Shown: in pieces, positions 1 to 64,000 of the stretch
Layout: every line of letters begins with the position of its first letter
Numbering within the stretch: the first letter of the stretch is position 1
Assembly (NCBI RefSeq): GCF_020866965.1
Contig: NZ_JAJATX010000002.1
Span: 112,317 to 176,316 of the forward strand
DNA from: Microvirga roseola
Lineage (GTDB): Bacteria; Pseudomonadota; Alphaproteobacteria; Rhizobiales; Beijerinckiaceae
DNA length: 64,000 nt
Direction: 5' to 3'
Made by a program: the position numbers and the translations under genes
The notes under the pieces: generated by a model
Told to the model about the DNA's origin: nothing
The model's database searches: none
Seen by the model: the letters and a program-made list of their open reading frames with translations, nothing else

Positions 1-24
1 CACCCGAGGCTTCCACACTCTTCT

Positions 25-1106
25 TTAGGCTGCGGTTGCAGCGTCCTGCTTCAGCGAGGCCATGTCGATGACGAAGCGATATTTCACGTCGCTCTTGAGC
101 ATCCGCTCATAGGCCTCGTTGATCTGCTGGATCGGAATCATCTCGATCTCGGCCGTGATCCCGTGCTCGGCGCAGAAATTGAGCATCTCCTGCGTTTCCG
201 CAATTCCGCCGATCAGCGAGCCGGCAATCTGGCGGCGCTTCATGATGAGGTTGAAAACCGTCGTTGCAGGATGAGGCTCGGCCGGAGCACCGACAAGAAT
301 CATGGCGCCGTCACGGGCAAGCAGAACGAGATAGGCATCGAGATCATGCGGGGCCGCGACGGTATCGAGAATGAAGTCGAAGCTGTTCCGATGCGCCGCC
401 ATGGCGTCGGGATCCCGTGAGACTACGACTTCATGGGCTCCCAGCGCCAGTGCATCCTCCCGCTTCTTGGGGGAGGTGGTGAACAGGATGACATGAGCGC
501 CCATGGCCCGTGCGAGCTTGACCGCCATATGGCCGAGGCCGCCCAGGCCCACGACGCCGACCTTCTGGCCGGCTTTCACCCTCCAGCGGCACAGGGGCGA
601 GTAGGTCGTGATCCCGGCGCAGAGGAGGGGAGCGGCAGCGGCCGGATCGAGACCGTCGGGGATGCGCAGCACGTAGCCTTCATCGACCACGACGATGTCG
701 GAATACCCGCCATAGGTGTTGGCGCCCGTGCCCTGCTCGGGACCATTGTAGGTTCCGGTGAAGCCGTTCTCGCAATATTGTTCGAGGCCCTCGCGGCAGC
801 TCGTGCAGTGGCGGCATGAATCGACCATGCAGCCGACGCCGACGAGGTCGCCCGTCTTGAACTTCTCACGCCTACGCCGACGGCAGTGGCGCGGCCGACG
901 ATCTCATGGCCCGGGAGGCATGGATAGTTCGTGCCGCCCCACTCGGCGTGCACCGTGTGCAGATCGGAGTGACAGACGCCGCAGTAGAGAATTTCAATTT
1001 GAACGTCGCGTTCGCCTGGATCCCGGCGGTCGAACTGGAACGGCGCAAGAGGGGTCGTCGCATCCTGGGCGGCATAGCCGAAAGCTTTGATCACGGGGAT
1101 CTCCAT
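25..1106 (-). pseudogene. zinc-dependent alcohol dehydrogenase, YahK/CAD type, split by a one-base frameshift
   Basis: Medium-chain NADP-dependent aldehyde/alcohol reductase. The N-terminal frame (from ATG at 1106) carries the catalytic zinc motifs GVCHSDLH and GHEIVG. It then loses homology just after AVGVGV. The other frame resumes with KFKTGDLVG, the four-cysteine structural zinc loop (CRHCTSC...YC) and the Rossmann motif GLGGLGH, and ends at 25. Both halves are intact and join if one base is restored around 866-870, giving about 360 residues, the usual family length. So this is either a recent pseudogene or a base-calling error; the sequence alone cannot decide. It lies 123 bases downstream of tamB with no clear functional link. 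Confidence 0.85.
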
Positions 1107-1229
1107 TGTCCAGAGCGGGAGTGGGCGGGGTGCAGGATTCTGCAGCCTGCCTTGTGGCTCGTCTTAGGGCGACAGGAGCCATCGAACAGGCGTCAACGCA
1201 GCCGCAGGACCTTCGTTCGCCGCTGCAGC

Positions 1230-4200
1230 CTAGTACTCCCACTCTGCGCCAATGCCGACCCCCGTGTTCCCGCCCGCGCCGACTTCGCCCTGCACGCGGA
1301 TGCGCCGGGTCACGTCGATATCGACGGAGACGCCGCTCTCTTCCGCTCTCGTGCCCGCCTTGACCCCGGCGCTGATGCGGTCGTTGATGGCCCTGGTGAT
1401 GCCGACCGTCGGCCCGCCTTCCGCTCCCAGCGAGATATCGAGCCCCTCGACGCCGAGGGAGCGGCGAAGGTTCTCGAAAACGCCATTGCCGCCGCGGCCG
1501 GAGAACTGTGCGGCAACCTGGGCGAGCCGCAGCGCCTGTGTCGCTGACAACCCGCCCGAGGCCTTCGCGAAGAGAATTCGTGACAGCACCTCGTCCTGCG
1601 GCAGGTCGGGATCGGAGGAGAAGGTGAATTGCGGCTCCCGAGCCGATCCCGTTACACCGATCCTGGCCGTCACGTCTCCGGCGCGGGTCTCGGCCAGGAA
1701 GTCGAGTTCGGGAGTCAGATCTCCGGTGAAGGTCAGCCGCCCGCGGGTAAAGTTCAGGCGGGTGCCGGCGACATCCAGGCGTCCGCGCCGCAGTTCGAAG
1801 GCGCCGATGGCCACGGGATCCTGCAAGGTGCCGGTCAGGCGCAGGTCGCCTCCCAGCTCCGCATCGATTCCGCGCCCGCGCACGTAGATCCGGTTGGGTG
1901 CGGAGACGACCAGGTCGAGCGTGGCGTTGAAGGGCGGCTCGCGGTCTGCATTCGCCCTCCTTCTCGCTTCCATGGCGAGGCGCTTGGCGGCCGTTGGCGT
2001 CGGCCGGACATGCTTTGTGCCCGGGATCGGGCGCAGGGTGACCGGCAGTCGCTCCGGAATGCTGATATCCATCGAAAGGATCCGGACCTGCCCCGTGATC
2101 GTCGGGTTTCGCGCCAGGGGACCGGACAGGCTGAGAGCGAGATCCGCCGTCGTCGTGACGGTTTCGTTGGCGACGAGCTCTGCCCTCTGTCCCGTGATGC
2201 GGGTGTCGCCGGGAAAGCCGGCCGCCGGATCGATTCTCACCCGGCCGCTGGCCGACAGGGTACCGCCGCTGCGGGTCGCGGCCGTCAGCCGTTCGATGGT
2301 CAGGTCGGTCCCGTTCGCAACGATGCGCCCCTGGATGTTCTCCAGGCGAATGCCCTGCAGCACGTCCCGGTAACTGCCGCCGGACAGGGCAATCGATCCG
2401 TTCATGCGCGGCTCGGCAATGGTCCCGCCGACCCGCAGGTCGACGGCCGCCGTGCCGGAGACCTGCCGGCCGGCGGCCGAGAGGAAGGTGTTGGCAATGC
2501 TTAGATCGAGACGTCCCTGCGCGTTCAGGTCGAGATTGCCGCTCGCATCCAGCGGAGCCCGTCCGGTCACGCGCAAGGTGCCGGCCCGACCCGCGCTGAG
2601 CATCGCCTCAACCGTGGTTGCGCCGTCGCCGGTGAGGCGCCCCTGCGCCGTGATATCGACGGGCGGTATGCCGGTGTCCCGCGTCTGCGGAGCGACGAGA
2701 TTCGCGATACGGACCTGCCATTCGCCGGTCGGGTTGCTGGCGGTCCCGCCGAGCTCCGCGCTGCCGTTCAGGGTTCCCGCCAGGCCCGTGCCGGGCACGA
2801 TGATGTCCGCAGCCGAGAGAGGGACATCCTGCGCGGAAATGCGGAGGTCGAGCGCCTCCCCGACGCGACCGTCGATCCGGATCCTGCCCCGGTCGACGGC
2901 GACGGTCAGCTGGTCGAATGCGATGCCGTCGCCGAAGGTCAGGGTCGCCGGCTGCGAGAGGGCGATCCGGCGGTTGCCGCGGCGGGCGGTGAAGGATGCC
3001 AGTTCGAACCGCAGAGGCGTCTCGGGAACGAGGCGCCCGCTCGCATCCAGCGTGAAGCCGCGGGCGCGTGCCGAAAGAGTGATTGCGCTGGCGGAAGGCG
3101 AGCCCTCGGCGTTCAGCCTGATCTCGGAGAAGGTCTCGCCCGCAATCGTTGCCCTATCGATGGCGACAGTCGCATTGATGACGGGCCGGGTATAGACATT
3201 CTCGATGGAGACCTGCGCGTTCAGGCGCTGGAGGGATGCGTCGGCAATCCTGATCTGCGCTCCTTCCGCTTCGATCCGGACATCCTGCCGCCCGTCTGTG
3301 GCGCTGAGGACGATGTCGGTGGTGAGATCCCCGGAGAGACGGGTAAGCACCAGGGGCGAGAGGTCGTCGAGGTTGCGCGCATTGAGGCTCACGCGACCGG
3401 TCGCGAGATTGTCGGGGCCGAGCGTAACGTTGCCCTGGAGGGACACCGAACCGATGGTCACGTCGAGCGGGTCGAGGAGCCATCCGCCTTCCGAGCGCTG
3501 CTCGAGGTGGATCGTGCCCTCGGCAGGCTTGCCGTCGACCTCGCCGGAGAGGGTCGTGCGGATGTTGGGTTGTCCCATCAGGTCGCTGATCGTGGCGTCG
3601 AGCGCCAGGCGCGGAATCGGCCGGCCGAGCGCTGTCGCATCCCGAATGACGGCGCGGGCATTTGCATTGAGGCGGTCAAGGGTTCCGGTGAGCTGCGCCT
3701 CGATTTCGCCCGATCCCGTCAAACGCTCATCCGCCTGCCGGAGGTTGGGAATGTCGACTTCCGCATTCACGTCGACCTGCTCGGCCGTGGCGTCGCCGTT
3801 GATCCGGGCGGTGGCGTGGGCGCCGGCAAGGCGCAGGTCCTGGAAGCCGAAACCGCCATTCGGCAGGAGCCTTGCAACGCCTGAGAGGGTCAGCCGTCCG
3901 CCAATGAGATTATCGAGCGCCTCGATCCCGGTGGCGAAGCGGGTGGCCGTGCCGTCCAGCGTCGCGATCGTGGGACCTGTCGAGAGGAGGCCCTGGAGAC
4001 CGGCATTCAGGTCCAGGGATCCGCGCAACTGCAGGGCGGCGACATCGCCGAAGCGAGAAAGGTTCGGGGCCTGTACAGTCAGTCTGCCGGTCGCATCCGG
4101 CGATCCGAGCCGACCGGAATAGGTGGCGTCAATGGTCGGCATCGACAGTCTCGCCGTCTCGATATCGGCGGTGCCTTCCGGTGTCGCGCTGCCGCGGAGC

Positions 4201-5519
4201 GTCAGGGTAAGGCGGTCACCGACCGCTTGGGCGAGAGCGGGATCCGCCAGGGAGACGGCGCTCGCCTGCGCATCGACCACGAGCGCAATGCGTGTTGCCG
4301 GATCGGAGAGCAACCCGTTCGGGTCCGCCGAGAAGGTCGCCTCCAGTTGCTCGAAGCGCCCGGCTGGCAGGTTCACGTCTGCAGCCTGCAGATCTCCGGA
4401 AATCCGCGGGCCCATCAGCGGGCCCGTGACCCTCCCGTCGAAGACAAGCCTGCCGATTTCGGCTCCGCCCGCCACCGTCCTGCCGTCTGTCGTGGGAACG
4501 GCGCGAGCGGAGACGGTGAGGTCCACGTTCTGCTCGGGCGACAGGCTGCCCAACGCTTCGAGGCGCGCGGTCTGCGAGGCCAGCGTCAGCTGGGAAATAT
4601 TCACGGCCCCATCCTCCCCGACGGTGGTCTGGGCATCGAGCTGGGTCGTTCCGGCGAAAACCGGTGCGATGATGTCAGGCAGGAGCCCTTCGATGCGGGC
4701 ATCGAGGTCGAGGCCGAGACGGCGGACATTGCCCTCGCGCTGCAGGCTGGCCTGTCCTGTCGCGCCGATATTGTCGCCCGCATCAAAAGCAAGCTGCGCG
4801 TCAAAATCGTCCAGCGTTCCGCTGCCGGACAGCTCAAGTTCGACGGGCGGTAGTCCGGGAATATTCGCGGCGCGCGCCAGGATGCCGCCTGCAGGCTCGT
4901 CGACGGTGAGCATCAGGCTGAGATTCTCGGATGCGTAGTTCAGCCTCGCGCTGAGCGTTCCGGGCGCATCGAGGCGGCGGGCGTCGAAGTTGAGAACAAG
5001 CCCCTCGGAGGGATTGCCCAGAGAGGCTGCGCCTGAGGCCGTCAGCTCCGCCGGAACGCCGAGGATGGGCTCCCCGAGAAGGAGCCTTTCCAGATTGAAG
5101 TCTTCGACCTGCACCTTCACCGGCAACTCGGGCAGGACCGGGTCTTCCGCGCCGGGCACGGGCTCCTCCGCAGGCACAGGCTGGCGGAGGATCTCGAGAT
5201 TGCCGATCTCGAGCCGGTCGATTTCCAGTCGCCGCGAGAGCAGCGCTGTCCGCCGCCAGACGATGCGCGCCCGGTCGAGTCGCAGCCAGACGCCATTCCT
5301 GTCCGCAATCGTGACATCCCGGATCGTGGCATCGGACGACAGGGCACCCTCCACGGTGCCGATGGAGACGCGGGTCGTCGGAGTCGAGAGCACACGGGAG
5401 ATGAGGGAGGCGAGAATCCCCTTGTCCTCCTCGGCGCTGTGCGTTCCCGGCGTGAAGGCGAACAGCAGCGCCCCCGCGAGGACAAGGGCGACCGGGATCA
5501 GGAGGAAACGGATTCTCAT
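1230..5519 (-). CDS. tamB: TamB, inner-membrane-anchored translocation and assembly module protein (DUF490)
   Basis: Very long (1429 residues) periplasm-spanning protein that works with TamA in outer-membrane protein assembly and, by current views, lipid transport between the membranes. Residues 1-22 form a single hydrophobic signal anchor (starting MRIRFLLIPV). The middle is a long run of repetitive beta-rich AsmA/TamB-type sequence. The last 350 or so residues match the DUF490/TamB C-terminal domain and end with aromatic residues (AEWEY). The start codon overlaps the tamA stop by one base (TGATG), so the two are translationally coupled. Order tamA-tamB is the family norm. Confidence 0.95.
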   Translation of the reverse strand: MRIRFLLIPVALVLAGALLFAFTPGTHSAEEDKGILASLISRVLSTPTTRVSIGTVEGALSSDATIRDVTIADRNGVWLRLDRARIVWRRTALLSRRLEIDRLEIGNLEILRQPVPAEEPVPGAEDPVLPELPVKVQVEDFNLERLLLGEPILGVPAELTASGAASLGNPSEGLVLNFDARRLDAPGTLSARLNYASENLSLMLTVDEPAGGILARAANIPGLPPVELELSGSGTLDDFDAQLAFDAGDNIGATGQASLQREGNVRRLGLDLDARIEGLLPDIIAPVFAGTTQLDAQTTVGEDGAVNISQLTLASQTARLEALGSLSPEQNVDLTVSARAVPTTDGRTVAGGAEIGRLVFDGRVTGPLMGPRISGDLQAADVNLPAGRFEQLEATFSADPNGLLSDPATRIALVVDAQASAVSLADPALAQAVGDRLTLTLRGSATPEGTADIETARLSMPTIDATYSGRLGSPDATGRLTVQAPNLSRFGDVAALQLRGSLDLNAGLQGLLSTGPTIATLDGTATRFATGIEALDNLIGGRLTLSGVARLLPNGGFGFQDLRLAGAHATARINGDATAEQVDVNAEVDIPNLRQADERLTGSGEIEAQLTGTLDRLNANARAVIRDATALGRPIPRLALDATISDLMGQPNIRTTLSGEVDGKPAEGTIHLEQRSEGGWLLDPLDVTIGSVSLQGNVTLGPDNLATGRVSLNARNLDDLSPLVLTRLSGDLTTDIVLSATDGRQDVRIEAEGAQIRIADASLQRLNAQVSIENVYTRPVINATVAIDRATIAGETFSEIRLNAEGSPSASAITLSARARGFTLDASGRLVPETPLRFELASFTARRGNRRIALSQPATLTFGDGIAFDQLTVAVDRGRIRIDGRVGEALDLRISAQDVPLSAADIIVPGTGLAGTLNGSAELGGTASNPTGEWQVRIANLVAPQTRDTGIPPVDITAQGRLTGDGATTVEAMLSAGRAGTLRVTGRAPLDASGNLDLNAQGRLDLSIANTFLSAAGRQVSGTAAVDLRVGGTIAEPRMNGSIALSGGSYRDVLQGIRLENIQGRIVANGTDLTIERLTAATRSGGTLSASGRVRIDPAAGFPGDTRITGQRAELVANETVTTTADLALSLSGPLARNPTITGQVRILSMDISIPERLPVTLRPIPGTKHVRPTPTAAKRLAMEARRRANADREPPFNATLDLVVSAPNRIYVRGRGIDAELGGDLRLTGTLQDPVAIGAFELRRGRLDVAGTRLNFTRGRLTFTGDLTPELDFLAETRAGDVTARIGVTGSAREPQFTFSSDPDLPQDEVLSRILFAKASGGLSATQALRLAQVAAQFSGRGGNGVFENLRRSLGVEGLDISLGAEGGPTVGITRAINDRISAGVKAGTRAEESGVSVDIDVTRRIRVQGEVGAGGNTGVGIGAEWEY

Positions 5520-7504
5520 CAGAAGGCCTGTCCGATGCTCACATAGAGCGAGATGGGTCTGTCGCCCGGGCGCGGGTTGAGCGGCGTGGCGAGGTCAAGG
5601 CGGATCGGGCCGATGGCGGTGTAGTAGCGCAGGCCCAGTCCGGTCGAGACGCGAACCGTCTTGTCGAAATCGGGATAGCTCGACTCGAAGGCCCCGCCTG
5701 CATCGATGAAGGGCACGATGCCGATGGTGTCCGTGATCTTGATGCGGGCTTCCAGAGAAGCTTCCAGAAGGCTGCGCCCGCCGACCACCTGGCCGAAGGG
5801 GCCGAGCGGGGCGAGGCTCCGATAGCGGAAGCCGCGGACCGAACCGCCGCCGCCGGCGAAGAAGCGGAAGTTGGAAGGGATCTCGTCGAGATCGGCGCCG
5901 ATGATCGAGCCGAGGCCCACCCGGCCTGCTAGGATGTAGCGTGTATCCTCGTCCAGGGCGTAATAGGCTGAAGCATCGGCCCGGGCCACTACCATGCCCA
6001 CCGTCGAGCCTAGGAAAGTCGGGTAGGGTGAGACCGAGGCGTTGATGCGCATGCCCTCTGTCGGATCGAGCGGCCGGTCGGTCGAATCGTAGGTGAGCGA
6101 GGCGGGCGTGCCGACCACGAGATAATCGATCTGCCCGAGCACATCGCTGGTCTGGCCCTTCTGGACCTGGACTCCCCCCTGCACGGAGAAGGAATGGCTG
6201 AAACGGTGCCGGAGGAAGGCCGTACCGTCGATGAGGCGGCTCGTGTAGCCGCCATAGCGGTCGCCGCCTGTCCTGTTCCTTTCGACGAGACCGTCGAGGA
6301 GAAGATCGTTGCGGCTGCCTCCGAGCGCCGGCTTCAGGAAACTCGTCCTGAACCGCCCACCGAGATCGGAGCGCTCGAAATCGTCGATCCCTTCGATGCG
6401 GGTGCCGTCATTGCGCGGCGCGAGGAAGACGTCCGCTTCCAGGCGCAGCCGCTCGGCCCCGCCGAAGAGGTTGCGGTGTTCCCAATAGCCGCGGACGGCG
6501 GGTCCGTCGGTGGTGGAGTATCGGGCCGAGAACCCGACGACCCGCGGCAGGCGCTCCGTTACCTCGATGAAGATCGGCAATCGGCCCTGCGCGTCGAGCG
6601 TCTCGGCCTCCCGGATGCGGACGGAACTCAGCGCCTGCAGGGTCGCAACGGATTTGCGGGTCTCGGCGAGGGCCTCCGGCGAATAGGGATCGCCCGGCTC
6701 GAGATAGATGAAGGAGCGCACCACGGCGGGATCGACGTTCTCGGTCCCTGTCACCGTGATCGGGCCGGTGGGGGCCACAGGGCCGGGATCGAGCGAATAG
6801 GACACATCCATGACCCGGATCGGATGATAGACGACCGGGTCGATGGAGACGGTCCTCGCCAGAGGACGCGACTGAGCGCGGAAGTAATCGATCATCCGCG
6901 CCTGTGCCGCCCGCAATTCTGCTGCCTGCGCCGGATCGCCGGGCTCGAGCTTCACCACCCGCGGCGGCAGTTCCTGGAGCGAGAAGGGCCTGCGGGTGCG
7001 GGCATCCTCGACCTGAATGGAGCGCAGCCGGAACAGCGTGCCGGGGTTGACCCGCACCTGGATCGGCACGAGCGCCCTTGCGCGATAGGCTTCCGCCGCG
7101 CGGATTGCGGCGGCCGGATCTCCGTCGACCGGCAGAACCGCGCCGCCGATGACGAAATCGAGAACTGCGTTATAATAGCCCAAGCCCCACAGGGCATCGA
7201 CGAGGGGCGCGAAATCGGATTGGGCCCGGCGCACGAGGGACTCGGCGTCGGCAGGCGCATCGCTGCGCAATCTGTACAGGCTCGATGCATTCTCCAGCGC
7301 GTCCTCGATATCGTCGTCCTCGCCGACAATCGCGAAATCAAGCTGATAAGGCAGCGCCGCGGGAGACGGCGGCGGCGGATTATCCCTGGAGCCGAACAGG
7401 CCGAAGAAGTCGAAGGATTGCGCATGACCGCTCCCCATCGCTGCCGGCGAAGCGAGCAGACAGGCGGAGAGAAGGACAAGGTTGCGCCATGGCCATGACT
7501 TCAT
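5519..7504 (-). CDS. tamA: TamA, BamA/Omp85-family outer membrane protein
   Basis: Outer-membrane partner of TamB (661 residues). A signal peptide covers about residues 1-29 and ends near GSGHAQ. POTRA-like repeats follow, for example around the motif GTLFRLRSIQV. The C-terminal 350 or so residues form the Omp85 beta-barrel, including the RGFRYRSL segment of the conserved barrel loop, and end in a terminal phenylalanine (SIGQAF) as expected of a BAM-recognised beta-signal. A GGAG ribosome site lies just upstream of the ATG at 7504. It is first in the tamAB operon and is transcribed away from prkA. Confidence 0.94.
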   Translation of the reverse strand: MKSWPWRNLVLLSACLLASPAAMGSGHAQSFDFFGLFGSRDNPPPPSPAALPYQLDFAIVGEDDDIEDALENASSLYRLRSDAPADAESLVRRAQSDFAPLVDALWGLGYYNAVLDFVIGGAVLPVDGDPAAAIRAAEAYRARALVPIQVRVNPGTLFRLRSIQVEDARTRRPFSLQELPPRVVKLEPGDPAQAAELRAAQARMIDYFRAQSRPLARTVSIDPVVYHPIRVMDVSYSLDPGPVAPTGPITVTGTENVDPAVVRSFIYLEPGDPYSPEALAETRKSVATLQALSSVRIREAETLDAQGRLPIFIEVTERLPRVVGFSARYSTTDGPAVRGYWEHRNLFGGAERLRLEADVFLAPRNDGTRIEGIDDFERSDLGGRFRTSFLKPALGGSRNDLLLDGLVERNRTGGDRYGGYTSRLIDGTAFLRHRFSHSFSVQGGVQVQKGQTSDVLGQIDYLVVGTPASLTYDSTDRPLDPTEGMRINASVSPYPTFLGSTVGMVVARADASAYYALDEDTRYILAGRVGLGSIIGADLDEIPSNFRFFAGGGGSVRGFRYRSLAPLGPFGQVVGGRSLLEASLEARIKITDTIGIVPFIDAGGAFESSYPDFDKTVRVSTGLGLRYYTAIGPIRLDLATPLNPRPGDRPISLYVSIGQAF

Positions 7505-7575
7505 TCGGTACTCCAGGCGGTGCAGACGAAGGCATCAATGCGGAAAATTTGTGATTGTGGCGACCGCCGTCGGCG

Positions 7576-7611
7576 TCAAGGGTTAATTCTACATCAAGGG
7601 TTAATTCTACA
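7576..7611. repeat. two perfect tandem copies of an 18-bp unit
   Basis: The unit TCAAGGGTTAATTCTACA occurs at 7576-7593 and again without spacer at 7594-7611. It is AT-rich against a GC-rich background and lies about 70 bases upstream of the tamA start. It could be a paired regulator-binding site or a simple tandem duplication. Confidence 0.9.
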
Positions 7612-7984
7612 TAGGGCGCTGTGTGGAGACGGCCCAATGACAGCATGAAGGGTGGCGTGCAATGCCGCAACGGACTTTTCGGATGATTTGGCACAACGCG
7701 GCGCGGAGTGCCAGCTCCGCATCACATCCGCGCCGCCCGCAGACATCTCCAGATATGAACCAGCCGGCCTGAAGCAGCGCACAAGAATTCAACGTTCCGT
7801 GACCAACATTAACTTGCGGTCGGGGCATTAATCCGCGAGGCTGATGGTGGAACGGTGGACTGGCTTCAGGCCGCACAGGCCTTGCAGAAGAAAAATGAGC
7901 CTCCCGCCGACCGGGTTCTCTCCACAGAAAGAGGGACATTCAGCAACGAGTCATTTGCCGCATCACAGTATCGCAAGGATGGGG

Positions 7985-8009
7985 GCAACCTTAGCGGTGC
8001 AGAATCGTT
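7985..8009 (+). promoter_or_regulatory. weak EcfG-like promoter upstream of prkA
   Basis: GCAAC at 7985-7989, a 16-base spacer, then CGTT at 8006-8009. This is one mismatch from the EcfG consensus GGAAC-N16/17-CGTT, but the mismatch is in the important second G. A start point near 8016 would give a leader of about 27 bases before prkA. Confidence 0.25.
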
Positions 8010-8042
8010 ATCTCTGACAAGGGATCTGAATTCGGTGGCGCC

Positions 8043-9989
8043 ATGCTTCATTCCGACGACCTGTTCTCGAGTTATCTGAAGTCCTATGAGACCCGTCGCG
8101 AGACGGAGATGTCCCTGGCGGAATACCTGGAAGGGTGCCGCGACAATCCCATGATGTTTGCGAGCGCTCCGGAGCGCATCCTGGCGGCGATCGGCGAGCC
8201 TGAGCTCGTGGATACGTCCAAGGACGCGCGCCTCGGACGCATCTTCATGAACCGCACGATCCGCGTCTATCCTGCCTTCTCCGAGTTCTACGGCATGGAA
8301 GAGACGATCGAGATGATCGTGAGCTTCTTCCGCCACGCCGCTCAGGGCCTGGAGGAACGCAAGCAGATTCTGTACCTCCTCGGCCCGGTCGGCGGCGGCA
8401 AATCCTCGCTCGCCGAGCGGCTGAAAGCCCTGATGGAGGTTCATCCCGTCTATGTGCTCAAGGCCGGCGACGAGATCAGCCCGGTCTTCGAGAGCCCCCT
8501 CGGCCTCTTCGATCCGGAGCAGATGGGGCCGATGCTGGAGGAGCGCTACGGCATTCCCCGGCGGCGATTAACCAACCTGCTGAGCCCCTGGGCGATCAAG
8601 CGGCTCGATGAGTTTCGCGGCGACATTTCCAAGTTCCGGGTCATCAAGATCAACCCGTCGCGCCTGCGCCAGATCGCAATCGCGAAGACGGAGCCCGGCG
8701 ACGAGAACAACCAGGATATTTCATCCCTCGTCGGCAAGGTCGATATCCGCAAGCTGGAGACGCTCTCCCAGGCCGATCCGGATGCCTACAGCTATTCGGG
8801 CGGGCTCAACCGGGCGAACCAGGGCATTCTCGAATTCGTCGAGATGTTCAAGGCGCCGATCAAGATGCTGCATCCGCTGCTGACGGCAACGCAGGAGGGG
8901 AATTATGTCGGGACCGAGAATATCGGCTCCATTCCCTTCTCCGGCATCATTCTGGCGCACTCGAACGAGGCCGAGTGGCAGAGCTTCCGCTCGAACAAGA
9001 ACAACGAGGCCTTCATCGACCGCATCTACGTGATCAAGGTGCCCTACTGCCTGCGGGCGACGGAGGAGCAGAGGATCTACGATAAGCTGATCCGCAGCTC
9101 CGAACTCGCCGGCGCACCCTGTGCGCCCGCTACGCTGGAAATGCTGGCCCGGTTCTCGGTTCTCTCGCGCCTTCGCGCCCACGAAAATTCGAATTTCTAT
9201 TCGAAGATGCGTGTCTATGACGGCGAGAGCCTGCGCGAAGTCGACCCCCGCGCCAGGAGCATGCAGGAATACAAGGATGCGGCAGGCGTCGACGAGGGCA
9301 TGGACGGGATCTCCACCCGCTTCGCCTTCAAGGTCCTAGCCGCCACCTTCAACCACGACACCATCGAGGTCGCGGCCGATCCGGTTCACCTCATGTACGT
9401 CCTCGAGCAGTCCCTGCGCCGCGAGCAGCTGCCCGTGGACGTGGAGAGGCGCTACATCGAGTTCATCAAGGCCGAGCTTGCACCGCGCTATGCCGACTTC
9501 ATCGGTCATGAGATCCAGAAGGCCTATCTCGAATCCTACCACGATTACGGCCAGAATCTCTTCGACCGTTACGTCGCCTATGCGGATGCCTGGATCGAGG
9601 ACCAGGACTTCAAGGATCCCGATACAGGCCAGCTTCTCAACCGGGAGCTCTTGAACCAGGAATTGACCAAGATCGAGAAGCCGGCGGGCATCGCGAACCC
9701 GAAGGACTTCCGCAACGAGGTGGTCAAATTCTCGCTCCGGGCACGGGCCGGCAACAATGGCCGCAATCCTTCCTGGACGAGCTACGAGAAAATCCGCGAA
9801 GTCATCGAGCGCCGGATGTTCTCCCAGGTGGAGGAACTCCTTCCGGTCATCAGCTTTGGTTCCAAGAAGGACAGCGACACCGAGAAGAAGCATGGCGAGT
9901 TCGTGGAGCGTATGATGGAACGGGGCTACACCGAGCGCCAGGTCCGGCGCCTGGTGGAGTGGTACATGCGCGTCAAACAGGCGGGCTGA
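8043..9989 (+). CDS. prkA: PrkA family serine protein kinase / AAA+ protein
   Basis: 648-residue cytoplasmic member of the PrkA (YeaG) family, known as stress- and starvation-responsive in enterobacteria and sporulation-linked in Bacillus. The N-terminal AAA+ module has a Walker A motif GPVGGGKSS at residues 114-122. The C-terminal half is the PrkA kinase-like domain, ending in a basic helical region (ERQVRRLVEWYMRVKQ). The length is normal for the family. It is the first gene of the prkA - yeaH - spoVR set, a gene order conserved across proteobacteria. The start at 8043 is supported by the family-like N-terminus, although the ribosome site is weak. Confidence 0.94.
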   Translation: MLHSDDLFSSYLKSYETRRETEMSLAEYLEGCRDNPMMFASAPERILAAIGEPELVDTSKDARLGRIFMNRTIRVYPAFSEFYGMEETIEMIVSFFRHAAQGLEERKQILYLLGPVGGGKSSLAERLKALMEVHPVYVLKAGDEISPVFESPLGLFDPEQMGPMLEERYGIPRRRLTNLLSPWAIKRLDEFRGDISKFRVIKINPSRLRQIAIAKTEPGDENNQDISSLVGKVDIRKLETLSQADPDAYSYSGGLNRANQGILEFVEMFKAPIKMLHPLLTATQEGNYVGTENIGSIPFSGIILAHSNEAEWQSFRSNKNNEAFIDRIYVIKVPYCLRATEEQRIYDKLIRSSELAGAPCAPATLEMLARFSVLSRLRAHENSNFYSKMRVYDGESLREVDPRARSMQEYKDAAGVDEGMDGISTRFAFKVLAATFNHDTIEVAADPVHLMYVLEQSLRREQLPVDVERRYIEFIKAELAPRYADFIGHEIQKAYLESYHDYGQNLFDRYVAYADAWIEDQDFKDPDTGQLLNRELLNQELTKIEKPAGIANPKDFRNEVVKFSLRARAGNNGRNPSWTSYEKIREVIERRMFSQVEELLPVISFGSKKDSDTEKKHGEFVERMMERGYTERQVRRLVEWYMRVKQAG

Positions 9990-10018
9990 CAGAACACGGA
10001 GGCAGGGTAGGCGTTCAG

Positions 10019-11323
10019 ATGCACATTATCGACAGACGCCTCAACCCAGGGGGCAAGAGCCTGGCCAATCGCCAGCGCTTCCTTCGCCGTGCCAAGGCGC
10101 AGATCCAGCGGGCCGTGCGTCACAGTGCGGGGGACCGGGGCATCAGCGATGTCGAAAGGGGAGGGGAAGTCTCCATCCCGATCGACGGCGTGCGCGAGCC
10201 CAGCTTCCGTCGCTCGGGCGAGGGAGGGATGCAGGATCACATCCTCCCGGGCAACAAGCGCTTCGTCGAGGGCGACGCTATCGAGAGACCGCCCGGCGGC
10301 GGCGGCGGACAGCCCTCCGCCGGCAATGACGGAGAGGGGGAGGACGATTTCCGTTTCGTCCTGACCCGAGAGGAATTCCTCGACCTCTTCCTCGACGATC
10401 TCGAACTGCCCGATCTTGCCAAGCGCCGGCTCGCCACCACGGAGGCCGCAGGCCTGAGGCGGGCCGGCTACTCCGTGGCAGGATCGCCGGTCAATCTCGC
10501 CCTGCTGCGTTCCATGCGGAACGCTATGTCCCGGCGCATCGCCCTGCGGCGGCCCCGGCCCGCGGAATTGCTACGCCTCCAGGAAGAGATCGCTCTCCTG
10601 GAAAAGGAGGACGAGACCTCGGAGCGCCTGACGGAGCTGCGGCTCGAACTGGAAAGGCTGCAGCAGCGGACCAAGCGCCTGCCCTATATCGATCCCATCG
10701 ATTTGCGCTACCGCCGCTTCGAGCCTGTCACCCGGCCGGTCGCCCAGGCGGTGATGTTCTGCCTCATGGATGTCTCGGGCTCCATGACGGAGCACATGAA
10801 GGATCTGGCCAAGCGTTTCTTCATGCTGCTCTACATCTTCCTGACCCGGCGCTACAAGCATGTGGAGGTCGTCTTCATCCGCCACACCCATGAGGCAAAG
10901 GAGGTGGATGAGGAGACCTTCTTCCACAGCCCGGAGACTGGCGGCACGGTCGTCTCGTCGGCCTTGCGGGAGATGCAGAAGATCGTGGCCGAACGCTATC
11001 CGCCGGAAAGCTGGAACATCTACGCGGCCCAAGCTTCCGACGGTGACAACTCGCCGAACGACGGGAGCACGAGCGCCGCCCTGCTGAGGGAGAATATCCT
11101 GCCGGTCTGCCAGTACTATGCCTATCTCGAGGTCGGGAGCGACAACGACCGGCTGCAGACGGGTTTCCTCAATCACAAGACGGCCCTGTGGCAGACCTAT
11201 GAGTCGCTGCATGATGAGGGCGCGAACATCGCCATGCGCAAGGTCAATCATCGCCGCGAAATCTACCCGGTCTTCCGCGAACTCTTCCGCAAGCGCGAAG
11301 CCGAAGCAGGGGCGCGCCCATGA
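10019..11323 (+). CDS. yeaH: YeaH/YhbH family protein (DUF444) with a von Willebrand A-like fold
   Basis: 434 residues, starting at the ATG at 10019 (MHIIDRRLNP), which matches the family N-terminus and follows a GGAGGCAGGG stretch. An upstream in-frame extension overlaps prkA and is not credible. The first part is charged and glycine-rich; a coiled segment rich in E, R and L follows. The C-terminal vWA-like domain has the metal-site motif DVSGSM at residues 251-256. The molecular role is not established; YeaH works with the PrkA homologue YeaG in the E. coli nitrogen-starvation response. Its stop overlaps the spoVR start (ATGA at 11320), indicating coupled translation. Confidence 0.92.
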   Translation: MHIIDRRLNPGGKSLANRQRFLRRAKAQIQRAVRHSAGDRGISDVERGGEVSIPIDGVREPSFRRSGEGGMQDHILPGNKRFVEGDAIERPPGGGGGQPSAGNDGEGEDDFRFVLTREEFLDLFLDDLELPDLAKRRLATTEAAGLRRAGYSVAGSPVNLALLRSMRNAMSRRIALRRPRPAELLRLQEEIALLEKEDETSERLTELRLELERLQQRTKRLPYIDPIDLRYRRFEPVTRPVAQAVMFCLMDVSGSMTEHMKDLAKRFFMLLYIFLTRRYKHVEVVFIRHTHEAKEVDEETFFHSPETGGTVVSSALREMQKIVAERYPPESWNIYAAQASDGDNSPNDGSTSAALLRENILPVCQYYAYLEVGSDNDRLQTGFLNHKTALWQTYESLHDEGANIAMRKVNHRREIYPVFRELFRKREAEAGARP

Positions 11324-12864
11324 CCCTCGTCGAGAATGATACCCTTCTCTTCCGCGGAGCCGACTGGGATTTCAGCACGATCCAGCGCATCCACGATGCG
11401 GTCGAGGAGATCGCCAGGAAGGAACTCGGCCTGGACGTCTATCCCAACCAGATCGAGGTGATCACCGCCGAGCAGATGCTCGACGCCTATGCCTCGATCG
11501 GCATGCCGCTCTTCTACAAGCACTGGTCCTTCGGCAAGCGCTTCGCCACCCATGAGGCCGGCTACCGCCAGGGCTTGATGGGGCTCGCCTACGAGATCGT
11601 CATCAACTCGAACCCGTGCATCTCCTACATCATGGAGGAGAACACGGCCACGATGCAGACCCTCGTGATCGCGCACGCCGCCTTCGGCCACAATCACTTC
11701 TTCAAGAACAATTATCTCTTCAAGGAATGGACGGACGCGGACGGCATCCTGGACTATCTCGAATTCGCGAAGGGCTATATTGCCCGTTGTGAGGAGCGCT
11801 ATGGGCACACCGCAGTCGAGCGTGTGCTCGACGCCGCCCATGCGCTGATGTCTCACGGCGTCCATCGCTATCCGCGCAAGAAGCGGCCGGACCTGCGCTC
11901 CGAGGAGCGGCGCGAGGAGGAGCGCCACCGCCATCAGGAGCAGACCTATAACGATCTGTGGCGCACTGTGCCCGGAAAGGAAGCCGGTGTGAAGACCGAG
12001 GCGAGCGACGACCTGCGCCGGGCGCTCCTGGAATTGCCGCAGGAGAATATCCTCTATTTTCTCGAAAAATCCGCCCCGCGGCTCCAGCCTTGGCAGCGGG
12101 AGATCCTGCGCATCGTCCGCCAGATCGCGCAGTATTTCTATCCGCAGCGGCAGACCAAAGTGATGAACGAGGGCTGCGCCACCTATTGCCATTACCGGAT
12201 CATGAGCCGTCTGCACGAAACCGGGCAGATCAGCGACGGATCCTTCCTCGAATTCCTGCAGTCCCATACCAACGTAACCCGGCAGCCCGAATTCGACGAT
12301 CAGCACTACGGCGGCATCAATCCTTATGCACTTGGCTTCGGCATGATGCAGGACATCGAGCGCATCTGCACGCAGCCGACCACCGAGGATCGCGAGTGGT
12401 TCCCGGATATCGCAGGCACGGGCAATGCCATGGCGGTGCTGCGCGAGGTATGGACCAATTATCGGGACGAGAGCTTCATCTCGCAGTTCCTCAGTCCCAC
12501 TCTCATGCGGCAGTGGCGCATGTTCCACATCGTGGACGATCCGGACCAGCCCGAGCTCTGGGTCGAGGCCATCCACGACGAGCGCGGCTACCGCAGGCTT
12601 CGCCGCTCGCTCTCGCGTCAGTACGATGTGGGCTGGACCGATCCGAACATTCAGGTGATCGACGTGGACCTCGCAGGTGACAGGCGCCTCGTCCTGCACC
12701 ATCACGTTCTCAACCGCACCCTGCTGCACAAGGACGATGCAAGGCGTGTCCTGCAGATGGTCGCTAATCTCTGGGGCTACGACGTCGTTCTGAAGGAGGT
12801 CGATCAGGCGACCGGAGCGATCTTCCAGGAGCATGTTGCTCATGCTCACGAAACTCTCTTCTGA
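11320..12864 (+). CDS. spoVR: SpoVR family protein
   Basis: 514 residues of the SpoVR/YcgB family, named for a Bacillus gene needed for spore cortex formation but widespread in non-spore-formers, where it sits with prkA and yeaH. Characteristic motifs are visible: HWSFGKRF near residue 68, NEGCATY (about residues 285-291), and the GGINPYALGF segment. It has no signal peptide and no membrane segments, so it is cytoplasmic. Biochemical activity is unknown; an extended family role in stationary-phase stress is the usual inference. It is the last gene of the operon. Confidence 0.93.
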   Translation: MTLVENDTLLFRGADWDFSTIQRIHDAVEEIARKELGLDVYPNQIEVITAEQMLDAYASIGMPLFYKHWSFGKRFATHEAGYRQGLMGLAYEIVINSNPCISYIMEENTATMQTLVIAHAAFGHNHFFKNNYLFKEWTDADGILDYLEFAKGYIARCEERYGHTAVERVLDAAHALMSHGVHRYPRKKRPDLRSEERREEERHRHQEQTYNDLWRTVPGKEAGVKTEASDDLRRALLELPQENILYFLEKSAPRLQPWQREILRIVRQIAQYFYPQRQTKVMNEGCATYCHYRIMSRLHETGQISDGSFLEFLQSHTNVTRQPEFDDQHYGGINPYALGFGMMQDIERICTQPTTEDREWFPDIAGTGNAMAVLREVWTNYRDESFISQFLSPTLMRQWRMFHIVDDPDQPELWVEAIHDERGYRRLRRSLSRQYDVGWTDPNIQVIDVDLAGDRRLVLHHHVLNRTLLHKDDARRVLQMVANLWGYDVVLKEVDQATGAIFQEHVAHAHETLF

Positions 12865-12961
12865 CGAGCCGCTTTGACGCAAAAAAGCCTGCGACTCATC
12901 AGATCATGGTTCATCCAGAGTTCGGTCCTGCAAAGGCTGGCTCCCAATCTGGAGGTTACCT

Positions 12962-13426
12962 ATGGAACACAAGCCTGTAGAGAAGCTTCGTAGCGTCGCA
13001 GAAGTGCATGAGTTCAAGCAAGGTTTCCTGTCCCGCCGCGAGCGCCTCGAGCGCTGGGCCGAATTGTTGGAACGCCAGCCTAAAAGGCGTCTGAGGTCGC
13101 TCGGCGAGATCGAGTTCGTGCCGGAGGACAAGCAGCCGGAATTGCGGTCTGACGATTCCCCGCTCACGGTTGCTTTCGAGGATCCGGTCCTGAGGGCCGC
13201 AGGCCTTAAGAGCGATAAGCTCGGGGATGCCATGGAGTTCTTCGATCTCTCCGACCGGGCCGTGCATCGTCTCCTCTGCTCCTGCATGAATGGCTGGAGC
13301 ATGGAGGCAGGCTCCACGGCGCGAAAGGTCCGCCGCCTGGCTAACCCCGACCACACCCGCCTGCTACTCCTCACGTCTGCCGGCCTGCTCACTGCGGCGC
13401 CTGCGGCGCTCTACCTGCTAGGCTAG
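12962..13426 (+). CDS. hypothetical protein with C-terminal hydrophobic tail
   Basis: 154 residues with a clear GGAGG ribosome site at 12951-12955, so it is very likely translated. The N-terminal half is charged and helical (FLSRRERLERWAELL, residues about 20-34). The C-terminal 22 residues are hydrophobic and look like a tail anchor or single membrane helix (LLLLTSAGLLTAAPAAL). It lies 97 bases after spoVR on the same strand, so it may be co-transcribed with the stress operon or have its own promoter. I do not recognise the family. Confidence 0.7.
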   Translation: MEHKPVEKLRSVAEVHEFKQGFLSRRERLERWAELLERQPKRRLRSLGEIEFVPEDKQPELRSDDSPLTVAFEDPVLRAAGLKSDKLGDAMEFFDLSDRAVHRLLCSCMNGWSMEAGSTARKVRRLANPDHTRLLLLTSAGLLTAAPAALYLLG

Positions 13427-13603
13427 TAGCTTCATCGACACGGGCCCTCCTTCCTGAAGCGGAGGGAGGGCTCGCCTCGCGTGCGTCTGTCGGCATCCCT
13501 CCGCCGGGTGCGCCGTACATCTGTGTCCCCGAGCCATACGGCCAAGCCTTGAACTCACCTGTCCCGTCTCTAATTGCACCGGCACCATGGTGGAGTGAGA
13601 CCT

Positions 13604-14653
13604 GTGGACGATTTGAGTAAAAACGATTTCGCCTCTGCCGAAGCGACGCGCCGGGAGGCCGACGCGAAGAGCGAGCCTCGGGCCGCTGCAAGGACGATGC
13701 GGGCGGCGGTGGTCACAGGACCAGGGCAGATCGCGGTGAGTGAGGTGGCTCTGCCGGAGCCCGAGCCCGGACAGGTGCGGATCCGGCTCGAAGGCTGCGG
13801 GGTCTGTGCTTCTAATCTGACGCCCTGGGCCGGCCCTGAATGGATGCAGTACCCGACAGAGCCCGGCGGTCTCGGTCACGAGGGCTGGGGCATCATCGAC
13901 GCGCTTGGCGCGAATGTCGAAGGGCTCGCCATTGGCGAGCGGGTCGCGGCGCTCTCCTACAAGTCCTATGCGGAATACGATGTCGCCGACGCCGACAAGG
14001 TCGTACGCCTGCCGGACGCATTGGCGGGGCACCCCTTTCCCGGCGAGCCGCTGGGCTGCGCCATGAACATCTTCCGACGCAGCGAGATCGAGGCTGGACA
14101 GGCCGTCGCCATCGTCGGCATCGGCTTTCTCGGTGCAATCCTGACACGGCTCGCATCCGATGCGGGCGCACGGGTGATCGCCATCTCGCGGCGGCCTTTC
14201 TCGCTCGACCTCGCAAGGCGCATGGGCGCTGCCGAGACCATCCCCATGGACGATCACTATGCCATCATCGAGCGCGTGAAGGAGCTGACCGACGGTTCAT
14301 TCTGCGATCGGGTGATCGAAGCGGTCGGCAAGCAATGGCCTCTGGACCTCTCCGCAGAGCTCACCCGGGAGCGGGGCAAGCTGATCGTCGCCGGTTATCA
14401 CCAGGACGGGCCGCGACAGGTCAATATGTGGCTCTGGAACTGGCGCGGACTGGACGTCATCAATGCGCATGAGCGCGACTCGAAGATTTATGTCGACGGC
14501 ATCCGCGAGGCTATCGATGCCGTCGCATCCGGCCGTCTCGATCCCGGCCCTCTCTATTCGCATGTATACCCGCTCGACCGGCTCGACGAGGCGCTCGACG
14601 CCACCCGCGACAAGCCGGACGGCTTCGTGAAGGCACTGGTGACATTCTCATGA
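13604..14653 (+). CDS. zinc-type medium-chain dehydrogenase/reductase (MDR family)
   Basis: 349 residues from the GTG at 13604, chosen because GGAG at 13592-13595 lies 8 bases upstream; an in-frame TTG at 13574 lacks a ribosome site. It has an alcohol-dehydrogenase-like GroES domain with CGVCASN and GHEGWG, then a Rossmann domain with GIGFLGA. The typical structural zinc cysteine loop is absent, which marks a polyol/threonine-dehydrogenase-like MDR branch. The ATGA overlap with the Gfo/Idh/MocA gene suggests the two oxidise or reduce the same sugar or cyclitol. Given inositol-3-phosphate synthase nearby, an inositol or keto-sugar substrate is plausible but unproven. Confidence 0.85.
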   Translation: MDDLSKNDFASAEATRREADAKSEPRAAARTMRAAVVTGPGQIAVSEVALPEPEPGQVRIRLEGCGVCASNLTPWAGPEWMQYPTEPGGLGHEGWGIIDALGANVEGLAIGERVAALSYKSYAEYDVADADKVVRLPDALAGHPFPGEPLGCAMNIFRRSEIEAGQAVAIVGIGFLGAILTRLASDAGARVIAISRRPFSLDLARRMGAAETIPMDDHYAIIERVKELTDGSFCDRVIEAVGKQWPLDLSAELTRERGKLIVAGYHQDGPRQVNMWLWNWRGLDVINAHERDSKIYVDGIREAIDAVASGRLDPGPLYSHVYPLDRLDEALDATRDKPDGFVKALVTFS

Positions 14654-15678
14654 CCCAACAGGCTCTGCTTCAGCCGACGCCGGAGACGTCGCTTGCCCGC
14701 CTGCGCCTGGGCTTTCTCGGTGTCGGATGGATCGGCCGCCATCGCATGCAGGCCATCCTCGGCACCGGCGCCATCGATGTCGCGGCCATCGCCGATGCTT
14801 CGCCTGAAATGGCTGCGGAGGCAAAGCAACTCGCGCCGGATGCGGAACTCGTCTCCACCCTCGACGACATTCTCGGTCTCGGCGTCGATGGCGTAGTGAT
14901 CGCAACGCCCAGCGCCATGCATGCGGAGCAATCGATCCAGGCGCTGGAACGCGGCGCCGCCGTGTTCTGCCAGAAGCCGCTGGGGCGGACGACAGCGGAA
15001 GTGCAGGCGGTGGTGGATGCAGCGCGCGCCGCGGACCGTCTGCTTGGGGTCGATCTCTCCTACCGCTTCACGGAAGGCATGCGCCGGATCCGTGAGATCA
15101 TTGCTTCCGGCGAGCTCGGGAGCATCTACGCGGTCGATCTTGTCTTCCATAATGCCTATGGGCCGGACAAGCCGTGGTTCTACGATCCTGCGCTCTCGGG
15201 CGGCGGCTGCGTCATGGATCTCGGTGTCCATCTCGTGGACTTGGCTCTCTGGACCCTTGGCCACCCGGGCATCGCGAAGGTCTCCGGCACGCTCTTCGCA
15301 GGCGGCGAACCGCTGAAGGACAGCGCCGCTCAGGTCGAGGATTACGCCGTCGCGACCGTGGGCCTGGAGACGGGAGCTGTCGTGCAGCTCGCCTGCTCCT
15401 GGCGGCTGCAGGCCGGATGCGATGCAATGATCTCCGCGGCCTTCTACGGCACTCAAGGCGGTGCGGCCCTGCGCAATGTGAACGGGTCTTTCTATGACTT
15501 CACTGCCGACCGCTACCGCGGCACTGCGCGGGAGACCCTCGCTTCGCCGCCCGACGAATGGGGTGGACGCGCGGCTGCGGACTGGGCGATGCGGCTTGCC
15601 GCAGGAGAGCGCTTCGATCCCGCAGCCGAGCGGCTGGTGGATGTGGCCCGAGTTTTGGACCGGATCTACGGCCGCTGA
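14650..15678 (+). CDS. Gfo/Idh/MocA family oxidoreductase
   Basis: 342 residues. N-terminal Rossmann fold with GFLGVGWIG at about residues 18-26. The family's EKP-type motif appears as QKP in VFCQKPLG. The substrate-domain motif DLGVHLVDLALW carries the catalytic D and H. Members oxidise or reduce inositols, glucose, keto-sugars and UDP-sugars with NAD(P). It is coupled to the upstream MDR by an ATGA overlap and ends just before a strong hairpin. The substrate cannot be fixed from sequence; an inositol dehydrogenase-like role would fit the adjacent operon. Confidence 0.88.
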   Translation: MTQQALLQPTPETSLARLRLGFLGVGWIGRHRMQAILGTGAIDVAAIADASPEMAAEAKQLAPDAELVSTLDDILGLGVDGVVIATPSAMHAEQSIQALERGAAVFCQKPLGRTTAEVQAVVDAARAADRLLGVDLSYRFTEGMRRIREIIASGELGSIYAVDLVFHNAYGPDKPWFYDPALSGGGCVMDLGVHLVDLALWTLGHPGIAKVSGTLFAGGEPLKDSAAQVEDYAVATVGLETGAVVQLACSWRLQAGCDAMISAAFYGTQGGAALRNVNGSFYDFTADRYRGTARETLASPPDEWGGRAAADWAMRLAAGERFDPAAERLVDVARVLDRIYGR

Positions 15679-15690
15679 AGGGGTGAAAGG

Positions 15691-15737
15691 CATGAGAAAG
15701 GCGGCGGGGCTACAATGGCTCCGCCGCCTTTCTCATG
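15691..15737. terminator. bidirectional hairpin terminator between convergent operons
   Basis: A perfect 17-bp inverted repeat: the left arm at 15691-15707 (catgagaaaggcggcgg) pairs fully with 15721-15737 around a 13-base loop. It lies between two converging stops (15678 on +, 15751 on -). The arms carry the AAAGG/CCTTT ends that give a short T run in either direction. Confidence 0.85.
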
Positions 15738-15750
15738 AACTGCGGGCCGC

Positions 15751-16683
15751 TCAGGCGAGGGCTTCGAGCAGCTTTCCCTGCTGGGTGGTCGCGCCGAGGC
15801 TGGCATAGCGGCGGATCATGCTGGCGCAGAACTCCGCGAACTCCTCCTTGACCTGAGGAGCGCTGGTGTGATGCGGCGCGATCCCGCGATGTTCCGGCGT
15901 GAAGCAGAAGGTCACCGTCACGTCGAAATCGGCCAGCGCCTCCATCTGCCGGTCGAACCAGTCGAGGGCGTTCGGACGGAAGCTGTCGGCCCAGGAGAGG
16001 CCCGTTCGCAAGTGCTTGACGCCGAGACGCTTCATCCAGGCGACCGCCTCGTCCAGGCGGTGATCCTCGAAGTGGAACCACTGGCACAGGCCCATCTGCG
16101 AGGCATGCTTCGCATATTCCTCAAGCGCAGGCTTCGGCGAGCCATCCTCGCGCAGCAGACCCATGTAGAAATGGCGGTAATAGGATGATCCTTCCGCCTC
16201 CCGGTGACGGGTCGTGGCGCCCCAGGCGCGGGGTAGGTCGTAGAGCGAATACCAGTGGATGCGCGGCACTTCGCCGATCAGAAGTTCAGCCGTGCGGTTC
16301 AGGCCCCAGACCTGGACTTCCTCCGCCCCGAAGGTCGAGATGCCGACCTCCGTCACCCAGATCGGCTTGTCCGTGACCGCGCGGATCTCGTTGATCTTCG
16401 CGGGCCATTCGTGGATCTGCCACAGGTTCCAGTCGAGGGGAAAGCCATGGACCGCCACCACGTCCACATGATCGAGCACGCCTTGTCCGGCGAGGTTCTG
16501 GATATAGCCGGGGTCGATGGGCGAGATGCCGCCGAGCACGCGGGTGAGGCTGGGATTCTCGGCCTTGATCGCCTGGCCTGCGGCAATCGCCATCTCGGAA
16601 AAGAGCCTCCATTCCGGATCGATCTCCGGATCCCAGTGGGACTTGTTGTTGGGCTCGTTCCAGATCATTGCGGCTTCAATCAT
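15751..16683 (-). CDS. TIM-barrel glycosidase-like protein (clan GH-A) with apparently permuted motif order
   Basis: 310 residues from the ATG at 16683, which overlaps the methyltransferase stop (ATGA). The clan GH-A acid/base motif WNEP lies at residues 8-11 (E10), although it normally follows barrel strand 4 near residue 150. The putative nucleophile is E112 in WVTEVG. Residues about 195-212 look like a normal barrel C-terminus (GLLREDGSPKPALEEY). After that come strand 1 to 3-like segments: GLCQWFHFED, VKHLRTGLSWAD and VTVTFCFTPEHRG. So strands 4-8 appear to precede strands 1-3. No signal peptide; cytoplasmic. It could trim or transfer sugars in the glycan pathway of this operon. It is the last gene. 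Confidence 0.8.
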   Translation of the reverse strand: MIEAAMIWNEPNNKSHWDPEIDPEWRLFSEMAIAAGQAIKAENPSLTRVLGGISPIDPGYIQNLAGQGVLDHVDVVAVHGFPLDWNLWQIHEWPAKINEIRAVTDKPIWVTEVGISTFGAEEVQVWGLNRTAELLIGEVPRIHWYSLYDLPRAWGATTRHREAEGSSYYRHFYMGLLREDGSPKPALEEYAKHASQMGLCQWFHFEDHRLDEAVAWMKRLGVKHLRTGLSWADSFRPNALDWFDRQMEALADFDVTVTFCFTPEHRGIAPHHTSAPQVKEEFAEFCASMIRRYASLGATTQQGKLLEALA

Positions 16684-17450
16684 GCAGTTCTCCCTTGAGC
16701 CGGATAGACGGCCTCCGCTCCAGGCGGAGCCTCGATACGACGGCAGATGTAAACCTCGGTTTCGGGGTGCTGGAGGATCTCGAACCCGGCGCTGCGGAGC
16801 ATGGCCTCCACGCAGGCGGAGTTCGGCGCCCACCAGTTCGTCGGATCGTCGGCGTAGCGATGCTCGATGAAGTGCATCTTCGGATAGCGCGGATCGTCAA
16901 AGTGCTCCGTCTCCCAGAAGGTATAATCCTTCTCGACCGGCATCGTCTCGGTCGCGCCGCGCTGCATGGACTGGAAGATGAGGAGATCCTTCGCGACGTG
17001 CTCATGGATGAGGTCGAGCGCGAGGAGGGGGTGACGCAGGTGATAGAGAACCCCCATGAAGATGACCACGTCGAACCGTTCGCCCAGCGCACCGAGGTCG
17101 TAGACCGACAGCTTGCGGAACTCGATGTCATGGCCTGTCGTCTGCGCCGCGAAACGGGCTTGGGCGAGATAGGTGTCGTCGAAATCGACGCCGAGCACGC
17201 GGCTCGCGCCGCGCTTCTTCATCTCGATGGAATAGAACCCGGCATTGCAGCCGATATCCAGCACCGTCTTGCCCGTCAGGTCCTGCGGGATCGCATCCGC
17301 GAACCGCTGCCACTTGACTGCAGGATAGTTACCGAGGAAGTGGTCGGGAGCCGTCCAGACGCCATTGAGCTCGATATTGTGAAACCACGTGCCGAGCGCT
17401 TCGGCTCGCTTTCGGATCTCCTCCGCGGATGTGGGGTCCATGGCATTCAT
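16680..17450 (-). CDS. SAM-dependent methyltransferase, CmoB-like (TIGR04290 type)
   Basis: 256 residues. The N-terminal block WFHNIELNGVWTAPDHFLG resembles the CmoB family, here in a shorter protein typical of the TIGR04290 methyltransferases found among glycan genes. SAM motif I is VLDIGCNAGFYS (about residues 63-74) and motif IV-like GVLYHLRHP follows. It probably methylates a sugar or inositol hydroxyl or carboxyl in the product of the cluster. It starts 8 bases after the nucleotidyltransferase stop and overlaps the glycosidase-like gene by ATGA. CmoB itself is a tRNA enzyme, so tRNA modification cannot be fully excluded, but the neighbours argue against it. Confidence 0.85.
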   Translation of the reverse strand: MNAMDPTSAEEIRKRAEALGTWFHNIELNGVWTAPDHFLGNYPAVKWQRFADAIPQDLTGKTVLDIGCNAGFYSIEMKKRGASRVLGVDFDDTYLAQARFAAQTTGHDIEFRKLSVYDLGALGERFDVVIFMGVLYHLRHPLLALDLIHEHVAKDLLIFQSMQRGATETMPVEKDYTFWETEHFDDPRYPKMHFIEHRYADDPTNWWAPNSACVEAMLRSAGFEILQHPETEVYICRRIEAPPGAEAVYPAQGRTA

Positions 17451-17458
17451 GGCGAAAG

Positions 17459-18271
17459 CTACTCCCTGCTCAGATCGTGAAGACCGCGCGGCATCCGGCC
17501 GGCCGGCCAGCCCAGGGCGACGCGGGCGCCCGTGAGGTTTTCATGCTGGGCGGCCTCGCTCAGAAGCCCGATGGCGGAGCGATAGCCGTGCAAGGTTCCG
17601 ACATCGACATACGACTCGCCAGCCTTGACGCCAACGGCTTCGCCGCCCTGTTCCAGATAGGCGTTCACGAGAGTGCCGAAGTACTCGTCCTCGCCGTTTC
17701 GGGCCTGCCAGAGCCGGTGCAAATCTTCGAGCACGCGACCCGGCATCTTGAAGGCGCCCCAGATCCAGTTGGACGATGCATCCTGCCGCTTCACCTGGAT
17801 CTCGCGCACATGCATCGTTTCGTCGAGCACCACCGCATCGAAATATTGCGGGTACTCGACCGGGAAGAGGAGGAAGGAGAGAACACCTTCGGGCAGTTCC
17901 GCCAAGGCTTTCTCCGGGAACCATACGGTGTCGGGGAGCCCGACGATCACGCTCTCATCCGGCGGGATCAGGGGGGCGGCCCTGAAGATCGCATCGCACA
18001 ACCCGCTCGCCTGCGGCTGAACCACATAGGCAATAGAGGCATCGCCATAGCTTGCGCCGTAATACTCCATGATGTCGGACTTGCCGGGGGAGATCACGAA
18101 GCAGATCTTGTCGGCTCCGCCATGGATCATCCGCTCGACGAGGTACTCGCTGACCGCGCAAGGTCGCTCGACGCCGTTGTCGAGGCGGCTGCCGACCGGC
18201 AGAAGCTCCTTCGAGAAGGCAAGAGGCTGGATGCGGCTTCCGATTCCGGCCGCGGGCACGATACCCCACAT
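17459..18271 (-). CDS. sugar-1-phosphate nucleotidyltransferase
   Basis: 270 residues of the NTP_transferase (RmlA/GalU-like) superfamily, which activate a sugar phosphate with an NTP. The N-terminal signature is PAAGIGSRIQPLAFSKELLPVG; the usual GTR is GSR. VGLPDTVW supplies the metal-binding aspartate region, and VDVGTLHGY near the C-terminus is typical of the family. It makes an activated sugar donor for the glycosyltransferases around it; which nucleotide and sugar is not evident. Its start is 2 bases after the upstream glycosyltransferase stop, so it is part of the six-gene minus operon. Confidence 0.88.
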   Translation of the reverse strand: MWGIVPAAGIGSRIQPLAFSKELLPVGSRLDNGVERPCAVSEYLVERMIHGGADKICFVISPGKSDIMEYYGASYGDASIAYVVQPQASGLCDAIFRAAPLIPPDESVIVGLPDTVWFPEKALAELPEGVLSFLLFPVEYPQYFDAVVLDETMHVREIQVKRQDASSNWIWGAFKMPGRVLEDLHRLWQARNGEDEYFGTLVNAYLEQGGEAVGVKAGESYVDVGTLHGYRSAIGLLSEAAQHENLTGARVALGWPAGRMPRGLHDLSRE

Positions 18272-18273
18272 GG

Positions 18274-19383
18274 TCAGGCCTCCATCATGGCTGCGGAACT
18301 GCCGTCCGGAGATGCAGGGGAGCTAGCGCTCTCGAGCAGCATCTCAAGCTCCTTCGCCCTGCACGCGGATGTGTGCTCTGCGAGCGTTCTCTCCCGGCTC
18401 GCTTTCGCGATGCGCTGCAGTTCGGCCCTGGTGAGATCGAGAGCATCCACCGCCTCCTCCGTCGTCCGGGCAATGAGGATCTCCTCTCCAGGCTCGAAGA
18501 AGCTGTCCAATCCCTCCCAGTCGTCGGATAGAAGGGGCACGCCGCAAGCCGAGGCCTCGAAGAGCCGCCCCGACGGGCACCAGCCCATTTCAGCCATGGC
18601 CTGCCGGGTAATGTTGAGCGTGAGGCGCGACGACGAGAAGAATGCCGGATGCTCGGAAGGGGGCAGGTGCTTGACGAAGTAGATGTTGGGCTGCCAGGGA
18701 AAATCCTGCGGATACTGAGCTCCGCCGATCAGGAAGCGGAGGGAAGGCCGCAAGGTCGCAGGCTCGATGAAGAGACGCTCCAGCGCCGCCTGCCGGTCCT
18801 CCGCATAGGTTCCGAGGTAGGACAGGTCGGAGGCATAGTGCTCCTGGGCCTGAACCGGACGATGCACATCCGGATCCACATGCCCGTAGAGCGGCGCGAC
18901 CCGCTGCGCGCCGAGATCCGTCTGCAGACGGTCCAATGCACCGCCGCCGGTGTAGCTCAGGACGAGGTCGAAGTCCTTGAGGCCCCGTGGCCCGATATAG
19001 GGCACGGCCTCTTTGGCCTGGAGGCGGGAGAGGGTGACGGGAGTGTCCAGATCGTAGAAAATCCGCAGCCCGCGCGCTTCATCGAGCAGCAGCTCCGTCG
19101 CTGCAAGTCCATCCGGGCAATAGGATGTCACCATGGCGGCATTCGCATCGGCGATTTCAGCTTTTGCTCTGGACTGCACGGAGGTCCACTCGTCATAGAG
19201 CACGAGATCTCCTCCAGGAAGCTCGAAGAGATCGCGGTTCATGGCGTAGTAGGGCACATCCTTCTCGAAGAAGACCACCCTATGCCCCTGCCGGGCGAGG
19301 GCACGGCACAATCCCCGCCAGAGCGTTGCATGGCCGTTGCCCCAGGACGACGAGATGGTGAGGCCGAACACGACGATCTTCAT
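18274..19383 (-). CDS. CgeB-like glycosyltransferase (GT-B fold)
   Basis: 369 residues from the ATG at 19383; a longer upstream frame runs through the phosphatase gene and is rejected. Typical start VVFGLTISSSWGNGHA, then YDLDTPVTL mid-protein and the C-terminal donor-site block GRLFEASACGVPLLSD. The family is named after the Bacillus spore-crust protein CgeB. It is one of four related copies in the window and is closest to the gene at 27013, which shares SSSWGNGHAT and the DVPWYA/DVPYYA block. The ATGA overlap with the upstream phosphatase couples translation. Acceptor and sugar are unknown. Confidence 0.88.
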   Translation of the reverse strand: MKIVVFGLTISSSWGNGHATLWRGLCRALARQGHRVVFFEKDVPYYAMNRDLFELPGGDLVLYDEWTSVQSRAKAEIADANAAMVTSYCPDGLAATELLLDEARGLRIFYDLDTPVTLSRLQAKEAVPYIGPRGLKDFDLVLSYTGGGALDRLQTDLGAQRVAPLYGHVDPDVHRPVQAQEHYASDLSYLGTYAEDRQAALERLFIEPATLRPSLRFLIGGAQYPQDFPWQPNIYFVKHLPPSEHPAFFSSSRLTLNITRQAMAEMGWCPSGRLFEASACGVPLLSDDWEGLDSFFEPGEEILIARTTEEAVDALDLTRAELQRIAKASRERTLAEHTSACRAKELEMLLESASSPASPDGSSAAMMEA

Positions 19384-19979
19384 GCGGCGACCACCTCGTT
19401 CATGCGGAGAACCTTGGAGCCCCACTCGCCGACGGCAAGGGTGCTGATGGAGGCAGGCTCGACCTCGATGCGCGAACAAGCGTCGATGGGGAGTCCCAAA
19501 TGATAGAGCAGGGCAGCCTTGATTACGTCCCCATGGCTGACGAGGACGATCCTCCTTCCCGGATGGAGGGCGCGAAGTTCCTCTATCGCTCCGACGATTC
19601 GTATCTGCGCCTCCAGCATCGTCTCGCCTCCGGGAGGCCGGCTGACGCTGCGCGCGTTGTTCCACGATCTCCAGCGGGGGTCGTCTGCAAGGGCTTCGAA
19701 GTTTTTGCCGGTCCAGGAGCCGAATTCGATCTCCATGATGGCTTCGCAGGCTTCAGGGGTTAGCCCGACGCGCTCGGCAATTGGCTCAGCCGTCTCGCGG
19801 GCGCGCTCGAGCGGGCTGGTTCGGATGCAGGCGACGTCCTCGCGGGCAAGCCTCTCGGCCAGGCGCTGCGCCTGAGACCGCCCGAGGGCGCCCAGCGTCA
19901 CTCCTGGCATCCTGCCGCACAATACCGTCCCCACCCGGTCATGGGCCGCATGACGCACGAGAAGGAACGTGGTTGTCAT
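19380..19979 (-). CDS. histidine phosphatase superfamily protein (phosphoglycerate mutase-like)
   Basis: 199 residues. The catalytic motif is LVRHAA (R9, H10) with the RHA variant of RHG; EIEFGSW supplies the acidic residue, and VSHGDVIKA near residue 155 the second histidine. It is cytoplasmic. Family members dephosphorylate small phospho-compounds such as alpha-ribazole phosphate or sugar phosphates. It lies 18 bases after the inositol-3-phosphate synthase gene, and no inositol monophosphatase gene is near, so it may release free myo-inositol or dephosphorylate a glycosylated intermediate. That role is inferred from position only. Confidence 0.85.
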   Translation of the reverse strand: MTTTFLLVRHAAHDRVGTVLCGRMPGVTLGALGRSQAQRLAERLAREDVACIRTSPLERARETAEPIAERVGLTPEACEAIMEIEFGSWTGKNFEALADDPRWRSWNNARSVSRPPGGETMLEAQIRIVGAIEELRALHPGRRIVLVSHGDVIKAALLYHLGLPIDACSRIEVEPASISTLAVGEWGSKVLRMNEVVAA

Positions 19980-19997
19980 GCGCGTGCCTCCCCGGTC

Positions 19998-21080
19998 TTA
20001 TTCATCGTCGCCGTTGACGAAACGGATGGTCCTCTCGCGAGCCTCGTTGTCGGTGAACTGCTGCGGCGGCGACTTCATGAAATAGCTGGACGGGCCTGTA
20101 AGCGCGCCGCCGATCTTGCGGTCCATGGCCAGCTTCGCGCATCGGACGGCATCGATGACGATACCGGCGGAGTTGGGCGAGTCCCACACTTCCAGCTTCA
20201 GCTCCACATTGAGCGGAACGCCGCCGAAGGCTGTGCCTTCCATGCGGATATAGGCCCATTTGCGGTCTGTGAGCCACGGCACATGATCGCTCGGGCCCAC
20301 ATGGATGTCGCTGGCGGGGAGGGGGATGTCGAGCTGGCTCGATACGGCCTGAGTCTTGGAGATCTTCTTCGATTCCAAGCGCTCCCGCTCCAGCATGTTC
20401 TGAAAATCGGTATTGCCGCCGAAATTGAGCTGATAGGTGCGGTCGAGCCGCACGCCGCGCTCGCGGAAGAGGTTCGCGAGCATGCGGTGGACGATGGTGG
20501 CGCCGACCTGGCTCTTGATGTCGTCGCCGACGATGGGCAGCCCCCGCTCCTCGAAGCGCTTGCGCCATTCGGGGTTGGAGGCGATGAACACGGGGATGCA
20601 GTTCACGAAGGCGCAGCCTGCCTGGAGCGCCCGCTCCGCATACCATTCGGTCGCCTTCTGAGAGCCCACGGGCAGGTAGGAGACGAGAACGTCCGTCCGC
20701 GACTGCTTCAGGATTTCGGTGACCTCTGCCTCGTCTACCTGGGATTCCTCGATCTCGTCCCGCAGATACTTGCCGAGGCCGTCAAGGGTCTTGCCGCGAT
20801 GGACGATGATGCCGCTCTCAGGCACGGAGGCGAAACGCTGCGTGTTGTTGGGGCTGGCGAAAATGGCCTCGGAGACGTCCCGGCCGACCTTCGAAGCGTT
20901 CACATCGAAAGCGGAAGAAATCTCGACGTCGCCGATGTGGTAGCCGCCGAGTTCGACATTCATCAGCCCGGGAATGGGCTCATTGCCTTTCGCGTCCTTA
21001 TAATAGGAGAGACCCTGTACGAAGGACGAGGCGCAATTGCCGACGCCCACGATTCCGACGCGGACCTTTCTCGAACTCAT
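19998..21080 (-). CDS. ino1: inositol-3-phosphate synthase
   Basis: 360 residues from the ATG at 21080, with AAGGAG seven bases upstream; an in-frame upstream ATG at 21122 lacks one. It converts glucose-6-phosphate to 1D-myo-inositol 3-phosphate using NAD. The N-terminal NAD-binding motif is VGVGNCASS. The catalytic/dimerisation domain includes [12 protein letters not shown] and the lysine-rich [10 protein letters not shown]. The length matches the short actinobacterial/archaeal type rather than the 500-residue eukaryotic type. First gene of the minus operon, with a consensus EcfG-type promoter about 100 bases upstream, it commits carbon to an inositol product. Confidence 0.95.
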
Positions 21081-21186
21081 AACGGATCTCCTTGTGCGGC
21101 CGCATGGAGCCTCGCCACTCAAGGGCTAATCCGGAAGGCGAACTAGCACCTTCCGGCCCGGCAACAATTCTCCAAGCTTGGCCGTC

Positions 21187-21212
21187 AACGTCCGAATGGC
21201 TCCGGTTGTTCC
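21187..21212 (-). promoter_or_regulatory. EcfG-type (general stress response) promoter for the ino1 operon
   Basis: On the minus strand GGAAC (21212-21208), a 17-base spacer, then CGTT (21190-21187). This matches the alphaproteobacterial EcfG sigma consensus GGAAC-N16/17-CGTT exactly. Transcription would start near 21180, about 100 bases before ino1. Confidence 0.75.
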
Positions 21213-21277
21213 GCTCCTGACCCCTCCCTTTGAGACTCTTGTCTTCCGGGACCGGCGCCCAACCTACCCGAGATGCA

Positions 21278-21302
21278 GGAACAAAGAAGAAGCTGCCGCG
21301 TT
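21278..21302 (+). promoter_or_regulatory. EcfG-type (general stress response) promoter for the epimerase-glycosyltransferase operon
   Basis: GGAAC at 21278-21282, a 16-base spacer, then CGTT at 21299-21302: an exact consensus match on the plus strand. Transcription would start near 21309, about 110 bases before the GTG at 21418. Its mirror-image partner at 21187-21212 makes chance unlikely. Confidence 0.75.
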
Positions 21303-21417
21303 GGCATGGCGTAAGGCCAAGCTTGGAGGGGCAGCCTTCATGGTGCCCGCCATCTCACTTGGTCTGTCCTGGCACTTTCCTCGGCATTGAGCCGCAAAAC
21401 TGATCCGGAGGCAACAC

Positions 21418-22530
21418 GTGGCGGATACGATCCTCATCACCGGCGGCGCGGGCTTCATTGGCCGCTATGTTGCGCGCGCCTGTCTGGAACGCGGGCATCG
21501 TGTTCGCGTGCTCGACAGCCTGATCGAGCAGGTTCATGGGGAGAAGACGCAGGCCGATGGACTGGATCCCGAAGTCGAGGTCGTCGTTGGTGACGTGCGC
21601 GACGAGACCGCGATCCTGCGGGCCCTGAAAGGGGTCACCAAGGTTGTCCACCTTGCGGCCGAGGTCGGCGTCGGCCAGAGCATGTATGCCGTCGACCGTT
21701 ATATCTCCGTAAACGATTACGGCACGGCTGTCCTCTTCCAGCAGCTCATCGACAACCCGGTGAAACGCGTCGTCGTGGCTTCCTCCATGAGCATCTACGG
21801 AGAGGGCCTTTATCGTGATGCGGAGGGGCGGATCATGGAGGACGTGATTCGCACGCCGCGCACGAAGGAGAGCGACCCTTGGGATCCGCTGGATTCGAAG
21901 GGCCGTCCGCTTGTTCCCGTGCCAACGCCCGAATGGAAAAAGCCTGCGTTGGCGTCCGTCTATGCCCTGTCGAAGTATGTCCAGGAACGGCTCACCCTGA
22001 CCCTCTGTCCGGCTTACGGCATGGAGGGCGTGGCGCTCCGGCTTTGGAACGCGTACGGGCCGGGGCAGGCCCTGTCCAATCCCTATACCGGCGTTCTCGC
22101 CATCTTCGCCTCGCGGCTCCACAACGGCCAGCCGCCGATGATCTTCGAGGATGGTCAGCAGCGGCGCGACTTCGTGCATGTGGAGGACGTGGCGCAGGCT
22201 TTCGTTCTGGCGCTGGAGCATGAGAAAGCGGCGGGCGGCATCTACAATGTCGGCAGCGGCCAGGACCGAACGGTTTCCGAAGTGGCGGAGCTCCTGGCCC
22301 AGGCCATGAACAAATCCATTGCGCCGGAGATCGCCGGCAAGGCGCGCATCGGCGACATTCGCCACTGCATCGCCGACATCACCAGGATCCAGCAGGAATT
22401 GGGCTACAAGGCGAAGAAGGACTTCTCGGAAGGTCTTGCGGAGCTCGCCGAGTGGGTCGCCCAGCAGGAGGCGAAGGACCTCGTGCAGGAAGCCCGCAAG
22501 GAACTCGAAGCAAGAGGCCTTGTGGCATGA
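21418..22530 (+). CDS. NAD-dependent sugar-nucleotide epimerase/dehydratase (dTDP-L-rhamnose 4-epimerase-like)
   Basis: 370 residues with a GTG start preceded by GGAGG six bases upstream. Extended SDR: the NAD motif TGGAGFIG is near residue 8, the serine region is SSMSIYGEG, and the catalytic YALSK supplies Y and K. The segment NPYTGVLAIFASRL followed by EDGQQRRDFVH is typical of dTDP-L-rhamnose or UDP-glucose 4-epimerase branches. No rhamnose-synthesis genes are in the window, so the substrate is open. First gene of the plus operon, with an EcfG-type promoter upstream and an ATGA overlap with the next gene. Confidence 0.87.
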   Translation: MADTILITGGAGFIGRYVARACLERGHRVRVLDSLIEQVHGEKTQADGLDPEVEVVVGDVRDETAILRALKGVTKVVHLAAEVGVGQSMYAVDRYISVNDYGTAVLFQQLIDNPVKRVVVASSMSIYGEGLYRDAEGRIMEDVIRTPRTKESDPWDPLDSKGRPLVPVPTPEWKKPALASVYALSKYVQERLTLTLCPAYGMEGVALRLWNAYGPGQALSNPYTGVLAIFASRLHNGQPPMIFEDGQQRRDFVHVEDVAQAFVLALEHEKAAGGIYNVGSGQDRTVSEVAELLAQAMNKSIAPEIAGKARIGDIRHCIADITRIQQELGYKAKKDFSEGLAELAEWVAQQEAKDLVQEARKELEARGLVA

Positions 22531-23642
22531 CAGAGTCGCGTCCCCAGAGTAGCGCACCCGCCGTTCTCCGCCGCAAGCCCATCCTCATCACCGGTGGAGC
22601 CGGCTTCATCGGCTCCAATCTCGCCGACCGTTTTGCGAGCGAGGGCCACGATGTTTTGGTCTACGACGCGCTGGCGCGCCCGGGCGTCGACCGGAATCTC
22701 GAGTGGCTGAAAAAGCGGCATCCGGGCAAGGTCTCGGCGGTCATCGGCGATATCCGCGACGAGACGGCGGTTGCGGATGCAGCCGGCGAGGCGCAGGCCG
22801 TTTTCCACATGGCCGCGCAGGTTGCGGTCACGACGAGTCTCGCCGATCCGCGCGAAGATTTCGAGATCAACATTCGCGGCACCCTGAATCTCCTCGATGC
22901 GCTGCGCCGGCGTAGCGAGCCTATACCCTTGATCTTCGCCTCCACGAACAAGGTCTATGGCGACCTCGCGGATGTGGAGCTCGATAAAACGAACGATGCC
23001 TATGTCCCGCGGGACCCGGCGATCCGCGATAAAGGCATTGGAGAGGCACGCCCGCTCGACTTCCACACGCCCTATGGCTGCTCGAAGGGCGCTGCCGACC
23101 AGTACGTCCTCGATTATGCCCGCTCGTTTGACATCCCGACCTGCGTGATGCGGATGAGCTGCATCTATGGCCAGCGGCAGATGGGAACAGAAGACCAGGG
23201 CTGGGTCGCTCATTTCCTGATCCGTGCGCTCGAAGGCGAGCCGATCACGATCTACGGAGACGGCTGTCAGGTTCGCGATATTCTCGATATTTCCGATGCT
23301 GTTTCAGCCTATGCCTCTGCCTGGAAGCATATCGGCTCCGCGAAGGGGCGCGCCTTCAATCTCGGTGGCGGGCCTTCGAACGCGATTAGCCTGAAGCAGC
23401 TCATCGTTCACATCGAAGATGTGATCGGACGCCCAGTGGAGGCGATCTATTCCGACTGGCGTGCCGGAGATCAGCGCTATTACGTCTCCGATACCCGGCT
23501 CGCGGCCGGTGAACTCGGGCTCAAGCCCCCCATACCTTGGCGCAAAGGCATCGCGAATCTTGCGCGCTGGCTGCAGGAGGAGCGAGTGTCCCTGCCAGCG
23601 ATGCCTGACATCCGTCTGCAGGCCGTAGGGGCGCTGTCATGA
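22527..23642 (+). CDS. NAD-dependent epimerase (CDP-paratose 2-epimerase/tyvelose epimerase-like)
   Basis: 371 residues from the ATG at 22527, which overlaps the previous stop (ATGA). Extended SDR with TGGAGFIGSN, the serine region STNKVYGD and the catalytic YGCSK. The segments ASTNKVYGDL, RMSCIYGQRQMGTEDQGWV and the insert PRDPAIRDKGIGE resemble CDP-paratose 2-epimerases (RfbE). Those act on C2 of a CDP-sugar. No CDP-sugar synthesis genes are present here, so I take only the fold and an epimerase role as secure. It supplies a sugar donor to the downstream glycosyltransferases. Confidence 0.87.
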   Translation: MTESRPQSSAPAVLRRKPILITGGAGFIGSNLADRFASEGHDVLVYDALARPGVDRNLEWLKKRHPGKVSAVIGDIRDETAVADAAGEAQAVFHMAAQVAVTTSLADPREDFEINIRGTLNLLDALRRRSEPIPLIFASTNKVYGDLADVELDKTNDAYVPRDPAIRDKGIGEARPLDFHTPYGCSKGAADQYVLDYARSFDIPTCVMRMSCIYGQRQMGTEDQGWVAHFLIRALEGEPITIYGDGCQVRDILDISDAVSAYASAWKHIGSAKGRAFNLGGGPSNAISLKQLIVHIEDVIGRPVEAIYSDWRAGDQRYYVSDTRLAAGELGLKPPIPWRKGIANLARWLQEERVSLPAMPDIRLQAVGALS

Positions 23643-23695
23643 GCGCCGCGGACCTATGCATCGAAGTCTCGGAGGCCGCATGTCGGCATCCGTAA
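23639..23695 (+). other. possible 18-codon leader ORF at the epimerase-GT4 junction
   Basis: An ATG overlapping the epimerase stop (ATGA, 23639) opens an 18-residue frame ending at TAA 23693-23695, inside the start of the GT4 gene. Other ATGA overlaps in this operon open real genes. It may couple translation to the next gene, or be chance. Confidence 0.25.
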
Positions 23696-24816
23696 CCGGA
23701 AATCGAAAACTCCGCGTGCTCATGACTGCCGATGCAGTGGGCGGCGTTTGGCAGTATGCGCTTGATCTGGCGGAGGGACTGCGCCTCCAGGGCGTGGAGA
23801 CGATCCTCGCCGTGCTCGGGCCCACTCCGTCCGAGGACCAGCGGGAGACCGCACAGAAGGCCGGTATCGAGCTGCTTTTGACCAGCCTGCCGCTAGACTG
23901 GACGGCCGATGCTCCGCATGAGGTCGAGGAAGCCGGTCGCGTCATTGCGCGCATCGCTCGTGATCCCGCACCGGACATTGTTCATCTCAATAATCCGGCC
24001 CTTGCGGCAAGCGCCGCATTCGAGGTTCCCGTCGTTGCCGTCTGCCACTCCTGTGTCGCTACTTGGTGGCAGGCAGTTCGCGGCGGTCCTCTGCCGGATG
24101 AATTCGTCTGGCGCACGGATCTCCTGCGGCGGGGGTATGAGAGGGCCGACAGGCTGCTTGCTCCGACCGCCGCCTTCGCGCGCCTGACCGCTCAAAGCTA
24201 TGATTTGAAGGAGATACCGGTCGTCGTTCGGAATGGCCGTCGTATTTCGCAGATCGAGCGACGGGCTTCGAGCCAACCGTTCGCCTTCACCGCCGGCCGC
24301 CTGTGGGACGAGGGCAAGAACCTGGCCTGTCTCGACCGCGCAGCCTCGCGCATCGCAATTCCTGTGCTCGCCGCCGGGCCTCTCCAGGGCCCCAATCGTG
24401 TGTCCGCTGCGGCCCATCATGTCAGGGCGCTCGGCCGTTTGAGCGATGCGGAGGTTGCCCGGTATCTTGCCGAAGGGCCGGTTTTCGTCTCGACCGCCCG
24501 CTATGAGCCCTTCGGTCTCGCCGTCCTCGAAGCGGCCCAGGCCGGCTGCGCTCTCATCTTGTCCGACATTCCCACTTTGCGGGAGCTGTGGGAGGACGCC
24601 GCCGTCTTCGTGCAGCCTGATGATGACCAGGCACTGGCTGGTGAGATCCAGCGCCTTGCGCAGGAGTCCGAGGCGCGGCGCGCTCTGGGAGAGGCCGCGG
24701 CCTTGCGGGCCCGCACATACAGCGTGGAGGCCATGAGCGCCGGGGTGCTCTCCGCCTATCGCGCTCTGCTTCCATCGAGAACGGACAGATCCCCGTTGGA
24801 GGGGGCGGCTGCATGA
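23680..24816 (+). CDS. glycosyltransferase family 4-type (GT-B)
   Basis: 378 residues from the ATG at 23680, with GGAGG at 23671-23675; an upstream ATG at 23656 has no ribosome site. The N-terminal block MTADAVGGVWQYALDLA is the glycine-rich acceptor loop of GT4 enzymes. The C-terminal EPFGLAVLEAAQAGCALILSD is the E-x7-E donor-binding motif of retaining GT4 transferases. There is no signal peptide; it is cytoplasmic or peripheral. It is the only non-CgeB glycosyltransferase in the operon and may add the first sugar. It overlaps the next gene by ATGA at 24813. Confidence 0.9.
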   Translation: MSASVTGNRKLRVLMTADAVGGVWQYALDLAEGLRLQGVETILAVLGPTPSEDQRETAQKAGIELLLTSLPLDWTADAPHEVEEAGRVIARIARDPAPDIVHLNNPALAASAAFEVPVVAVCHSCVATWWQAVRGGPLPDEFVWRTDLLRRGYERADRLLAPTAAFARLTAQSYDLKEIPVVVRNGRRISQIERRASSQPFAFTAGRLWDEGKNLACLDRAASRIAIPVLAAGPLQGPNRVSAAAHHVRALGRLSDAEVARYLAEGPVFVSTARYEPFGLAVLEAAQAGCALILSDIPTLRELWEDAAVFVQPDDDQALAGEIQRLAQESEARRALGEAAALRARTYSVEAMSAGVLSAYRALLPSRTDRSPLEGAAA

Positions 24817-25925
24817 AGTTCGTCTATTTCACCCATTCCCTTGCCTCCTGCTGGAACCACGGCAACGCCCATTTCCTTCGCGGCGTGCTGCGCGACCTCA
24901 TCCGTCGCGGCCATGAGGTTGTCGCCTATGAGCCGGCGGGCTCCTGGAGCCTGGGGAACCTTCTGGGCGATCACGGCAAGGCAGGGCTCAAAGCCTATCA
25001 AAGCCTCTATCCGGAGCTCAGCTCCCGTTTCTTCGATCCGCAGATCAATCTCGACGAAGCCCTGGGCGACTCCGATGTGGTCATCGTGCACGAATGGAAC
25101 GAACCATGGCTCGTTGCCGCCATCGGCAAGATGCGCAGGAGGGGCGCGAATTTCACGCTCCTCTTCCACGACACCCATCACCGTGCGGTCAGCGATCCCA
25201 ATGCCATCCGCCAGTTCGACCTCGACGGCTATGACGGCGTTCTTGCCTTCGGCGAGACCCTGGCCGAGGTCTATCGCCGCTGGGGCTGGAGCAGCCGTGT
25301 CCATGTCTGGCACGAGGCTGCCGATACGAGGCTCTTCCATCCGCCTGCCGAGGAGATAGAGCGTAAAGGACTCGTCTGGATCGGCAACTGGGGCGACGGC
25401 GAGCGCAATGCGGAACTCGAAAGCTTCCTCTTCCGCCCTGCACGGACGGTCGGACTGCCGCTGGAAATCTATGGCGTCCGGTATCCGGATCATGCGCTCG
25501 ACATGCTCTCCCGCTATGGGGTGACCTATCGTGGCTGGCTCCCTAACGCCCGCGCGCCGGAAGTCTTTGCGCGGCATCTTGCAACCGTGCACGTGCCGCG
25601 CCGGTTCTATGTGGACATGCTGCCAGGCATCCCGACGATCCGCGTCTTCGAGGCCTTGGCTTGCGGCATTCCCCTCGTCTCGGCACCCTGGCACGACTCG
25701 GAGGGCTTGTTCAGCCCCGGAACCGACTATCTGGTCGCCAAGGACGAGAGTGAGATGGAGCGTCATCTCACGGCTATCCGCCAGGATCCGGATCTGCGAC
25801 GTTCACTCGTCGAGAGCGGCCTTGCCGCCATCCGCAGCCGCCATTCCTGCGCCCACCGGGTCGATCAGCTCCTCGCCATTCTCGATACGTATCGCGCTGA
25901 CGCGCCACTGGAGATATCTGCATGA
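24813..25925 (+). CDS. CgeB-like glycosyltransferase
   Basis: 370 residues. It starts VYFTHSLASCWNHGNAHFLRG, a variant of the SSSWGNGHAT block seen in two paralogues. The C-terminal donor block is RVFEALACGIPLVSAPW, then an SPGTDYLVAKD segment typical of glycosyltransferase group 1 C-termini. It contains the HDTHHRAV motif after the first domain, replacing the YDIDTPVT motif of the 18274 and 27013 copies, which suggests a different donor or acceptor. Coupled by ATGA overlaps on both sides. Confidence 0.88.
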   Translation: MKFVYFTHSLASCWNHGNAHFLRGVLRDLIRRGHEVVAYEPAGSWSLGNLLGDHGKAGLKAYQSLYPELSSRFFDPQINLDEALGDSDVVIVHEWNEPWLVAAIGKMRRRGANFTLLFHDTHHRAVSDPNAIRQFDLDGYDGVLAFGETLAEVYRRWGWSSRVHVWHEAADTRLFHPPAEEIERKGLVWIGNWGDGERNAELESFLFRPARTVGLPLEIYGVRYPDHALDMLSRYGVTYRGWLPNARAPEVFARHLATVHVPRRFYVDMLPGIPTIRVFEALACGIPLVSAPWHDSEGLFSPGTDYLVAKDESEMERHLTAIRQDPDLRRSLVESGLAAIRSRHSCAHRVDQLLAILDTYRADAPLEISA

Positions 25926-27016
25926 AGATCGCGTTCTACGGTTCCAGTCTTCTGTCGTCCTACTGGAACGGCGCCGCCACCTATTACCGGGGCATGCTCA
26001 GCGATCTCGCGCGCCGCGGCTATGACATCACCTTCTATGAGCCCGATGCCTTCGACCGCCAGCAGCATCGGGACATCGAGCCGCCGGAATGGGCGGAAGT
26101 GAAGGTCTACCCGGCGACGGAGGCCGCCATGCGCAGCGTGGTCGCCGAGGCTGCGAAGGCCGACGTGGTGGTGAAAGCCTCGGGTGTCGGCGTCTTCGAC
26201 AAGGAATTGCTGGAAGGCGTGGTCGCCTCTTCCCGTCCCGACGCGATCCGCATCTTCTGGGATGTGGATGCGCCTGCGACCCTCGCCGAACTGCGCGAGA
26301 GCCCGGATCATCCCCTTCACCGCACGATGCCGGCCCTCGATCTCGTGCTGACCTATGGCGGCGGCCCGCCGGTCATCGAGGCCTATGAGAGATTCGGCGC
26401 ACGCCGCTGCATCCCAATCTACAATGCCCTCGATCCTTCGACCCATCACCCGGTGCCGGCTGACGAGCGCTTCAGGGCGGACCTGTCCTTCCTGGGCAAC
26501 CGTCTGCCGGATCGCGAAGCCCGCGTGGAGCAGTTCTTCCTGGAGCCTGCCGCACGCCTGCCAGACCGGAGCTTCCTCATCGGCGGAAACGGCTGGGAGA
26601 CCAAGGGCATGCCGTCGAACGTGCGCCATATCGGCCACGTCTATACGCGCGATCACAACGCCTTCAATACCAGCCCGCTCGCCGTACTCAACATTGCCCG
26701 CGATTCCATGGCCACCACCGGATTCTCGCCGGCGACGCGTGTGTTCGAGGCTGCGGGTGCAGGCGCATGCCTCATCACCGACGCCTGGATCGGCCTCGAA
26801 CTCTTCCTCAGGGAAGGCGAGGAGGTTCTGGTCGCGCGTGACGGCAAGGACGTCGCGGACCATGTGGAGGCGTTGACGCCCGAGCGCGCCAAAGCCATCG
26901 GCGATGCAGCGCGGGCGCGGATCATGGCCGAGCACACCTACGAAAGGCGCGGCGCGGAAGTCGATGCGATCCTGCGGAAGGAAGCGTCCCTGAAGCGCGA
27001 AAGGAGCGTCGCGTGA
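25922..27016 (+). CDS. CgeB-like glycosyltransferase
   Basis: 364 residues, starting IAFYGSSLLSSYWNGAATYYRG. It has FWDVDAPATLAEL, equivalent to the YDxDTPVTL motif of its paralogues, and LTYGGGPPVIEAYERFG. The C-terminal donor block is TRVFEAAGAGACLITDAW, followed by LREGEEVLVARD. Both ends overlap neighbours (ATGA at 25922, GTGA at 27013). It is one of three consecutive family members, probably derived by tandem duplication with strong divergence, each likely adding one residue to a short chain. Confidence 0.88.
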   Translation: MKIAFYGSSLLSSYWNGAATYYRGMLSDLARRGYDITFYEPDAFDRQQHRDIEPPEWAEVKVYPATEAAMRSVVAEAAKADVVVKASGVGVFDKELLEGVVASSRPDAIRIFWDVDAPATLAELRESPDHPLHRTMPALDLVLTYGGGPPVIEAYERFGARRCIPIYNALDPSTHHPVPADERFRADLSFLGNRLPDREARVEQFFLEPAARLPDRSFLIGGNGWETKGMPSNVRHIGHVYTRDHNAFNTSPLAVLNIARDSMATTGFSPATRVFEAAGAGACLITDAWIGLELFLREGEEVLVARDGKDVADHVEALTPERAKAIGDAARARIMAEHTYERRGAEVDAILRKEASLKRERSVA

Positions 27017-28119
27017 GTTCCATGCGCGTCGTCGTCCTCGGTCTCAGCCTGTCCTCATCCTGGGGCAATGGCCATGCAACCACCTTCCGGGCTCTGCTGA
27101 AGGCGTTTGCTGCGCGCGGGCATGAGATCGTCTTCCTTGAGCGTGACGTGCCCTGGTACGCCGCTCATCGGGACATGACCGACCCGGAGTTCTGCCGCCT
27201 CGAATTCTATTCGAGTGTGGAGGATCTGAAACGGTACCGGGACACGATTGCCTGCGCGGATGCCGTGATCCTAGGGTCCTATGTGCCTGACGGCGTCGCC
27301 GTGGGCCGCTGGGTTCAGCGCAACGCCAGGGGTGTAGTCGCATTCTACGACATCGACACACCGGTGACGCTCGCAAAGCTCGAGAGAGGCGACTACGAGT
27401 ATCTCTCCCCCGGCCTCATTCCCGATTACGATATCTACTTCTCATTTACCGGCGGCCCCACCCTTGAGCTTCTGATGGAGCGCTACGGCTCGCCCTCGGC
27501 ACGGGCCCTCTATTGCTCCGTCGATCCAGAGGCCTATCCCGTGCTCGATGGTGAGAAGCGGTGGGACCTCAGCTATCTCGGCACCTACTCTCCCGATCGG
27601 CAGCCGGTATTGGAGCGACTCCTGATCGAGTCTGCAAGGCGCGCGCCGCATCTCCGCTTCGTCGTGGCGGGCCCTCAATATCCAGCCGGCATCGAGTGGC
27701 CTGCCAATGTGGAGCGCATCGATCACGTGCCGCCGAGCGCTCACCCGACCTTCTATGCGGAGAGTCGCTTTACGCTCAACGTGACGCGCGCCGACATGGT
27801 TCAGGCCGGCTTCAGCCCCAGCGTACGTCTCTTCGAGGCCGGAGCCTGCGGAACGCCGATCATCTCTGACATCTGGAGCGGGATCGAGACCATCCTGACC
27901 CCTGACTGCGAGATCATTCTCGCCCAGGATGCTGACGATGTGCTCGCGGTGATCGATCAGTGGCCGGAGGATCGCCGCAAGGCTCTGGGACAGGCGGGCA
28001 GAAAGCGAATTCTGGGCGAGCACACTGCCGCTCACCGCGCAATGACCCTGGAGCGCGATCTCACTGAGGCCCAGGGCCGGCAGCGCAGGGACCGTGCGCA
28101 TGCCATGGCGAGTGCATGA
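27013..28119 (+). CDS. CgeB-like glycosyltransferase
   Basis: 368 residues. The start is taken as the GTG at 27013 (GTGA overlap, AAGGAG six bases upstream); an ATG at 27022 is an alternative. It starts VVVLGLSLSSSWGNGHAT, has YDIDTPVTLAKL and FSFTGGPTLELL, and a C-terminal donor block VRLFEAGACGTPIISD. It is the closest relative of the minus-operon copy at 18274, sharing motif by motif across the whole length. That implies a duplication across the divergent promoter. Last gene of the tightly coupled plus operon. Confidence 0.88.
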   Translation: MSSMRVVVLGLSLSSSWGNGHATTFRALLKAFAARGHEIVFLERDVPWYAAHRDMTDPEFCRLEFYSSVEDLKRYRDTIACADAVILGSYVPDGVAVGRWVQRNARGVVAFYDIDTPVTLAKLERGDYEYLSPGLIPDYDIYFSFTGGPTLELLMERYGSPSARALYCSVDPEAYPVLDGEKRWDLSYLGTYSPDRQPVLERLLIESARRAPHLRFVVAGPQYPAGIEWPANVERIDHVPPSAHPTFYAESRFTLNVTRADMVQAGFSPSVRLFEAGACGTPIISDIWSGIETILTPDCEIILAQDADDVLAVIDQWPEDRRKALGQAGRKRILGEHTAAHRAMTLERDLTEAQGRQRRDRAHAMASA

Positions 28120-28146
28120 GACTATGAATAGATTCTAAGCCGACGT

Positions 28147-28171
28147 TGAACCAATGCCAAGCTTAGACGTT
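28147..28171 (+). promoter_or_regulatory. EcfG-like promoter, one mismatch, upstream of the UXS-like gene
   Basis: TGAAC at 28147-28151, a 16-base spacer, CGTT at 28168-28171. The single mismatch is the first G of GGAAC. It would start transcription about 55 bases before 28232, giving this gene its own stress promoter. Confidence 0.4.
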
Positions 28172-28231
28172 GGACGAGAGAAAGTTGTAACCAGTAGCCG
28201 CTGTCGGTGATCCGCTAAGGAGATCGTCTTC

Positions 28232-29263
28232 ATGAAGAATGGCAAGAGCAAGCATGTCCTTGTTGCAGGCGGCGCCGGATTTCTCGGGTCCCATTTGTGT
28301 GATGCTCTTCTCAGCGAAGGCGCTCACGTCATCGCCGTCGACAATCTCCTGACAGGGCGCAGGCAGAACCTCCGTCATCTGGAACGAGAGCCTCGGTTCG
28401 ATCTGATCGACGCCGACATCATCAAGCCTCTGCCGGCGCGCTTGCGCTCGAAGCGTCTGAAGATCGACGAGGTCTACAATCTCGCCTGCGCGGCTTCTCC
28501 GCCGCATTATCAGGCCGATCCCGAGCATACGATGCTCACCAGCGTCGTCGGAACGCACAACCTGCTCACCCTCACCGAGGCGACGGGTGCACGCTTCTTC
28601 CTGGCTTCGACCAGTGAAATCTATGGCGATCCGGAAGTTCATCCACAAACCGAGAGCTACTGGGGCAATGTTAATCCGACCGGTCCGCGCGCCTGCTACG
28701 ATGAAGGCAAGAGAGCGGCGGAAACGCTGACTTTCGACTTCGAGCGCTCGGGGCGCGCCGACGTGCGCATCGCGCGCATATTCAACACCTACGGGCCGCG
28801 CATGCGCGCGGACGATGGCCGCGTCGTCTCCAATGTGATCTGCCAGGCCTTGGCAGGAGACGACATCACCATCTACGGCGACGGCAGCCAGACCCGCTCC
28901 TTCTGCTACGTGTCGGATCTGATCGACGGCTTCCAGCGTCTCATGGCCTACGAGGGTCCCTTCCCAGGAGCCGTCAACCTTGGCAATCCGGTGGAGCTCA
29001 CCGTGGGAGACCTCGCCAGCCGGGTTCTCGCCATGACAGGGTCCTCTTCCCGTGTCGTCCGGCGTCCTCTGCCGGTCGACGATCCCCGCCGGAGGCGTCC
29101 CGACATCACCCGGGCCAAGCAGCTGCTTGGCTGGAATCCGCGCACGCCGCTCGATGCCGGCCTCAAGGCCACGATCGCTTGGTTCTCGGACGAGCGGGCC
29201 AACGACACCAAGGCGGCTCGGGCTTTGACCCTCGAGAACGTCCTGTCTGCAGGACCAGTCTGA
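28232..29263 (+). CDS. UDP-glucuronate decarboxylase-like NAD-dependent epimerase/dehydratase
   Basis: 343 residues, with AAGGAG nine bases before the ATG. Extended SDR with AGGAGFLGSH near the N-terminus, the block NLACAASPPHYQ, STSEIYGDPEVHPQ, and the catalytic YDEGKRAAE, all hallmarks of UDP-xylose synthase (UXS). That enzyme converts UDP-glucuronate to UDP-xylose with internal NAD recycling. It would provide a pentose donor for the adjacent glycosyltransferases. It lies 112 bases after the plus operon, with a possible EcfG-like site of its own. No UDP-glucose dehydrogenase is in the window, so the glucuronate precursor must come from elsewhere. Confidence 0.88.
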   Translation: MKNGKSKHVLVAGGAGFLGSHLCDALLSEGAHVIAVDNLLTGRRQNLRHLEREPRFDLIDADIIKPLPARLRSKRLKIDEVYNLACAASPPHYQADPEHTMLTSVVGTHNLLTLTEATGARFFLASTSEIYGDPEVHPQTESYWGNVNPTGPRACYDEGKRAAETLTFDFERSGRADVRIARIFNTYGPRMRADDGRVVSNVICQALAGDDITIYGDGSQTRSFCYVSDLIDGFQRLMAYEGPFPGAVNLGNPVELTVGDLASRVLAMTGSSSRVVRRPLPVDDPRRRRPDITRAKQLLGWNPRTPLDAGLKATIAWFSDERANDTKAARALTLENVLSAGPV

Positions 29264-29395
29264 TCTGCAGATCACGGTCCGGGACGGTATCCGTTCCGCC
29301 TTGAGCAGCAGACGCTGAACGAGCCTGCAAACGGCCTTCCGGATCCGTTCGGAGGGCTTGCTGTTGTCTCCGGCGAACAGACCGGAGGCTCCTTG

Positions 29396-30223
29396 ATGCC
29401 GAACCCGCCGAACAATCCGACTTCGCAGGTTGAGAGCGACGAGCGCTGGAGCGTCCTGGAGGATCTGGACGATTGGCTGCGCACGCCGATGCTGCTGCTC
29501 AGCTTCCTCTGGCTCCTGCTGGTGGTCGTCGAGCTGGCCTGGGGATCGTCCCAGGCGCTCGAGACCTTCGGCTTTGCCATCTGGATTGCTTTCCTCGTCG
29601 AATTCGCCGTGCGCTTTGCGCTCGCGCCCGAGAAGTTTCACTTCCTGCGGCAGAACTGGCTAACAGTCATCGCCCTGGCTGTTCCGGCCTTCAGGCTCTT
29701 TCGGGCGTTTCGCGTTCTGCGGGTGGCCCGCGCGGCCAGAGGCTTGCGCCTTGTGCGGATCGTCGGAACCGCAAACCGGGGCATGAATGCCCTTCGCGCA
29801 AGCCTCCGACGGCGCGGGCTCGGCTATGTTATCGGTCTCACCTGCCTCGTCGCATTTCTCGGAGCCGGCGGCATGCTGGCCTTCGAGCCTGCGTCACAGG
29901 TCGAAGGCGGCTTTGAGAGCTATCTGGATGCCCTGTGGTGGACCGGAATGGTGCTGGCCACCATGGGATCCGAATTCTGGCCCAGGACAGTGGAGGGGCG
30001 TATCCTCTGCTTTCTCCTCGCACTCTACGGCTTTGCGGTCTTCGGCTACATTACGGCGAGCTTTGCCTCCTTCTTCGTCGGCCGCGATGCGGCCTCAGAG
30101 CAGGGCGAGGTGGTCGGCACTGGCGACATTGCCGCCTTGCGTCGGGAGATTGCCGCCTTGCGCCAGGAGATCCGGGGCGAGCAACAGGTGCGCTCCGAAG
30201 AGGCAAGGCAGAGCGACAGCTGA
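29396..30223 (+). CDS. voltage-gated ion channel-like protein with a non-canonical pore filter
   Basis: 275 residues from the ATG at 29396 (GGAGG at 29384-29388; a TTG three bases earlier is less likely). Six-helix ion-channel layout. The S4 voltage sensor is strong, with arginines at nearly every third position (FRLFRAFRVLRVARAARGLRLVR). The pore region reads ATMGSEFWP (T at residue 189) instead of the potassium filter TVGYGD, so potassium selectivity is doubtful. The C-terminus has a short coiled coil (DIAALRREIAALRQEI). It probably affects membrane potential or ion balance under stress. Confidence 0.85.
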   Translation: MPNPPNNPTSQVESDERWSVLEDLDDWLRTPMLLLSFLWLLLVVVELAWGSSQALETFGFAIWIAFLVEFAVRFALAPEKFHFLRQNWLTVIALAVPAFRLFRAFRVLRVARAARGLRLVRIVGTANRGMNALRASLRRRGLGYVIGLTCLVAFLGAGGMLAFEPASQVEGGFESYLDALWWTGMVLATMGSEFWPRTVEGRILCFLLALYGFAVFGYITASFASFFVGRDAASEQGEVVGTGDIAALRREIAALRQEIRGEQQVRSEEARQSDS

Positions 30224-30270
30224 ACAATACCTGTCGCCGAATGAAGTCCTGAGCCGCAGCCTTCCGGCAA

Positions 30271-30295
30271 TGAACTGGAAAGGCGTCTTTCCGTT
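30271..30295 (+). promoter_or_regulatory. EcfG-like promoter, one mismatch, upstream of the MscS gene
   Basis: TGAAC at 30271-30275, a 16-base spacer, CGTT at 30292-30295. It has the same single mismatch as the site at 28147. The predicted start is near 30302, about 44 bases before the ATG at 30346. Confidence 0.35.
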
Positions 30296-30345
30296 ACCCC
30301 AGGACCGGCTGGAGCGGGAAGAATGCAGGGATACGGGATCAGAGG

Positions 30346-31377
30346 ATGAATAACGCTGTCGAGCCGACCCTGCGCAGGATCGAAGGCTACATCGAAGGCT
30401 TCTTCTGGATCCTGCCCAATCTGGGCATAGCTCTCATCGTGTTCCTGCTGTTCCTCATCGGGGCCTGGGCTGCGAAGCGGACCGTCGCCAGTGTTTTTCG
30501 TCGGCGGGGCCGCGACGATCTAGGGCACCTGCTCGGGGGGTTCGCCAAGTGGCTCATGGTCGTCTTCGGTCTGCTTGTGGTCGCCACCATCGTGTTCCCG
30601 TCCGTGCAGCCTGCCGACATACTAGCCACTCTCGGAATCGGCTCGGTCGCGATCGGCTTTGCCTTCAAGGACATCCTGCAGAACTGGCTTTCGGGTCTCC
30701 TGATCCTTTACCGGCAGCCGTTCCGCGTGAGCGATCAGATCAAGTCGGGCGAGTTCGAGGGCACCGTCGAGCGGATCGATGCCCGCGCGACCCTGATGCG
30801 GACCTATGACGGCCAGCTGGTGGTGATACCGAATTCGGATATTTACACCCGGGCAGTCGTGGTCAGGACGGCCTTTCCGAAACGCCGTTCCGAGTACGAT
30901 GTCGGAATCGGGTACGGGGACGACCTTGAACGCGCCTGCAAGGTCATTCTCGGTGCGCTTCAGGATCTGCCCGGCATTGAACCGGACCCGGCGCCGGAGG
31001 CGATTCCCTGGGCTCTTGAGGGCTCCACGGTCAACATCAAGGTGCGATGGTGGACGCAGCCTCGCCGGATCGACATCGTGGAGGCGCAGGGCCGGGTGAT
31101 CAGCGCGATCAAGAAGGCGCTGACCGAAAACGGTATCGACATGCCGTTCCCCACTCATGTCGTGCTGTTCCACGACCAGACTGAAGAGACCGATGGCGAC
31201 CGCAAGCGGCAGCGCGAGGGCTGGCCCGTTGGCGAGGACCCGCCAAAGGCCCGCCACCTGAACGAGGTGAGGATCGAGCGAACCGGGGTTTCCGGGAAAG
31301 AAACATCGAGAGGAGAGACGGCTGTTCAGGGCAAGGGCCCATTCTGGCGTCGTTCCGCAGGCATGGAGTCGGAATAG
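30346..31377 (+). CDS. small-conductance mechanosensitive channel family protein (MscS)
   Basis: 343 residues. Membrane helices lie at about 20-42, 62-85 and 90-115. The pore-lining third helix runs through LATLGIGSVAIGFAFKDILQNWLSGLLIL, the MscS hallmark, followed by the cytosolic beta domain (GTVERIDARATLMRTYDGQLVVIPNS) and the alpha/beta cage. The C-terminal 50 or so residues are charged and probably disordered. It releases solutes on hypo-osmotic shock. The stop TAG is directly followed by the ATG of the DUF421 gene, so the two are co-transcribed. Confidence 0.92.
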   Translation: MNNAVEPTLRRIEGYIEGFFWILPNLGIALIVFLLFLIGAWAAKRTVASVFRRRGRDDLGHLLGGFAKWLMVVFGLLVVATIVFPSVQPADILATLGIGSVAIGFAFKDILQNWLSGLLILYRQPFRVSDQIKSGEFEGTVERIDARATLMRTYDGQLVVIPNSDIYTRAVVVRTAFPKRRSEYDVGIGYGDDLERACKVILGALQDLPGIEPDPAPEAIPWALEGSTVNIKVRWWTQPRRIDIVEAQGRVISAIKKALTENGIDMPFPTHVVLFHDQTEETDGDRKRQREGWPVGEDPPKARHLNEVRIERTGVSGKETSRGETAVQGKGPFWRRSAGMESE

Positions 31378-31920
31378 ATGGATATGTTCTTCAGTTCATG
31401 GGCCGATCTCGGTCGGGTGCTGGTGGTCGGGGCGCTCGCCTATATCTGCCTTGTCATCATTCTGCGGGTCTCCGGCAAGCGCACGCTCACGAAGTTCAAT
31501 GCGTTCGACTTCGTGGTGACGGTCGCCCTCGGCTCGACTCTGGCAACCATCATCCTGAACAAGTCCGTCTCGCTGGCCGAGGGAGTTCTCGGACTTGCGC
31601 TTCTCGTTCTGCTGCAGCTCGTCATCACCTGGGCGTCGGTCCGCTCCGACAGGTTCCAAAGTCTCGTCAAGGCTCAGCCCGCATTGCTCGTCTACAAGGG
31701 CAGGATCCTGGAGGGAGCCATGCGCGCGGAGCGAGTCACGCGCGAGGAGATCCTTGCCGTCTTGCGCGAGAGCGGAGTCAATGATGTTGCCGAGGTCGAG
31801 GCGGTCGTCCTGGAGACGGATGGAACGCTCAGCGTTATAAAGAAGCTTCCGAATGACGGTGCCAAGACGACACTTGCCAATGTGCCAGGCATGGATAAGG
31901 CGTCAGCTTACCGCTCGTAA
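31378..31920 (+). CDS. DUF421/YetF family membrane protein
   Basis: 180 residues with three N-terminal membrane helices, then the soluble YetF domain. Typical motifs are RVSGKRTLTKFNAFDFVVTVALGS (family signature around residues 29-52), and in the soluble part KAQPALLVYKGRI and REEILAVLRESGV. In Bacillus, YetF-type proteins are spore or membrane proteins of unclear function. It starts on the base after the MscS stop codon, a zero-gap junction implying one transcript. The role is unknown; an envelope stress function is inferred from its neighbours. Confidence 0.9.
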   Translation: MDMFFSSWADLGRVLVVGALAYICLVIILRVSGKRTLTKFNAFDFVVTVALGSTLATIILNKSVSLAEGVLGLALLVLLQLVITWASVRSDRFQSLVKAQPALLVYKGRILEGAMRAERVTREEILAVLRESGVNDVAEVEAVVLETDGTLSVIKKLPNDGAKTTLANVPGMDKASAYRS

Positions 31921-31939
31921 TTGCTGCCGAACAACGCCG

Positions 31940-33127
31940 TCAGGTCTTTGCAACGCCGACAGTATCAGCCATGCGGGCGCCACGCTGGCCCAAAGGCTCG
32001 ACGTGACCTTCTGTCGTATCCTTCGATGTCTGGTGCTCCAGCTCGGCATTGATCTCCGCTCCCAGCAGCACGACGATGCTGGAGATCCAGATCCACGTCA
32101 TGAAGCCGATTACTGCACCGAGGGAGCCGTAGGTCTCGTTATAGCTCCCGAAATTCGATACGTACCAGGAGAAGAGCATGGAAACGGCAAGCCATAGCAC
32201 GGCGACGACTAAACCCCCTGGCGTGATCCACTTCCACTCGGGCTTATCGCGGCTGGGGCCGAAGCGGTAGATGAGTGCAAGGCCGAGCACGATAACCAGG
32301 AGCAGGGCCGGCCACCTTGCAATCCGCAGGATCCACTCGGTCTGGCTGCCCAGACCGAGGAAGTTCAGGATGACCGGCATAACAACAATCCCGCCGACCG
32401 CGATCAGGATGAAGGCAATCGCGCCGAGCGTGAAGGTGAGGGACTGGAGATTGAGCTTTACGAAGCTGCGTTTCTCCTCCTCGTCATAGACGATATTAAG
32501 GGCATCGAAGATGGCCTTCATGCCTGCATTGGCGCTCCAGAGCGAGATGAGGAGGCCGAAGATGAACCCGAAGCTCAGTGCGCCGCCTCCCTGAGAGGCG
32601 ATGCGGGATACCTGTTCCTGGATGATCTGAACGCCGCCGCCGGGCAGGACGCCCGACATGGCGTCCACGTGATTTTGGATCGTCGCCGGGTCTGCGAAGA
32701 GGCCGTAGATAGACACGAGAGCAGCGACTGCGGGGAAGATGGCGAGCAGTGCGTAGTAGGTGACGCCGGCTGCGACCGACATGATCCGGTCGTTGCCGAA
32801 CTCCTCGTAAACCCGCCATAAAATGTCTTTCCAACCGCGCGCCGGCACCTCAGTCGGCGTATCGGCGTGACGACCACGCCCCTTCTCGCCCATGGCCTCC
32901 GGTGGAGCATGCTGCTTCTCGGAGAAGCCCCTGTCGACCTTGCGGTGAGAATCGGTCCGAGGCTGGGCTGCATCCCCGCGGGAGCCCTGAGTCGGCCGGG
33001 CAGCGCGATGCTCGCCCCCCGTTATGAGTCTGATGAGGGTCCAGCCCAGGACAACCGCCCACATCGTCGCCATCGCGGAGGAGGATTGACTCTCGCCGGA
33101 TTGCCGGACGGCCGGATTGTCTGCCAT
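31940..33127 (-). CDS. YihY/BrkB family inner membrane protein
   Basis: 395 residues. About 100 N-terminal residues hold one hydrophobic segment (about 20-36) and a long charged, probably disordered stretch. Then comes the YihY/virulence factor BrkB core with six membrane helices, including the signature ILWRVYEEFGNDRIMSVAAG and GVTYYALLAIFPAVAAL. The family is often misannotated as ribonuclease BN; its function is unknown, with a transporter role suggested. The long N-terminal extension is unusual against the roughly 290-residue norm. It converges with the DUF421 gene, 19 bases apart. Confidence 0.92.
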   Translation of the reverse strand: MADNPAVRQSGESQSSSAMATMWAVVLGWTLIRLITGGEHRAARPTQGSRGDAAQPRTDSHRKVDRGFSEKQHAPPEAMGEKGRGRHADTPTEVPARGWKDILWRVYEEFGNDRIMSVAAGVTYYALLAIFPAVAALVSIYGLFADPATIQNHVDAMSGVLPGGGVQIIQEQVSRIASQGGGALSFGFIFGLLISLWSANAGMKAIFDALNIVYDEEEKRSFVKLNLQSLTFTLGAIAFILIAVGGIVVMPVILNFLGLGSQTEWILRIARWPALLLVIVLGLALIYRFGPSRDKPEWKWITPGGLVVAVLWLAVSMLFSWYVSNFGSYNETYGSLGAVIGFMTWIWISSIVVLLGAEINAELEHQTSKDTTEGHVEPLGQRGARMADTVGVAKT

Positions 33128-33467
33128 GGTTCGACTGGACCTCTTACACTTTGCCCCGGCCTGACTAGCCGGAATTCAATCGTAAACCTCGCAGGGAACA
33201 GGGCGGTTCCATGGGGCTCCAGCCGGAAGGCCAAGCTCGGGAGCGCCAATCCTGGCGCCTTGGCGTTCCATCAACACAAACGGGGCTGTGCTGTCTTCTA
33301 AGCTTCACAATATGTCTGGATAAGGCGCTTCCAGGGAAGAAGCGGACGAGCCGGACCGGCTTGTTGTCACCGATAGGTGAAACCGCGTTGCCTGTTCTGG
33401 TCCTGCCGTCGATCTTCCTCTCTTTAGAATAGCAATCCATTCGAACTTTCGTGTGCAGGATTCGCCA
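33128..33467. other. divergent spacer between the yihY-like gene and the EEP-family gene
   Basis: A 340-base spacer. Small frames here lack ribosome sites and family resemblance. It must hold promoters for both flanking genes; one weak EcfG-like site faces the yihY-like gene. An inverted repeat GGAAC...GTTCC sits at 33195-33210. I see no RNA gene or terminator. Confidence 0.6.
33185..33210 (-). promoter_or_regulatory. EcfG-like promoter, one mismatch, upstream of the yihY-like gene
   Basis: On the minus strand GGAAC (33210-33206), a 17-base spacer, GGTT (33188-33185) in place of CGTT. The start would be near 33178, about 50 bases before the start codon at 33127. Confidence 0.35.
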
Positions 33468-34316
33468 ATGAAGCTCGTGACCTGGAACATCCAATGGGGC
33501 CTTGGCTGCGACGGCCGTGTCGACCTCGCGCGGATTGTGGAGACGGCGCAGTCCCTCTCCGATGCGGACGTGTTCTGCTTCCAGGAGATCTCCCGGGGAT
33601 TTCCGGACCAGGATGGCGGCGAGGATCAACCGGCGATCCTGGCGGACCTTCTGCCCGGATACATGCCGATCTTCCGGCCTGCCACGGAGATGACCGATGC
33701 GGAGGGTAACCTTCAGATCTTCGGCAACATGATCCTGTCGCGCCTGCCGGTGCTGCAGATCACCAGCCACATGCTGCCCTGGCCCGCCACCGAATGCCGC
33801 AGCATGCAGCGCCAGGCTCTGGAGGCAGTGGTCAGGACCTCATTCGGACCCGTACGGGTGGTCACGACCCATCTCGAGTTTCACTCCGTCGAGCAGCGGT
33901 CCGCACAAATCGAACGGCTGCGCAGGATTCACGAGGAGAGCACGAGGCGGTCCAAACTCTCCTTCACCGAGGACTCGGCTGGCCCCTACCGGACGAGATC
34001 GAGGCCTCTCGGGACAATCCTGTGCGGAGATTTCAACCTGGAGCCGCACGACGACCTGTATGCAGAGATCATCAAGCCGATCGCTCCGGGTATCCCCGGC
34101 TTTGCCGATGCGTGGACGGCATACCATGGCAACATCCCGCACGCCCCGACGGCAGGCATTGCAGATGCCGAGCGATGGCCACAGGGTCCGCATTGCCGAG
34201 ACTACATCTTCGTCACCGACAATCTTGCTGGCCGCATCGCGGGCGTGCAGGTCGATGTCGAAACAACGGCATCCGATCACCAGCCGATCGCCCTCGAGCT
34301 GAGCGACGGCCTCTGA
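33468..34316 (+). CDS. endonuclease/exonuclease/phosphatase (EEP) superfamily protein
   Basis: 282 residues from the ATG at 33468, seven bases after AGGA; a GTG at 33453 is an in-frame alternative. All core EEP motifs are present: TWNIQWG (N), CFQEI (metal-binding E), THLEFHS (H), CGDFNLEP (D and N) and ASDHQPI (D and H). There is no signal peptide, so it is cytoplasmic. EEP proteins hydrolyse phosphodiester or phosphomonoester bonds in DNA, lipids or inositol phosphates. Proximity to an inositol pathway (12 kb away) is suggestive but not evidence of substrate. Confidence 0.88.
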   Translation: MKLVTWNIQWGLGCDGRVDLARIVETAQSLSDADVFCFQEISRGFPDQDGGEDQPAILADLLPGYMPIFRPATEMTDAEGNLQIFGNMILSRLPVLQITSHMLPWPATECRSMQRQALEAVVRTSFGPVRVVTTHLEFHSVEQRSAQIERLRRIHEESTRRSKLSFTEDSAGPYRTRSRPLGTILCGDFNLEPHDDLYAEIIKPIAPGIPGFADAWTAYHGNIPHAPTAGIADAERWPQGPHCRDYIFVTDNLAGRIAGVQVDVETTASDHQPIALELSDGL

Positions 34317-34657
34317 GCGCAGGGAGAAAAATCTGCAGCAAGGATGCTAGTCCTGATCGCATCGAAGAGGCATGCGATCAAAAAGAAAGCGCCTCGAAAG
34401 GCGCTTAAGGGCGGCCCGTAGGGGCAAAATGGACCGTAGCAAAAAGGTAACAGCTTCGTGGAAATTTCCAAGTCCCTTCGCGTTGCGCCGTATTGTCATC
34501 CGGATCGGGATTGATTGCACCGGACCAAATCAGATAGCGCTAGGCTTCCCGTGGGGGCACTACGGGCCAAGGGCTACGATCATGGACCGCAACAAGAGTC
34601 CGGGCGTGGCCCTTTATCATTTGGCTATGCCGTCGTGATACATCCTATCCCTGTCCA
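34317..34657. other. intergenic region with a minus-strand terminator and inverted repeats
   Basis: A 341-base spacer without a credible gene. Besides the terminator at 34380-34406 it has a 9-bp inverted repeat (GGCCCGTAG at 34413-34421 and CTACGGGCC at 34560-34568). It also has two similar stretches starting ATGGACCG, at about 34430 and 34582. An unannotated small RNA on the minus strand ending at the terminator would fit. No homology is recognised. Confidence 0.5.
34380..34406 (-). terminator. intrinsic terminator on the minus strand
   Basis: An 8-bp stem AAGCGCCT/AGGCGCTT with a 4-base loop (34387-34406). Read on the minus strand it is followed by TCTTTTT (34386-34380). It lies about 250 bases past the stop of the minus gene ending at 34658, which is far for a simple gene terminator. 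Confidence 0.75.
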
Positions 34658-36286
34658 TCATGGGGATGTTGGTGGCGCAGCGTTGCTCATGTAGTCCGGC
34701 TCATCCGGTCTAACCAGATAGAGAGTCACTGTCCCCGATCTCACAAGCACGTCGGCGGAAACTCGTGACGGAAGAAAGTTCTCGAGAGCGACGTGCGAGA
34801 TCGCGTAGGTCTCCGGGCCAAGGTGCGAAAGCTGCAAACGACTGCTCAGGTCTTCAAGGTCCCGCGCCATGACCAGATCCGGGAGCGCAAAACTCTCGGT
34901 TCTTATCTTGACCGCAAGATTGGTGAAGACCTGCGGTGAGTTGATATCCTTTCCGGACAGTTCAGCCAGATAAAGATGAAAATAGTGGACGTTCAGATGA
35001 GCCGTCGCGGGTGAGGTCGGCTCAAGGTGAAGCAGGTGCTTCAGGTAGGATTGAGTGCGGACGATCGCTCCTTCCTGTTCTTTGTCCAGCGGGGGCACGA
35101 AGATCACGGATGCGCCTGAAGGAATTGCTGCTGCAATCGTGCGGTAGGATGCCTGGATTTCGGCAAGGGGCGACCAAACCTGAACCAGGACGACGGTCTT
35201 GATCCCAATGACCAGGGACAAGCATCGGATCAACGGTACCGGGGAGCATGTGGCACCAGGCTTTGCATCACGGATCAAGACAAGCACGAAACCCGCGATG
35301 GCAGGAACAAGCCGCCGGTCGACGAGATGCACGCTCTGGAGCTGATCCGGCAGAACGAGGTAGAGGAGACAGCATGCCAGAAGTCCGGCGCGGGCCGGGC
35401 GGCTGGCGATCAGTCCTCTCTGCCGGACCAGCCAGATAAGGCAGCAGAGAACAACGATCGAGAGCAAGTACTCGGGCAAGACAGGCGTTGTCTTGGCCGT
35501 GGAGAAGAGCCCGGTGAACTTCCTCCAGAAGTTCCACTCTGTAGCCCCGGCCTGCCCGGGATCCATGATGCCGACGAGGGCAATGACCACGACCGCGGAT
35601 GGGAGATGCTGCCGGATAAGCCGCGCCAGAACCGTAATGCGTTCACTGCCACTGGCACTCCGCAGGGATTCCAGGGCCATCCCGGCGCAGAACGCGATGT
35701 AGAGCAGGACCGGGAAGATACTAGACAGGCAGAGGACAGTAAGCAGAAGGGCCTGCGTCGTAGGAAAAAGGCGCGACGGATGACTCTCCTGTCTCATGAG
35801 CGACGCCATGCCGAAATGCATCAGAGCGAGCCCGAAGAGATAATTGATGAGCCCCCAGTAGAGCGGCTCCGAATACAAGATCAGAAGAATGAAGATATAG
35901 ATGGGGGCATCTGTCTTCTGTCCCAACGACCGGCGCCAGTACACAGTCGAAGCAAAATAGAGAACCACTGTGCCGCACAGGAATGTCAGCAGCGCAGCGC
36001 TTGGCGAAATGATTGTCGTCAGAAGCCCGGTGGCGACATCCATCGCCATGTTTGGGTAAAGCGCCTCTCTGAGCTGAAAGAATTGGGGCTCCCAGCCCTG
36101 ATGAAATATTCTACTCACAAGCGAGATTCGGAAGAGATGATTGGGGATGTCGACAAAAAAGACGCCGCTCGTCGCGATGATCGGAACGAGAGCCGTCAGT
36201 AGGGTCACTGCGCCTATGAGCCTCGTCTTGCCGAACAGTTCGGCCAGTCGCTTCTGCCCGGCCAAGGTTGTGGCGGAAGATGACAT
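34658..36286 (-). CDS. polytopic membrane protein, possible GT-C-like glycosyltransferase
   Basis: 542 residues with about ten membrane helices in the first 370 residues and a soluble periplasmic-type C-terminal domain. The early motif VDIPNHLFRI, just after the first helix, resembles the aspartate-containing loop of GT-C (PMT-like) enzymes, which transfer sugars from lipid carriers. I know no closer family. The start at 36286 has AGGA upstream. Its neighbours are a flippase and a GT8 transferase, which supports a surface-glycan role. Base composition is less GC-biased than the window average, hinting at acquired DNA. Confidence 0.75.
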   Translation of the reverse strand: MSSSATTLAGQKRLAELFGKTRLIGAVTLLTALVPIIATSGVFFVDIPNHLFRISLVSRIFHQGWEPQFFQLREALYPNMAMDVATGLLTTIISPSAALLTFLCGTVVLYFASTVYWRRSLGQKTDAPIYIFILLILYSEPLYWGLINYLFGLALMHFGMASLMRQESHPSRLFPTTQALLLTVLCLSSIFPVLLYIAFCAGMALESLRSASGSERITVLARLIRQHLPSAVVVIALVGIMDPGQAGATEWNFWRKFTGLFSTAKTTPVLPEYLLSIVVLCCLIWLVRQRGLIASRPARAGLLACCLLYLVLPDQLQSVHLVDRRLVPAIAGFVLVLIRDAKPGATCSPVPLIRCLSLVIGIKTVVLVQVWSPLAEIQASYRTIAAAIPSGASVIFVPPLDKEQEGAIVRTQSYLKHLLHLEPTSPATAHLNVHYFHLYLAELSGKDINSPQVFTNLAVKIRTESFALPDLVMARDLEDLSSRLQLSHLGPETYAISHVALENFLPSRVSADVLVRSGTVTLYLVRPDEPDYMSNAAPPTSP

Positions 36287-36902
36287 TCCGTCTAGTTCCT
36301 TCGATCCAATTGGATAGGAGTTCGAGTACGCCCGTCGGTTGTAACCTTAAATGAATACGTGCAGTCGGGATCGTGCTTTCAGGAGGTAGTCCCCTCCACC
36401 TCTTGGATTAGCAGGAGAGATGAACCGGCACGGTCGGCCACCTCCATGGGACGTTTCGGGCCGATGCTTGATTCCATAGCTCTGGACAGACCACCGCTCG
36501 CATCCATTTGGAGGTAATACGGGATGCGCCTTGTCGTGTCGGCCAGGTGCTGAGAAGCTGAGAAAGCCTTCTCGTATCCGGATTTCGATTTCCCAACCTG
36601 ATCGAATGAATGGTGCGCAAGATGCTGCGAAACCAAGTCAAAGTTGAACGGGGTAGGGAGCGATATTCATGATGAGGCGTTCGGGCACACGGATCTAGCC
36701 GTGCCGAAGGAGAGTAGCGAGGCATCGGAGCTGCTTCTGCTGCACGTAATCGCCTTCTCACGAGAATTGAACATCCAATCGAAAAAGATGCTGAATGGTT
36801 CGGAACCTCCAAAGAATTTCTGCTGCTGATTTCAAACGCTCCGGCTGCGCAGCTGTCCTGGCGAGTATCCTCCTTTCAGTAACGGCTGCTACGGGCTGAG
36901 CG
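36287..36902. other. AT-richer intergenic region, no supported gene
   Basis: A 616-base gap, the largest in the window. Frames of up to about 134 codons exist on the minus strand and 61 on the plus, but they overlap each other, lack ribosome sites and show no family resemblance. It is visibly more AT-rich than neighbouring DNA. It may be decayed coding sequence beside the flippase; no repeats, tRNA or transposase traces were seen. Confidence 0.5.
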
Positions 36903-38162
36903 ATGACGTTGCGCAGGCAGGCCGCTGGGTTAACCGTCATGCATGCTGCCGATGTGCTGCAGCCGCTTCTGATCCTTCCCTATGCAGGGCAAATCCTGGG
37001 CCCGATTGCATTCGGCCAATACGCCTACGCGCTCGCCATCACCCAGATCGGAAGCATGATTGTGGATTACGGCTTCCATTTCACGGCGCGACGTGCTGCG
37101 GCGGCCGCCCGCCACGATCCCATTGCCATTCGCAAGATCATGGCGGAGGTCACGGCGGCGAAACTCATCCTGTTCCTCGGGGTTTCGCTTGTCGGGCTGG
37201 CTGCAACCAGTATCAGCCTCGCGATAAGCCTGCCGATATTCTACTGTCTGCTATTGGCGACGCTCGGTGGGGTCGTCTCTCCTGTCTGGCTATTGGTTGC
37301 TTTGGAGCGGCCTTGGCGAGCGGCTTGGGCCGTCGTCTTCGCGAGGATCCTTGCGCTCGTTGCCTTTCTCCTGCTCGTCCGCTCCCCGTCCCAGGCCTAT
37401 GTCGGAGCCGCGATCCAGGTCTCGATTCCACTGGTCACAGCGCTCATCTGCCTTCCCGCCATCCTTGCAATTGGAGTGGACGGCTTCAGGGCATTGAGGC
37501 TCCGAGCCATCATCCTGCAGCTCCAAAAGGGATGGCATAGTTTCGCTTCGCTCGCCGCAATGACGGCCACCGTTCTCCTGCCCATCCCTCTTGTCCAGCA
37601 TTTTGGCGGCTTCGCCGCAGCAGGTCACTATTCCGCCGCGGAAAAGCTTGTAGGCGTTGCACGCCCGGCCTTCCGGATCATGGCGGATCTCTTCATGCCC
37701 CGCGTGGCCTATCTGGCGGCTCATGACCCCGACAAGGGCATCGCACTGATCGGACGATCTCTCTGGACGCTTGTCGCAGGCCTGTTCCTCAGCCTCTTCC
37801 TGTACGTGGTCGGGCCTTACATCGTGATTCTACTCTTCGGGCCCGAATTTGCCGGTGCAATCAGAATTCTTCAGATTCTGTGCGTCGTTCCGTTCATCGT
37901 CAACATCAAGATCTGTATGGCGGATCTCTACATGTTCAATTACGGCTTCGAGAGGGCCTGGACGGCGCTGATCGTCGCCGGACTGCCGGCATTCCTTACT
38001 ATCTCCTATCTGCTTTCACGCTGGATGGACGCGCAGGATGCCGTTGCTACAGGATTTGTCACAAGCGAGATCCTGATCGCAGCGGTCTCCGCCGGGTTCT
38101 TCATCGTCGCAGTCACGAAGAGGCGCCGGAGTGCATCCCTTGCGAAGACAGCCGACGCCTGA
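36903..38162 (+). CDS. Wzx-like oligosaccharide flippase (polysaccharide biosynthesis protein)
   Basis: 419 residues with about 12 membrane helices. The MOP-superfamily N-terminal block is present: LTVMHAADVLQPLLILPYAGQILGPI (residues about 10-35) and FGQYAYALAI, as in Wzx/RfbX. These proteins move undecaprenyl-linked glycan units across the inner membrane. It is followed by a GT8 glycosyltransferase 95 bases on, so the two may form a small surface-glycan transcript. It is about 9 kb from the CgeB cluster and could export that product, but nothing in the sequence proves it. Confidence 0.88.
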   Translation: MTLRRQAAGLTVMHAADVLQPLLILPYAGQILGPIAFGQYAYALAITQIGSMIVDYGFHFTARRAAAAARHDPIAIRKIMAEVTAAKLILFLGVSLVGLAATSISLAISLPIFYCLLLATLGGVVSPVWLLVALERPWRAAWAVVFARILALVAFLLLVRSPSQAYVGAAIQVSIPLVTALICLPAILAIGVDGFRALRLRAIILQLQKGWHSFASLAAMTATVLLPIPLVQHFGGFAAAGHYSAAEKLVGVARPAFRIMADLFMPRVAYLAAHDPDKGIALIGRSLWTLVAGLFLSLFLYVVGPYIVILLFGPEFAGAIRILQILCVVPFIVNIKICMADLYMFNYGFERAWTALIVAGLPAFLTISYLLSRWMDAQDAVATGFVTSEILIAAVSAGFFIVAVTKRRRSASLAKTADA

Positions 38163-38257
38163 AGGAGCAAGCCGCTCATGCCATGTTCCGGCTTCACGAC
38201 CCACCGGATACGTATCTCATTCGCAAGTAGACCATGCCAGCAGGGGGACTGATAAAG

Positions 38258-39241
38258 ATGTATGCTCTGACCAATGAGAGCCTTCCTGAGCAGATCTTGT
38301 TTAATACGGAGCGACCCGTCGTTCTCGTCAGCGCCGCAGATGGCCGGTTTGTCATGCCTATGACAGTGGCCCTTCACTCGGCTCTGTGCAATCTCGATCC
38401 TGGTGACCCGGTCATCGTCTATATCCTCGCCGATGGCATTTGCGACCAGGACCGTGCGCATAGCCTTGCCGTCCTCCAGCGGGCCCACCCGCGGGTTGCA
38501 GTCAGGTGGCTGGCGCCCGACATCCCCGATGCCCGAACCTTCCCGGAGAAACTCTGGCATAGTCGGGCAACATATCTCCGACTGCTGGTTCCGAGCGTTT
38601 TACCGGATCGGATCGGGCGCGCTCTCTACCTCGATGCCGATACCGTCGTCTGCCGGGATCTTGCACCCCTATGGTCCGTCGATATGAGAGGGCATTCGGT
38701 CATGGCCGTCGAGGGTTGGGGACACGCGACGCTGGGCGTCGCCATTCCCCAATTGATGCACCTCGTGGGGGCTCCTGCGGACAAGCCGTACTTCAATTCC
38801 GGAGTGATGCTGATGGATCTGCACCGCTGGCGGGAACAGCGGATCGTCGAGCGGACGCTCGATTTCCTTCAGGCGCACAAGGACCTGATCGTCTGGGCCG
38901 ATCAGGACCCTCTGAACGCAGTTCTGGCTGGCGAATGGGGGCAGCTCGATCTAAGCTACAATGTCCAGATCGCGACCCTGCACCATCCGAAAGGCGTGAA
39001 CGAGCGGGACCGCGAGAGGTATCTTCAAGCGGCAAGCGATCCCGCCATTCTGCACTACACCTGGAAGCGCAAGCCTTGGCACTGGCGCTACAGCGGCCCG
39101 AAGAACGACGCCTTTCTCCGGGCGGCGATCAAGAGCGGATGGTTCGCTCCGCTGGAAGGGCAGACATGGCAGGCAAGCCGTGCCCTGAGCCACTTGGCCT
39201 ATCGCAGAGCGGTATCCGTGAAGCAGTTGGCCCGTGCCTGA
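38258..39241 (+). CDS. glycosyltransferase family 8 protein
   Basis: 327 residues from the ATG at 38258, ten bases after AGGGGG; an ATG at 38234 has no ribosome site. Retaining GT8 (galactosyl/glucosyltransferase, LgtC/glycogenin-like). The nucleotide-sugar site VLVSAADGRFVMPM is followed by the metal-binding LYLDADTVV (DxD), then FNSGVMLMDLHRW and WADQDPLNAVL. The C-terminal HYTWKRKPWHW contains a conserved H. It likely adds hexose to lipopolysaccharide or another surface glycan with the upstream flippase. Confidence 0.9.
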   Translation: MYALTNESLPEQILFNTERPVVLVSAADGRFVMPMTVALHSALCNLDPGDPVIVYILADGICDQDRAHSLAVLQRAHPRVAVRWLAPDIPDARTFPEKLWHSRATYLRLLVPSVLPDRIGRALYLDADTVVCRDLAPLWSVDMRGHSVMAVEGWGHATLGVAIPQLMHLVGAPADKPYFNSGVMLMDLHRWREQRIVERTLDFLQAHKDLIVWADQDPLNAVLAGEWGQLDLSYNVQIATLHHPKGVNERDRERYLQAASDPAILHYTWKRKPWHWRYSGPKNDAFLRAAIKSGWFAPLEGQTWQASRALSHLAYRRAVSVKQLARA

Positions 39242-39407
39242 CGGGAGCGGAAGCGACAAGAGGGACCGCGCCGGAGGATCCATCGTCAGTCTCTCATGCG
39301 CGAGTATCCTTCAAGAAAGGCCGCTGTTCATCCTGAATGCCCAAATGTGAGGGAACCACAGCTCGTGTGACGTCTTGCCAAAGGACAGTCACCTGATGGA
39401 GCAGCCA

Positions 39408-39578
39408 ATGTCCGGCACATCGAAGCCCGAGATCCCTTCCCGCGAGGAGCCCGATACCAAATTCCCATTACCGGAACTTCCCGATCTCGATCCCGTCCCG
39501 GAGGATGGAAGCCCGGCTGATCATAAAGGTCCATCGCCGGACGACTTCCCCTACGTTCCGCCACCAGGGACACAATAG
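39408..39578 (+). CDS. small proline-rich hypothetical protein
   Basis: 56 residues from the ATG at 39408, with TGGAG six bases upstream. The composition is dominated by P, D, E and S (PELPDLDPVPEDGSP), with no hydrophobic segment, so it is acidic and probably disordered. Short proteins of this type are common in Hyphomicrobiales, but I do not recognise a named family. An ATG at 39396 is an alternative start without a ribosome site. Confidence 0.5.
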   Translation: MSGTSKPEIPSREEPDTKFPLPELPDLDPVPEDGSPADHKGPSPDDFPYVPPPGTQ

Positions 39579-39730
39579 AGAACTAAGACGATGAGCTGAT
39601 CTTCTGGGCTATTGCGTTCCAAGCTGTGCCAAGAACAGGTTGCGACGCCACTTTGCACAGCATGGCTAACCGGGTGCGGGGCCCGCTCGGGCTCTGCTCC
39701 CGACGGCGGAGCCTCCGGGCTTCATTCCCG

Positions 39731-40657
39731 CTAGAAATTGACCCGGTCGCCGCCCTTCAGGGACAGCATCTCGCGCGCATCGTCAGGAGTGGCAATTTCC
39801 AAGCCCAATCCCTCAATGATCTGGCGCGCCATTCTCACCTGCTGCGCATTGGATTCCGCAAGCCTGCTCGGCCCGATCCAGAGCGAATCTTCCAATCCGA
39901 CACGGACGTTGCCGCCCATGGCCGCCGCCTGGGCTGCGACAGTGAGCTGGTTTTTGCCTGCGCCGAGCACCGACCATTGATAGTCGCTTCCGAACAGCCG
40001 GTCGGCCGTGCGCTTCATGTGCGCAACATCCTCCGGATGTGGACCGATGCCGCCGAGCAGGCCGAAAACGCTCTGGACGAAGAGGGGGGGCTTGATAAGG
40101 CCGCGCTCGACGAAATGGGCGAGGGTGTAGAGATGGCCTATGTCGTAGCACTCGATTTCGAAGCGTGTGCCGTTCTCAGCACAGGTCGTCAGGATGTACT
40201 CGATATCGGCGAAGGTATTGCGGAAGATCCTGTCGCGCGAGCCCTCAAGATAGGGCTGCTCCCAATCATGCTTGAACTCCTTGAACCGATTGAGCATCGG
40301 ATAGAGTCCGAAGTTCATCGAGCCCATGTTGAGGGAGGCTACCTCCGGCTTGTAGTGAGCCGCAGGCCGAACACGCTCCTCCACGAGCATGGTCGGCGCG
40401 CCACCCGTAGTGATGTTGATGACGCAGTTGCTGCGCTGCTTCACGACCTGCAGGAAGGGAGCGAAAGCCTCTGGCGACTGATCCGGCCTGCCGTTGCTCG
40501 GATCGCGCGCGTGGAGGTGCACGATTGCGGCGCCCGCTTCCGCCGCGCCGATTGCAGCTTGTGCGATCTCGTCCGGCGTGATGGGCAGATGAGGGGACAT
40601 GGAGGGCGTATGAATCGCACCCGTGACGGCGCATGTAATGATGACTTTGCGTGCCAT
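39731..40657 (-). CDS. BKACE family protein (beta-keto acid cleavage enzyme, DUF849)
   Basis: 308 residues. Zinc-dependent TIM-barrel enzyme that condenses a beta-keto acid with acetyl-CoA and cleaves it to acetoacetate plus a new CoA ester. The N-terminal signature is IITCAVTGA, the zinc motif is HLHARDP (two histidines), and the C-terminal VRVGLEDSLW is diagnostic. Directly upstream in the operon is a carnitine-dehydrogenase-like enzyme that would make the beta-keto acid from a beta-hydroxy acid. Dehydrocarnitine or a related compound is plausible. It is the last gene of the minus operon. Confidence 0.92.
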   Translation of the reverse strand: MARKVIITCAVTGAIHTPSMSPHLPITPDEIAQAAIGAAEAGAAIVHLHARDPSNGRPDQSPEAFAPFLQVVKQRSNCVINITTGGAPTMLVEERVRPAAHYKPEVASLNMGSMNFGLYPMLNRFKEFKHDWEQPYLEGSRDRIFRNTFADIEYILTTCAENGTRFEIECYDIGHLYTLAHFVERGLIKPPLFVQSVFGLLGGIGPHPEDVAHMKRTADRLFGSDYQWSVLGAGKNQLTVAAQAAAMGGNVRVGLEDSLWIGPSRLAESNAQQVRMARQIIEGLGLEIATPDDAREMLSLKGGDRVNF

Positions 40658-40679
40658 ATGTTTTTCCTTTTTGAGGGGA

Positions 40680-41612
40680 TCACATGTTTAGTTGCGATCG
40701 CTTGTGAGCCTTCAAAGCGGCCAGACGCTTGTCCCGCCATGCGGTACGCCTCGCGAGCGCATCGGGTCCTGGCGCTTTACCCCAGGCTTCGAGGATGCGC
40801 GCCACGTTCTCGCTGCCCCAGACCTGGGGTTTGGCGGGATCCTCGGAGAGGCGACGGTAGAAGCCCGTATAGCGCTTGCAGTAATCGGCGATGCCGCCCG
40901 GCGCGTTGAGTTCGATGGTCTCGAAAGGACCGAGGAAGGACCAGCGCAGGCCGAGCCCGTCCTTCAAGGTCTTATCGAGGTCCTGCGGACTCACCACGCC
41001 TTCGCCGACAAGCCTGAACGCCTCCGCCAGCAATGCACCCTGCAAGCGATTGAGAACGAAACCTTCAACCTCGTGATTAACGATGATAGGGACCTGCTCC
41101 ACGCTCTGATAAATCTCGCGGGCGCGGGTGATCGCCTCTTGAGACGTCCAGGGAGCGCCACAGAGCTCGACGATGGGGACGAGGTGAGGAGGGTTGACCG
41201 GATGCGCCACGAGGCAGCGGCCCCGACCTGCCAGTCCTTCGGTGAACTGGGATGCGACGATGGCGGAGGTCGATGACGCCAGGAGGGCGTCCGCCGGCGC
41301 AATCCGGTCGAGCTCGGCGAAAATAGCCTGCTTGATCTCAACGTTTTCGGGGCCGTTCTCCTGCACAAGGGCCACGCCCTGAACAGCATCCTCGAGCGAT
41401 GGCACTGCAACGATGCGCCCTGCCGCATCTGTGGGATCGGTGACAAGGTTATGCGTGGCGAGTTCATCGAGACCTTCGCGGATCAGGCGGGGCATGTTCT
41501 CAAGCGCCTCGGCATGAGGATCCGTGATGCGCACATCCCAACCGGCCCGCGCAAAGACCATCGCCCAAGATCGGCCGATCAGCCCCGCGCCAACGATAGC
41601 TACACTTGGCAT
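40680..41612 (-). CDS. 3-hydroxyacyl/L-carnitine dehydrogenase-like protein
   Basis: 310 residues from the ATG at 41612, preceded by GGAGA; a longer frame starting at 41642 overlaps the transporter gene. The N-terminal NAD motif is IVGAGLIGRSWA. The catalytic region AHPVNPPHLVPIVEL is characteristic of the carnitine dehydrogenase/lambda-crystallin branch rather than of fatty-acid HADH (HFFNPVP). It oxidises a beta-hydroxy group on a free acid. The product is a substrate type for the BKACE enzyme encoded 22 bases downstream. A thioesterase, which completes known carnitine operons, is absent. Confidence 0.88.
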   Translation of the reverse strand: MPSVAIVGAGLIGRSWAMVFARAGWDVRITDPHAEALENMPRLIREGLDELATHNLVTDPTDAAGRIVAVPSLEDAVQGVALVQENGPENVEIKQAIFAELDRIAPADALLASSTSAIVASQFTEGLAGRGRCLVAHPVNPPHLVPIVELCGAPWTSQEAITRAREIYQSVEQVPIIVNHEVEGFVLNRLQGALLAEAFRLVGEGVVSPQDLDKTLKDGLGLRWSFLGPFETIELNAPGGIADYCKRYTGFYRRLSEDPAKPQVWGSENVARILEAWGKAPGPDALARRTAWRDKRLAALKAHKRSQLNM

Positions 41613-41632
41613 TCCAGTCTCTCCATTGGCAG

Positions 41633-44149
41633 TTAAAGCCACAGAACCTTGCGCCGGAGATCGAGATCATCCCGCAGAGCGTTCGACGGGCCGGTATGGA
41701 TGACCCGCCCCCGCTCAAGCGCCACCGTTCGGTCGGACAGGGCGAGGGCAAGGTCGAGGTGGTGATCGACGATGATGATGGAGACTTCGCGCCGGAGCTT
41801 GTCGAAGCTTTCGAAGAGCTGCTCGACGATGGCAGGGGCAAGGCCTTCGAACGGCTCATCGAGGAGGAGCACCCTCACGTCGCCCGAGAGCGCCCGTGCT
41901 ACGGCTACCATCTGCTGCTCGCCGCCAGAAAGGAAATCCGCCGGCGTGTCGAGCCTCTCGCGGATTCGGGGAAAGTACTCGAAAATCCGGTCCAGGTCCC
42001 ACCGGACCCCGTGGCCGGTCTCGCGCTTGAGCCGCCCGAGCTCCAGGTTCTGGGCCACGGTCATACCGGCAAACAGCCCGCGTCCCTGCGGCACGTAGCC
42101 GATGCCAAGCCGGGCAATGGTTGCGGCCGGCTGGCCGGCAATTTCCCGTCCGTCGAGGCTGATTGAACCCGAAGAGGGCGGGGCGATGCCGATAAGCGTC
42201 TTGAGCAGGGTGGACTTGCCCGCGCCGTTTCGGCCGAGAAGCGCGATGATCTCATGGCGGTGGACGTTGAGGGAGACATCCGCCAGGACGTGGCTCTTGC
42301 CATAGAACGTATTGACCTTCTCGACCGTTAGCACAGTTCCGGCCTCGGCCGCGCTCTCCCGGCTTTTCGCAGCCACATTGGCCGTGCCCGAGCCAATGTA
42401 GATCTCCTGTACCTGCTGGCTAGTGCGGGCCTCCTCGACGGTGCCGTCGACCAGCACCTGGCCGGCATTCATCACGGTCACGGCATCGGCGATCTGGAAC
42501 ACGCGGTCGATATCGTGCTCGACGAGCAGCATCGGCACGTCCGAGGAAATGCGCTTGATGATATCGCCGATGCGCTGGCGCTCGGCTGCCGCCAAGCCCG
42601 CGAGCGGCTCATCGAGCAGCAGGACCCTGGGCTTCGTGGCAAGGGCCAGCCCCATGTCGAGAAGGCGCTGGCCGCCATACGAGAGCGCACCGGCCTCGGC
42701 CTTCTCGATTCCGGCGATGCCAAGATAGCGGATGAGCGCCGATGTCTCGGATTCGATCCCTTTGATCGAGCGCGCGGGGGGCCACGGGTTGAAGCGCTGC
42801 GGATGGCGTGCCTGCACGGCGAGGCGCACATTCTCCTCGACGCTCAGAGTCGGGAACAGGTTTGTGATCTGGAACGAGCGCCCGATGCCAGCCCGTGTGA
42901 TCGCTTCTGGAGACAGGCCGGCGATGGAGCGGCCCCAGAGCAGCACGTCGCCTTCATCAGGCGTGTAGAAGCCGGATATCACATTGAAGGCCGTCGTCTT
43001 GCCGGCGCCGTTGGGGCCGATCAGGGCATGCAGACTGCGGTCGCGCACCGCGATGTTCACGCCCTCGATGGCCTTGAGCGCGCCGAAGCCTTTGGAAATG
43101 GCTCGCGCCTCCAGCACGATGCCGTCGACGTGATCGGCGGGCTTGAGGAACGAGGGGAGGGGCTCGTCCGTGAGCGTGCGCCCGGCCATGGCGGCTTCTT
43201 CCGCTATTTGGCGGCGGAATGGTGCCGTAACCCGCTGCGCGATGCCGACCAGTCCTGTCGGCGAGAGGATGATGAACCCCACGAAGAGGATGCCGAAATA
43301 GAGCAGCCAGTGCGGGGTCCAAATCGACAAGAACTCCCGGAACAGAATGTAGAAAAGAGCGCCGAGGGCGGGCCCGAGAAAGCTGCGCATGCCCCCGATC
43401 ACGACCATGGCGATCAGCTCGCCCGAGAACGCCACCGACAGCGGCTCAGCCGAGGCGAACCGGTGATTGAAGACCGACAGCATGCCGGCAAGCCCGACGA
43501 CGGTGGCGGAGACCACAAACCCGAGAAGCTTATAGCGGTTCGTCGGATAGCCGAGAAAGCGGGCGCGCTGCTCGTTCTCGCGGATCGCCACCAGGACGCT
43601 TCCGGCCGGCGAGCCGTGAAAGCGCAGCAGAAAGAAGCACACGGCGAATGCAGTTGCGGCAACGAACCAGTAGTAGGTCCAATCGTCCCTCAGATCGAAG
43701 CCGAACAGGTTTGCGCGCACCACGCCACCCAGGCCGCTCTCGCCTCCGGTCAATGCCGTCCAGCGATAGGCAATCGCAAAGATCATTGCAGCCAACGCCA
43801 GGGTCAGCAGCGAAAAGTAGACGCCCCGCCGCCGCAGGATGAGCGCTCCCACGGGTGCAGACACCGCTACGATGAAGGCGATGGTAAAGAGGGCTGGAAG
43901 AAGCACGCTGTCCGGGAACCAGTGGATCTGGCTCAGTGCCGCCGCATAGGCACCGAGCCCGAACCAGACGCCGTGGCCGAAGGATACCAATCCCGTGTAG
44001 CCGACCAGAACGTTGAGGCCGAGGCAGGCGACGGCGAACACCACCACGTCGATTGCAGAGCGGAGCGGCATCCCGATGGGGTCGAGGACAACGGGCAGCA
44101 GAACGAGAGCAACAGCTGCGATGAGGAGAGGCCAGTAATCCTTGCGCAT
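41633..44149 (-). CDS. branched-chain amino acid-type ABC transporter: permease and two ATPases fused (LivM-LivG-LivF)
   Basis: 838 residues, three normally separate subunits in one chain. Residues 1-310: LivM-like permease (GYTGLVSFGHGVWFGLGAYA and about eight helices). Residues about 345-590: LivG-like ATPase with Walker A GPNGAGKTT at 378-386 and Walker B LLLDEP; the signature LSYGGQRLLD departs from the usual YGQQR. Residues about 605-838: LivF-like ATPase with Walker A GRNGAGKST at 639-647, signature LSGGEQQ and Walker B. No frameshift is needed to read through. The linkers are charged and short. It pairs with the LivH permease 4 bases upstream. Confidence 0.93.
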   Translation of the reverse strand: MRKDYWPLLIAAVALVLLPVVLDPIGMPLRSAIDVVVFAVACLGLNVLVGYTGLVSFGHGVWFGLGAYAAALSQIHWFPDSVLLPALFTIAFIVAVSAPVGALILRRRGVYFSLLTLALAAMIFAIAYRWTALTGGESGLGGVVRANLFGFDLRDDWTYYWFVAATAFAVCFFLLRFHGSPAGSVLVAIRENEQRARFLGYPTNRYKLLGFVVSATVVGLAGMLSVFNHRFASAEPLSVAFSGELIAMVVIGGMRSFLGPALGALFYILFREFLSIWTPHWLLYFGILFVGFIILSPTGLVGIAQRVTAPFRRQIAEEAAMAGRTLTDEPLPSFLKPADHVDGIVLEARAISKGFGALKAIEGVNIAVRDRSLHALIGPNGAGKTTAFNVISGFYTPDEGDVLLWGRSIAGLSPEAITRAGIGRSFQITNLFPTLSVEENVRLAVQARHPQRFNPWPPARSIKGIESETSALIRYLGIAGIEKAEAGALSYGGQRLLDMGLALATKPRVLLLDEPLAGLAAAERQRIGDIIKRISSDVPMLLVEHDIDRVFQIADAVTVMNAGQVLVDGTVEEARTSQQVQEIYIGSGTANVAAKSRESAAEAGTVLTVEKVNTFYGKSHVLADVSLNVHRHEIIALLGRNGAGKSTLLKTLIGIAPPSSGSISLDGREIAGQPAATIARLGIGYVPQGRGLFAGMTVAQNLELGRLKRETGHGVRWDLDRIFEYFPRIRERLDTPADFLSGGEQQMVAVARALSGDVRVLLLDEPFEGLAPAIVEQLFESFDKLRREVSIIIVDHHLDLALALSDRTVALERGRVIHTGPSNALRDDLDLRRKVLWL

Positions 44150-44153
44150 CGAC

Positions 44154-45029
44154 CTACTCGAATTTCTGGATGCGTTCGCCCAGCAACCCGCGGGGCCGCA
44201 GGAGCAGCACGAGAGCCATCAGCAGGTACATCGAGGCTTCTCCTGCTGGGGGAAAGAAGTAGATGGTGAGACCTCGGACAACGCCGACGAGGGCTGCCGC
44301 CGCAATCACGCCCCAGAAGGATCCCAGCCCGCCGATCACGACGACGACGAAGGCTGCCGTGAGGATCTCCGCACCCATGGCCGGATGCACGCCCGAGATC
44401 GGCGCCAGCAGGACGCCGGCAAGGCCCGCCAGTCCGATGCCGATGGCGGCAATGGCTGTCATGTAGGGCTGAAGCGAGATGCCCAGGGCACCCACCATGT
44501 CCGGGTTCTGCACTCCCGCCCGGACCACCCGCCCGAACGCCGTGCGGTAGACCAGGAACCAGGTTGCGGTCACGGCCGCGAGGGCCACGCCGAAGATGAT
44601 GAGCCGGTAGCGGGGATAGATGAAGTCGCCGACGAAAACCTGCCCTCGGAGGGCCGGAGGGATCGAGAAGGGCAGGGGAGCGGCCCCGAAGATCATCCGC
44701 AGGCTCTGCTCAATGATCATGGCGAGGCCAAATGTAAGCAAAAGGCTGAGGATGGGGTCGGAGCGATAAAAGCGCCGGAAGAACAGGCGCTCGACGGTCA
44801 CGCCCAGCAGCGCCACGAGGATCGGCGAGGCCACGAAGGCTCCCGCGAATCCGATCCTGGGAGCCAGTGTCACGGCGAGATAGGCGCCGACGGCGTAGAA
44901 GGCGCCGTGGGCGAGATTCACGATCCCGCCCAGGGAGAAGATCAAGGAGAGCCCCAGGGCGATCAGGAGGTAATAGGCACCCACCAGAAGGCCGTTCAGC
45001 ACCTGCTCGAGGATGAAGACGAACGCCAA
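44154..45029 (-). CDS. branched-chain amino acid-type ABC transporter permease (LivH)
   Basis: 291 residues if started at the TTG at 45029 (AFVFILEQVLNGLLVGAYY follows), which matches the LivH N-terminus and follows an AAAGGGG stretch. The longer open frame to 45140 would add 37 basic residues encoded through the hairpin and is unlikely. Typical motifs are GLSLIFSLGGIVNLAHGAFY and, near the C-terminus, LLLRPRGLLGERIQKFE. About eight membrane helices. It forms the second half of the membrane pore with the fused LivMGF protein. Confidence 0.9.
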   Translation of the reverse strand: MAFVFILEQVLNGLLVGAYYLLIALGLSLIFSLGGIVNLAHGAFYAVGAYLAVTLAPRIGFAGAFVASPILVALLGVTVERLFFRRFYRSDPILSLLLTFGLAMIIEQSLRMIFGAAPLPFSIPPALRGQVFVGDFIYPRYRLIIFGVALAAVTATWFLVYRTAFGRVVRAGVQNPDMVGALGISLQPYMTAIAAIGIGLAGLAGVLLAPISGVHPAMGAEILTAAFVVVVIGGLGSFWGVIAAAALVGVVRGLTIYFFPPAGEASMYLLMALVLLLRPRGLLGERIQKFE

Positions 45030-45052
45030 GCGAAAACCCCTTTTCCCACCCC

Positions 45053-45076
45053 AAAAGCCCCCTGCCGCGAGGGGGC
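45053..45076 (-). terminator. hairpin with T run between the binding-protein and permease genes
   Basis: Stem GCCCCCT/AGGGGGC (45057-45063 with 45070-45076), loop 6 bases. On the minus strand it is followed by TTTT (45056-45053). It lies just after the binding-protein stop (45153) and before livH. A partial terminator here would keep the binding protein in excess over the membrane parts. Confidence 0.65.
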
Positions 45077-45152
45077 TCAAGCGAAAACGGAATACCGTGC
45101 TCGCCAGGCTGGGCGGTTTGCAGCCACCCAGCCTGACCAAGCGTGAATCGTC

Positions 45153-46403
45153 TCAGGCCTGGATCTTGCAGGTGCCGTCCTTTGGCGGGGCCAGGACCTC
45201 GAGGTCGTCGTTCGCGCCGGGGACCGCGCCCAACGGCTCATAGATATCCCACTGGTTCGCCATCTTTTCGGGCTCCTTAGCCCGCACGGCGTACATCTCC
45301 TGAACCATCTGGTTGTCGTAGGGCCGGAAGTAGCCTTCCCGGTTTTTCAGGATGTCGAACTTCGCGCCCTTTCGCAGATGCTCGGCCAGCTTCTGCGGGT
45401 CGGGGGATTTCAGCTCGTCGAACGACTGAGCGACGATCTTCAGGGAGTTGTAGTCGCCCCAGCTCTGGTTCTCTGGCGGCTTGCCGTACTTCTTGGTGAA
45501 GGCCTCGACGTATTTCCGCGACGAGGGAGTATCGACCATGTGGTGCCAGATCAGCGGCCAGATGCCGGAGAAGTTGCCCTGACCGGCACCCCAGGCGACG
45601 GCCGTATCGAATCCGAAGCCGGTGATCGGAAACTGAAGGCCGTATTCCGCATATTGCTTGATGAAGTTCGTGATCTGGTTGCCGGCGAGGTTGGAGGCGA
45701 CGACATCGGGCTGGGCCTGGCGGATCTTGAGCAGGTATGGGCTAAAGTCGGTGGCGTCCGTGGGGACGAGCTCCTCGCCGATGAACTCTCCGCCGTTATC
45801 GGACACGAACTTCTTGGCCACCTTAAACAGGTCATGGCCGAAGGCGTAGTCGGCGGTTAGGGAGTACCACTTCTTCCCCTGGATCATGTTCTCGTCCTTC
45901 AGGTAGGTGCCGACGGACCTGACCATCATCGAGTTCGCGGCCTCGATGTGGAACATGAACGGGTTGCAGCTTTCGCCGCGCAGCGCATCGGAATTGGCGC
46001 CTGTATTGATGAACACCGTCTTGGTTCGGTTGGCGACCTGGCCGATGGCAAGCGCCGAGGCGGACGAGATCTCGCCGATGATCATGGCGACTTTGTCGCG
46101 CTCGATCAGGCGCTCGGCCTTGGCCGATGCCGTCTGCGGGTTGACCGAATCCTCCATCACGAGCTCGACCTTGCGGCCTAGCACGCCGCCGGCGGCGTTG
46201 ATCTCCTCGGCGGCAAGCTGCACGCCCATCTGGGCGAATTCTCCGAGCGGTCCCAGGAACCCCGTGATCGGCGTGAGGTGTCCGATCCGGATTACGTCGG
46301 ATTGTGCCTTGACGATCGCCGGCATCCCGAGGCCTGCGAGCGCGGTGGCGCCGGCCGCTCCCTTAAGGAGCGTACGACGGGTCAAGTCATCTGAATGTGC
46401 CAT
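45153..46403 (-). CDS. ABC transporter substrate-binding protein, LivJ/LivK type
   Basis: 416 residues. The N-terminus is a Tat-like signal (TRRTLLKGAAGATALAG...VKAQ), so it may be exported folded. The periplasmic binding protein type 1 fold starts at IRIGHLTPITGFLGPLGEFAQMG and continues with INAAGGVLGRKVELVMEDS and RLIERDKVAMIIGEISSAS. Members bind amino acids, amides, aromatic acids and other small acids. First gene of the minus operon; the GntR gene is divergent with 75 bases between. The ligand is probably the beta-hydroxy acid handled by the last two genes. Confidence 0.93.
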   Translation of the reverse strand: MAHSDDLTRRTLLKGAAGATALAGLGMPAIVKAQSDVIRIGHLTPITGFLGPLGEFAQMGVQLAAEEINAAGGVLGRKVELVMEDSVNPQTASAKAERLIERDKVAMIIGEISSASALAIGQVANRTKTVFINTGANSDALRGESCNPFMFHIEAANSMMVRSVGTYLKDENMIQGKKWYSLTADYAFGHDLFKVAKKFVSDNGGEFIGEELVPTDATDFSPYLLKIRQAQPDVVASNLAGNQITNFIKQYAEYGLQFPITGFGFDTAVAWGAGQGNFSGIWPLIWHHMVDTPSSRKYVEAFTKKYGKPPENQSWGDYNSLKIVAQSFDELKSPDPQKLAEHLRKGAKFDILKNREGYFRPYDNQMVQEMYAVRAKEPEKMANQWDIYEPLGAVPGANDDLEVLAPPKDGTCKIQA

Positions 46404-46451
46404 GGCCGTTTCCTTCCTCCTGATTTTCGGTGCCGCGGTTCTTGCCGCGAT

Positions 46452-46463
46452 CTGTGATCACAG
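46452..46463. promoter_or_regulatory. palindromic operator between the ABC operon and the GntR gene
   Basis: The perfect 12-bp palindrome CTGTGATCACAG lies 15 bases before the GntR start and 48 bases before the binding-protein start. TGTGATCACA is the kind of site bound by FCD-subfamily GntR dimers, so self-regulation and control of the operon are likely. Confidence 0.65.
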
Positions 46464-46478
46464 TTAGGCTGTCTGAAA

Positions 46479-47204
46479 ATGAGCAACTTGTCGAGCCCCC
46501 GAAACACCGAGGCCCCTTCAGCGATCGCCCAAATCGGCCGGCTGGAGCGCATCACCCTGGGCGAGCGGGTCCATGCAGAATTGCGTGAGCTTCTGATGAG
46601 CGGTGAGCTCGCTCCCGGACAGAAGATGTCCCTGCGCAGCGTGGCCGAGACACTTGGCGTGTCGATCATGCCTGTCCGGGAGGCGGTCGCGCGGCTCATC
46701 TCTGACCAATCTCTTGAGGTGCTGCCGAACCGCGCTGTTCGCGTTCCGCTGATGACCCGTTCGCGGTTCCGGGAACTGACCACCGTCAGGCTCGCAATCG
46801 AGGGCTTCGCCGTGGAGGAGGCGGCGAGCAATCACGCAAAATCCGACCTGGCGGCGATGGGACGCTTCGAGCAGCAGTTCCTGGCCGAGGCACGCAGCCC
46901 CGATCCGCATGCGGATCGGGCCGTGCGCGCGAACAAGGAGCTACACTTCGCCGTCTATCGCGCCTCCGGCCTGCCGTCGCTGGTGGGGATCATCGAAGGC
47001 CTCTGGCTGAAGATCGGCCCGGTTCTGAACTTCGACCTCAAGGCTTCTCCCGAGCGAATGCGGACGGGCGGCGCGACGGAGCATCACGGCCGTCTCGTGG
47101 CTGCAGTCAGGGCCGGAGACCGGACAGCTGCGCGCCAGGCGCTCGTCGACGACATCCAGGGCGCAGCTGACTTCATCGAGAGCACCGGACGTTTGCTGGA
47201 TTAG
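46479..47204 (+). CDS. GntR family transcriptional regulator (FadR/FCD subfamily)
   Basis: 241 residues. The N-terminal winged helix has LMSGELAPGQKMSLRSVAETLGVSIMPVREAV, the classic GntR recognition block with PVREA. The C-terminal FCD helical domain has metal-ligand-type residues (LRFA... replaced here by ELHFAVYRASG, and EHHGRLVAAVRAGD). FCD proteins sense small carboxylic acids. It is divergent from the ABC operon over a palindrome. It likely represses that operon, and perhaps the sugar-acid genes that follow on its own strand, until the substrate is present. Confidence 0.92.
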   Translation: MSNLSSPRNTEAPSAIAQIGRLERITLGERVHAELRELLMSGELAPGQKMSLRSVAETLGVSIMPVREAVARLISDQSLEVLPNRAVRVPLMTRSRFRELTTVRLAIEGFAVEEAASNHAKSDLAAMGRFEQQFLAEARSPDPHADRAVRANKELHFAVYRASGLPSLVGIIEGLWLKIGPVLNFDLKASPERMRTGGATEHHGRLVAAVRAGDRTAARQALVDDIQGAADFIESTGRLLD

Positions 47205-47305
47205 GCGGACGACGAGGCCTTCAGAGAACGCTCCGCCAGGAGCGGGCGAAAAAATGGGAACAGGCCTCGCATGCACAGGGGCCGGCTGGAGGGACGGAGA
47301 CGAGA

Positions 47306-48082
47306 ATGGATCTCAATATCGAGGGACTGCGGGTGCTGATAACCGCGGGCGCAGCCGGAATCGGGCTTGAAATCGCTCGTACTTTCCAGCGGGAGGGCGC
47401 ACGCGTGCATATCTGTGACGTCGATCTCTCCGCCCTTGATGCGGCGACCTCAACCGATCCCGAGCTGACGTCGTCCTACGGCGATGTTGCGGATCGGGGC
47501 GATGTCGCCCGGGTGTTCGAGGAAGCTCTGACCATCCTTGGCGGGCTTGATGCTCTCATCAACAACGCCGGTATCGCAGGGCCGACCGCACGGGTGGAGG
47601 AGATCAACCCCGAGGATTGGGATCGGACGCTTGAGGTGTGCATTACAGGCCAGTTCAACTGCACGCGCTTGGCCGTCCCCCACCTGAGAAAGAGCGAGAA
47701 TGCCTCGATCGTGAATCTCTCGTCCGCGGCGGGCCGCTTCGGCTTTCCCCTGCGTACCCCCTATGCAGCGGCCAAATGGGCCGTGATCGGCTTCACGAAA
47801 TCCCTCTCGAGGGAGCTCGGTGAGGACGGAATCCGGGTGAATGCGGTCCTGCCCGGGGTGGTCGCAGGCGACCGGCAGCGCCGCGTGCTCGAAGCGAAGG
47901 CTCAACAGCTTGGCGTATCCTTCGACGAGATGCAGCGCCGGGCGCTCGCGAACACCTCCTTGAGGGAATACGTGACGGCCCAGCAACTCGCCGATCAGAT
48001 CGTCTTCCTGTGCTCGCCCCTGGGGCGCACGATCTCGGGTCAGGCTATCGCAGTCGACGGCGATCTGCAGGTTCTTTTCTGA
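47306..48082 (+). CDS. SDR family oxidoreductase
   Basis: 258 residues with GGAG before the ATG. Classical short-chain dehydrogenase. The NAD motif is TAGAAGIG (TGxxxGIG with the first G replaced by A), NNAG is present, and the catalytic set is S in NLSSAAG, Y in TPYAAAK and the lysine four residues on. The C-terminal ISGQAIAVDGD is typical. The insert RQRRVLEAKAQQLG resembles sugar-alcohol/sugar-acid dehydrogenases. It probably oxidises a polyol or hydroxy acid; it lies 101 bases after the GntR gene and may be in its regulon. Confidence 0.9.
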   Translation: MDLNIEGLRVLITAGAAGIGLEIARTFQREGARVHICDVDLSALDAATSTDPELTSSYGDVADRGDVARVFEEALTILGGLDALINNAGIAGPTARVEEINPEDWDRTLEVCITGQFNCTRLAVPHLRKSENASIVNLSSAAGRFGFPLRTPYAAAKWAVIGFTKSLSRELGEDGIRVNAVLPGVVAGDRQRRVLEAKAQQLGVSFDEMQRRALANTSLREYVTAQQLADQIVFLCSPLGRTISGQAIAVDGDLQVLF

Positions 48083-48120
48083 CGGGCATCTTTAGGCCTG
48101 TCCGCATCAGTGACTGGTTT

Positions 48121-49275
48121 ATGGTTGAGGCTACGATAAATCCTCGCGTCTTCCTTCTTGACCAAGTCTTGCCTTTCTGGGCAGAGCGCGCGTTCGATCC
48201 TCGGCTCGGCGGCTATGTCACTGAGCTGACGTCGGAGGGGCACCCCGTTCCTGAGGACAGGCGCTCCTGCCTGGTCCAGGCCCGCATGCTCTACACCTTC
48301 AGCCATGCGTATTACCTTGCGCGCGAGGACTGGGCCCTCGACGCTGCCCGGCAGGCATTGGATTTCATGATGACGAGGCTGAAGCGCCCCGACGGGGCCT
48401 TCGCGGCGTCTGTCAGTCTGGATGGGCACTGGGCAAGGGCCGATCTCGTCGACTTCTATGATCAGGCTTTCGTGCTCTTCGGCCTCGCCTGGTGGGGCCG
48501 CGCAAGCGGTGATCCGGAGGCTCTGACTGTGGCGAGAGAAACCCTTGCCACGCTCGACCGCACCTTGAAGGACCCGGTCCACGGCGGGTGGAGGGAGGCC
48601 AACAGGGAGCAGGGCCCCCGTCGGCAAAACCCGCACATGCATCTTCTTGAAGCAATGCTCGCCTGGTTCGAAACGACAGGAGACGAGGCCTGGATCGACC
48701 CGGCGCGGGAGATCATACGGCTGTTTCACGAACGATTCTTCGACAAGCCGACGGGCACATTGCGGGAGTTCCTCGAGGCCGATCTGTCGCCGGCTTCCGG
48801 GCAGGCCGGACTGATCCGTGAGCCGGGACATCATTTCGAGTGGGTCTGGCTACTTATACACTACAACCGGCTAACCGGCGACAAGGAGGTGCTCGCGCCG
48901 GCCGAGCGGCTATACGAGACCGCCCGCCGGTACGGGGTCGATCATGCAGGCCTTGTGGTCGAAGCCATGGACCCTCACGGCGTAGTGCTCGAGCCCGCAC
49001 GGCTCCTATGGCCTCAGACCGAGGCGGTGAAGGCTGCCCTGGCACGGGCGGAGTTTCTTGAGGCCGACCTCGCCGAGGCGAACACCTTCCTCACCGCAAT
49101 GCTGGCCACGCATTTTCCGGCGTCCGGGCCGCTCTGGATCAATCATGTCTCGGCTCAAGGGGAGCCTCTTTCGCGGCACGTGCCGACGCGTCTCTTGTAT
49201 CATCTGACGCTTTGCATTGCCGAACACGCGCGGCTTTGCACGCCGGCGGAGCAGGATGTTGTCATGACGATCTGA
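48121..49275 (+). CDS. AGE family epimerase/isomerase (mannose isomerase/N-acylglucosamine 2-epimerase-like)
   Basis: 384 residues from the ATG at 48121; the longer frame back to 48010 overlaps the SDR. It folds as an (alpha/alpha)6 barrel. Likely catalytic histidines lie in NPHMHLLEA and EPGHHFEWVW, as in YihS/AGE enzymes. VQARMLYTFSHAY and the C-terminal segment PTRLLYHL are family-typical. It interconverts aldose and ketose or epimerises at C2 of a free sugar. It lies 38 bases after the SDR, so the two probably work on the same sugar. Confidence 0.9.
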   Translation: MVEATINPRVFLLDQVLPFWAERAFDPRLGGYVTELTSEGHPVPEDRRSCLVQARMLYTFSHAYYLAREDWALDAARQALDFMMTRLKRPDGAFAASVSLDGHWARADLVDFYDQAFVLFGLAWWGRASGDPEALTVARETLATLDRTLKDPVHGGWREANREQGPRRQNPHMHLLEAMLAWFETTGDEAWIDPAREIIRLFHERFFDKPTGTLREFLEADLSPASGQAGLIREPGHHFEWVWLLIHYNRLTGDKEVLAPAERLYETARRYGVDHAGLVVEAMDPHGVVLEPARLLWPQTEAVKAALARAEFLEADLAEANTFLTAMLATHFPASGPLWINHVSAQGEPLSRHVPTRLLYHLTLCIAEHARLCTPAEQDVVMTI

Positions 49276-49351
49276 CAAGAGGACGGAGCAGGGAAACGGG
49301 CTGCCCAAGCTTCAGAGGCAGGGTACGACAGACAGGACAGGGAGGAAGAGC

Positions 49352-50242
49352 ATGGCGAATATCGGCTTCATCGGCATAGGTCTCATGGGGCATGGCATGG
49401 CCAAGAACCTCATGGAGAAGGGCCACAGGCTCACGATTCTGGCCAACCGCAGCCGCGAACGCGTGGATGACCTCATTGCTCGCGGAGCCACAGAGGCGAA
49501 GAGCCCGCGCGAGGTGGCGGCCGCTTCCGATCTCGTGCTCACCTGCGTTCCCACGTCGGAGGATGTGGAAGGCCTCGTCTATGGCGACAGCGGCATGCTC
49601 GCCGGTGCGCGGGACGGGTTCATTCACATCGATACTTCTACGGCCAACCCTGTCTCGACGCTCAGAATCGCCGCGGACTACCACGCTGCGGGCCTGCGCT
49701 TCGTCGATGCGCCGCTGGCGCGTACGCCGAAGGAAGCGCAAGAAGGGCGGCTCAACGTTATGGTCGGCGCCAGCCAGGAACTGTTCGATGAGATCCTGCC
49801 CATTCTCAAGTGCTTCGCCGAGAACGTGTTTCGGGTCGGGGAGCTGAGTGCGGGGCACAAGATCAAGCTCATCAACAACTTCATGGCGATGAGCCATGCG
49901 AGCGTTGTCGCAGAGGCGGTGGCGACCGCCCGCGCGGCCGGCGTAGAACCGAAGGCCCTGTACGACCTGGTGTCCGCAGGCGGGGCGAACAGCGCGATGT
50001 TCCAGATGATCATGCCCTACGTGCTTGAGGGCGATGCGAGCCGGCTGCAATTTGCCATCACCAATGCCCGAAAGGACCTCAGCTACTTCATCGCCATGGC
50101 GAATGCTGCCAAGACGGTGGGGCTCGTGGGTCCTGCCGTTCTGCAGACCCTGACTCTGGCCAATGCGCTGGGACACGGCAGTAAGCTGGTGCCTCATCTC
50201 ACAGACGTTCTCTCGCAGCTGAATGGCCGCCCGCAGGGCTGA
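49352..50242 (+). CDS. NAD(P)-dependent beta-hydroxyacid dehydrogenase (3-hydroxyisobutyrate dehydrogenase-like)
   Basis: 296 residues with GGGAGGAAG before the ATG. N-terminal Rossmann signature IGFIGIGLMGHGMAKNL; the substrate motif DAPLARTPKEAQEG (usually DAPVSGG) is diverged; the catalytic lysine is in GHKIKLINNFM. Family members act on 3-hydroxyisobutyrate, tartronate semialdehyde, glyoxylate or related acids. With the preceding SDR and AGE epimerase it suggests sugar-acid catabolism. Two hairpins follow in the downstream spacer. Confidence 0.9.
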   Translation: MANIGFIGIGLMGHGMAKNLMEKGHRLTILANRSRERVDDLIARGATEAKSPREVAAASDLVLTCVPTSEDVEGLVYGDSGMLAGARDGFIHIDTSTANPVSTLRIAADYHAAGLRFVDAPLARTPKEAQEGRLNVMVGASQELFDEILPILKCFAENVFRVGELSAGHKIKLINNFMAMSHASVVAEAVATARAAGVEPKALYDLVSAGGANSAMFQMIMPYVLEGDASRLQFAITNARKDLSYFIAMANAAKTVGLVGPAVLQTLTLANALGHGSKLVPHLTDVLSQLNGRPQG

Positions 50243-50287
50243 GTGCAGCTCGCCTAAAATGGAGGTGCGCACGAGAAGCAACGGCAA

Positions 50288-50340
50288 CTGAGCTGGGGGG
50301 CTCAGAATCCTTCATAAACCTTCGGGCGAGCGCCGCCCGA
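50288..50340 (+). terminator. two adjacent hairpins after the hydroxyacid dehydrogenase
   Basis: CTGAGC/GCTCAG (50288-50293 with 50300-50305) and TCGGGCG/CGCCCGA (50322-50328 with 50334-50340). There is no long T run, so termination is likely only partial or Rho-assisted. The next 110 bases are strikingly AT-rich and should hold the TRAP operon promoter. Confidence 0.35.
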
Positions 50341-50521
50341 GGGAAGTGATGAATTGTTGCGTAAAATTATGATTGATACTGTGATGTAAATACGAAGTAC
50401 TCAAGGCAGATAACTCTGCGAAATATCAAAGTTCACGCCGCGGCAGTATTGAAAAATATTCCATTGCCTTGCAGGATATCGCCATGAGCCCCGCCAGAGG
50501 GCCATGAGGGAGGAAATGAAT

Positions 50522-51511
50522 ATGAGAAGGATACTTACCGCGGGATTTCTCGGCGCAGGATTGGCTCTCAGCATTTCGGGCGCGTACGGGCAGCAGGCCA
50601 TCGAGCTCCATGGCGCATCCCAGTTCAACGACGATCATGCCTTTACGAAGTCGCTGGCCAAGTTCGGAGAGCTTCTCAAGGCTTGTTACGGAAAACCGCT
50701 CAACATCGTGCTCCACAAGAACAGCGAACTGGGATTGGAGAAGCAGTATTTCGAATACATGTCGCAGGGGCGGGCGGTGGATTTCGCCGTTGTGTCTCCC
50801 GCACACATGTCGACCTTCTCGAAGGCGGCTCCTTTCATCGACGCACCATTCCTCTTCCGCGACCTGGATCACTGGAACGCGGTGCTGGACCAGGATCTCC
50901 TGAAACCTATTGCGGACGAGATCGGCAAACGCGCCGACGTGATGCTGGTAGGATATGCCGGGGGGGGCATCCGCAATATCTTTGCGACGAAGCCGCTTGG
51001 GAACATGGAGGATCTGAAGAACCTGAAAGTCCGCGTCCAGGGCGCACCGATCTGGAGTCGCACGTTCCAGGCCGCGGGCATGGCGCCGACCGTCATCGCC
51101 TATAACGAGATCTATAACGGCATTCAGAATGGCGTCATCGAAGCAGGCGAGAACGAAGCCGCCGGTGTCGAGCAGATGCGCTTCTTCGAAGTCGCGCCGC
51201 AACTCGCGATGACGCAGCATGCGATCACGATCCGTCCCATCGTGTTCTCAGGTAAGACCTTCCGCAATATGCCCGCCGAACTGCAGGCCTGCGTGGCGAA
51301 GGCGGGCAAGGAAGCTGGCGCACACGGACGTCAGATCGAGTCGAGCGAAGACACCGCAAAACTCGAAGCGCTGGAAAGCGCGGGCAAGCTGAAACGTGTG
51401 CCGTTCGCTGACCGCGAAGCCATGAAAGCCGCAGTCGATCCGGTGCTTGCTGCCTATGCCAAGGAGATCGGTGCGGAGGAGATCCTGGCCAAGATCAACG
51501 CCATCAAGTGA
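50522..51511 (+). CDS. TRAP transporter substrate-binding protein (DctP family)
   Basis: 329 residues from the ATG at 50522, eight bases after GGGAGG; ATGs at 50504 and 50516 sit too close to or before that site. Signal peptide MRRILTAGFLGAGLALSISGAYG, cut near residue 23. DctP-fold motifs include LKNLKVRVQGAPIW (with the arginine that binds the ligand carboxylate) and YNGIQNGVIEAGENE. It captures an organic acid in the periplasm for the permeases encoded next. Family members bind C4-dicarboxylates, sugar acids or keto acids. Confidence 0.92.
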   Translation: MRRILTAGFLGAGLALSISGAYGQQAIELHGASQFNDDHAFTKSLAKFGELLKACYGKPLNIVLHKNSELGLEKQYFEYMSQGRAVDFAVVSPAHMSTFSKAAPFIDAPFLFRDLDHWNAVLDQDLLKPIADEIGKRADVMLVGYAGGGIRNIFATKPLGNMEDLKNLKVRVQGAPIWSRTFQAAGMAPTVIAYNEIYNGIQNGVIEAGENEAAGVEQMRFFEVAPQLAMTQHAITIRPIVFSGKTFRNMPAELQACVAKAGKEAGAHGRQIESSEDTAKLEALESAGKLKRVPFADREAMKAAVDPVLAAYAKEIGAEEILAKINAIK

Positions 51512-51593
51512 GGCTGCAGATCTCATTGGGCTGCTGGTCGGACTCGTCCAGCAGCCCCCACGTATCGAGGGAGATTGAGTCCGAGAGGCAGCC

Positions 51594-52112
51594 ATGACTG
51601 ACGCGACTTATGATGATCAGCCCGGGGGCGGATGGCGCAAAGTGTCCGCACTCTATCATAGGTTTCTTTGCATTATTCTCGCCGTCTCAATCCTGATCCT
51701 GATCTTCCCGGTCACTTTGCAGGTTTTCGCGCGTTTTCTACCCTTCCTGCCACACTGGATCTGGACTGAGGAAATGGCTCGCCTGCTCTTCGTCTGGACG
51801 ATCATGATCGGCGCCACCGTCGGTGTGCGCGAGAGCAAACACTTCGAGGTCGACATGTGGCCATTGCTGTCGGCGAAACCCAATGCGGTGCTGCGCCTGA
51901 TCGCCCGAACAGGAATCGGCATCATCGCCTTCGTGTTTCTCTGGATGGGTGTCGAGTTCACCGAATTCGCCTGGTACAGAATATCCGAACTGGCCGAACT
52001 GCCGCTCTGGATCATCCATATCGCGTGGCCGATCGCCGGGTTCAGCTGGCTCCTGTTCCTGGGGGAGCAGGCCTATGATGATCTCCGCATCCTCTCGGGG
52101 AAATCTGCATGA
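51594..52112 (+). CDS. TRAP transporter small permease (DctQ family)
   Basis: 172 residues with four membrane helices at about 22-44, 59-80, 98-120 and 135-155. The DctQ motif WTEEMARLLFVWTIMIGATVGVRE is clear (residues about 57-80). It forms the small membrane subunit of a TRAP transporter, which uses a sodium or proton gradient. It overlaps the large permease by ATGA at 52109. Confidence 0.92.
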   Translation: MTDATYDDQPGGGWRKVSALYHRFLCIILAVSILILIFPVTLQVFARFLPFLPHWIWTEEMARLLFVWTIMIGATVGVRESKHFEVDMWPLLSAKPNAVLRLIARTGIGIIAFVFLWMGVEFTEFAWYRISELAELPLWIIHIAWPIAGFSWLLFLGEQAYDDLRILSGKSA

Positions 52113-53428
52113 CCGGCTCCATCCTTTCCTCGGGGCAGGCCGCCACGATCCTGTTCGGTCTCTTCTTCCTCTGCCTGTTCCTGCGCGTGCCGGTCGCATT
52201 CTCCCTTGCACTCGCCTGCTTGCCGATCCTTCTGATCGAGCCACGCCTGTCGGCGATGACGCTCCTCCAGGAGACCTTCAACGCCTATAATTCGTTCATT
52301 CTGCTCGCAGTCCCGTTCTTCCTCCTGACCGCGAATCTCATGAACGGGGGCGGCATCACGAAACAGTTGCTGCGCCTCTCACGGGCGATGGTCGGACACT
52401 TCCCCGGCGGGCTTGCCCAGATCAATGTGGTCCTGTCCTTCTTCTTTGCTGGCATCTCCGGATCCTCCACTGCGGATGCGGCCAGTCAGTCGAAGATCTT
52501 CATCGACGCCCAGCGCCAGGAGGGATACGACGACAGCTTCTCCGTTGCGATCACAGCCGTCTCCTCGGTGCTGGCTGTCATCATTCCACCGTCGATTCTG
52601 ATGATCATCTGGGGCGGTGTTCTCACCACCTCCATCGGCGCGCTCTTCCTTGCAGGCGTTGTTCCTGGCGCGCTGATCGCCTTCGCGCAGATGGCGACCG
52701 TGCACGCCTATGCGAAGATCCGCGGCTACCCGACCTACCCGCGCGCCACCTGGCTGGAGTTTGGGCGCGGCCTGGTGGTCTCGATCCCTGCACTGATGAC
52801 GCCGCTCATCATCATCGGCGGCAAGGTCTTCGGCTGGTTCACGGCCACGGAAGCCGCGTGCATCGCTGTCCTTTATGCGACATTCCTGAGCGTTCTCTAT
52901 TACCGGCAGATGACCTTTCGTGGTTTCTACGAAGCCCTTCTCGATACGGGGCGCTTCGCCTCGATTGCACTCTTTTGCGTTGGAACGGCCAGCGCCTTCG
53001 GCTGGCTTCTCGCCTACTACAAGATCCCGCAGGCGATCCTCGCGAATGTCGCGGCCTGGGACCTGGGCCAGATCGGGATGGGTCTCCTGGTTGCAGCGAC
53101 CTTTCTTATCGTCGGATGCTTCCTCGATGCGATCCCGGCCATCATCATCGTGGGAACGATCCTGCAGCCGCTTACCCAGTCGGTCGGCATGGATCCGGTG
53201 CAGTTTGCTATGATCGGCATCGTCTCGCTTGCTTTCGGCCTCATCACGCCACCCTATGGGCTCTGTCTGCTCATCGCCTGCTCGATCGCTGAGAAGCGTC
53301 TCTACGATGTCCTGAAGGATGTCCTCATCATGCTGGTGCCGATGCTCCTGGTGCTCATTCTGATCATCCTGTGGCCGGACCTTGTTCTCTTCCTTCCAAG
53401 CCTCATCTCGCCAGAGTTCCTGCAATGA
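52109..53428 (+). CDS. TRAP transporter large permease (DctM family)
   Basis: 439 residues with about 12 membrane helices, the translocating subunit. DctM motifs include LAVPFFLLTANLMNGGGI, FFFAGISGSSTADAASQSKI and AVIIPPSILMIIWGGV, plus LGLITPPYG-like GLITPPYGLCLLIA near the C-terminus. Coupled at both ends by ATGA overlaps (52109 with the small permease; 53425 with the following SDR). The SDR coupling implies the imported acid or its product is the SDR substrate. Confidence 0.93.
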   Translation: MTGSILSSGQAATILFGLFFLCLFLRVPVAFSLALACLPILLIEPRLSAMTLLQETFNAYNSFILLAVPFFLLTANLMNGGGITKQLLRLSRAMVGHFPGGLAQINVVLSFFFAGISGSSTADAASQSKIFIDAQRQEGYDDSFSVAITAVSSVLAVIIPPSILMIIWGGVLTTSIGALFLAGVVPGALIAFAQMATVHAYAKIRGYPTYPRATWLEFGRGLVVSIPALMTPLIIIGGKVFGWFTATEAACIAVLYATFLSVLYYRQMTFRGFYEALLDTGRFASIALFCVGTASAFGWLLAYYKIPQAILANVAAWDLGQIGMGLLVAATFLIVGCFLDAIPAIIIVGTILQPLTQSVGMDPVQFAMIGIVSLAFGLITPPYGLCLLIACSIAEKRLYDVLKDVLIMLVPMLLVLILIILWPDLVLFLPSLISPEFLQ

Positions 53429-54213
53429 CATCACCAGAGACTTATCCCACCATTCCAGACCTCGCCGGAAAGGCCATCCTCATCACCGGTGCGAGTACCG
53501 GCATCGGAGCCGCAGCGGCCATCGCATTCGGGCGTAGCAAGGCGCACGTGGCGATCCACTACAACGCCAGTGAGGCCCCGGCGCGGCAGGTCGTCGAAGA
53601 GGTGCAGGCCGCTGGCGGGGAGGCGTTTCTGATCCAGGCCGATGTGACCGAGCCCGAGGCGGCGGCACGGGTTGTGGCGAGTACCGTCGATCGCTTCGGC
53701 CGGCTGGATGTTCTCGTCAACAATGCCGGCGGCCTGGTCAAGCGGACCCCGATCCAGGATTATACGGACGAGTATGTCGATGCGGTGCTCGCGCTGAACG
53801 TCGAGCAGGTCGTGCGCTTCGTGCGAGAGGGCGCCTCCCATATGCGGGCGCAGCGCAGCGGCTCCATCATCAATGTCTCGTCGATTGCGGCCCGTCATGG
53901 CGGCGGACCGGGCTCGGTCATCTATGCGGCGGCCAAAGGGTTCATCTCGGTGGCGACGCGGGGCTGGGCCAAGGAACTCGTCAAGGACGGTATTCGCGTC
54001 AATGCGGTTTCTCCCGGCGTCATCATGACCCCCTTCCACGAGCGCTATTCGACCCCGGAGCAGTTGACTGCCATGCAGGCCACGATTCCCATGGATCGCC
54101 TCGGCTCTGCGGAGGATTGCGTCGGCGCCTTTCTTTATCTCGCCTCGAACCGTCTCAGCGGATACGTCACCGGCCAAATCATGGAGGTGAATGGCGGACA
54201 GTACATGCCGTAG
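53425..54213 (+). CDS. SDR family oxidoreductase coupled to the TRAP transporter
   Basis: 262 residues from the ATG at 53425 (ATGA overlap with dctM); a longer frame back to 53371 is within dctM. Classical SDR with TGASTGIGAA, NNAGGLV, S in NVSSIAA, and Y/K in VIYAAAKG. The C-terminal GYVTGQIMEVNGGQYMP is standard. It probably catalyses the first NAD(P)-dependent oxidation of the transported compound. An FabG-type fatty-acid role is unlikely in this context. Confidence 0.9.
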   Translation: MTSPETYPTIPDLAGKAILITGASTGIGAAAAIAFGRSKAHVAIHYNASEAPARQVVEEVQAAGGEAFLIQADVTEPEAAARVVASTVDRFGRLDVLVNNAGGLVKRTPIQDYTDEYVDAVLALNVEQVVRFVREGASHMRAQRSGSIINVSSIAARHGGGPGSVIYAAAKGFISVATRGWAKELVKDGIRVNAVSPGVIMTPFHERYSTPEQLTAMQATIPMDRLGSAEDCVGAFLYLASNRLSGYVTGQIMEVNGGQYMP

Positions 54214-54253
54214 ATGCGCCCGCGAAGCCGGGTGGAGGAGACGGAACTGACAG

Positions 54254-54733
54254 ATGATCGAATTTCTCTATCGCACGGTTCTCATCGGAGTTGGCGCAAC
54301 CGCTTTACTCGACCTCTGGGCGCTCCTCCTGCAGCGGTTTTTTAGGATTCCAGCGCCGAATTGGAAGCTGGTGGGACGCTGGTTCTGTCACATCACCGAA
54401 GGCAGGGTATTTCACGACGACATCACGCTCGCGCGCCCCTTTCCTCATGAACATGCCGTCGGCTGGCTCGGCCATTACGCGGTTGGCATTGTCTATGCGG
54501 GTCTGCTCCTGATCTTCGCTCGCCCAGACTGGCCTGCCGCGCCGAGCCTCGTGCCGGCATTAGCCGTGGGCCTCATGACCGTGGGAGCCGGCTGGTTTCT
54601 GCTGCAGCCCGGCATGGGGGCCGGCATCGCAGCATCCAAGCGCCCCAACGCCCAACAGGTCAGGGTCCTCAATATCGCAGGTCATGTGGTCTTCGGACTT
54701 GGGCTCTACGGGAGCGCCCTGCTCATCCGCTAG
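54254..54733 (+). CDS. DUF2938 family membrane protein
   Basis: 159 residues with four membrane helices. It starts IEFLYRTVLIGVGATALLDLW, then NWKLVGRWFCHITEGRVFHDD, which contains the conserved GRW...H segment of DUF2938, and HAVGWLGHYAVGIVYA. Function unknown. It sits 40 bases after an SDR and before the tripartite transporter, and may be part of the same transcript, but similar genes occur in many contexts. Confidence 0.85.
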   Translation: MIEFLYRTVLIGVGATALLDLWALLLQRFFRIPAPNWKLVGRWFCHITEGRVFHDDITLARPFPHEHAVGWLGHYAVGIVYAGLLLIFARPDWPAAPSLVPALAVGLMTVGAGWFLLQPGMGAGIAASKRPNAQQVRVLNIAGHVVFGLGLYGSALLIR

Positions 54734-54874
54734 GGCGGCAAGTTCAGGATCGGGTCAACAATGGGCAGCAGGAGGTGGAAAACAAGGCAGACTGGTCGAT
54801 AATCTTTTTGTGACGCAACGTAGATCAAGGACCGGCTCCACCAGAACAAGGAGCAGGCATATTGGGAGGAAAGA

Positions 54875-55849
54875 ATGCTACGCCGTAATTTCCTGAAGAC
54901 ATTCGCTGTTGCTGCCGTTTCGCTCGCTGCCGCTGCCGGGTCGGCATGGGCAGCCTATCCTGAGCGGCCGATCACCATCATTGTGCCCTGGGCCGCTGGC
55001 GGCGGGACGGATGCGACGGCCCGTATCATCGGGTCGCTGCTCGAGAAGGAGCTCGGCCAACCGGTCAACGTCGTCAACCGGACCGGCGGCAGCGGCGTCG
55101 TCGGCCACGAGGCGATCGCGGCAGCCGCCCCGGACGGCTACACCTTGGGGCTGGCAACGGTCGAAATCGGAATGCTGCATTGGCAGGGGCTCACCGAGCG
55201 TAGCTACAATGATTACACCCCGATTGCGCTGATGAACCTCGATCCCGCCGGCGTGCAGGTTCGGGCTGATGCGCCCTACAAGTCCGTGAAGGATCTGGTC
55301 GAGGACATCAAGAAGAACCCGGGCAAGTTCAAAGCCTCGGGCACGGGGCAGGGCGGCATCTGGCATCTCGGTATTGCTGGCATGCTCGACAGTCTCAACA
55401 TCGATCCGAGCACCGTCCGCTGGATTCCGAGCCAGGGCGCTGCGCCGGGGCTGCAGGATCTCGTTGCGGGCGGCGTCGAGATCGTCCCCAGCTCCCTACC
55501 GGAGGCGCGCTCGCTCATCGATGCCGGACGCGTCAAGAGCCTTGCCGTCATGAATCCCGAGCGTAACCCGGCTTTCCCGAATGTTCCGACGCTGGAGGAG
55601 GAGACCGGCAGCAAATGGGCCATCGGCGCCTGGCGCGGAATCGTCGGACCGAAGGGCATGCCTGAGGACGTCACGAAACGGCTCACCGAGGCGCTGGACA
55701 AGATCTACAAGAGCAAAGAGTACAACGAATTCATGGGCCAGCGGGGCTTTGGCGTAAAATTCGCGGCCGGCGACGACTTCCTGCAATTCTGGAAGAAGAG
55801 CGACGAGGATCTCGGAGCCGTGATGAAAAAGGTCGGGCTTGCCAAGTAG
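54875..55849 (+). CDS. tripartite tricarboxylate transporter substrate-binding protein (TctC/Bug family)
   Basis: 324 residues with GGGAGGA seven bases before the ATG. The signal peptide covers residues 1-26 (MLRRNFLKTFAVAA...AWAA). Then the Bug-family hallmark YPERPITIIVPWAAGGGTDATAR, with the glycine-rich loop that binds a carboxylate, and the second loop GGSGVVGHEAIAAAAPDGYTLG. It binds an organic acid in the periplasm. Family expansions are typical of beta- and alphaproteobacteria, and ligands range from citrate to aromatic acids. Confidence 0.94.
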   Translation: MLRRNFLKTFAVAAVSLAAAAGSAWAAYPERPITIIVPWAAGGGTDATARIIGSLLEKELGQPVNVVNRTGGSGVVGHEAIAAAAPDGYTLGLATVEIGMLHWQGLTERSYNDYTPIALMNLDPAGVQVRADAPYKSVKDLVEDIKKNPGKFKASGTGQGGIWHLGIAGMLDSLNIDPSTVRWIPSQGAAPGLQDLVAGGVEIVPSSLPEARSLIDAGRVKSLAVMNPERNPAFPNVPTLEEETGSKWAIGAWRGIVGPKGMPEDVTKRLTEALDKIYKSKEYNEFMGQRGFGVKFAAGDDFLQFWKKSDEDLGAVMKKVGLAK

Positions 55850-55860
55850 GGGCTGTCCCG

Positions 55861-56319
55861 ATGCGCGTCAATGATGCGGTGATCGGCATCCTGCTCCTCG
55901 CCTTCGCGATTGCGACATTCGCTTATGCGAGGACGCTTCCGGCCATTCCGGGACAGGAATACGGCGCAGCCGTCTTCCCCATGCTCATCGCCGTCGGCCT
56001 TGGCGGGTGCGGCGTCCTGCTGGTCGCTTCGGGGCTGCGGCACTGGCAGGGCGCGGTGATCTGGAGCGACTGGGCGCGCACGCATCATGCCTGGACGAAG
56101 CTGGCCGTCGTTTTCGGTCTGGTCATGGCCTACATCCTGACCGCAGCGACGATCGGCTTCGTCCCGGTTTCCATCCTTATCCTCCTCGTCTTTCTGAGGA
56201 CGATGGGAGTGCGCTGGTGGGTCGCCGCAGCGGCTGCGATCGCCACAACGATGCTGATCCAGCAGACCTTCGTCGGCCTGCTGCGGGTTCCCCTGCCACT
56301 CGGGCTCCTTGGGCCCTGA
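55861..56319 (+). CDS. tripartite tricarboxylate transporter small permease (TctB family)
   Basis: 152 residues with four membrane helices and the TctB start VNDAVIGILLLAFAIATFAYARTLP followed by QEYGAAVFPMLIAVGLGGCG. It is the poorly conserved small membrane subunit of the transporter. It starts 11 bases after tctC and is followed 12 bases on by tctA. Confidence 0.9.
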   Translation: MRVNDAVIGILLLAFAIATFAYARTLPAIPGQEYGAAVFPMLIAVGLGGCGVLLVASGLRHWQGAVIWSDWARTHHAWTKLAVVFGLVMAYILTAATIGFVPVSILILLVFLRTMGVRWWVAAAAAIATTMLIQQTFVGLLRVPLPLGLLGP

Positions 56320-56331
56320 CCCGGTGATGTC

Positions 56332-57831
56332 ATGAGTGCGATCACGACCGCTTTCGGCCTCGTGTTCCAGCCGTCTGTGCTGGTGACCATCCTGCTCGCG
56401 GCCATATTCGGGCTCGTCGTCGGTGCTATCCCCGGCCTGACCGCGACGATGGCGATTGCGCTGCTCGTTCCGGTGACCTTCTTCATGGATCCCGTCCCGG
56501 CGGTGGGGGCCATGGTGACCTGTTCCGCCATGGCAATTTTTGCCGGAGACATTCCGGGCACGTTGCTGCGCATTCCGGGGACCCCCGCCTCGGCGGCCTA
56601 TACAGACGAGGCCTACACGATGACCCGCAACGGGGAAGGAGAGATCGCGCTCGGCGCAAACCTGCTCTTCTCGGTTATCGGCGGATTGTTCGGGACAATC
56701 GTGCTGATCCTGTCCGCTCCGGTTCTCGCCGAGGTCGCCCTGCAGTTCAGCTCGTTCGAGTACTTCTGGCTGGCCCTGCTCGGTCTCACCTGCGCAGTGT
56801 TCATCGGAACGGCGTCGCCGGTCAAAGGCTTCGTCAGCCTGTTCATCGGCCTCTTCGCCTCGACCATCGGCCTGAACAATCCCGCCGGCGTGCCCCGTTT
56901 CACCTTCGGAAACGCCGAGCTCACCGGAGGTGTGAACTTCATCGCCGCAATGATCGGACTGTTCGCCGTGTCCGAGATCTTCCGGTTCGTGATCTCGCGC
57001 AGAGTGCAAGCCACGCCGCAGGCCGTGGTGGGAAACCTCTTCCGCGGCTGGGGCCGGATGATCGTGCGGTACTGGCGCCAGCAAGTGCGCGGAAACGTGC
57101 TGGGCACGATCATCGGCGCCCTGCCCGGCGCGGGCGCTGATATCGCAGCCTGGGTGAGCTATGCCGTCAGCAAGAAGCTGTCCCGCACACCCGAGAAGTT
57201 CGGGAAAGGACACGTGGAAGGCATCGTCGAGAGTACGTCGGCGAACAACGCAGCCCTGGCTGGCGCGTGGGTGCCGGCTCTTGTCTTCGGCATTCCGGGC
57301 GACAGCATCACCGCCGTCGTCATCGGCGTACTCTACCTGAAGAACATGAACCCGGGGCCGACCATCTTTCTGGAGAATCCGCAATACATCTATGCGGTGT
57401 TCATCATCTTCATTCTCGCCAATCTGGTGATGCTGCCCCTGGGCTGGGCCGCCATCAAAGGGGCCCGGACCATCCTGCGCATTCCACGCGAGATTCTGAT
57501 GCCGTGCATCCTCATGTTCTGCATCGTGGGCGCCTTCGCCATCAACAACTCCACCTTCGGCGTGGCCGTGATGCTGGTTTTTGGCGTACTCGGCTTTCTG
57601 ATGGAGGAGAACGACATTCCGGTTGCTCCCTGCATTCTCGGCATTGTGCTCGGCCCCATGGTTGAGGAGAACTTCGTAACCTCCATGATCAAGTCGGATG
57701 GGAGCTTTCTGGCGTTCTTTGAGCGCCCGATCGCAGGCGCACTCGGGGTGGTGACGCTGCTCGTCTGGTCCGTACCGGTGCTGGTGGGAGCGCTGCGCTC
57801 CCGGCAGACCGCTATCCCCCGGGAGGGCTGA
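56332..57831 (+). CDS. tripartite tricarboxylate transporter large permease (TctA family)
   Basis: 499 residues with about 12 membrane helices. TctA motifs are LVVGAIPGLTATMAIALLVP near the N-terminus and GTIIGALPGAGADIAAWVSY, a second copy of the GxxPGxxA loop, reflecting the internal repeat of the family. FGIPGDSITAVVIGVLYLK is also conserved. It is the translocating subunit. Last gene of this plus-strand block; it converges on the cupin gene with 33 bases between. Confidence 0.94.
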   Translation: MSAITTAFGLVFQPSVLVTILLAAIFGLVVGAIPGLTATMAIALLVPVTFFMDPVPAVGAMVTCSAMAIFAGDIPGTLLRIPGTPASAAYTDEAYTMTRNGEGEIALGANLLFSVIGGLFGTIVLILSAPVLAEVALQFSSFEYFWLALLGLTCAVFIGTASPVKGFVSLFIGLFASTIGLNNPAGVPRFTFGNAELTGGVNFIAAMIGLFAVSEIFRFVISRRVQATPQAVVGNLFRGWGRMIVRYWRQQVRGNVLGTIIGALPGAGADIAAWVSYAVSKKLSRTPEKFGKGHVEGIVESTSANNAALAGAWVPALVFGIPGDSITAVVIGVLYLKNMNPGPTIFLENPQYIYAVFIIFILANLVMLPLGWAAIKGARTILRIPREILMPCILMFCIVGAFAINNSTFGVAVMLVFGVLGFLMEENDIPVAPCILGIVLGPMVEENFVTSMIKSDGSFLAFFERPIAGALGVVTLLVWSVPVLVGALRSRQTAIPREG

Positions 57832-57864
57832 CCTCTCCGACGGATGGGGACAATAGGCTCCATT

Positions 57865-58410
57865 TCAGCGAATGAACTGATCGATATAGTCGGCGCCGAG
57901 GCCGTTCTGCGCGTAATGCGCCCGACACTTCTCGATGCGTGTGAAGACATCGTCGAATCCGATCGCACTGCCATCCGGATCGACATAGATCATGGCCCCG
58001 TTCACTTGGAACAGGGTGATCATCTCCTCGACATGCGGATCGACAACCAGCGTATGCGTCTCGCCGGGAGCCTCATAGGCATAGGAGCCCTCGGTCGCAA
58101 CCCAGTCATGCTCCAGATACCGCCATTCTCCCCGCAGCACGAATGCATGCACCGGTTGGGGATGGCGATGGCGCGATAGCACGCCGGATTTTCGCACGCG
58201 CAGAAGGTTCATCCAATATCCGCGCGAGGCCGCAAGAAGCAGAGGGCGGAACCATACATTCTCCTCCACCGGAACCCAGATCCGCTCATCCGTCGGAATG
58301 GCGTTCGGAATCACGAGCTCAGGCGGCGAGTCCTTCGGCTGTGGATGCTTGTAGGGCACCCACTTGTCGTTCACGGGCGTAACAGGGGAGGTGGATTCTG
58401 GACCGGGCAT
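57865..58410 (-). CDS. cupin protein of the 2,4'-dihydroxyacetophenone dioxygenase family
   Basis: 181 residues. Cupin fold with the metal-ligand block SRHRHPQPVHAFVLRGEW (two or three histidines) and the second block PGETHTLVVD. The segment PTDERIWVPVEENVWFRPL is characteristic of proteins annotated as 2,4'-dihydroxyacetophenone dioxygenase family, which cleave a C-C bond in aryl ketones using iron. Most members are uncharacterised and the true substrate may differ. It is preceded by an SDR gene on the same strand (29-base gap), suggesting alcohol-to-ketone oxidation followed by cleavage. Confidence 0.88.
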   Translation of the reverse strand: MPGPESTSPVTPVNDKWVPYKHPQPKDSPPELVIPNAIPTDERIWVPVEENVWFRPLLLAASRGYWMNLLRVRKSGVLSRHRHPQPVHAFVLRGEWRYLEHDWVATEGSYAYEAPGETHTLVVDPHVEEMITLFQVNGAMIYVDPDGSAIGFDDVFTRIEKCRAHYAQNGLGADYIDQFIR

Positions 58411-58439
58411 GCGCTCTGCTCCTGTGCGCTCTGTTGCAT

Positions 58440-59189
58440 CTACATCGTCAAGTACCCGCCATCGATGGCGAGGATGGCACCCGTCACGAATCGGGCCGCG
58501 GGCGAGGCCAGGAAAACGACGCCGCCGGCCACTTCTTCCGGCGTGCCCCAGCGCGCCATGGGTGTCCGGGAGAGAATGGGGCGGCTGCGTTCGAGGTCAT
58601 CCTGCAGGGCCTTCGTGAGCGGCGTTGCGATCCAGCCCGGTGCAACGGCATTGACGCGGATGCCATCTGACGCCCATGCGGCGGCGAGGCTCTTGGTCAG
58701 CTGGCCAATGCCGCCCTTCGAGGCGCTATAGGCCGGAATTCGGGGGCCCCCGAAGAAGGTGAGCATGGATGCAATATTGATGACGGAGCCCTCGGTCTCA
58801 CGCAACATCGCTTGGGCGGCGGAGCAGACCCTCATGGCTCCGGTCAAATTGACGTCGATGACGTCGGCGAAGACCTCCGGGTCGTGCTCCATGTCGCGGC
58901 GGATCACGCCCGCGGCGTTGACGAGAATGTCCAGGCGGTCGAGCTGCGTGAGCGAGTGGTTGATCGCCGAGCCGTCACGCACGTCGAGAGCCGCAAACGA
59001 GATTCCTGCATTGCTTTCGTTATCCGCTGCCCGCATCCGCTCGGCCTCGCTCGCTCCCGTCGCCGTGACGTTCGCTCCCAGGTCTCGGAAAGCCCTGGCG
59101 CAGGCAAGTCCGATTCCACTCGTGCCGCCCGTGATCAGAACGGATTGGCGGTCGAACAAGGAAGAGGCGAAAGCATCTGTGACTCGCAT
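58440..59189 (-). CDS. SDR family oxidoreductase
   Basis: 249 residues. Classical SDR with TGGTSGIGLACA, NAAG, the catalytic serine in INIASML, and YSASK. The C-terminal block is VTGAILAIDGGYLTM. It is upstream of the cupin dioxygenase gene in a two-gene minus operon and probably supplies its keto substrate. The short spacing of 29 bases and shared strand are the only evidence for the link. Confidence 0.9.
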   Translation of the reverse strand: MRVTDAFASSLFDRQSVLITGGTSGIGLACARAFRDLGANVTATGASEAERMRAADNESNAGISFAALDVRDGSAINHSLTQLDRLDILVNAAGVIRRDMEHDPEVFADVIDVNLTGAMRVCSAAQAMLRETEGSVINIASMLTFFGGPRIPAYSASKGGIGQLTKSLAAAWASDGIRVNAVAPGWIATPLTKALQDDLERSRPILSRTPMARWGTPEEVAGGVVFLASPAARFVTGAILAIDGGYLTM

Positions 59190-59552
59190 GCCGCTACTAT
59201 ACCCTGGATGTTGATCGGAGGCCTGGCGGGATTCGAAACATGGACGTGTACGGGTGAGGCCAAGTCCACTCTACCACGGGATCTCGATCCCTGCCGAGGG
59301 CGTCAGGTGGCTCACGGAGAGAATTGCCGGATTGAGAGGGTGTTACGCCGAGCCACACAGGTGCAGCCCGGCGCCACTCTCTGGCCGTCCAGGGATAAAA
59401 TTCGATCAAGCCTACATGACGATCTGGGCTCGAGCCAAAGTGGATTGATCAGAATTGCCGTTCTGCGCGATGCTGGACTTGAAGCACAGAGTGGATGCGA
59501 CAGAGATCGTACCCGCAGGACGCCCCAAACAGAACGGCACGGAGGAGCTGGA
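59190..59552. other. divergent spacer between the SDR-cupin pair and the iron alcohol dehydrogenase
   Basis: A 363-base region with no supported gene; a long plus frame through it is only the upstream extension of the next gene and lacks a ribosome site before 59553. It should hold promoters for both directions. I see no strong palindrome, terminator or RNA. Confidence 0.6.
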
Positions 59553-60710
59553 ATGTCTTTGATCTCCTATCTGACGACCATCCGATTCGCGGCTGGCGCT
59601 CTATCGGACGTCGGCGACGATATGCGGGAGCTCGGCATCAGGGCTCCGCTCATCGTTGCGGATGCAGGCATCGTGCGAGCCGGACTGGTCGACTGCCTGA
59701 CGGAGGTTCTCCCCGCAGGTCAGCGTGTTCCGGTCTTCACCGATACGCCCACGAACCCCACTCAGAGCGCCGTGGCGGCAGCGCTGGATTTCTACCGGTC
59801 CCATGCCTGCGACGGCCTGATCGCCATTGGGGGAGGCTCCCCGATCGATCTGGCGAAGGGCGTGGCTCTCCTGTCCACCCACGAGGGACCGTTGGAGCAG
59901 TATGCGGCGATCCTCGGTGGGATTCTCAGGATCACCGCGGCCGTGGCGCCGCTCATTGCCATTCCAACGACCGCCGGGACCGGCAGTGAGGTCGGCCGGG
60001 CGGCCCTGATCACCTTGGAGGATGGCCGCAAGCTCGGGTTCATCTCCCCTCATCTCATTCCCAAGCGCGCCGTCTGCGATCCGGATCTCACGCTCGGGCT
60101 GCCCCCGGCACTGACGGCCGCAACGGGTATGGACGCGATCACCCACTGCATCGAGACCTTCCTCAGCCCACGCTTCAATCCGCCGGCAGAGGCCATCGCG
60201 CTCGATGGTCTGGTTCGCGCCATCAGTCACATCGAGCGGGCGGTGGCCCAGGGATCCGATCGCGCGGCCCGGCACGAGATGATGATGGCTGCGCTCGAGG
60301 GAGGCCTGACCTTTCAGAAAGGCCTCGGCGCCGTTCACGCGCTCTCGCATCCTCTCGGAGGTCTGAAGGAGGTGTCGCTGCACCACGGCACCCTCAACGC
60401 GGTGCTGTTGCCTTACGTTCTCGAGTTCAACCGCACTCATGCCGAGGCAAAGTACGCCACGATCCGCCAACGACTGGGATTGAACGACGGCGATGATCTG
60501 GCGGATTATTTCCGCAGACTCAATGCGGGGCTCGGCATGCCGGCGACGCTGTCCGACATGAAGGTGCCGCGAGACAGCTTCGCCGCAATCGCAAGAAGCG
60601 CGACCGAAGATCACTCCTCCGCGACCAATCCCCGTCCTGCCAGCGAGGCGGACTACCGGGCGATCCTCGAGGCCGCCTATGCCGGTATCCCGCTCCAGTC
60701 GGGCGCCTGA
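59553..60710 (+). CDS. iron-containing alcohol dehydrogenase (maleylacetate reductase/group III-like)
   Basis: 385 residues from the ATG at 59553, after GGAGGAGCTGG. NAD-binding motif AIGGGSPIDLAKG; iron ligands are expected in DAITHCIE (D and H), HALSHPLGG (H) and HHGTLN (H). IPTTAGTGSEV is the family's nucleotide-phosphate loop. Relatives include 1,3-propanediol dehydrogenase, lactaldehyde reductase and maleylacetate reductase. It is divergent from the SDR-cupin pair and could act on the aldehyde or keto acid they generate. Confidence 0.92.
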   Translation: MSLISYLTTIRFAAGALSDVGDDMRELGIRAPLIVADAGIVRAGLVDCLTEVLPAGQRVPVFTDTPTNPTQSAVAAALDFYRSHACDGLIAIGGGSPIDLAKGVALLSTHEGPLEQYAAILGGILRITAAVAPLIAIPTTAGTGSEVGRAALITLEDGRKLGFISPHLIPKRAVCDPDLTLGLPPALTAATGMDAITHCIETFLSPRFNPPAEAIALDGLVRAISHIERAVAQGSDRAARHEMMMAALEGGLTFQKGLGAVHALSHPLGGLKEVSLHHGTLNAVLLPYVLEFNRTHAEAKYATIRQRLGLNDGDDLADYFRRLNAGLGMPATLSDMKVPRDSFAAIARSATEDHSSATNPRPASEADYRAILEAAYAGIPLQSGA

Positions 60711-61106
60711 TGCATCCACTGCATCTCATATTCGCCCGATGCGGGCCGCGCCCTCGACGGTAACCATGTTCAGTGGAATGGCGATCCAGACCCCGTGATA
60801 CGGCTCAATGCCCTCGCCGCGCAGGAACGGGAGCAGGAGGCGGTCTGGCGCGGCGGCAGGTCGGAGTGCGCGCGGGCCGCTCCTTCCTCCAAGGTCACTT
60901 GCAGGTAGTGGCCTCGCGAATCCGGACCTGTCCCAGGGTCACCCGGATCGGGGCACGGGACAAGCCCGGGTCGAGGGCCTTGGGGATTCGGATCTGGAAG
61001 ACGAGGCCCGCCGGGGCGCGCGTGAGGTGGTCCGGCATGTGTACAATCCCGTGTACATGCGGGCCGGCGGCATTGAAAAAGCTTGGATTTTCTGCGGGTC
61101 AGACAA
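60711..61106. other. decayed region between the iron alcohol dehydrogenase and tRNA-Ser
   Basis: No intact gene. The minus strand carries the integrase start fragment (60895-61038). It is followed in a different frame by an open stretch of about 57 codons ending at TGA 60728-60726, with protein-like sequence (LLLPFLRGEGIEPYHGVWIAIPL... broken here). I cannot place that second piece. At 61036-61059 two TGTACA sites lie seven bases apart. The region looks like the worn end of an integrated element. Confidence 0.55.
60895..61038 (-). pseudogene. N-terminal fragment of a tyrosine integrase next to tRNA-Ser
   Basis: 47 residues from the ATG at 61038 to a TGA at 60897-60895. The pattern LTRAPAGLVFQIRIPKAL followed by IRVTLGQVRIREA resembles the N-terminal arm-binding/DUF6538 segment of phage-type integrases (basic, F-x-x-R-I-P, I-R-x-x-L-G, R-E-A). 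It lies 68 bases past the 3' end of tRNA-Ser on the same strand, where integrases of tRNA-targeting elements normally sit. The catalytic domain is missing. Confidence 0.5.
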
Positions 61107-61196
61107 TGGCGGAGGGAGCGGGATTCGAACCCGCGATACGGTTTCCCGTATACACACTTTCCAGGCGTGCGCCTTCAACCACTCGGCCACCCCTCC
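61107..61196 (-). tRNA. tRNA-Ser (anticodon GGA)
   Basis: 90 bases including an encoded CCA (61109-61107). The 5' end GGAGGGG pairs with the 3' strand TCCCTCC before discriminator G. The T-loop is GGTTCGAATCC, the anticodon loop is CTGGAAA with GGA at 61162-61160, and there is a long variable arm typical of serine tRNAs. It reads UCC/UCU codons. Confidence 0.97.
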
Positions 61197-61408
61197 GCAG
61201 CGGCCGTCTTCGGGCCGTGCAACCCTGTTTCTTCGTCTGGTGCGAAGCAGACAAGGGTTCTCCGCCTCTCGCGGCGGAGGGGGTCCGTGTATCGCCAAAA
61301 GGGGCAGAAAAGCAAGAACGAACTTTTGAGAATTTCGCAATTCACGGCCTTTGCCGTTGCGTCAAATCGCTCTAGATGTCCCAGCTCTGTTTTGGATAGG
61401 GGTGTCCC

Positions 61409-61729
61409 TTGAGGTTTCTGGCGCGGATTGTGGGTCTCTTGCTCGTGGCGGCGGGGTTCATCGGCCTGGTGATCGATGGCACGCGCTCCATCGTTAACAA
61501 TGCGGTGGCGTTCTCCTCCGTGGGCGGTGTCCTCGATACCCTTGTCCCGGGAGGCGTGCCGGGCCTGGAGGCGCGCGCCGCCCAGCAGGTCTATTCCTGG
61601 CTCTGGAACCCGGCTTCCGCCTATCTGCTCCAGCTCCCCGCCTCCCTGACCGGACTTCTCGTCGGGCTGCTCCTGCTCTGGGTGGGGCAGAAATCCATGG
61701 AGCCCATCGGCTATCTGGCAGACCGCTGA
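61409..61729 (+). CDS. small inner-membrane protein, conserved hypothetical
   Basis: 106 residues from a TTG start, with AGGGG six bases upstream. It has two membrane helices, at about residues 5-25 and 73-93 ([14 protein letters not shown]), with a soluble loop between ([13 protein letters not shown]) and a short tail ending GYLADR. The short size, two-helix plan and tail are typical of a conserved alphaproteobacterial membrane protein of unknown function. No pathway link is evident. Confidence 0.75.
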
Positions 61730-61865
61730 GGCCTTCGGAGACGGCAGGAAGGCCGGCGCCCTCCTTTCGACGCGAGAAACGAGCCCTCACGGCCCCGTGA
61801 GGTCGCGGCCCCTCCCGCCAAGGGCGGCGCACGCCTACATTGAGGGGGATCACGCGAGGGTCCCC

Positions 61866-62522
<657 letters not shown>

Positions 62523-62532
62523 ATCAAGGTCC

Positions 62533-62562
62533 GAGCGGGTTGCTCTCGAGAGCAACCCGCTC
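62533..62562. terminator. 30-bp perfect palindrome, bidirectional terminator
   Basis: The arms GAGCGGGTTGCTCTC pair exactly around the centre at 62547/62548. On the plus strand GTCTTTCC follows. It lies between the convergent msrA and mepA genes and most directly serves msrA, 10 bases upstream. Confidence 0.85.
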
Positions 62563-62621
62563 GTCTTTCCTCCAGCTGCCCTGTCGGACCGCAAAACCGG
62601 ATCCGCTTTCCGTGAGCTCCC

Positions 62622-63533
62622 TCAAGGAGCCATGAGCACCCGGCTGCACTCGTTCGGCAACTGGGCCATCGTCAGCGGTGGGCGTGGCTTGCCCGGCTTC
62701 GGGTGGAGCATCTGCGGCGTAAACCACTGCGCCAGTTCAGCGCCGCATCCGTCCCCGCCCGGGGGTGGGGCCTGATCCGCACAACCGGCATCGCCCGCCG
62801 GGCAGGCAAGGCGGATATGGAAGTGATAGTTGTGGCCGAACATCGGGCGCACCTTGGTCAGCCATCCCCGGTCCTCCCCCGCTTCCCGGCACAGCGCCTT
62901 CTTGATTGCCGGGTTCACGAAGATGCGCGCCACGTCCTTCTCCTTCGCCGCAGCGCGGATAAGGGCTGTGTGCTGGGGCGTCCAGATCTTAGGGTCCACA
63001 TCGCGCCAGTCGCTGCGCACCACGTTCGTGGCCGACATCTCCTCGCGCTCCGCCCGGGACAGGCGCCGGTCCGGCATCGGCGTCAGCCACACATCCGCAT
63101 CGAGCCCGATCTGGTGGGAGGCATGGCCCGTGAGCATGGGACCGCCGCGCGGCTGCGAGATGTCGCCCACGAGAAGCCCGGGCCAGCCGTTGATCTCGGG
63201 CACGCGCGCGGAGAGCCGCTGGAGCAGGGCGATCAGGCGCGGATGCCCCCAGTTGCGGTTGCGGGACAGGCGCATCACCTGCCAGGTCTCTCCGTCCACC
63301 GGGATCGCCTCCGCGCCGGCGACGCAGCCGCGGGCATAGCTGCCGATGGCGCGCGCCTGGAGAGAAGCAGGTTTGTCGCGCCGCCCGAACAATTCCTTGG
63401 CGGCGAGCTTCGGGTCGTTCGGATTGGCGAGAGGCGGCAGCGGCTTCGGTTTCAGCGTGCCCTTGTCCTGGGCGAGGGCGGAGCTGCCGGCGAGGAGGGC
63501 AAGAACCATGGTGAGAGAGCGAATCGCATTCAT
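62622..63533 (-). CDS. mepA: penicillin-insensitive murein endopeptidase MepA
   Basis: 303 residues. Signal peptide MNAIRSLTMVLALLAGSSALAQ, so it acts in the periplasm. LAS-type zinc peptidase (M74) that cuts D-alanyl-meso-diaminopimelyl cross-links. Zinc ligands and catalytic residues are in GHASHQIGLDADVWL (H and D) and HNYHFHIRL (H-x-H). Cysteines near the C-terminus (CPAGDAGC, CGAELAQW) match the disulphide pattern of the family. It converges with msrA. Confidence 0.94.
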   Translation of the reverse strand: MNAIRSLTMVLALLAGSSALAQDKGTLKPKPLPPLANPNDPKLAAKELFGRRDKPASLQARAIGSYARGCVAGAEAIPVDGETWQVMRLSRNRNWGHPRLIALLQRLSARVPEINGWPGLLVGDISQPRGGPMLTGHASHQIGLDADVWLTPMPDRRLSRAEREEMSATNVVRSDWRDVDPKIWTPQHTALIRAAAKEKDVARIFVNPAIKKALCREAGEDRGWLTKVRPMFGHNYHFHIRLACPAGDAGCADQAPPPGGDGCGAELAQWFTPQMLHPKPGKPRPPLTMAQLPNECSRVLMAP

Positions 63534-63601
63534 GGAAGAAGGCTAGCGCGAGGGCGACGGCCCTGAAACCGGCTTTCGAAGGGCCATCTTGTCGCTTGCC
63601 G

Positions 63602-63633
63602 GAAAAGAGCGGGGCCGGACAGACCGGCCCCGC
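63602..63633 (-). terminator. intrinsic terminator after the last minus gene
   Basis: Perfect 10-bp stem GCGGGGCCGG/CCGGCCCCGC (63609-63618 with 63624-63633), loop ACAGA. On the minus strand it is followed by TCTTTTCC. It lies 7 bases past the stop of the gene at 63640. Confidence 0.85.
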
Positions 63634-63639
63634 CTGCCG

Positions 63640-63981
63640 TCAGTGCCGCGGCTGAGGCCGTCCCTCGTAGCCGCTCCGCTGACTTACATGGCCCGGTCCG
63701 AAGCTGCGCTTGTCATGACCGTTGCCGGTGCGGCGCGTGACGGGCTGCGGCTGATAGGGCGGGATCGGCCGCCGGTACGAACGATCCTGACGGCGATGCT
63801 GGTTCCGTCCGCGCGGGGCGATCATGAGCGCGGCGAAGGCAGCGCCGAGGCCGGCGATGAGGGCCGCCGTGAAGAAGGGATGGATCTGCGCCTCGAGGAG
63901 GAAGCTCGTCTTGCGCGGCTCGCCCTGAAGGGACGAATACATGTCGCCGTCCCGACGGGAGCGGTAGAGATTGTCCCGCAT
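63640..63981 (-). CDS. small membrane protein, possibly 5'-truncated by the window edge
   Basis: 113 residues if started at the ATG at 63981. The frame stays open without a stop from there to the window end at 64000 (upstream codons read ERERPE), so the real start may lie outside. One membrane helix near the middle (PFFTAALIAGLGAAFAALMIA), then a long basic, proline- and arginine-rich tail (RRQDRSYRRPIPPYQPQP) ending RPQPRH. The family is not recognised; a membrane-anchored protein with a disordered basic tail. It is followed closely by an intrinsic terminator. Confidence 0.6.
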   Translation of the reverse strand: MRDNLYRSRRDGDMYSSLQGEPRKTSFLLEAQIHPFFTAALIAGLGAAFAALMIAPRGRNQHRRQDRSYRRPIPPYQPQPVTRRTGNGHDKRSFGPGHVSQRSGYEGRPQPRH

Positions 63982-64000
63982 TTCCGGCCGCTCGCGCTCG

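Follow-up and report, generated by a model that had tools for sequence, protein, structure and literature searches.

Parts of the locus described here have counterparts in several known systems. PslG, a GH39-like glycosidase of the Pseudomonas Psl pathway, has the ordinary strand order. In clan GH-A, whose members are (beta/alpha)8 barrels with strands running in the order 1 to 8, the glutamate of a WNEP-type motif after strand 4 is the acid/base and a glutamate on strand 7 is the nucleophile. Circular permutation of glycosidases is documented in GH13 and GH70, and among the papers listed on permuted glycosidases no example from clan GH-A appeared, which does not prove that none exists. The mycothiol pathway includes Ino1 and MshA. 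TIGR04290 is an NCBIfam methyltransferase family with the status of a hypothetical equivalog and without an assigned function, and a conserved 'rhizo-twelve' cassette has reportedly been described in TIGRFAMs around TIGR04295, a family of B12-binding radical SAM proteins; neither TIGR04290 nor 'rhizo-twelve' was named in the literature searched. Finally, two papers on the EcfG/RpoE2 general stress regulon of Alphaproteobacteria give its promoter motif, as GGAAC-N16-CGTT in Rhizobium etli (PMC3892343) and likewise for Methylobacterium (PMC4814048).

The window, a stretch of 64,000 nucleotides from Microvirga roseola, contains two divergent operons. All twelve genes that a first-pass annotation had placed at 15751..28119 were recovered from the open reading frames and from Pfam and NCBIfam scans, and the tight coupling it had described was evident inside the operons, where neighbouring genes overlap by 4 nt or lie 2-18 nt apart. 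Starts were revised for the glycosidase (16683), the first glycosyltransferase (19383), Ino1 (21080) and the second epimerase (22527). On the minus strand lie genes for inositol-3-phosphate synthase (Ino1; 19998..21080; PF01658, 123.6 bits), a histidine phosphatase that is a candidate inositol-phosphate phosphatase (19380..19979; PF00300, E 1.4e-47), a first PF13524 glycosyltransferase (18274..19383; E 1.6e-39), an RmlA-like sugar-1-phosphate nucleotidyltransferase (17459..18271; PF00483), a SAM methyltransferase (16680..17450) and a glycosidase of 310 aa (15751..16683). The plus strand encodes an SDR nucleotide-sugar epimerase (SDR1; 21418..22530; PF01370, E 6.5e-51), a second SDR resembling CDP-tyvelose 2-epimerase (SDR2; 22527..23642; E 7.4e-83 and 1.9e-77 to two such entries), a GT4 family glycosyltransferase (23656..24816; PF13439/PF00534) and three further PF13524 glycosyltransferases identified by Pfam (24813..25925, 25922..27016 and 27013..28119). 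The minus-strand PF13524 copy, the GT4 and the three plus-strand PF13524 copies therefore make up the five glycosyltransferases that had been counted. The enzymes earlier labelled 'CgeB-like' are those in which Pfam detected PF13524.

The limits and gene list drawn originally were too narrow, and the wider unit spans 13697-29263, past both ends of the twelve-gene block. A UDP-glucuronate decarboxylase gene (28232..29263, plus strand) starts 112 nt downstream of the block, and its product is assigned as a UDP-xylose synthase: the closest solved relatives are UDP-glucuronic acid decarboxylases of human type (E 1.6e-102), the next family reaching only 1.3e-38. On the other side, also on the plus strand, lie a zinc alcohol dehydrogenase (13697..14653), whose best, weak match is to scyllo-inosose dehydrogenase (NF041097, 89.1 bits, below the cut-off of 450), and a Gfo/Idh/MocA oxidoreductase (14650..15678), whose best, weak match is to inositol 2-dehydrogenase (TIGR04380, 103 bits, below the cut-off of 355). 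The dehydrogenase pair recurs with the cluster in relatives: within 10-kb flanks the alcohol dehydrogenase occurs in 23 and the Gfo/Idh/MocA protein in 22 of 80 loci, and the alcohol dehydrogenase adjoins the cluster in Sinorhizobium meliloti and R. etli.

Individual enzymes were then compared with curated families. The methyltransferase belongs to TIGR04290 (form I; 389.6 bits, curated cut-off 300). The gene for Ino1 is single-copy in the genome, and the best NCBIfam match of its product is to the actinobacterial-type Ino1 (TIGR03450), at 548.5 bits under a cut-off of 638; the GT4 reached 27.1 of the 462.5 bits set for MshA. With both below their equivalog cut-offs, mycothiol biosynthesis was rejected as the function of the cluster. 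An inositol cytidylyltransferase leading to CDP-inositol was likewise discarded, since all 15 solved relatives of the nucleotidyltransferase (E <=0.01) are glucose-1-phosphate thymidylyltransferases or uridylyltransferases, the thymidylyltransferases being the best (E 1.5e-7). In other genomes this cluster also encloses genes for TIGR04295 proteins; a core role for them was rejected, as only 1 of 61 related genomes had a match above the cut-off and the window genome, which differs from those clusters in this respect, had none.

Conservation was surveyed in the best 80 of at least 570 methyltransferase relatives, with 10-kb flanks. Alongside the methyltransferase (80 loci), the glycosidase was found in 79, Ino1 in 74 and the phosphatase in 73, with the phosphatase adjoining Ino1 in most; glycosyltransferases were found in 46-58, SDR1 in 49, SDR2 in 48 and the nucleotidyltransferase in 47. 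With ino1 in 74 loci and the GT4 and PF13524 glycosyltransferases in 54-58, the two operons occur together in many of the 80 loci, as conserved synteny of the proposed pathway would have it, although in some other genomes ino1 was absent from the surroundings of the glycan operon.

The glycosidase had been labelled a TIM-barrel enzyme, and the barrel was borne out, although the canonical strand order was not. Its chain begins at strand 4, which carries the WNEPN motif, and ends after strand 3, so that strands 1-3 are C-terminal. A structure model (pLDDT 83.2, pTM 0.84) contained eight strands, the first of which (residues 2-8) bears WNEPN. The unpermuted domain of a 679-aa R. etli fusion protein aligned to it in two-sequence BLAST as two blocks in swapped order: residues 7-184 matched fusion residues 123-298 (E 1.1e-25), and residues 196-293 matched fusion residues 15-114 (E 6.2e-9). 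In an alignment of 45 rows (the window protein and 44 of 79 pattern matches, after two short rows and otherwise those too similar were dropped), E10 of WNEPN and E112 of a W-V-S/T-E-V-G motif were invariant. The predicted (beta/alpha)8 barrel would hence place an acid/base glutamate after strand 4 and a nucleophile glutamate at strand 7, and sequence and model together indicate that the protein is a circular permutant of a clan-GH-A-like TIM barrel.

It could be argued that this is a normal GH39- or GH5-like enzyme whose odd start reflects an annotation or assembly artefact. Pfam Glyco_hydro_cc (PF11790) covers just the middle of the ORF, at 22.9 bits against a cut-off of 21, and the 50 Foldseek matches listed against the PDB were only generic TIM barrels; the latter do not prove permutation, and are what would be expected when a sequential aligner meets a permutant. 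A pattern search, however, returned 77 complete permuted copies with identical start and end from many genera, which together with the swapped alignment blocks makes an artefact highly improbable. A phage origin was also considered and dropped, as the phage collection contained no match.

By profile comparison the best solved relative of the glycosidase is PslG (E 1.5e-6), to which it too aligns in permuted order and with which it has the WNEPN strand and the following block in common. PslG-like enzymes trim intermediates of Psl, and the cluster could in the same way supply side chains of LPS, capsule or exopolysaccharide, with the glycosidase acting on lipid-linked intermediates and with genes for a polymerase and an exporter at other sites in the genome. 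Surface-glycan synthesis typically involves NDP-sugar epimerases, and in some genomes the cluster has sugar genes as neighbours, among them one for a polysaccharide pyruvyl transferase. However, as had been noted originally, the Pfam and NCBIfam scans found no priming transferase, polymerase or exporter, and hence none of the marks of a Wzx/Wzy- or ABC-type exopolysaccharide cluster, among the twelve genes; flippases were also absent from the window cluster, and none of these functions appeared in the 40 commonest groups of neighbouring genes listed, as judged by eye in a set with many spurious frames. Simple hydropathy gave no convincing membrane segment in the twelve proteins (the GT4 has one window >1.6). 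Unlike PslG, the permuted glycosidase has a shared start without a signal sequence, as expected of a cytosolic protein. We regard a surface-glycan role as unlikely, while ranking it first among the alternatives.

Comparison across genomes revealed two alternative forms of the cluster, one with the permuted glycosidase and ino1, the other with an unpermuted glycosidase and no ino1. The permuted gene was accompanied by ino1 in 36 of 37 genomes (the sole exception being G187) and the unpermuted gene in 0 of 10. In a fresh test on 14 of those genomes, ino1 was present with the permuted type in 12/12, always <=3.6 kb away, and with the unpermuted type in 0/2. Glycosidase type was read next to the methyltransferase, with a genome-wide reading in one search only, and the Fisher tests applied to this tally ignore kinship. 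One genome was omitted because its glycosidase lies beyond the contig end (G040, locus L008); G086 was scored unpermuted from a partial match and shares its genus with G196 and G277; G634 carries both forms and was scored permuted, as was G022 by its second locus; G193, present in both samples, was counted once. Form-II clusters, exemplified by the R. etli glycosidase-epimerase fusion (NXC12_RS21390), share with the window the epimerases, glycosyltransferases, UDP-xylose synthase and TIGR04290 methyltransferase, and differ in having an unpermuted domain that is fused to SDR2 or, in two Microvirga genomes, separate, with no ino1 nearby.

Forms I and II from Microvirga grouped together in a glycosyltransferase tree (support 100/99), in which L068, a truncated or wrong row, formed a very long branch. 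In the methyltransferase tree they stood apart, form II joining R. etli and S. meliloti (98/93). Within Microvirga, then, the glycan operon appears from these trees to be constant and the other module to have been exchanged. Mixed cases are S. meliloti and G022, where a methyltransferase of form II goes with ino1 and the permuted glycosidase.

Is inositol part of the pathway at all? Ino1 and the phosphatase might make myo-inositol that goes into phosphatidylinositol or serves as a free osmolyte, sharing promoter and neighbourhood with a separate glycan pathway. When the class was sampled evenly, 19 of 23 ino1 genomes lacked the methyltransferase, and ino1 was present in 4 and absent from 7 of the 11 methyltransferase genomes; it was also absent from the glycan-operon regions (28-37 kb each) of R. 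etli, Tistrella mobilis and Xanthomonas sacchari. The genome contains four PF01066 genes, of which PgsA and PssA score above their cut-offs and the other two are unassigned; one CDP-alcohol phosphotransferase is weakly like archaetidylinositol phosphate synthase (57.3 bits, cut-off 180), and with an uncharacterised enzyme of this kind elsewhere in the genome phosphatidylinositol is possible. Against such a separation, ino1 occurred within Microvirga in 20 of 22 genomes with the methyltransferase and in 0 of 15 without it, and the type of glycosidase tracks ino1. We judge it unlikely that the genes are mere neighbours, slightly more so than a surface-glycan role. The 4/11 class genomes and the three ino1-free glycan operons nevertheless show that ino1 is a module that can be left out, outside the core of the pathway, and the idea of a single pathway is consequently restricted to the ino1 form; as a general claim it was not supported.

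EcfG-type motifs precede both operons, as GGAAC-N17-CGTT toward ino1 (21187..21212, minus strand) and GGAAC-N16-CGTT toward the glycan operon (21278..21302, plus strand), and NepR genes are present in the genome. Among 11 named Microvirga loci, the motif toward ino1 was at the same position in all 11, and that toward the glycan operon matched strictly in 5. Of the 74 surveyed loci, 23 had the strict motif ahead of ino1 and the other 51 lacked it there, whereas the reversed control gave 1/74 and shuffles a mean of 0.05; the strict motif was never found before the internal genes for SDR2, GT4, methyltransferase, glycosidase and phosphatase. It did occur in 5 of 52 stretches upstream of the second glycosyltransferase, all from one related group and within coding sequence. 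Genome-wide, the strict motif was only 1.45-fold more frequent than its reverse (106 vs 73), and a relaxed pattern occurred in 33/72 vs 10/72 reversed, a poor control. These motifs suggest that EcfG controls both operons. The cluster was not named as a stress target in the parts seen of PMC8877191, PMC6599016, PMC4814048, PMC3616915, PMC2912261, PMC10315480 and PMC3892343, and none of the terms looked for occurred in PMC6180224.

We give an even chance to the reading that the genes at 13697-29263 make, in the cytosol, a small glycoside that is methylated and contains xylose, and to which the ino1 form adds myo-inositol. The EcfG/PhyR/NepR general stress response would switch the cluster on. 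The plus operon, with its two epimerases, GT4, three PF13524 enzymes and UDP-xylose synthase, would provide sugar donors and assemble the glycan, and the minus operon would be a second, exchangeable module. In the latter, Ino1 and the phosphatase would convert glucose-6-phosphate to myo-inositol, free or still phosphorylated. One further sugar may be added by the nucleotidyltransferase and minus-strand glycosyltransferase, the TIGR04290 enzyme would methylate, and the cytosolic permuted GH-A-type enzyme could edit or form a glycosidic linkage where the inositol is attached. We infer the enzyme activities and the identity of the product, including the soluble inositol glycoside or glycolipid suggested originally; the order of steps, inositol in the product and action of the glycosidase at the inositol part are each presumed in the same way.

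The methyltransferase in both forms, the lack of an exporter, the cytosolic glycosidase and the confinement of ino1 to one form would also suit a cytosolic polymethylated oligosaccharide made by the logic of mycobacterial methylglucose polysaccharides, in which inositol is a cofactor-like acceptor later released by the glycosidase. A single methyltransferase, however, does not reveal the number of methyl groups, and we think this improbable. Returning to the stress-induced glycoside, we suggest tentatively, and at somewhat less than even chance, that the glycosidase is a natural GH-A TIM-barrel permutant that arose or was kept with the inositol supply, and that it is an intracellular biosynthetic glycosidase or transglycosidase at a sugar-inositol bond of that compound; the pathway would come in two exchangeable versions, one with inositol and the permuted enzyme and one with the unpermuted enzyme and no ino1, around a constant glycan operon. 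Permuted and unpermuted enzymes in otherwise matching clusters offer a natural experiment on how a fold is rearranged and how substrates change. A whole class of bacteria from soil and plants, laboratory S. meliloti and R. etli among them, seemingly carries a stress pathway to a small glycoside that has gone unstudied. In S. meliloti 1021 the cluster lies on pSymB, and it is therefore directly testable genetically.

The twelve genes proposed for the cluster in the first-pass annotation were all recovered from open reading frames and Pfam and NCBIfam scans. The minus operon encodes, in order, Ino1, a histidine phosphatase, a CgeB-like PF13524 glycosyltransferase, a nucleotidyltransferase, a TIGR04290 methyltransferase and a glycosidase, and the plus operon SDR1, SDR2, a GT4 glycosyltransferase and three further PF13524 glycosyltransferases. 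The spacing suggests this division into two operons, since neighbouring genes overlap by 4 nt or lie 2-18 nt apart. The ends assigned to the cluster (15751..28119) were too narrow, and further genes belong both downstream and upstream. The protein encoded 112 nt beyond the downstream end matched UDP-glucuronate decarboxylase at 1.6e-102 (next family, 1.3e-38), so UDP-xylose is probably made. SDR2 closely resembles CDP-tyvelose 2-epimerase (7.4e-83).

At least 570 relatives of the methyltransferase were found in species genomes, and the best 80, of which the first eleven are Microvirga, were kept as loci with 10-kb flanks on each side. Counts over these 80 loci, which were picked by methyltransferase similarity, fall from the methyltransferase (80) through the glycosidase (79), Ino1 (74), the phosphatase (73) and the four plus-operon glycosyltransferases (54-58) to SDR1 (49), SDR2 (48), the nucleotidyltransferase (47) and the first PF13524 glycosyltransferase (46). 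An upstream alcohol dehydrogenase and a Gfo/Idh oxidoreductase co-occurred with the cluster in 23/80 and 22/80 loci. In even samples, the methyltransferase was present in 11/241 class genomes and 16/397 phylum genomes, counting the genome of origin. The cluster of S. meliloti 1021 is located on pSymB, where the nucleotidyltransferase and first PF13524 genes were not found in the 28 kb read, and a glycosidase match was present in 147 plasmid records. Within the stretch fetched from Methylobacterium nonmethylotrophicum (L080), the phosphatase and methyltransferase were the only cluster genes present.

In an ordinary GH-A barrel, three strands precede the strand bearing WNEP. The cluster glycosidase and its counterparts in these loci share the start M-I-E-A-A-M-I-W-N-E-P-N (79 pattern matches in the 80 loci), and their C-terminal end is the portion ordinarily placed first. 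Of these matches 77 were complete; one ran into a contig end (L105), and that of Devosia aurantiaca (L095:10600-11684) was in two pieces, 102 aa and then a second frame, reflecting either a broken gene or a sequence error. A profile search matched PslG 132-320 with residues 3-185 at a whole-sequence E of 1.5e-6; residues 200-295 aligned to PslG 25-130, a match weak by itself (i-Evalue 13). R. etli NXC12_RS21390 (679 aa) carries an N-terminal GH domain of ordinary order fused to SDR2. Residues 7-184 of the window glycosidase aligned to 123-298 of this protein (E 1.1e-25) and residues 196-293 to 15-114 (E 6.2e-9), with the block order swapped, which at the level of sequence is clear proof that the glycosidase is circularly permuted. 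A structure model built from 45 rows (pLDDT 83.2, pTM 0.84) predicted eight strands, the first at residues 2-8, with low confidence in loops 11-15 and 155-168. E10 and E112 were invariant, and Foldseek returned only generic TIM barrels among the 50 matches listed.

The permuted glycosidase occurs together with ino1 (form I). In form II, found in R. etli, T. mobilis, X. sacchari and others, the GH domain is unpermuted, either fused to SDR2 or separate, and ino1 was not found nearby. In a first tally of 61 relatives and 241 class genomes, ino1 accompanied the permuted glycosidase in 24/25 genomes (exception G187) and the unpermuted one in 0/8. The phylum sample added further genomes that served as a new test: ino1 lay within 3.6 kb of the permuted glycosidase in 12/12, and was present in 0/2 with the unpermuted glycosidase alone; a fifteenth, previously seen genome (G193) fits the pattern. 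Combined genome counts, which ignore kinship, were 36/37 and 0/10. Ino1 itself is not tied to the cluster, because 19/23 class-sample genomes with ino1 lacked the methyltransferase and 7/11 with the methyltransferase lacked ino1.

Both forms occur in Microvirga. Microvirga forms I and II grouped together (100/99) in a tree built from the third PF13524 glycosyltransferase (39 rows). In the methyltransferase tree (41 rows), a form-II clade (98/93) united Microvirga form II with R. etli and S. meliloti, away from Microvirga form I. This difference in grouping indicates that the glycan operon was kept and the other module replaced. Mixed cases also occur, with S. meliloti and one sampled genome (G022) combining a form-II methyltransferase with ino1 and the permuted glycosidase.

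The analysis establishes gene families, co-occurrence, permutation and promoter motifs; the most likely pathway, set out here, and its product are inferred. Ino1 and the phosphatase would convert glucose-6-phosphate to myo-inositol, UDP-glucuronate would yield UDP-xylose, and the epimerases and nucleotidyltransferase would supply further sugar donors. The five glycosyltransferases would assemble a short chain, to be methylated by the TIGR04290 enzyme, and the cytosolic permuted glycosidase may edit or form the bond at the inositol end. Phosphatidylinositol is a possible alternative use of the inositol.

The ino1-SDR1 gap contains two outward-facing GGAAC-N16/17-CGTT motifs, one toward each operon. 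The motif published for the general-stress sigma factor EcfG reads GGAAC-N16-CGTT in R. etli (PMC3892343) and GAAC-N16,17-C/GGTT in M. extorquens (PMC4814048). A lone match to the strict motif means little, because it occurred 106 times genome-wide against 73 for the reversed control; at that density, one motif per strand in a single 295-nt gap is expected at ~1e-5. The motif preceded ino1 in 23/74 loci (reversed control, 1; shuffle mean, 0.05), including 11/11 named Microvirga, and SDR1 in 7/51, and was absent before five internal genes across loci. Five matches upstream of the second glycosyltransferase, from one related group and within coding sequence, look like chance. A relaxed motif was less clean (33/72 against 10/72 reversed); its matches before ino1 or SDR1 in S. 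meliloti and R. etli were scored without a control. The Microvirga roseola genome has four NepR matches. Neighbours of the T. mobilis cluster include Ku, LigD and topoisomerase IB, which fit a stress reading; both Ku and topoisomerase IB are on the S. melonis EcfG list (PMC6599016).

Several neighbouring genes were also recorded. The T. mobilis topoisomerase IB gene (L126:22651-23727) lies within the glycan operon, flanked by UDP-xylose synthase and methyltransferase genes. A TIGR04295 B12-binding radical SAM protein, possibly a C-methylation step, is encoded within the cluster of Azospirillum and others (L061:4460-5761; 11/80 loci, 712 bits) and is missing from Microvirga. In a Sinorhizobium locus, the glycosidase gene is convergent with two others (L121:16876-19351), one F420-hydrogenase-beta-like and one for a polysaccharide pyruvyl transferase; a similar pair occurs in some Devosia and Mesorhizobium loci. 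Just upstream in the window (8043-12864), a PrkA-YeaH-SpoVR stress operon adjoins the cluster, as in 9/80 loci, all Microvirga judging by their rank among the 80. Downstream (29393-33127), osmotic or envelope stress genes adjoin this stress-type cluster, encoding a possible ion channel, an MscS channel and a BrkB membrane protein.
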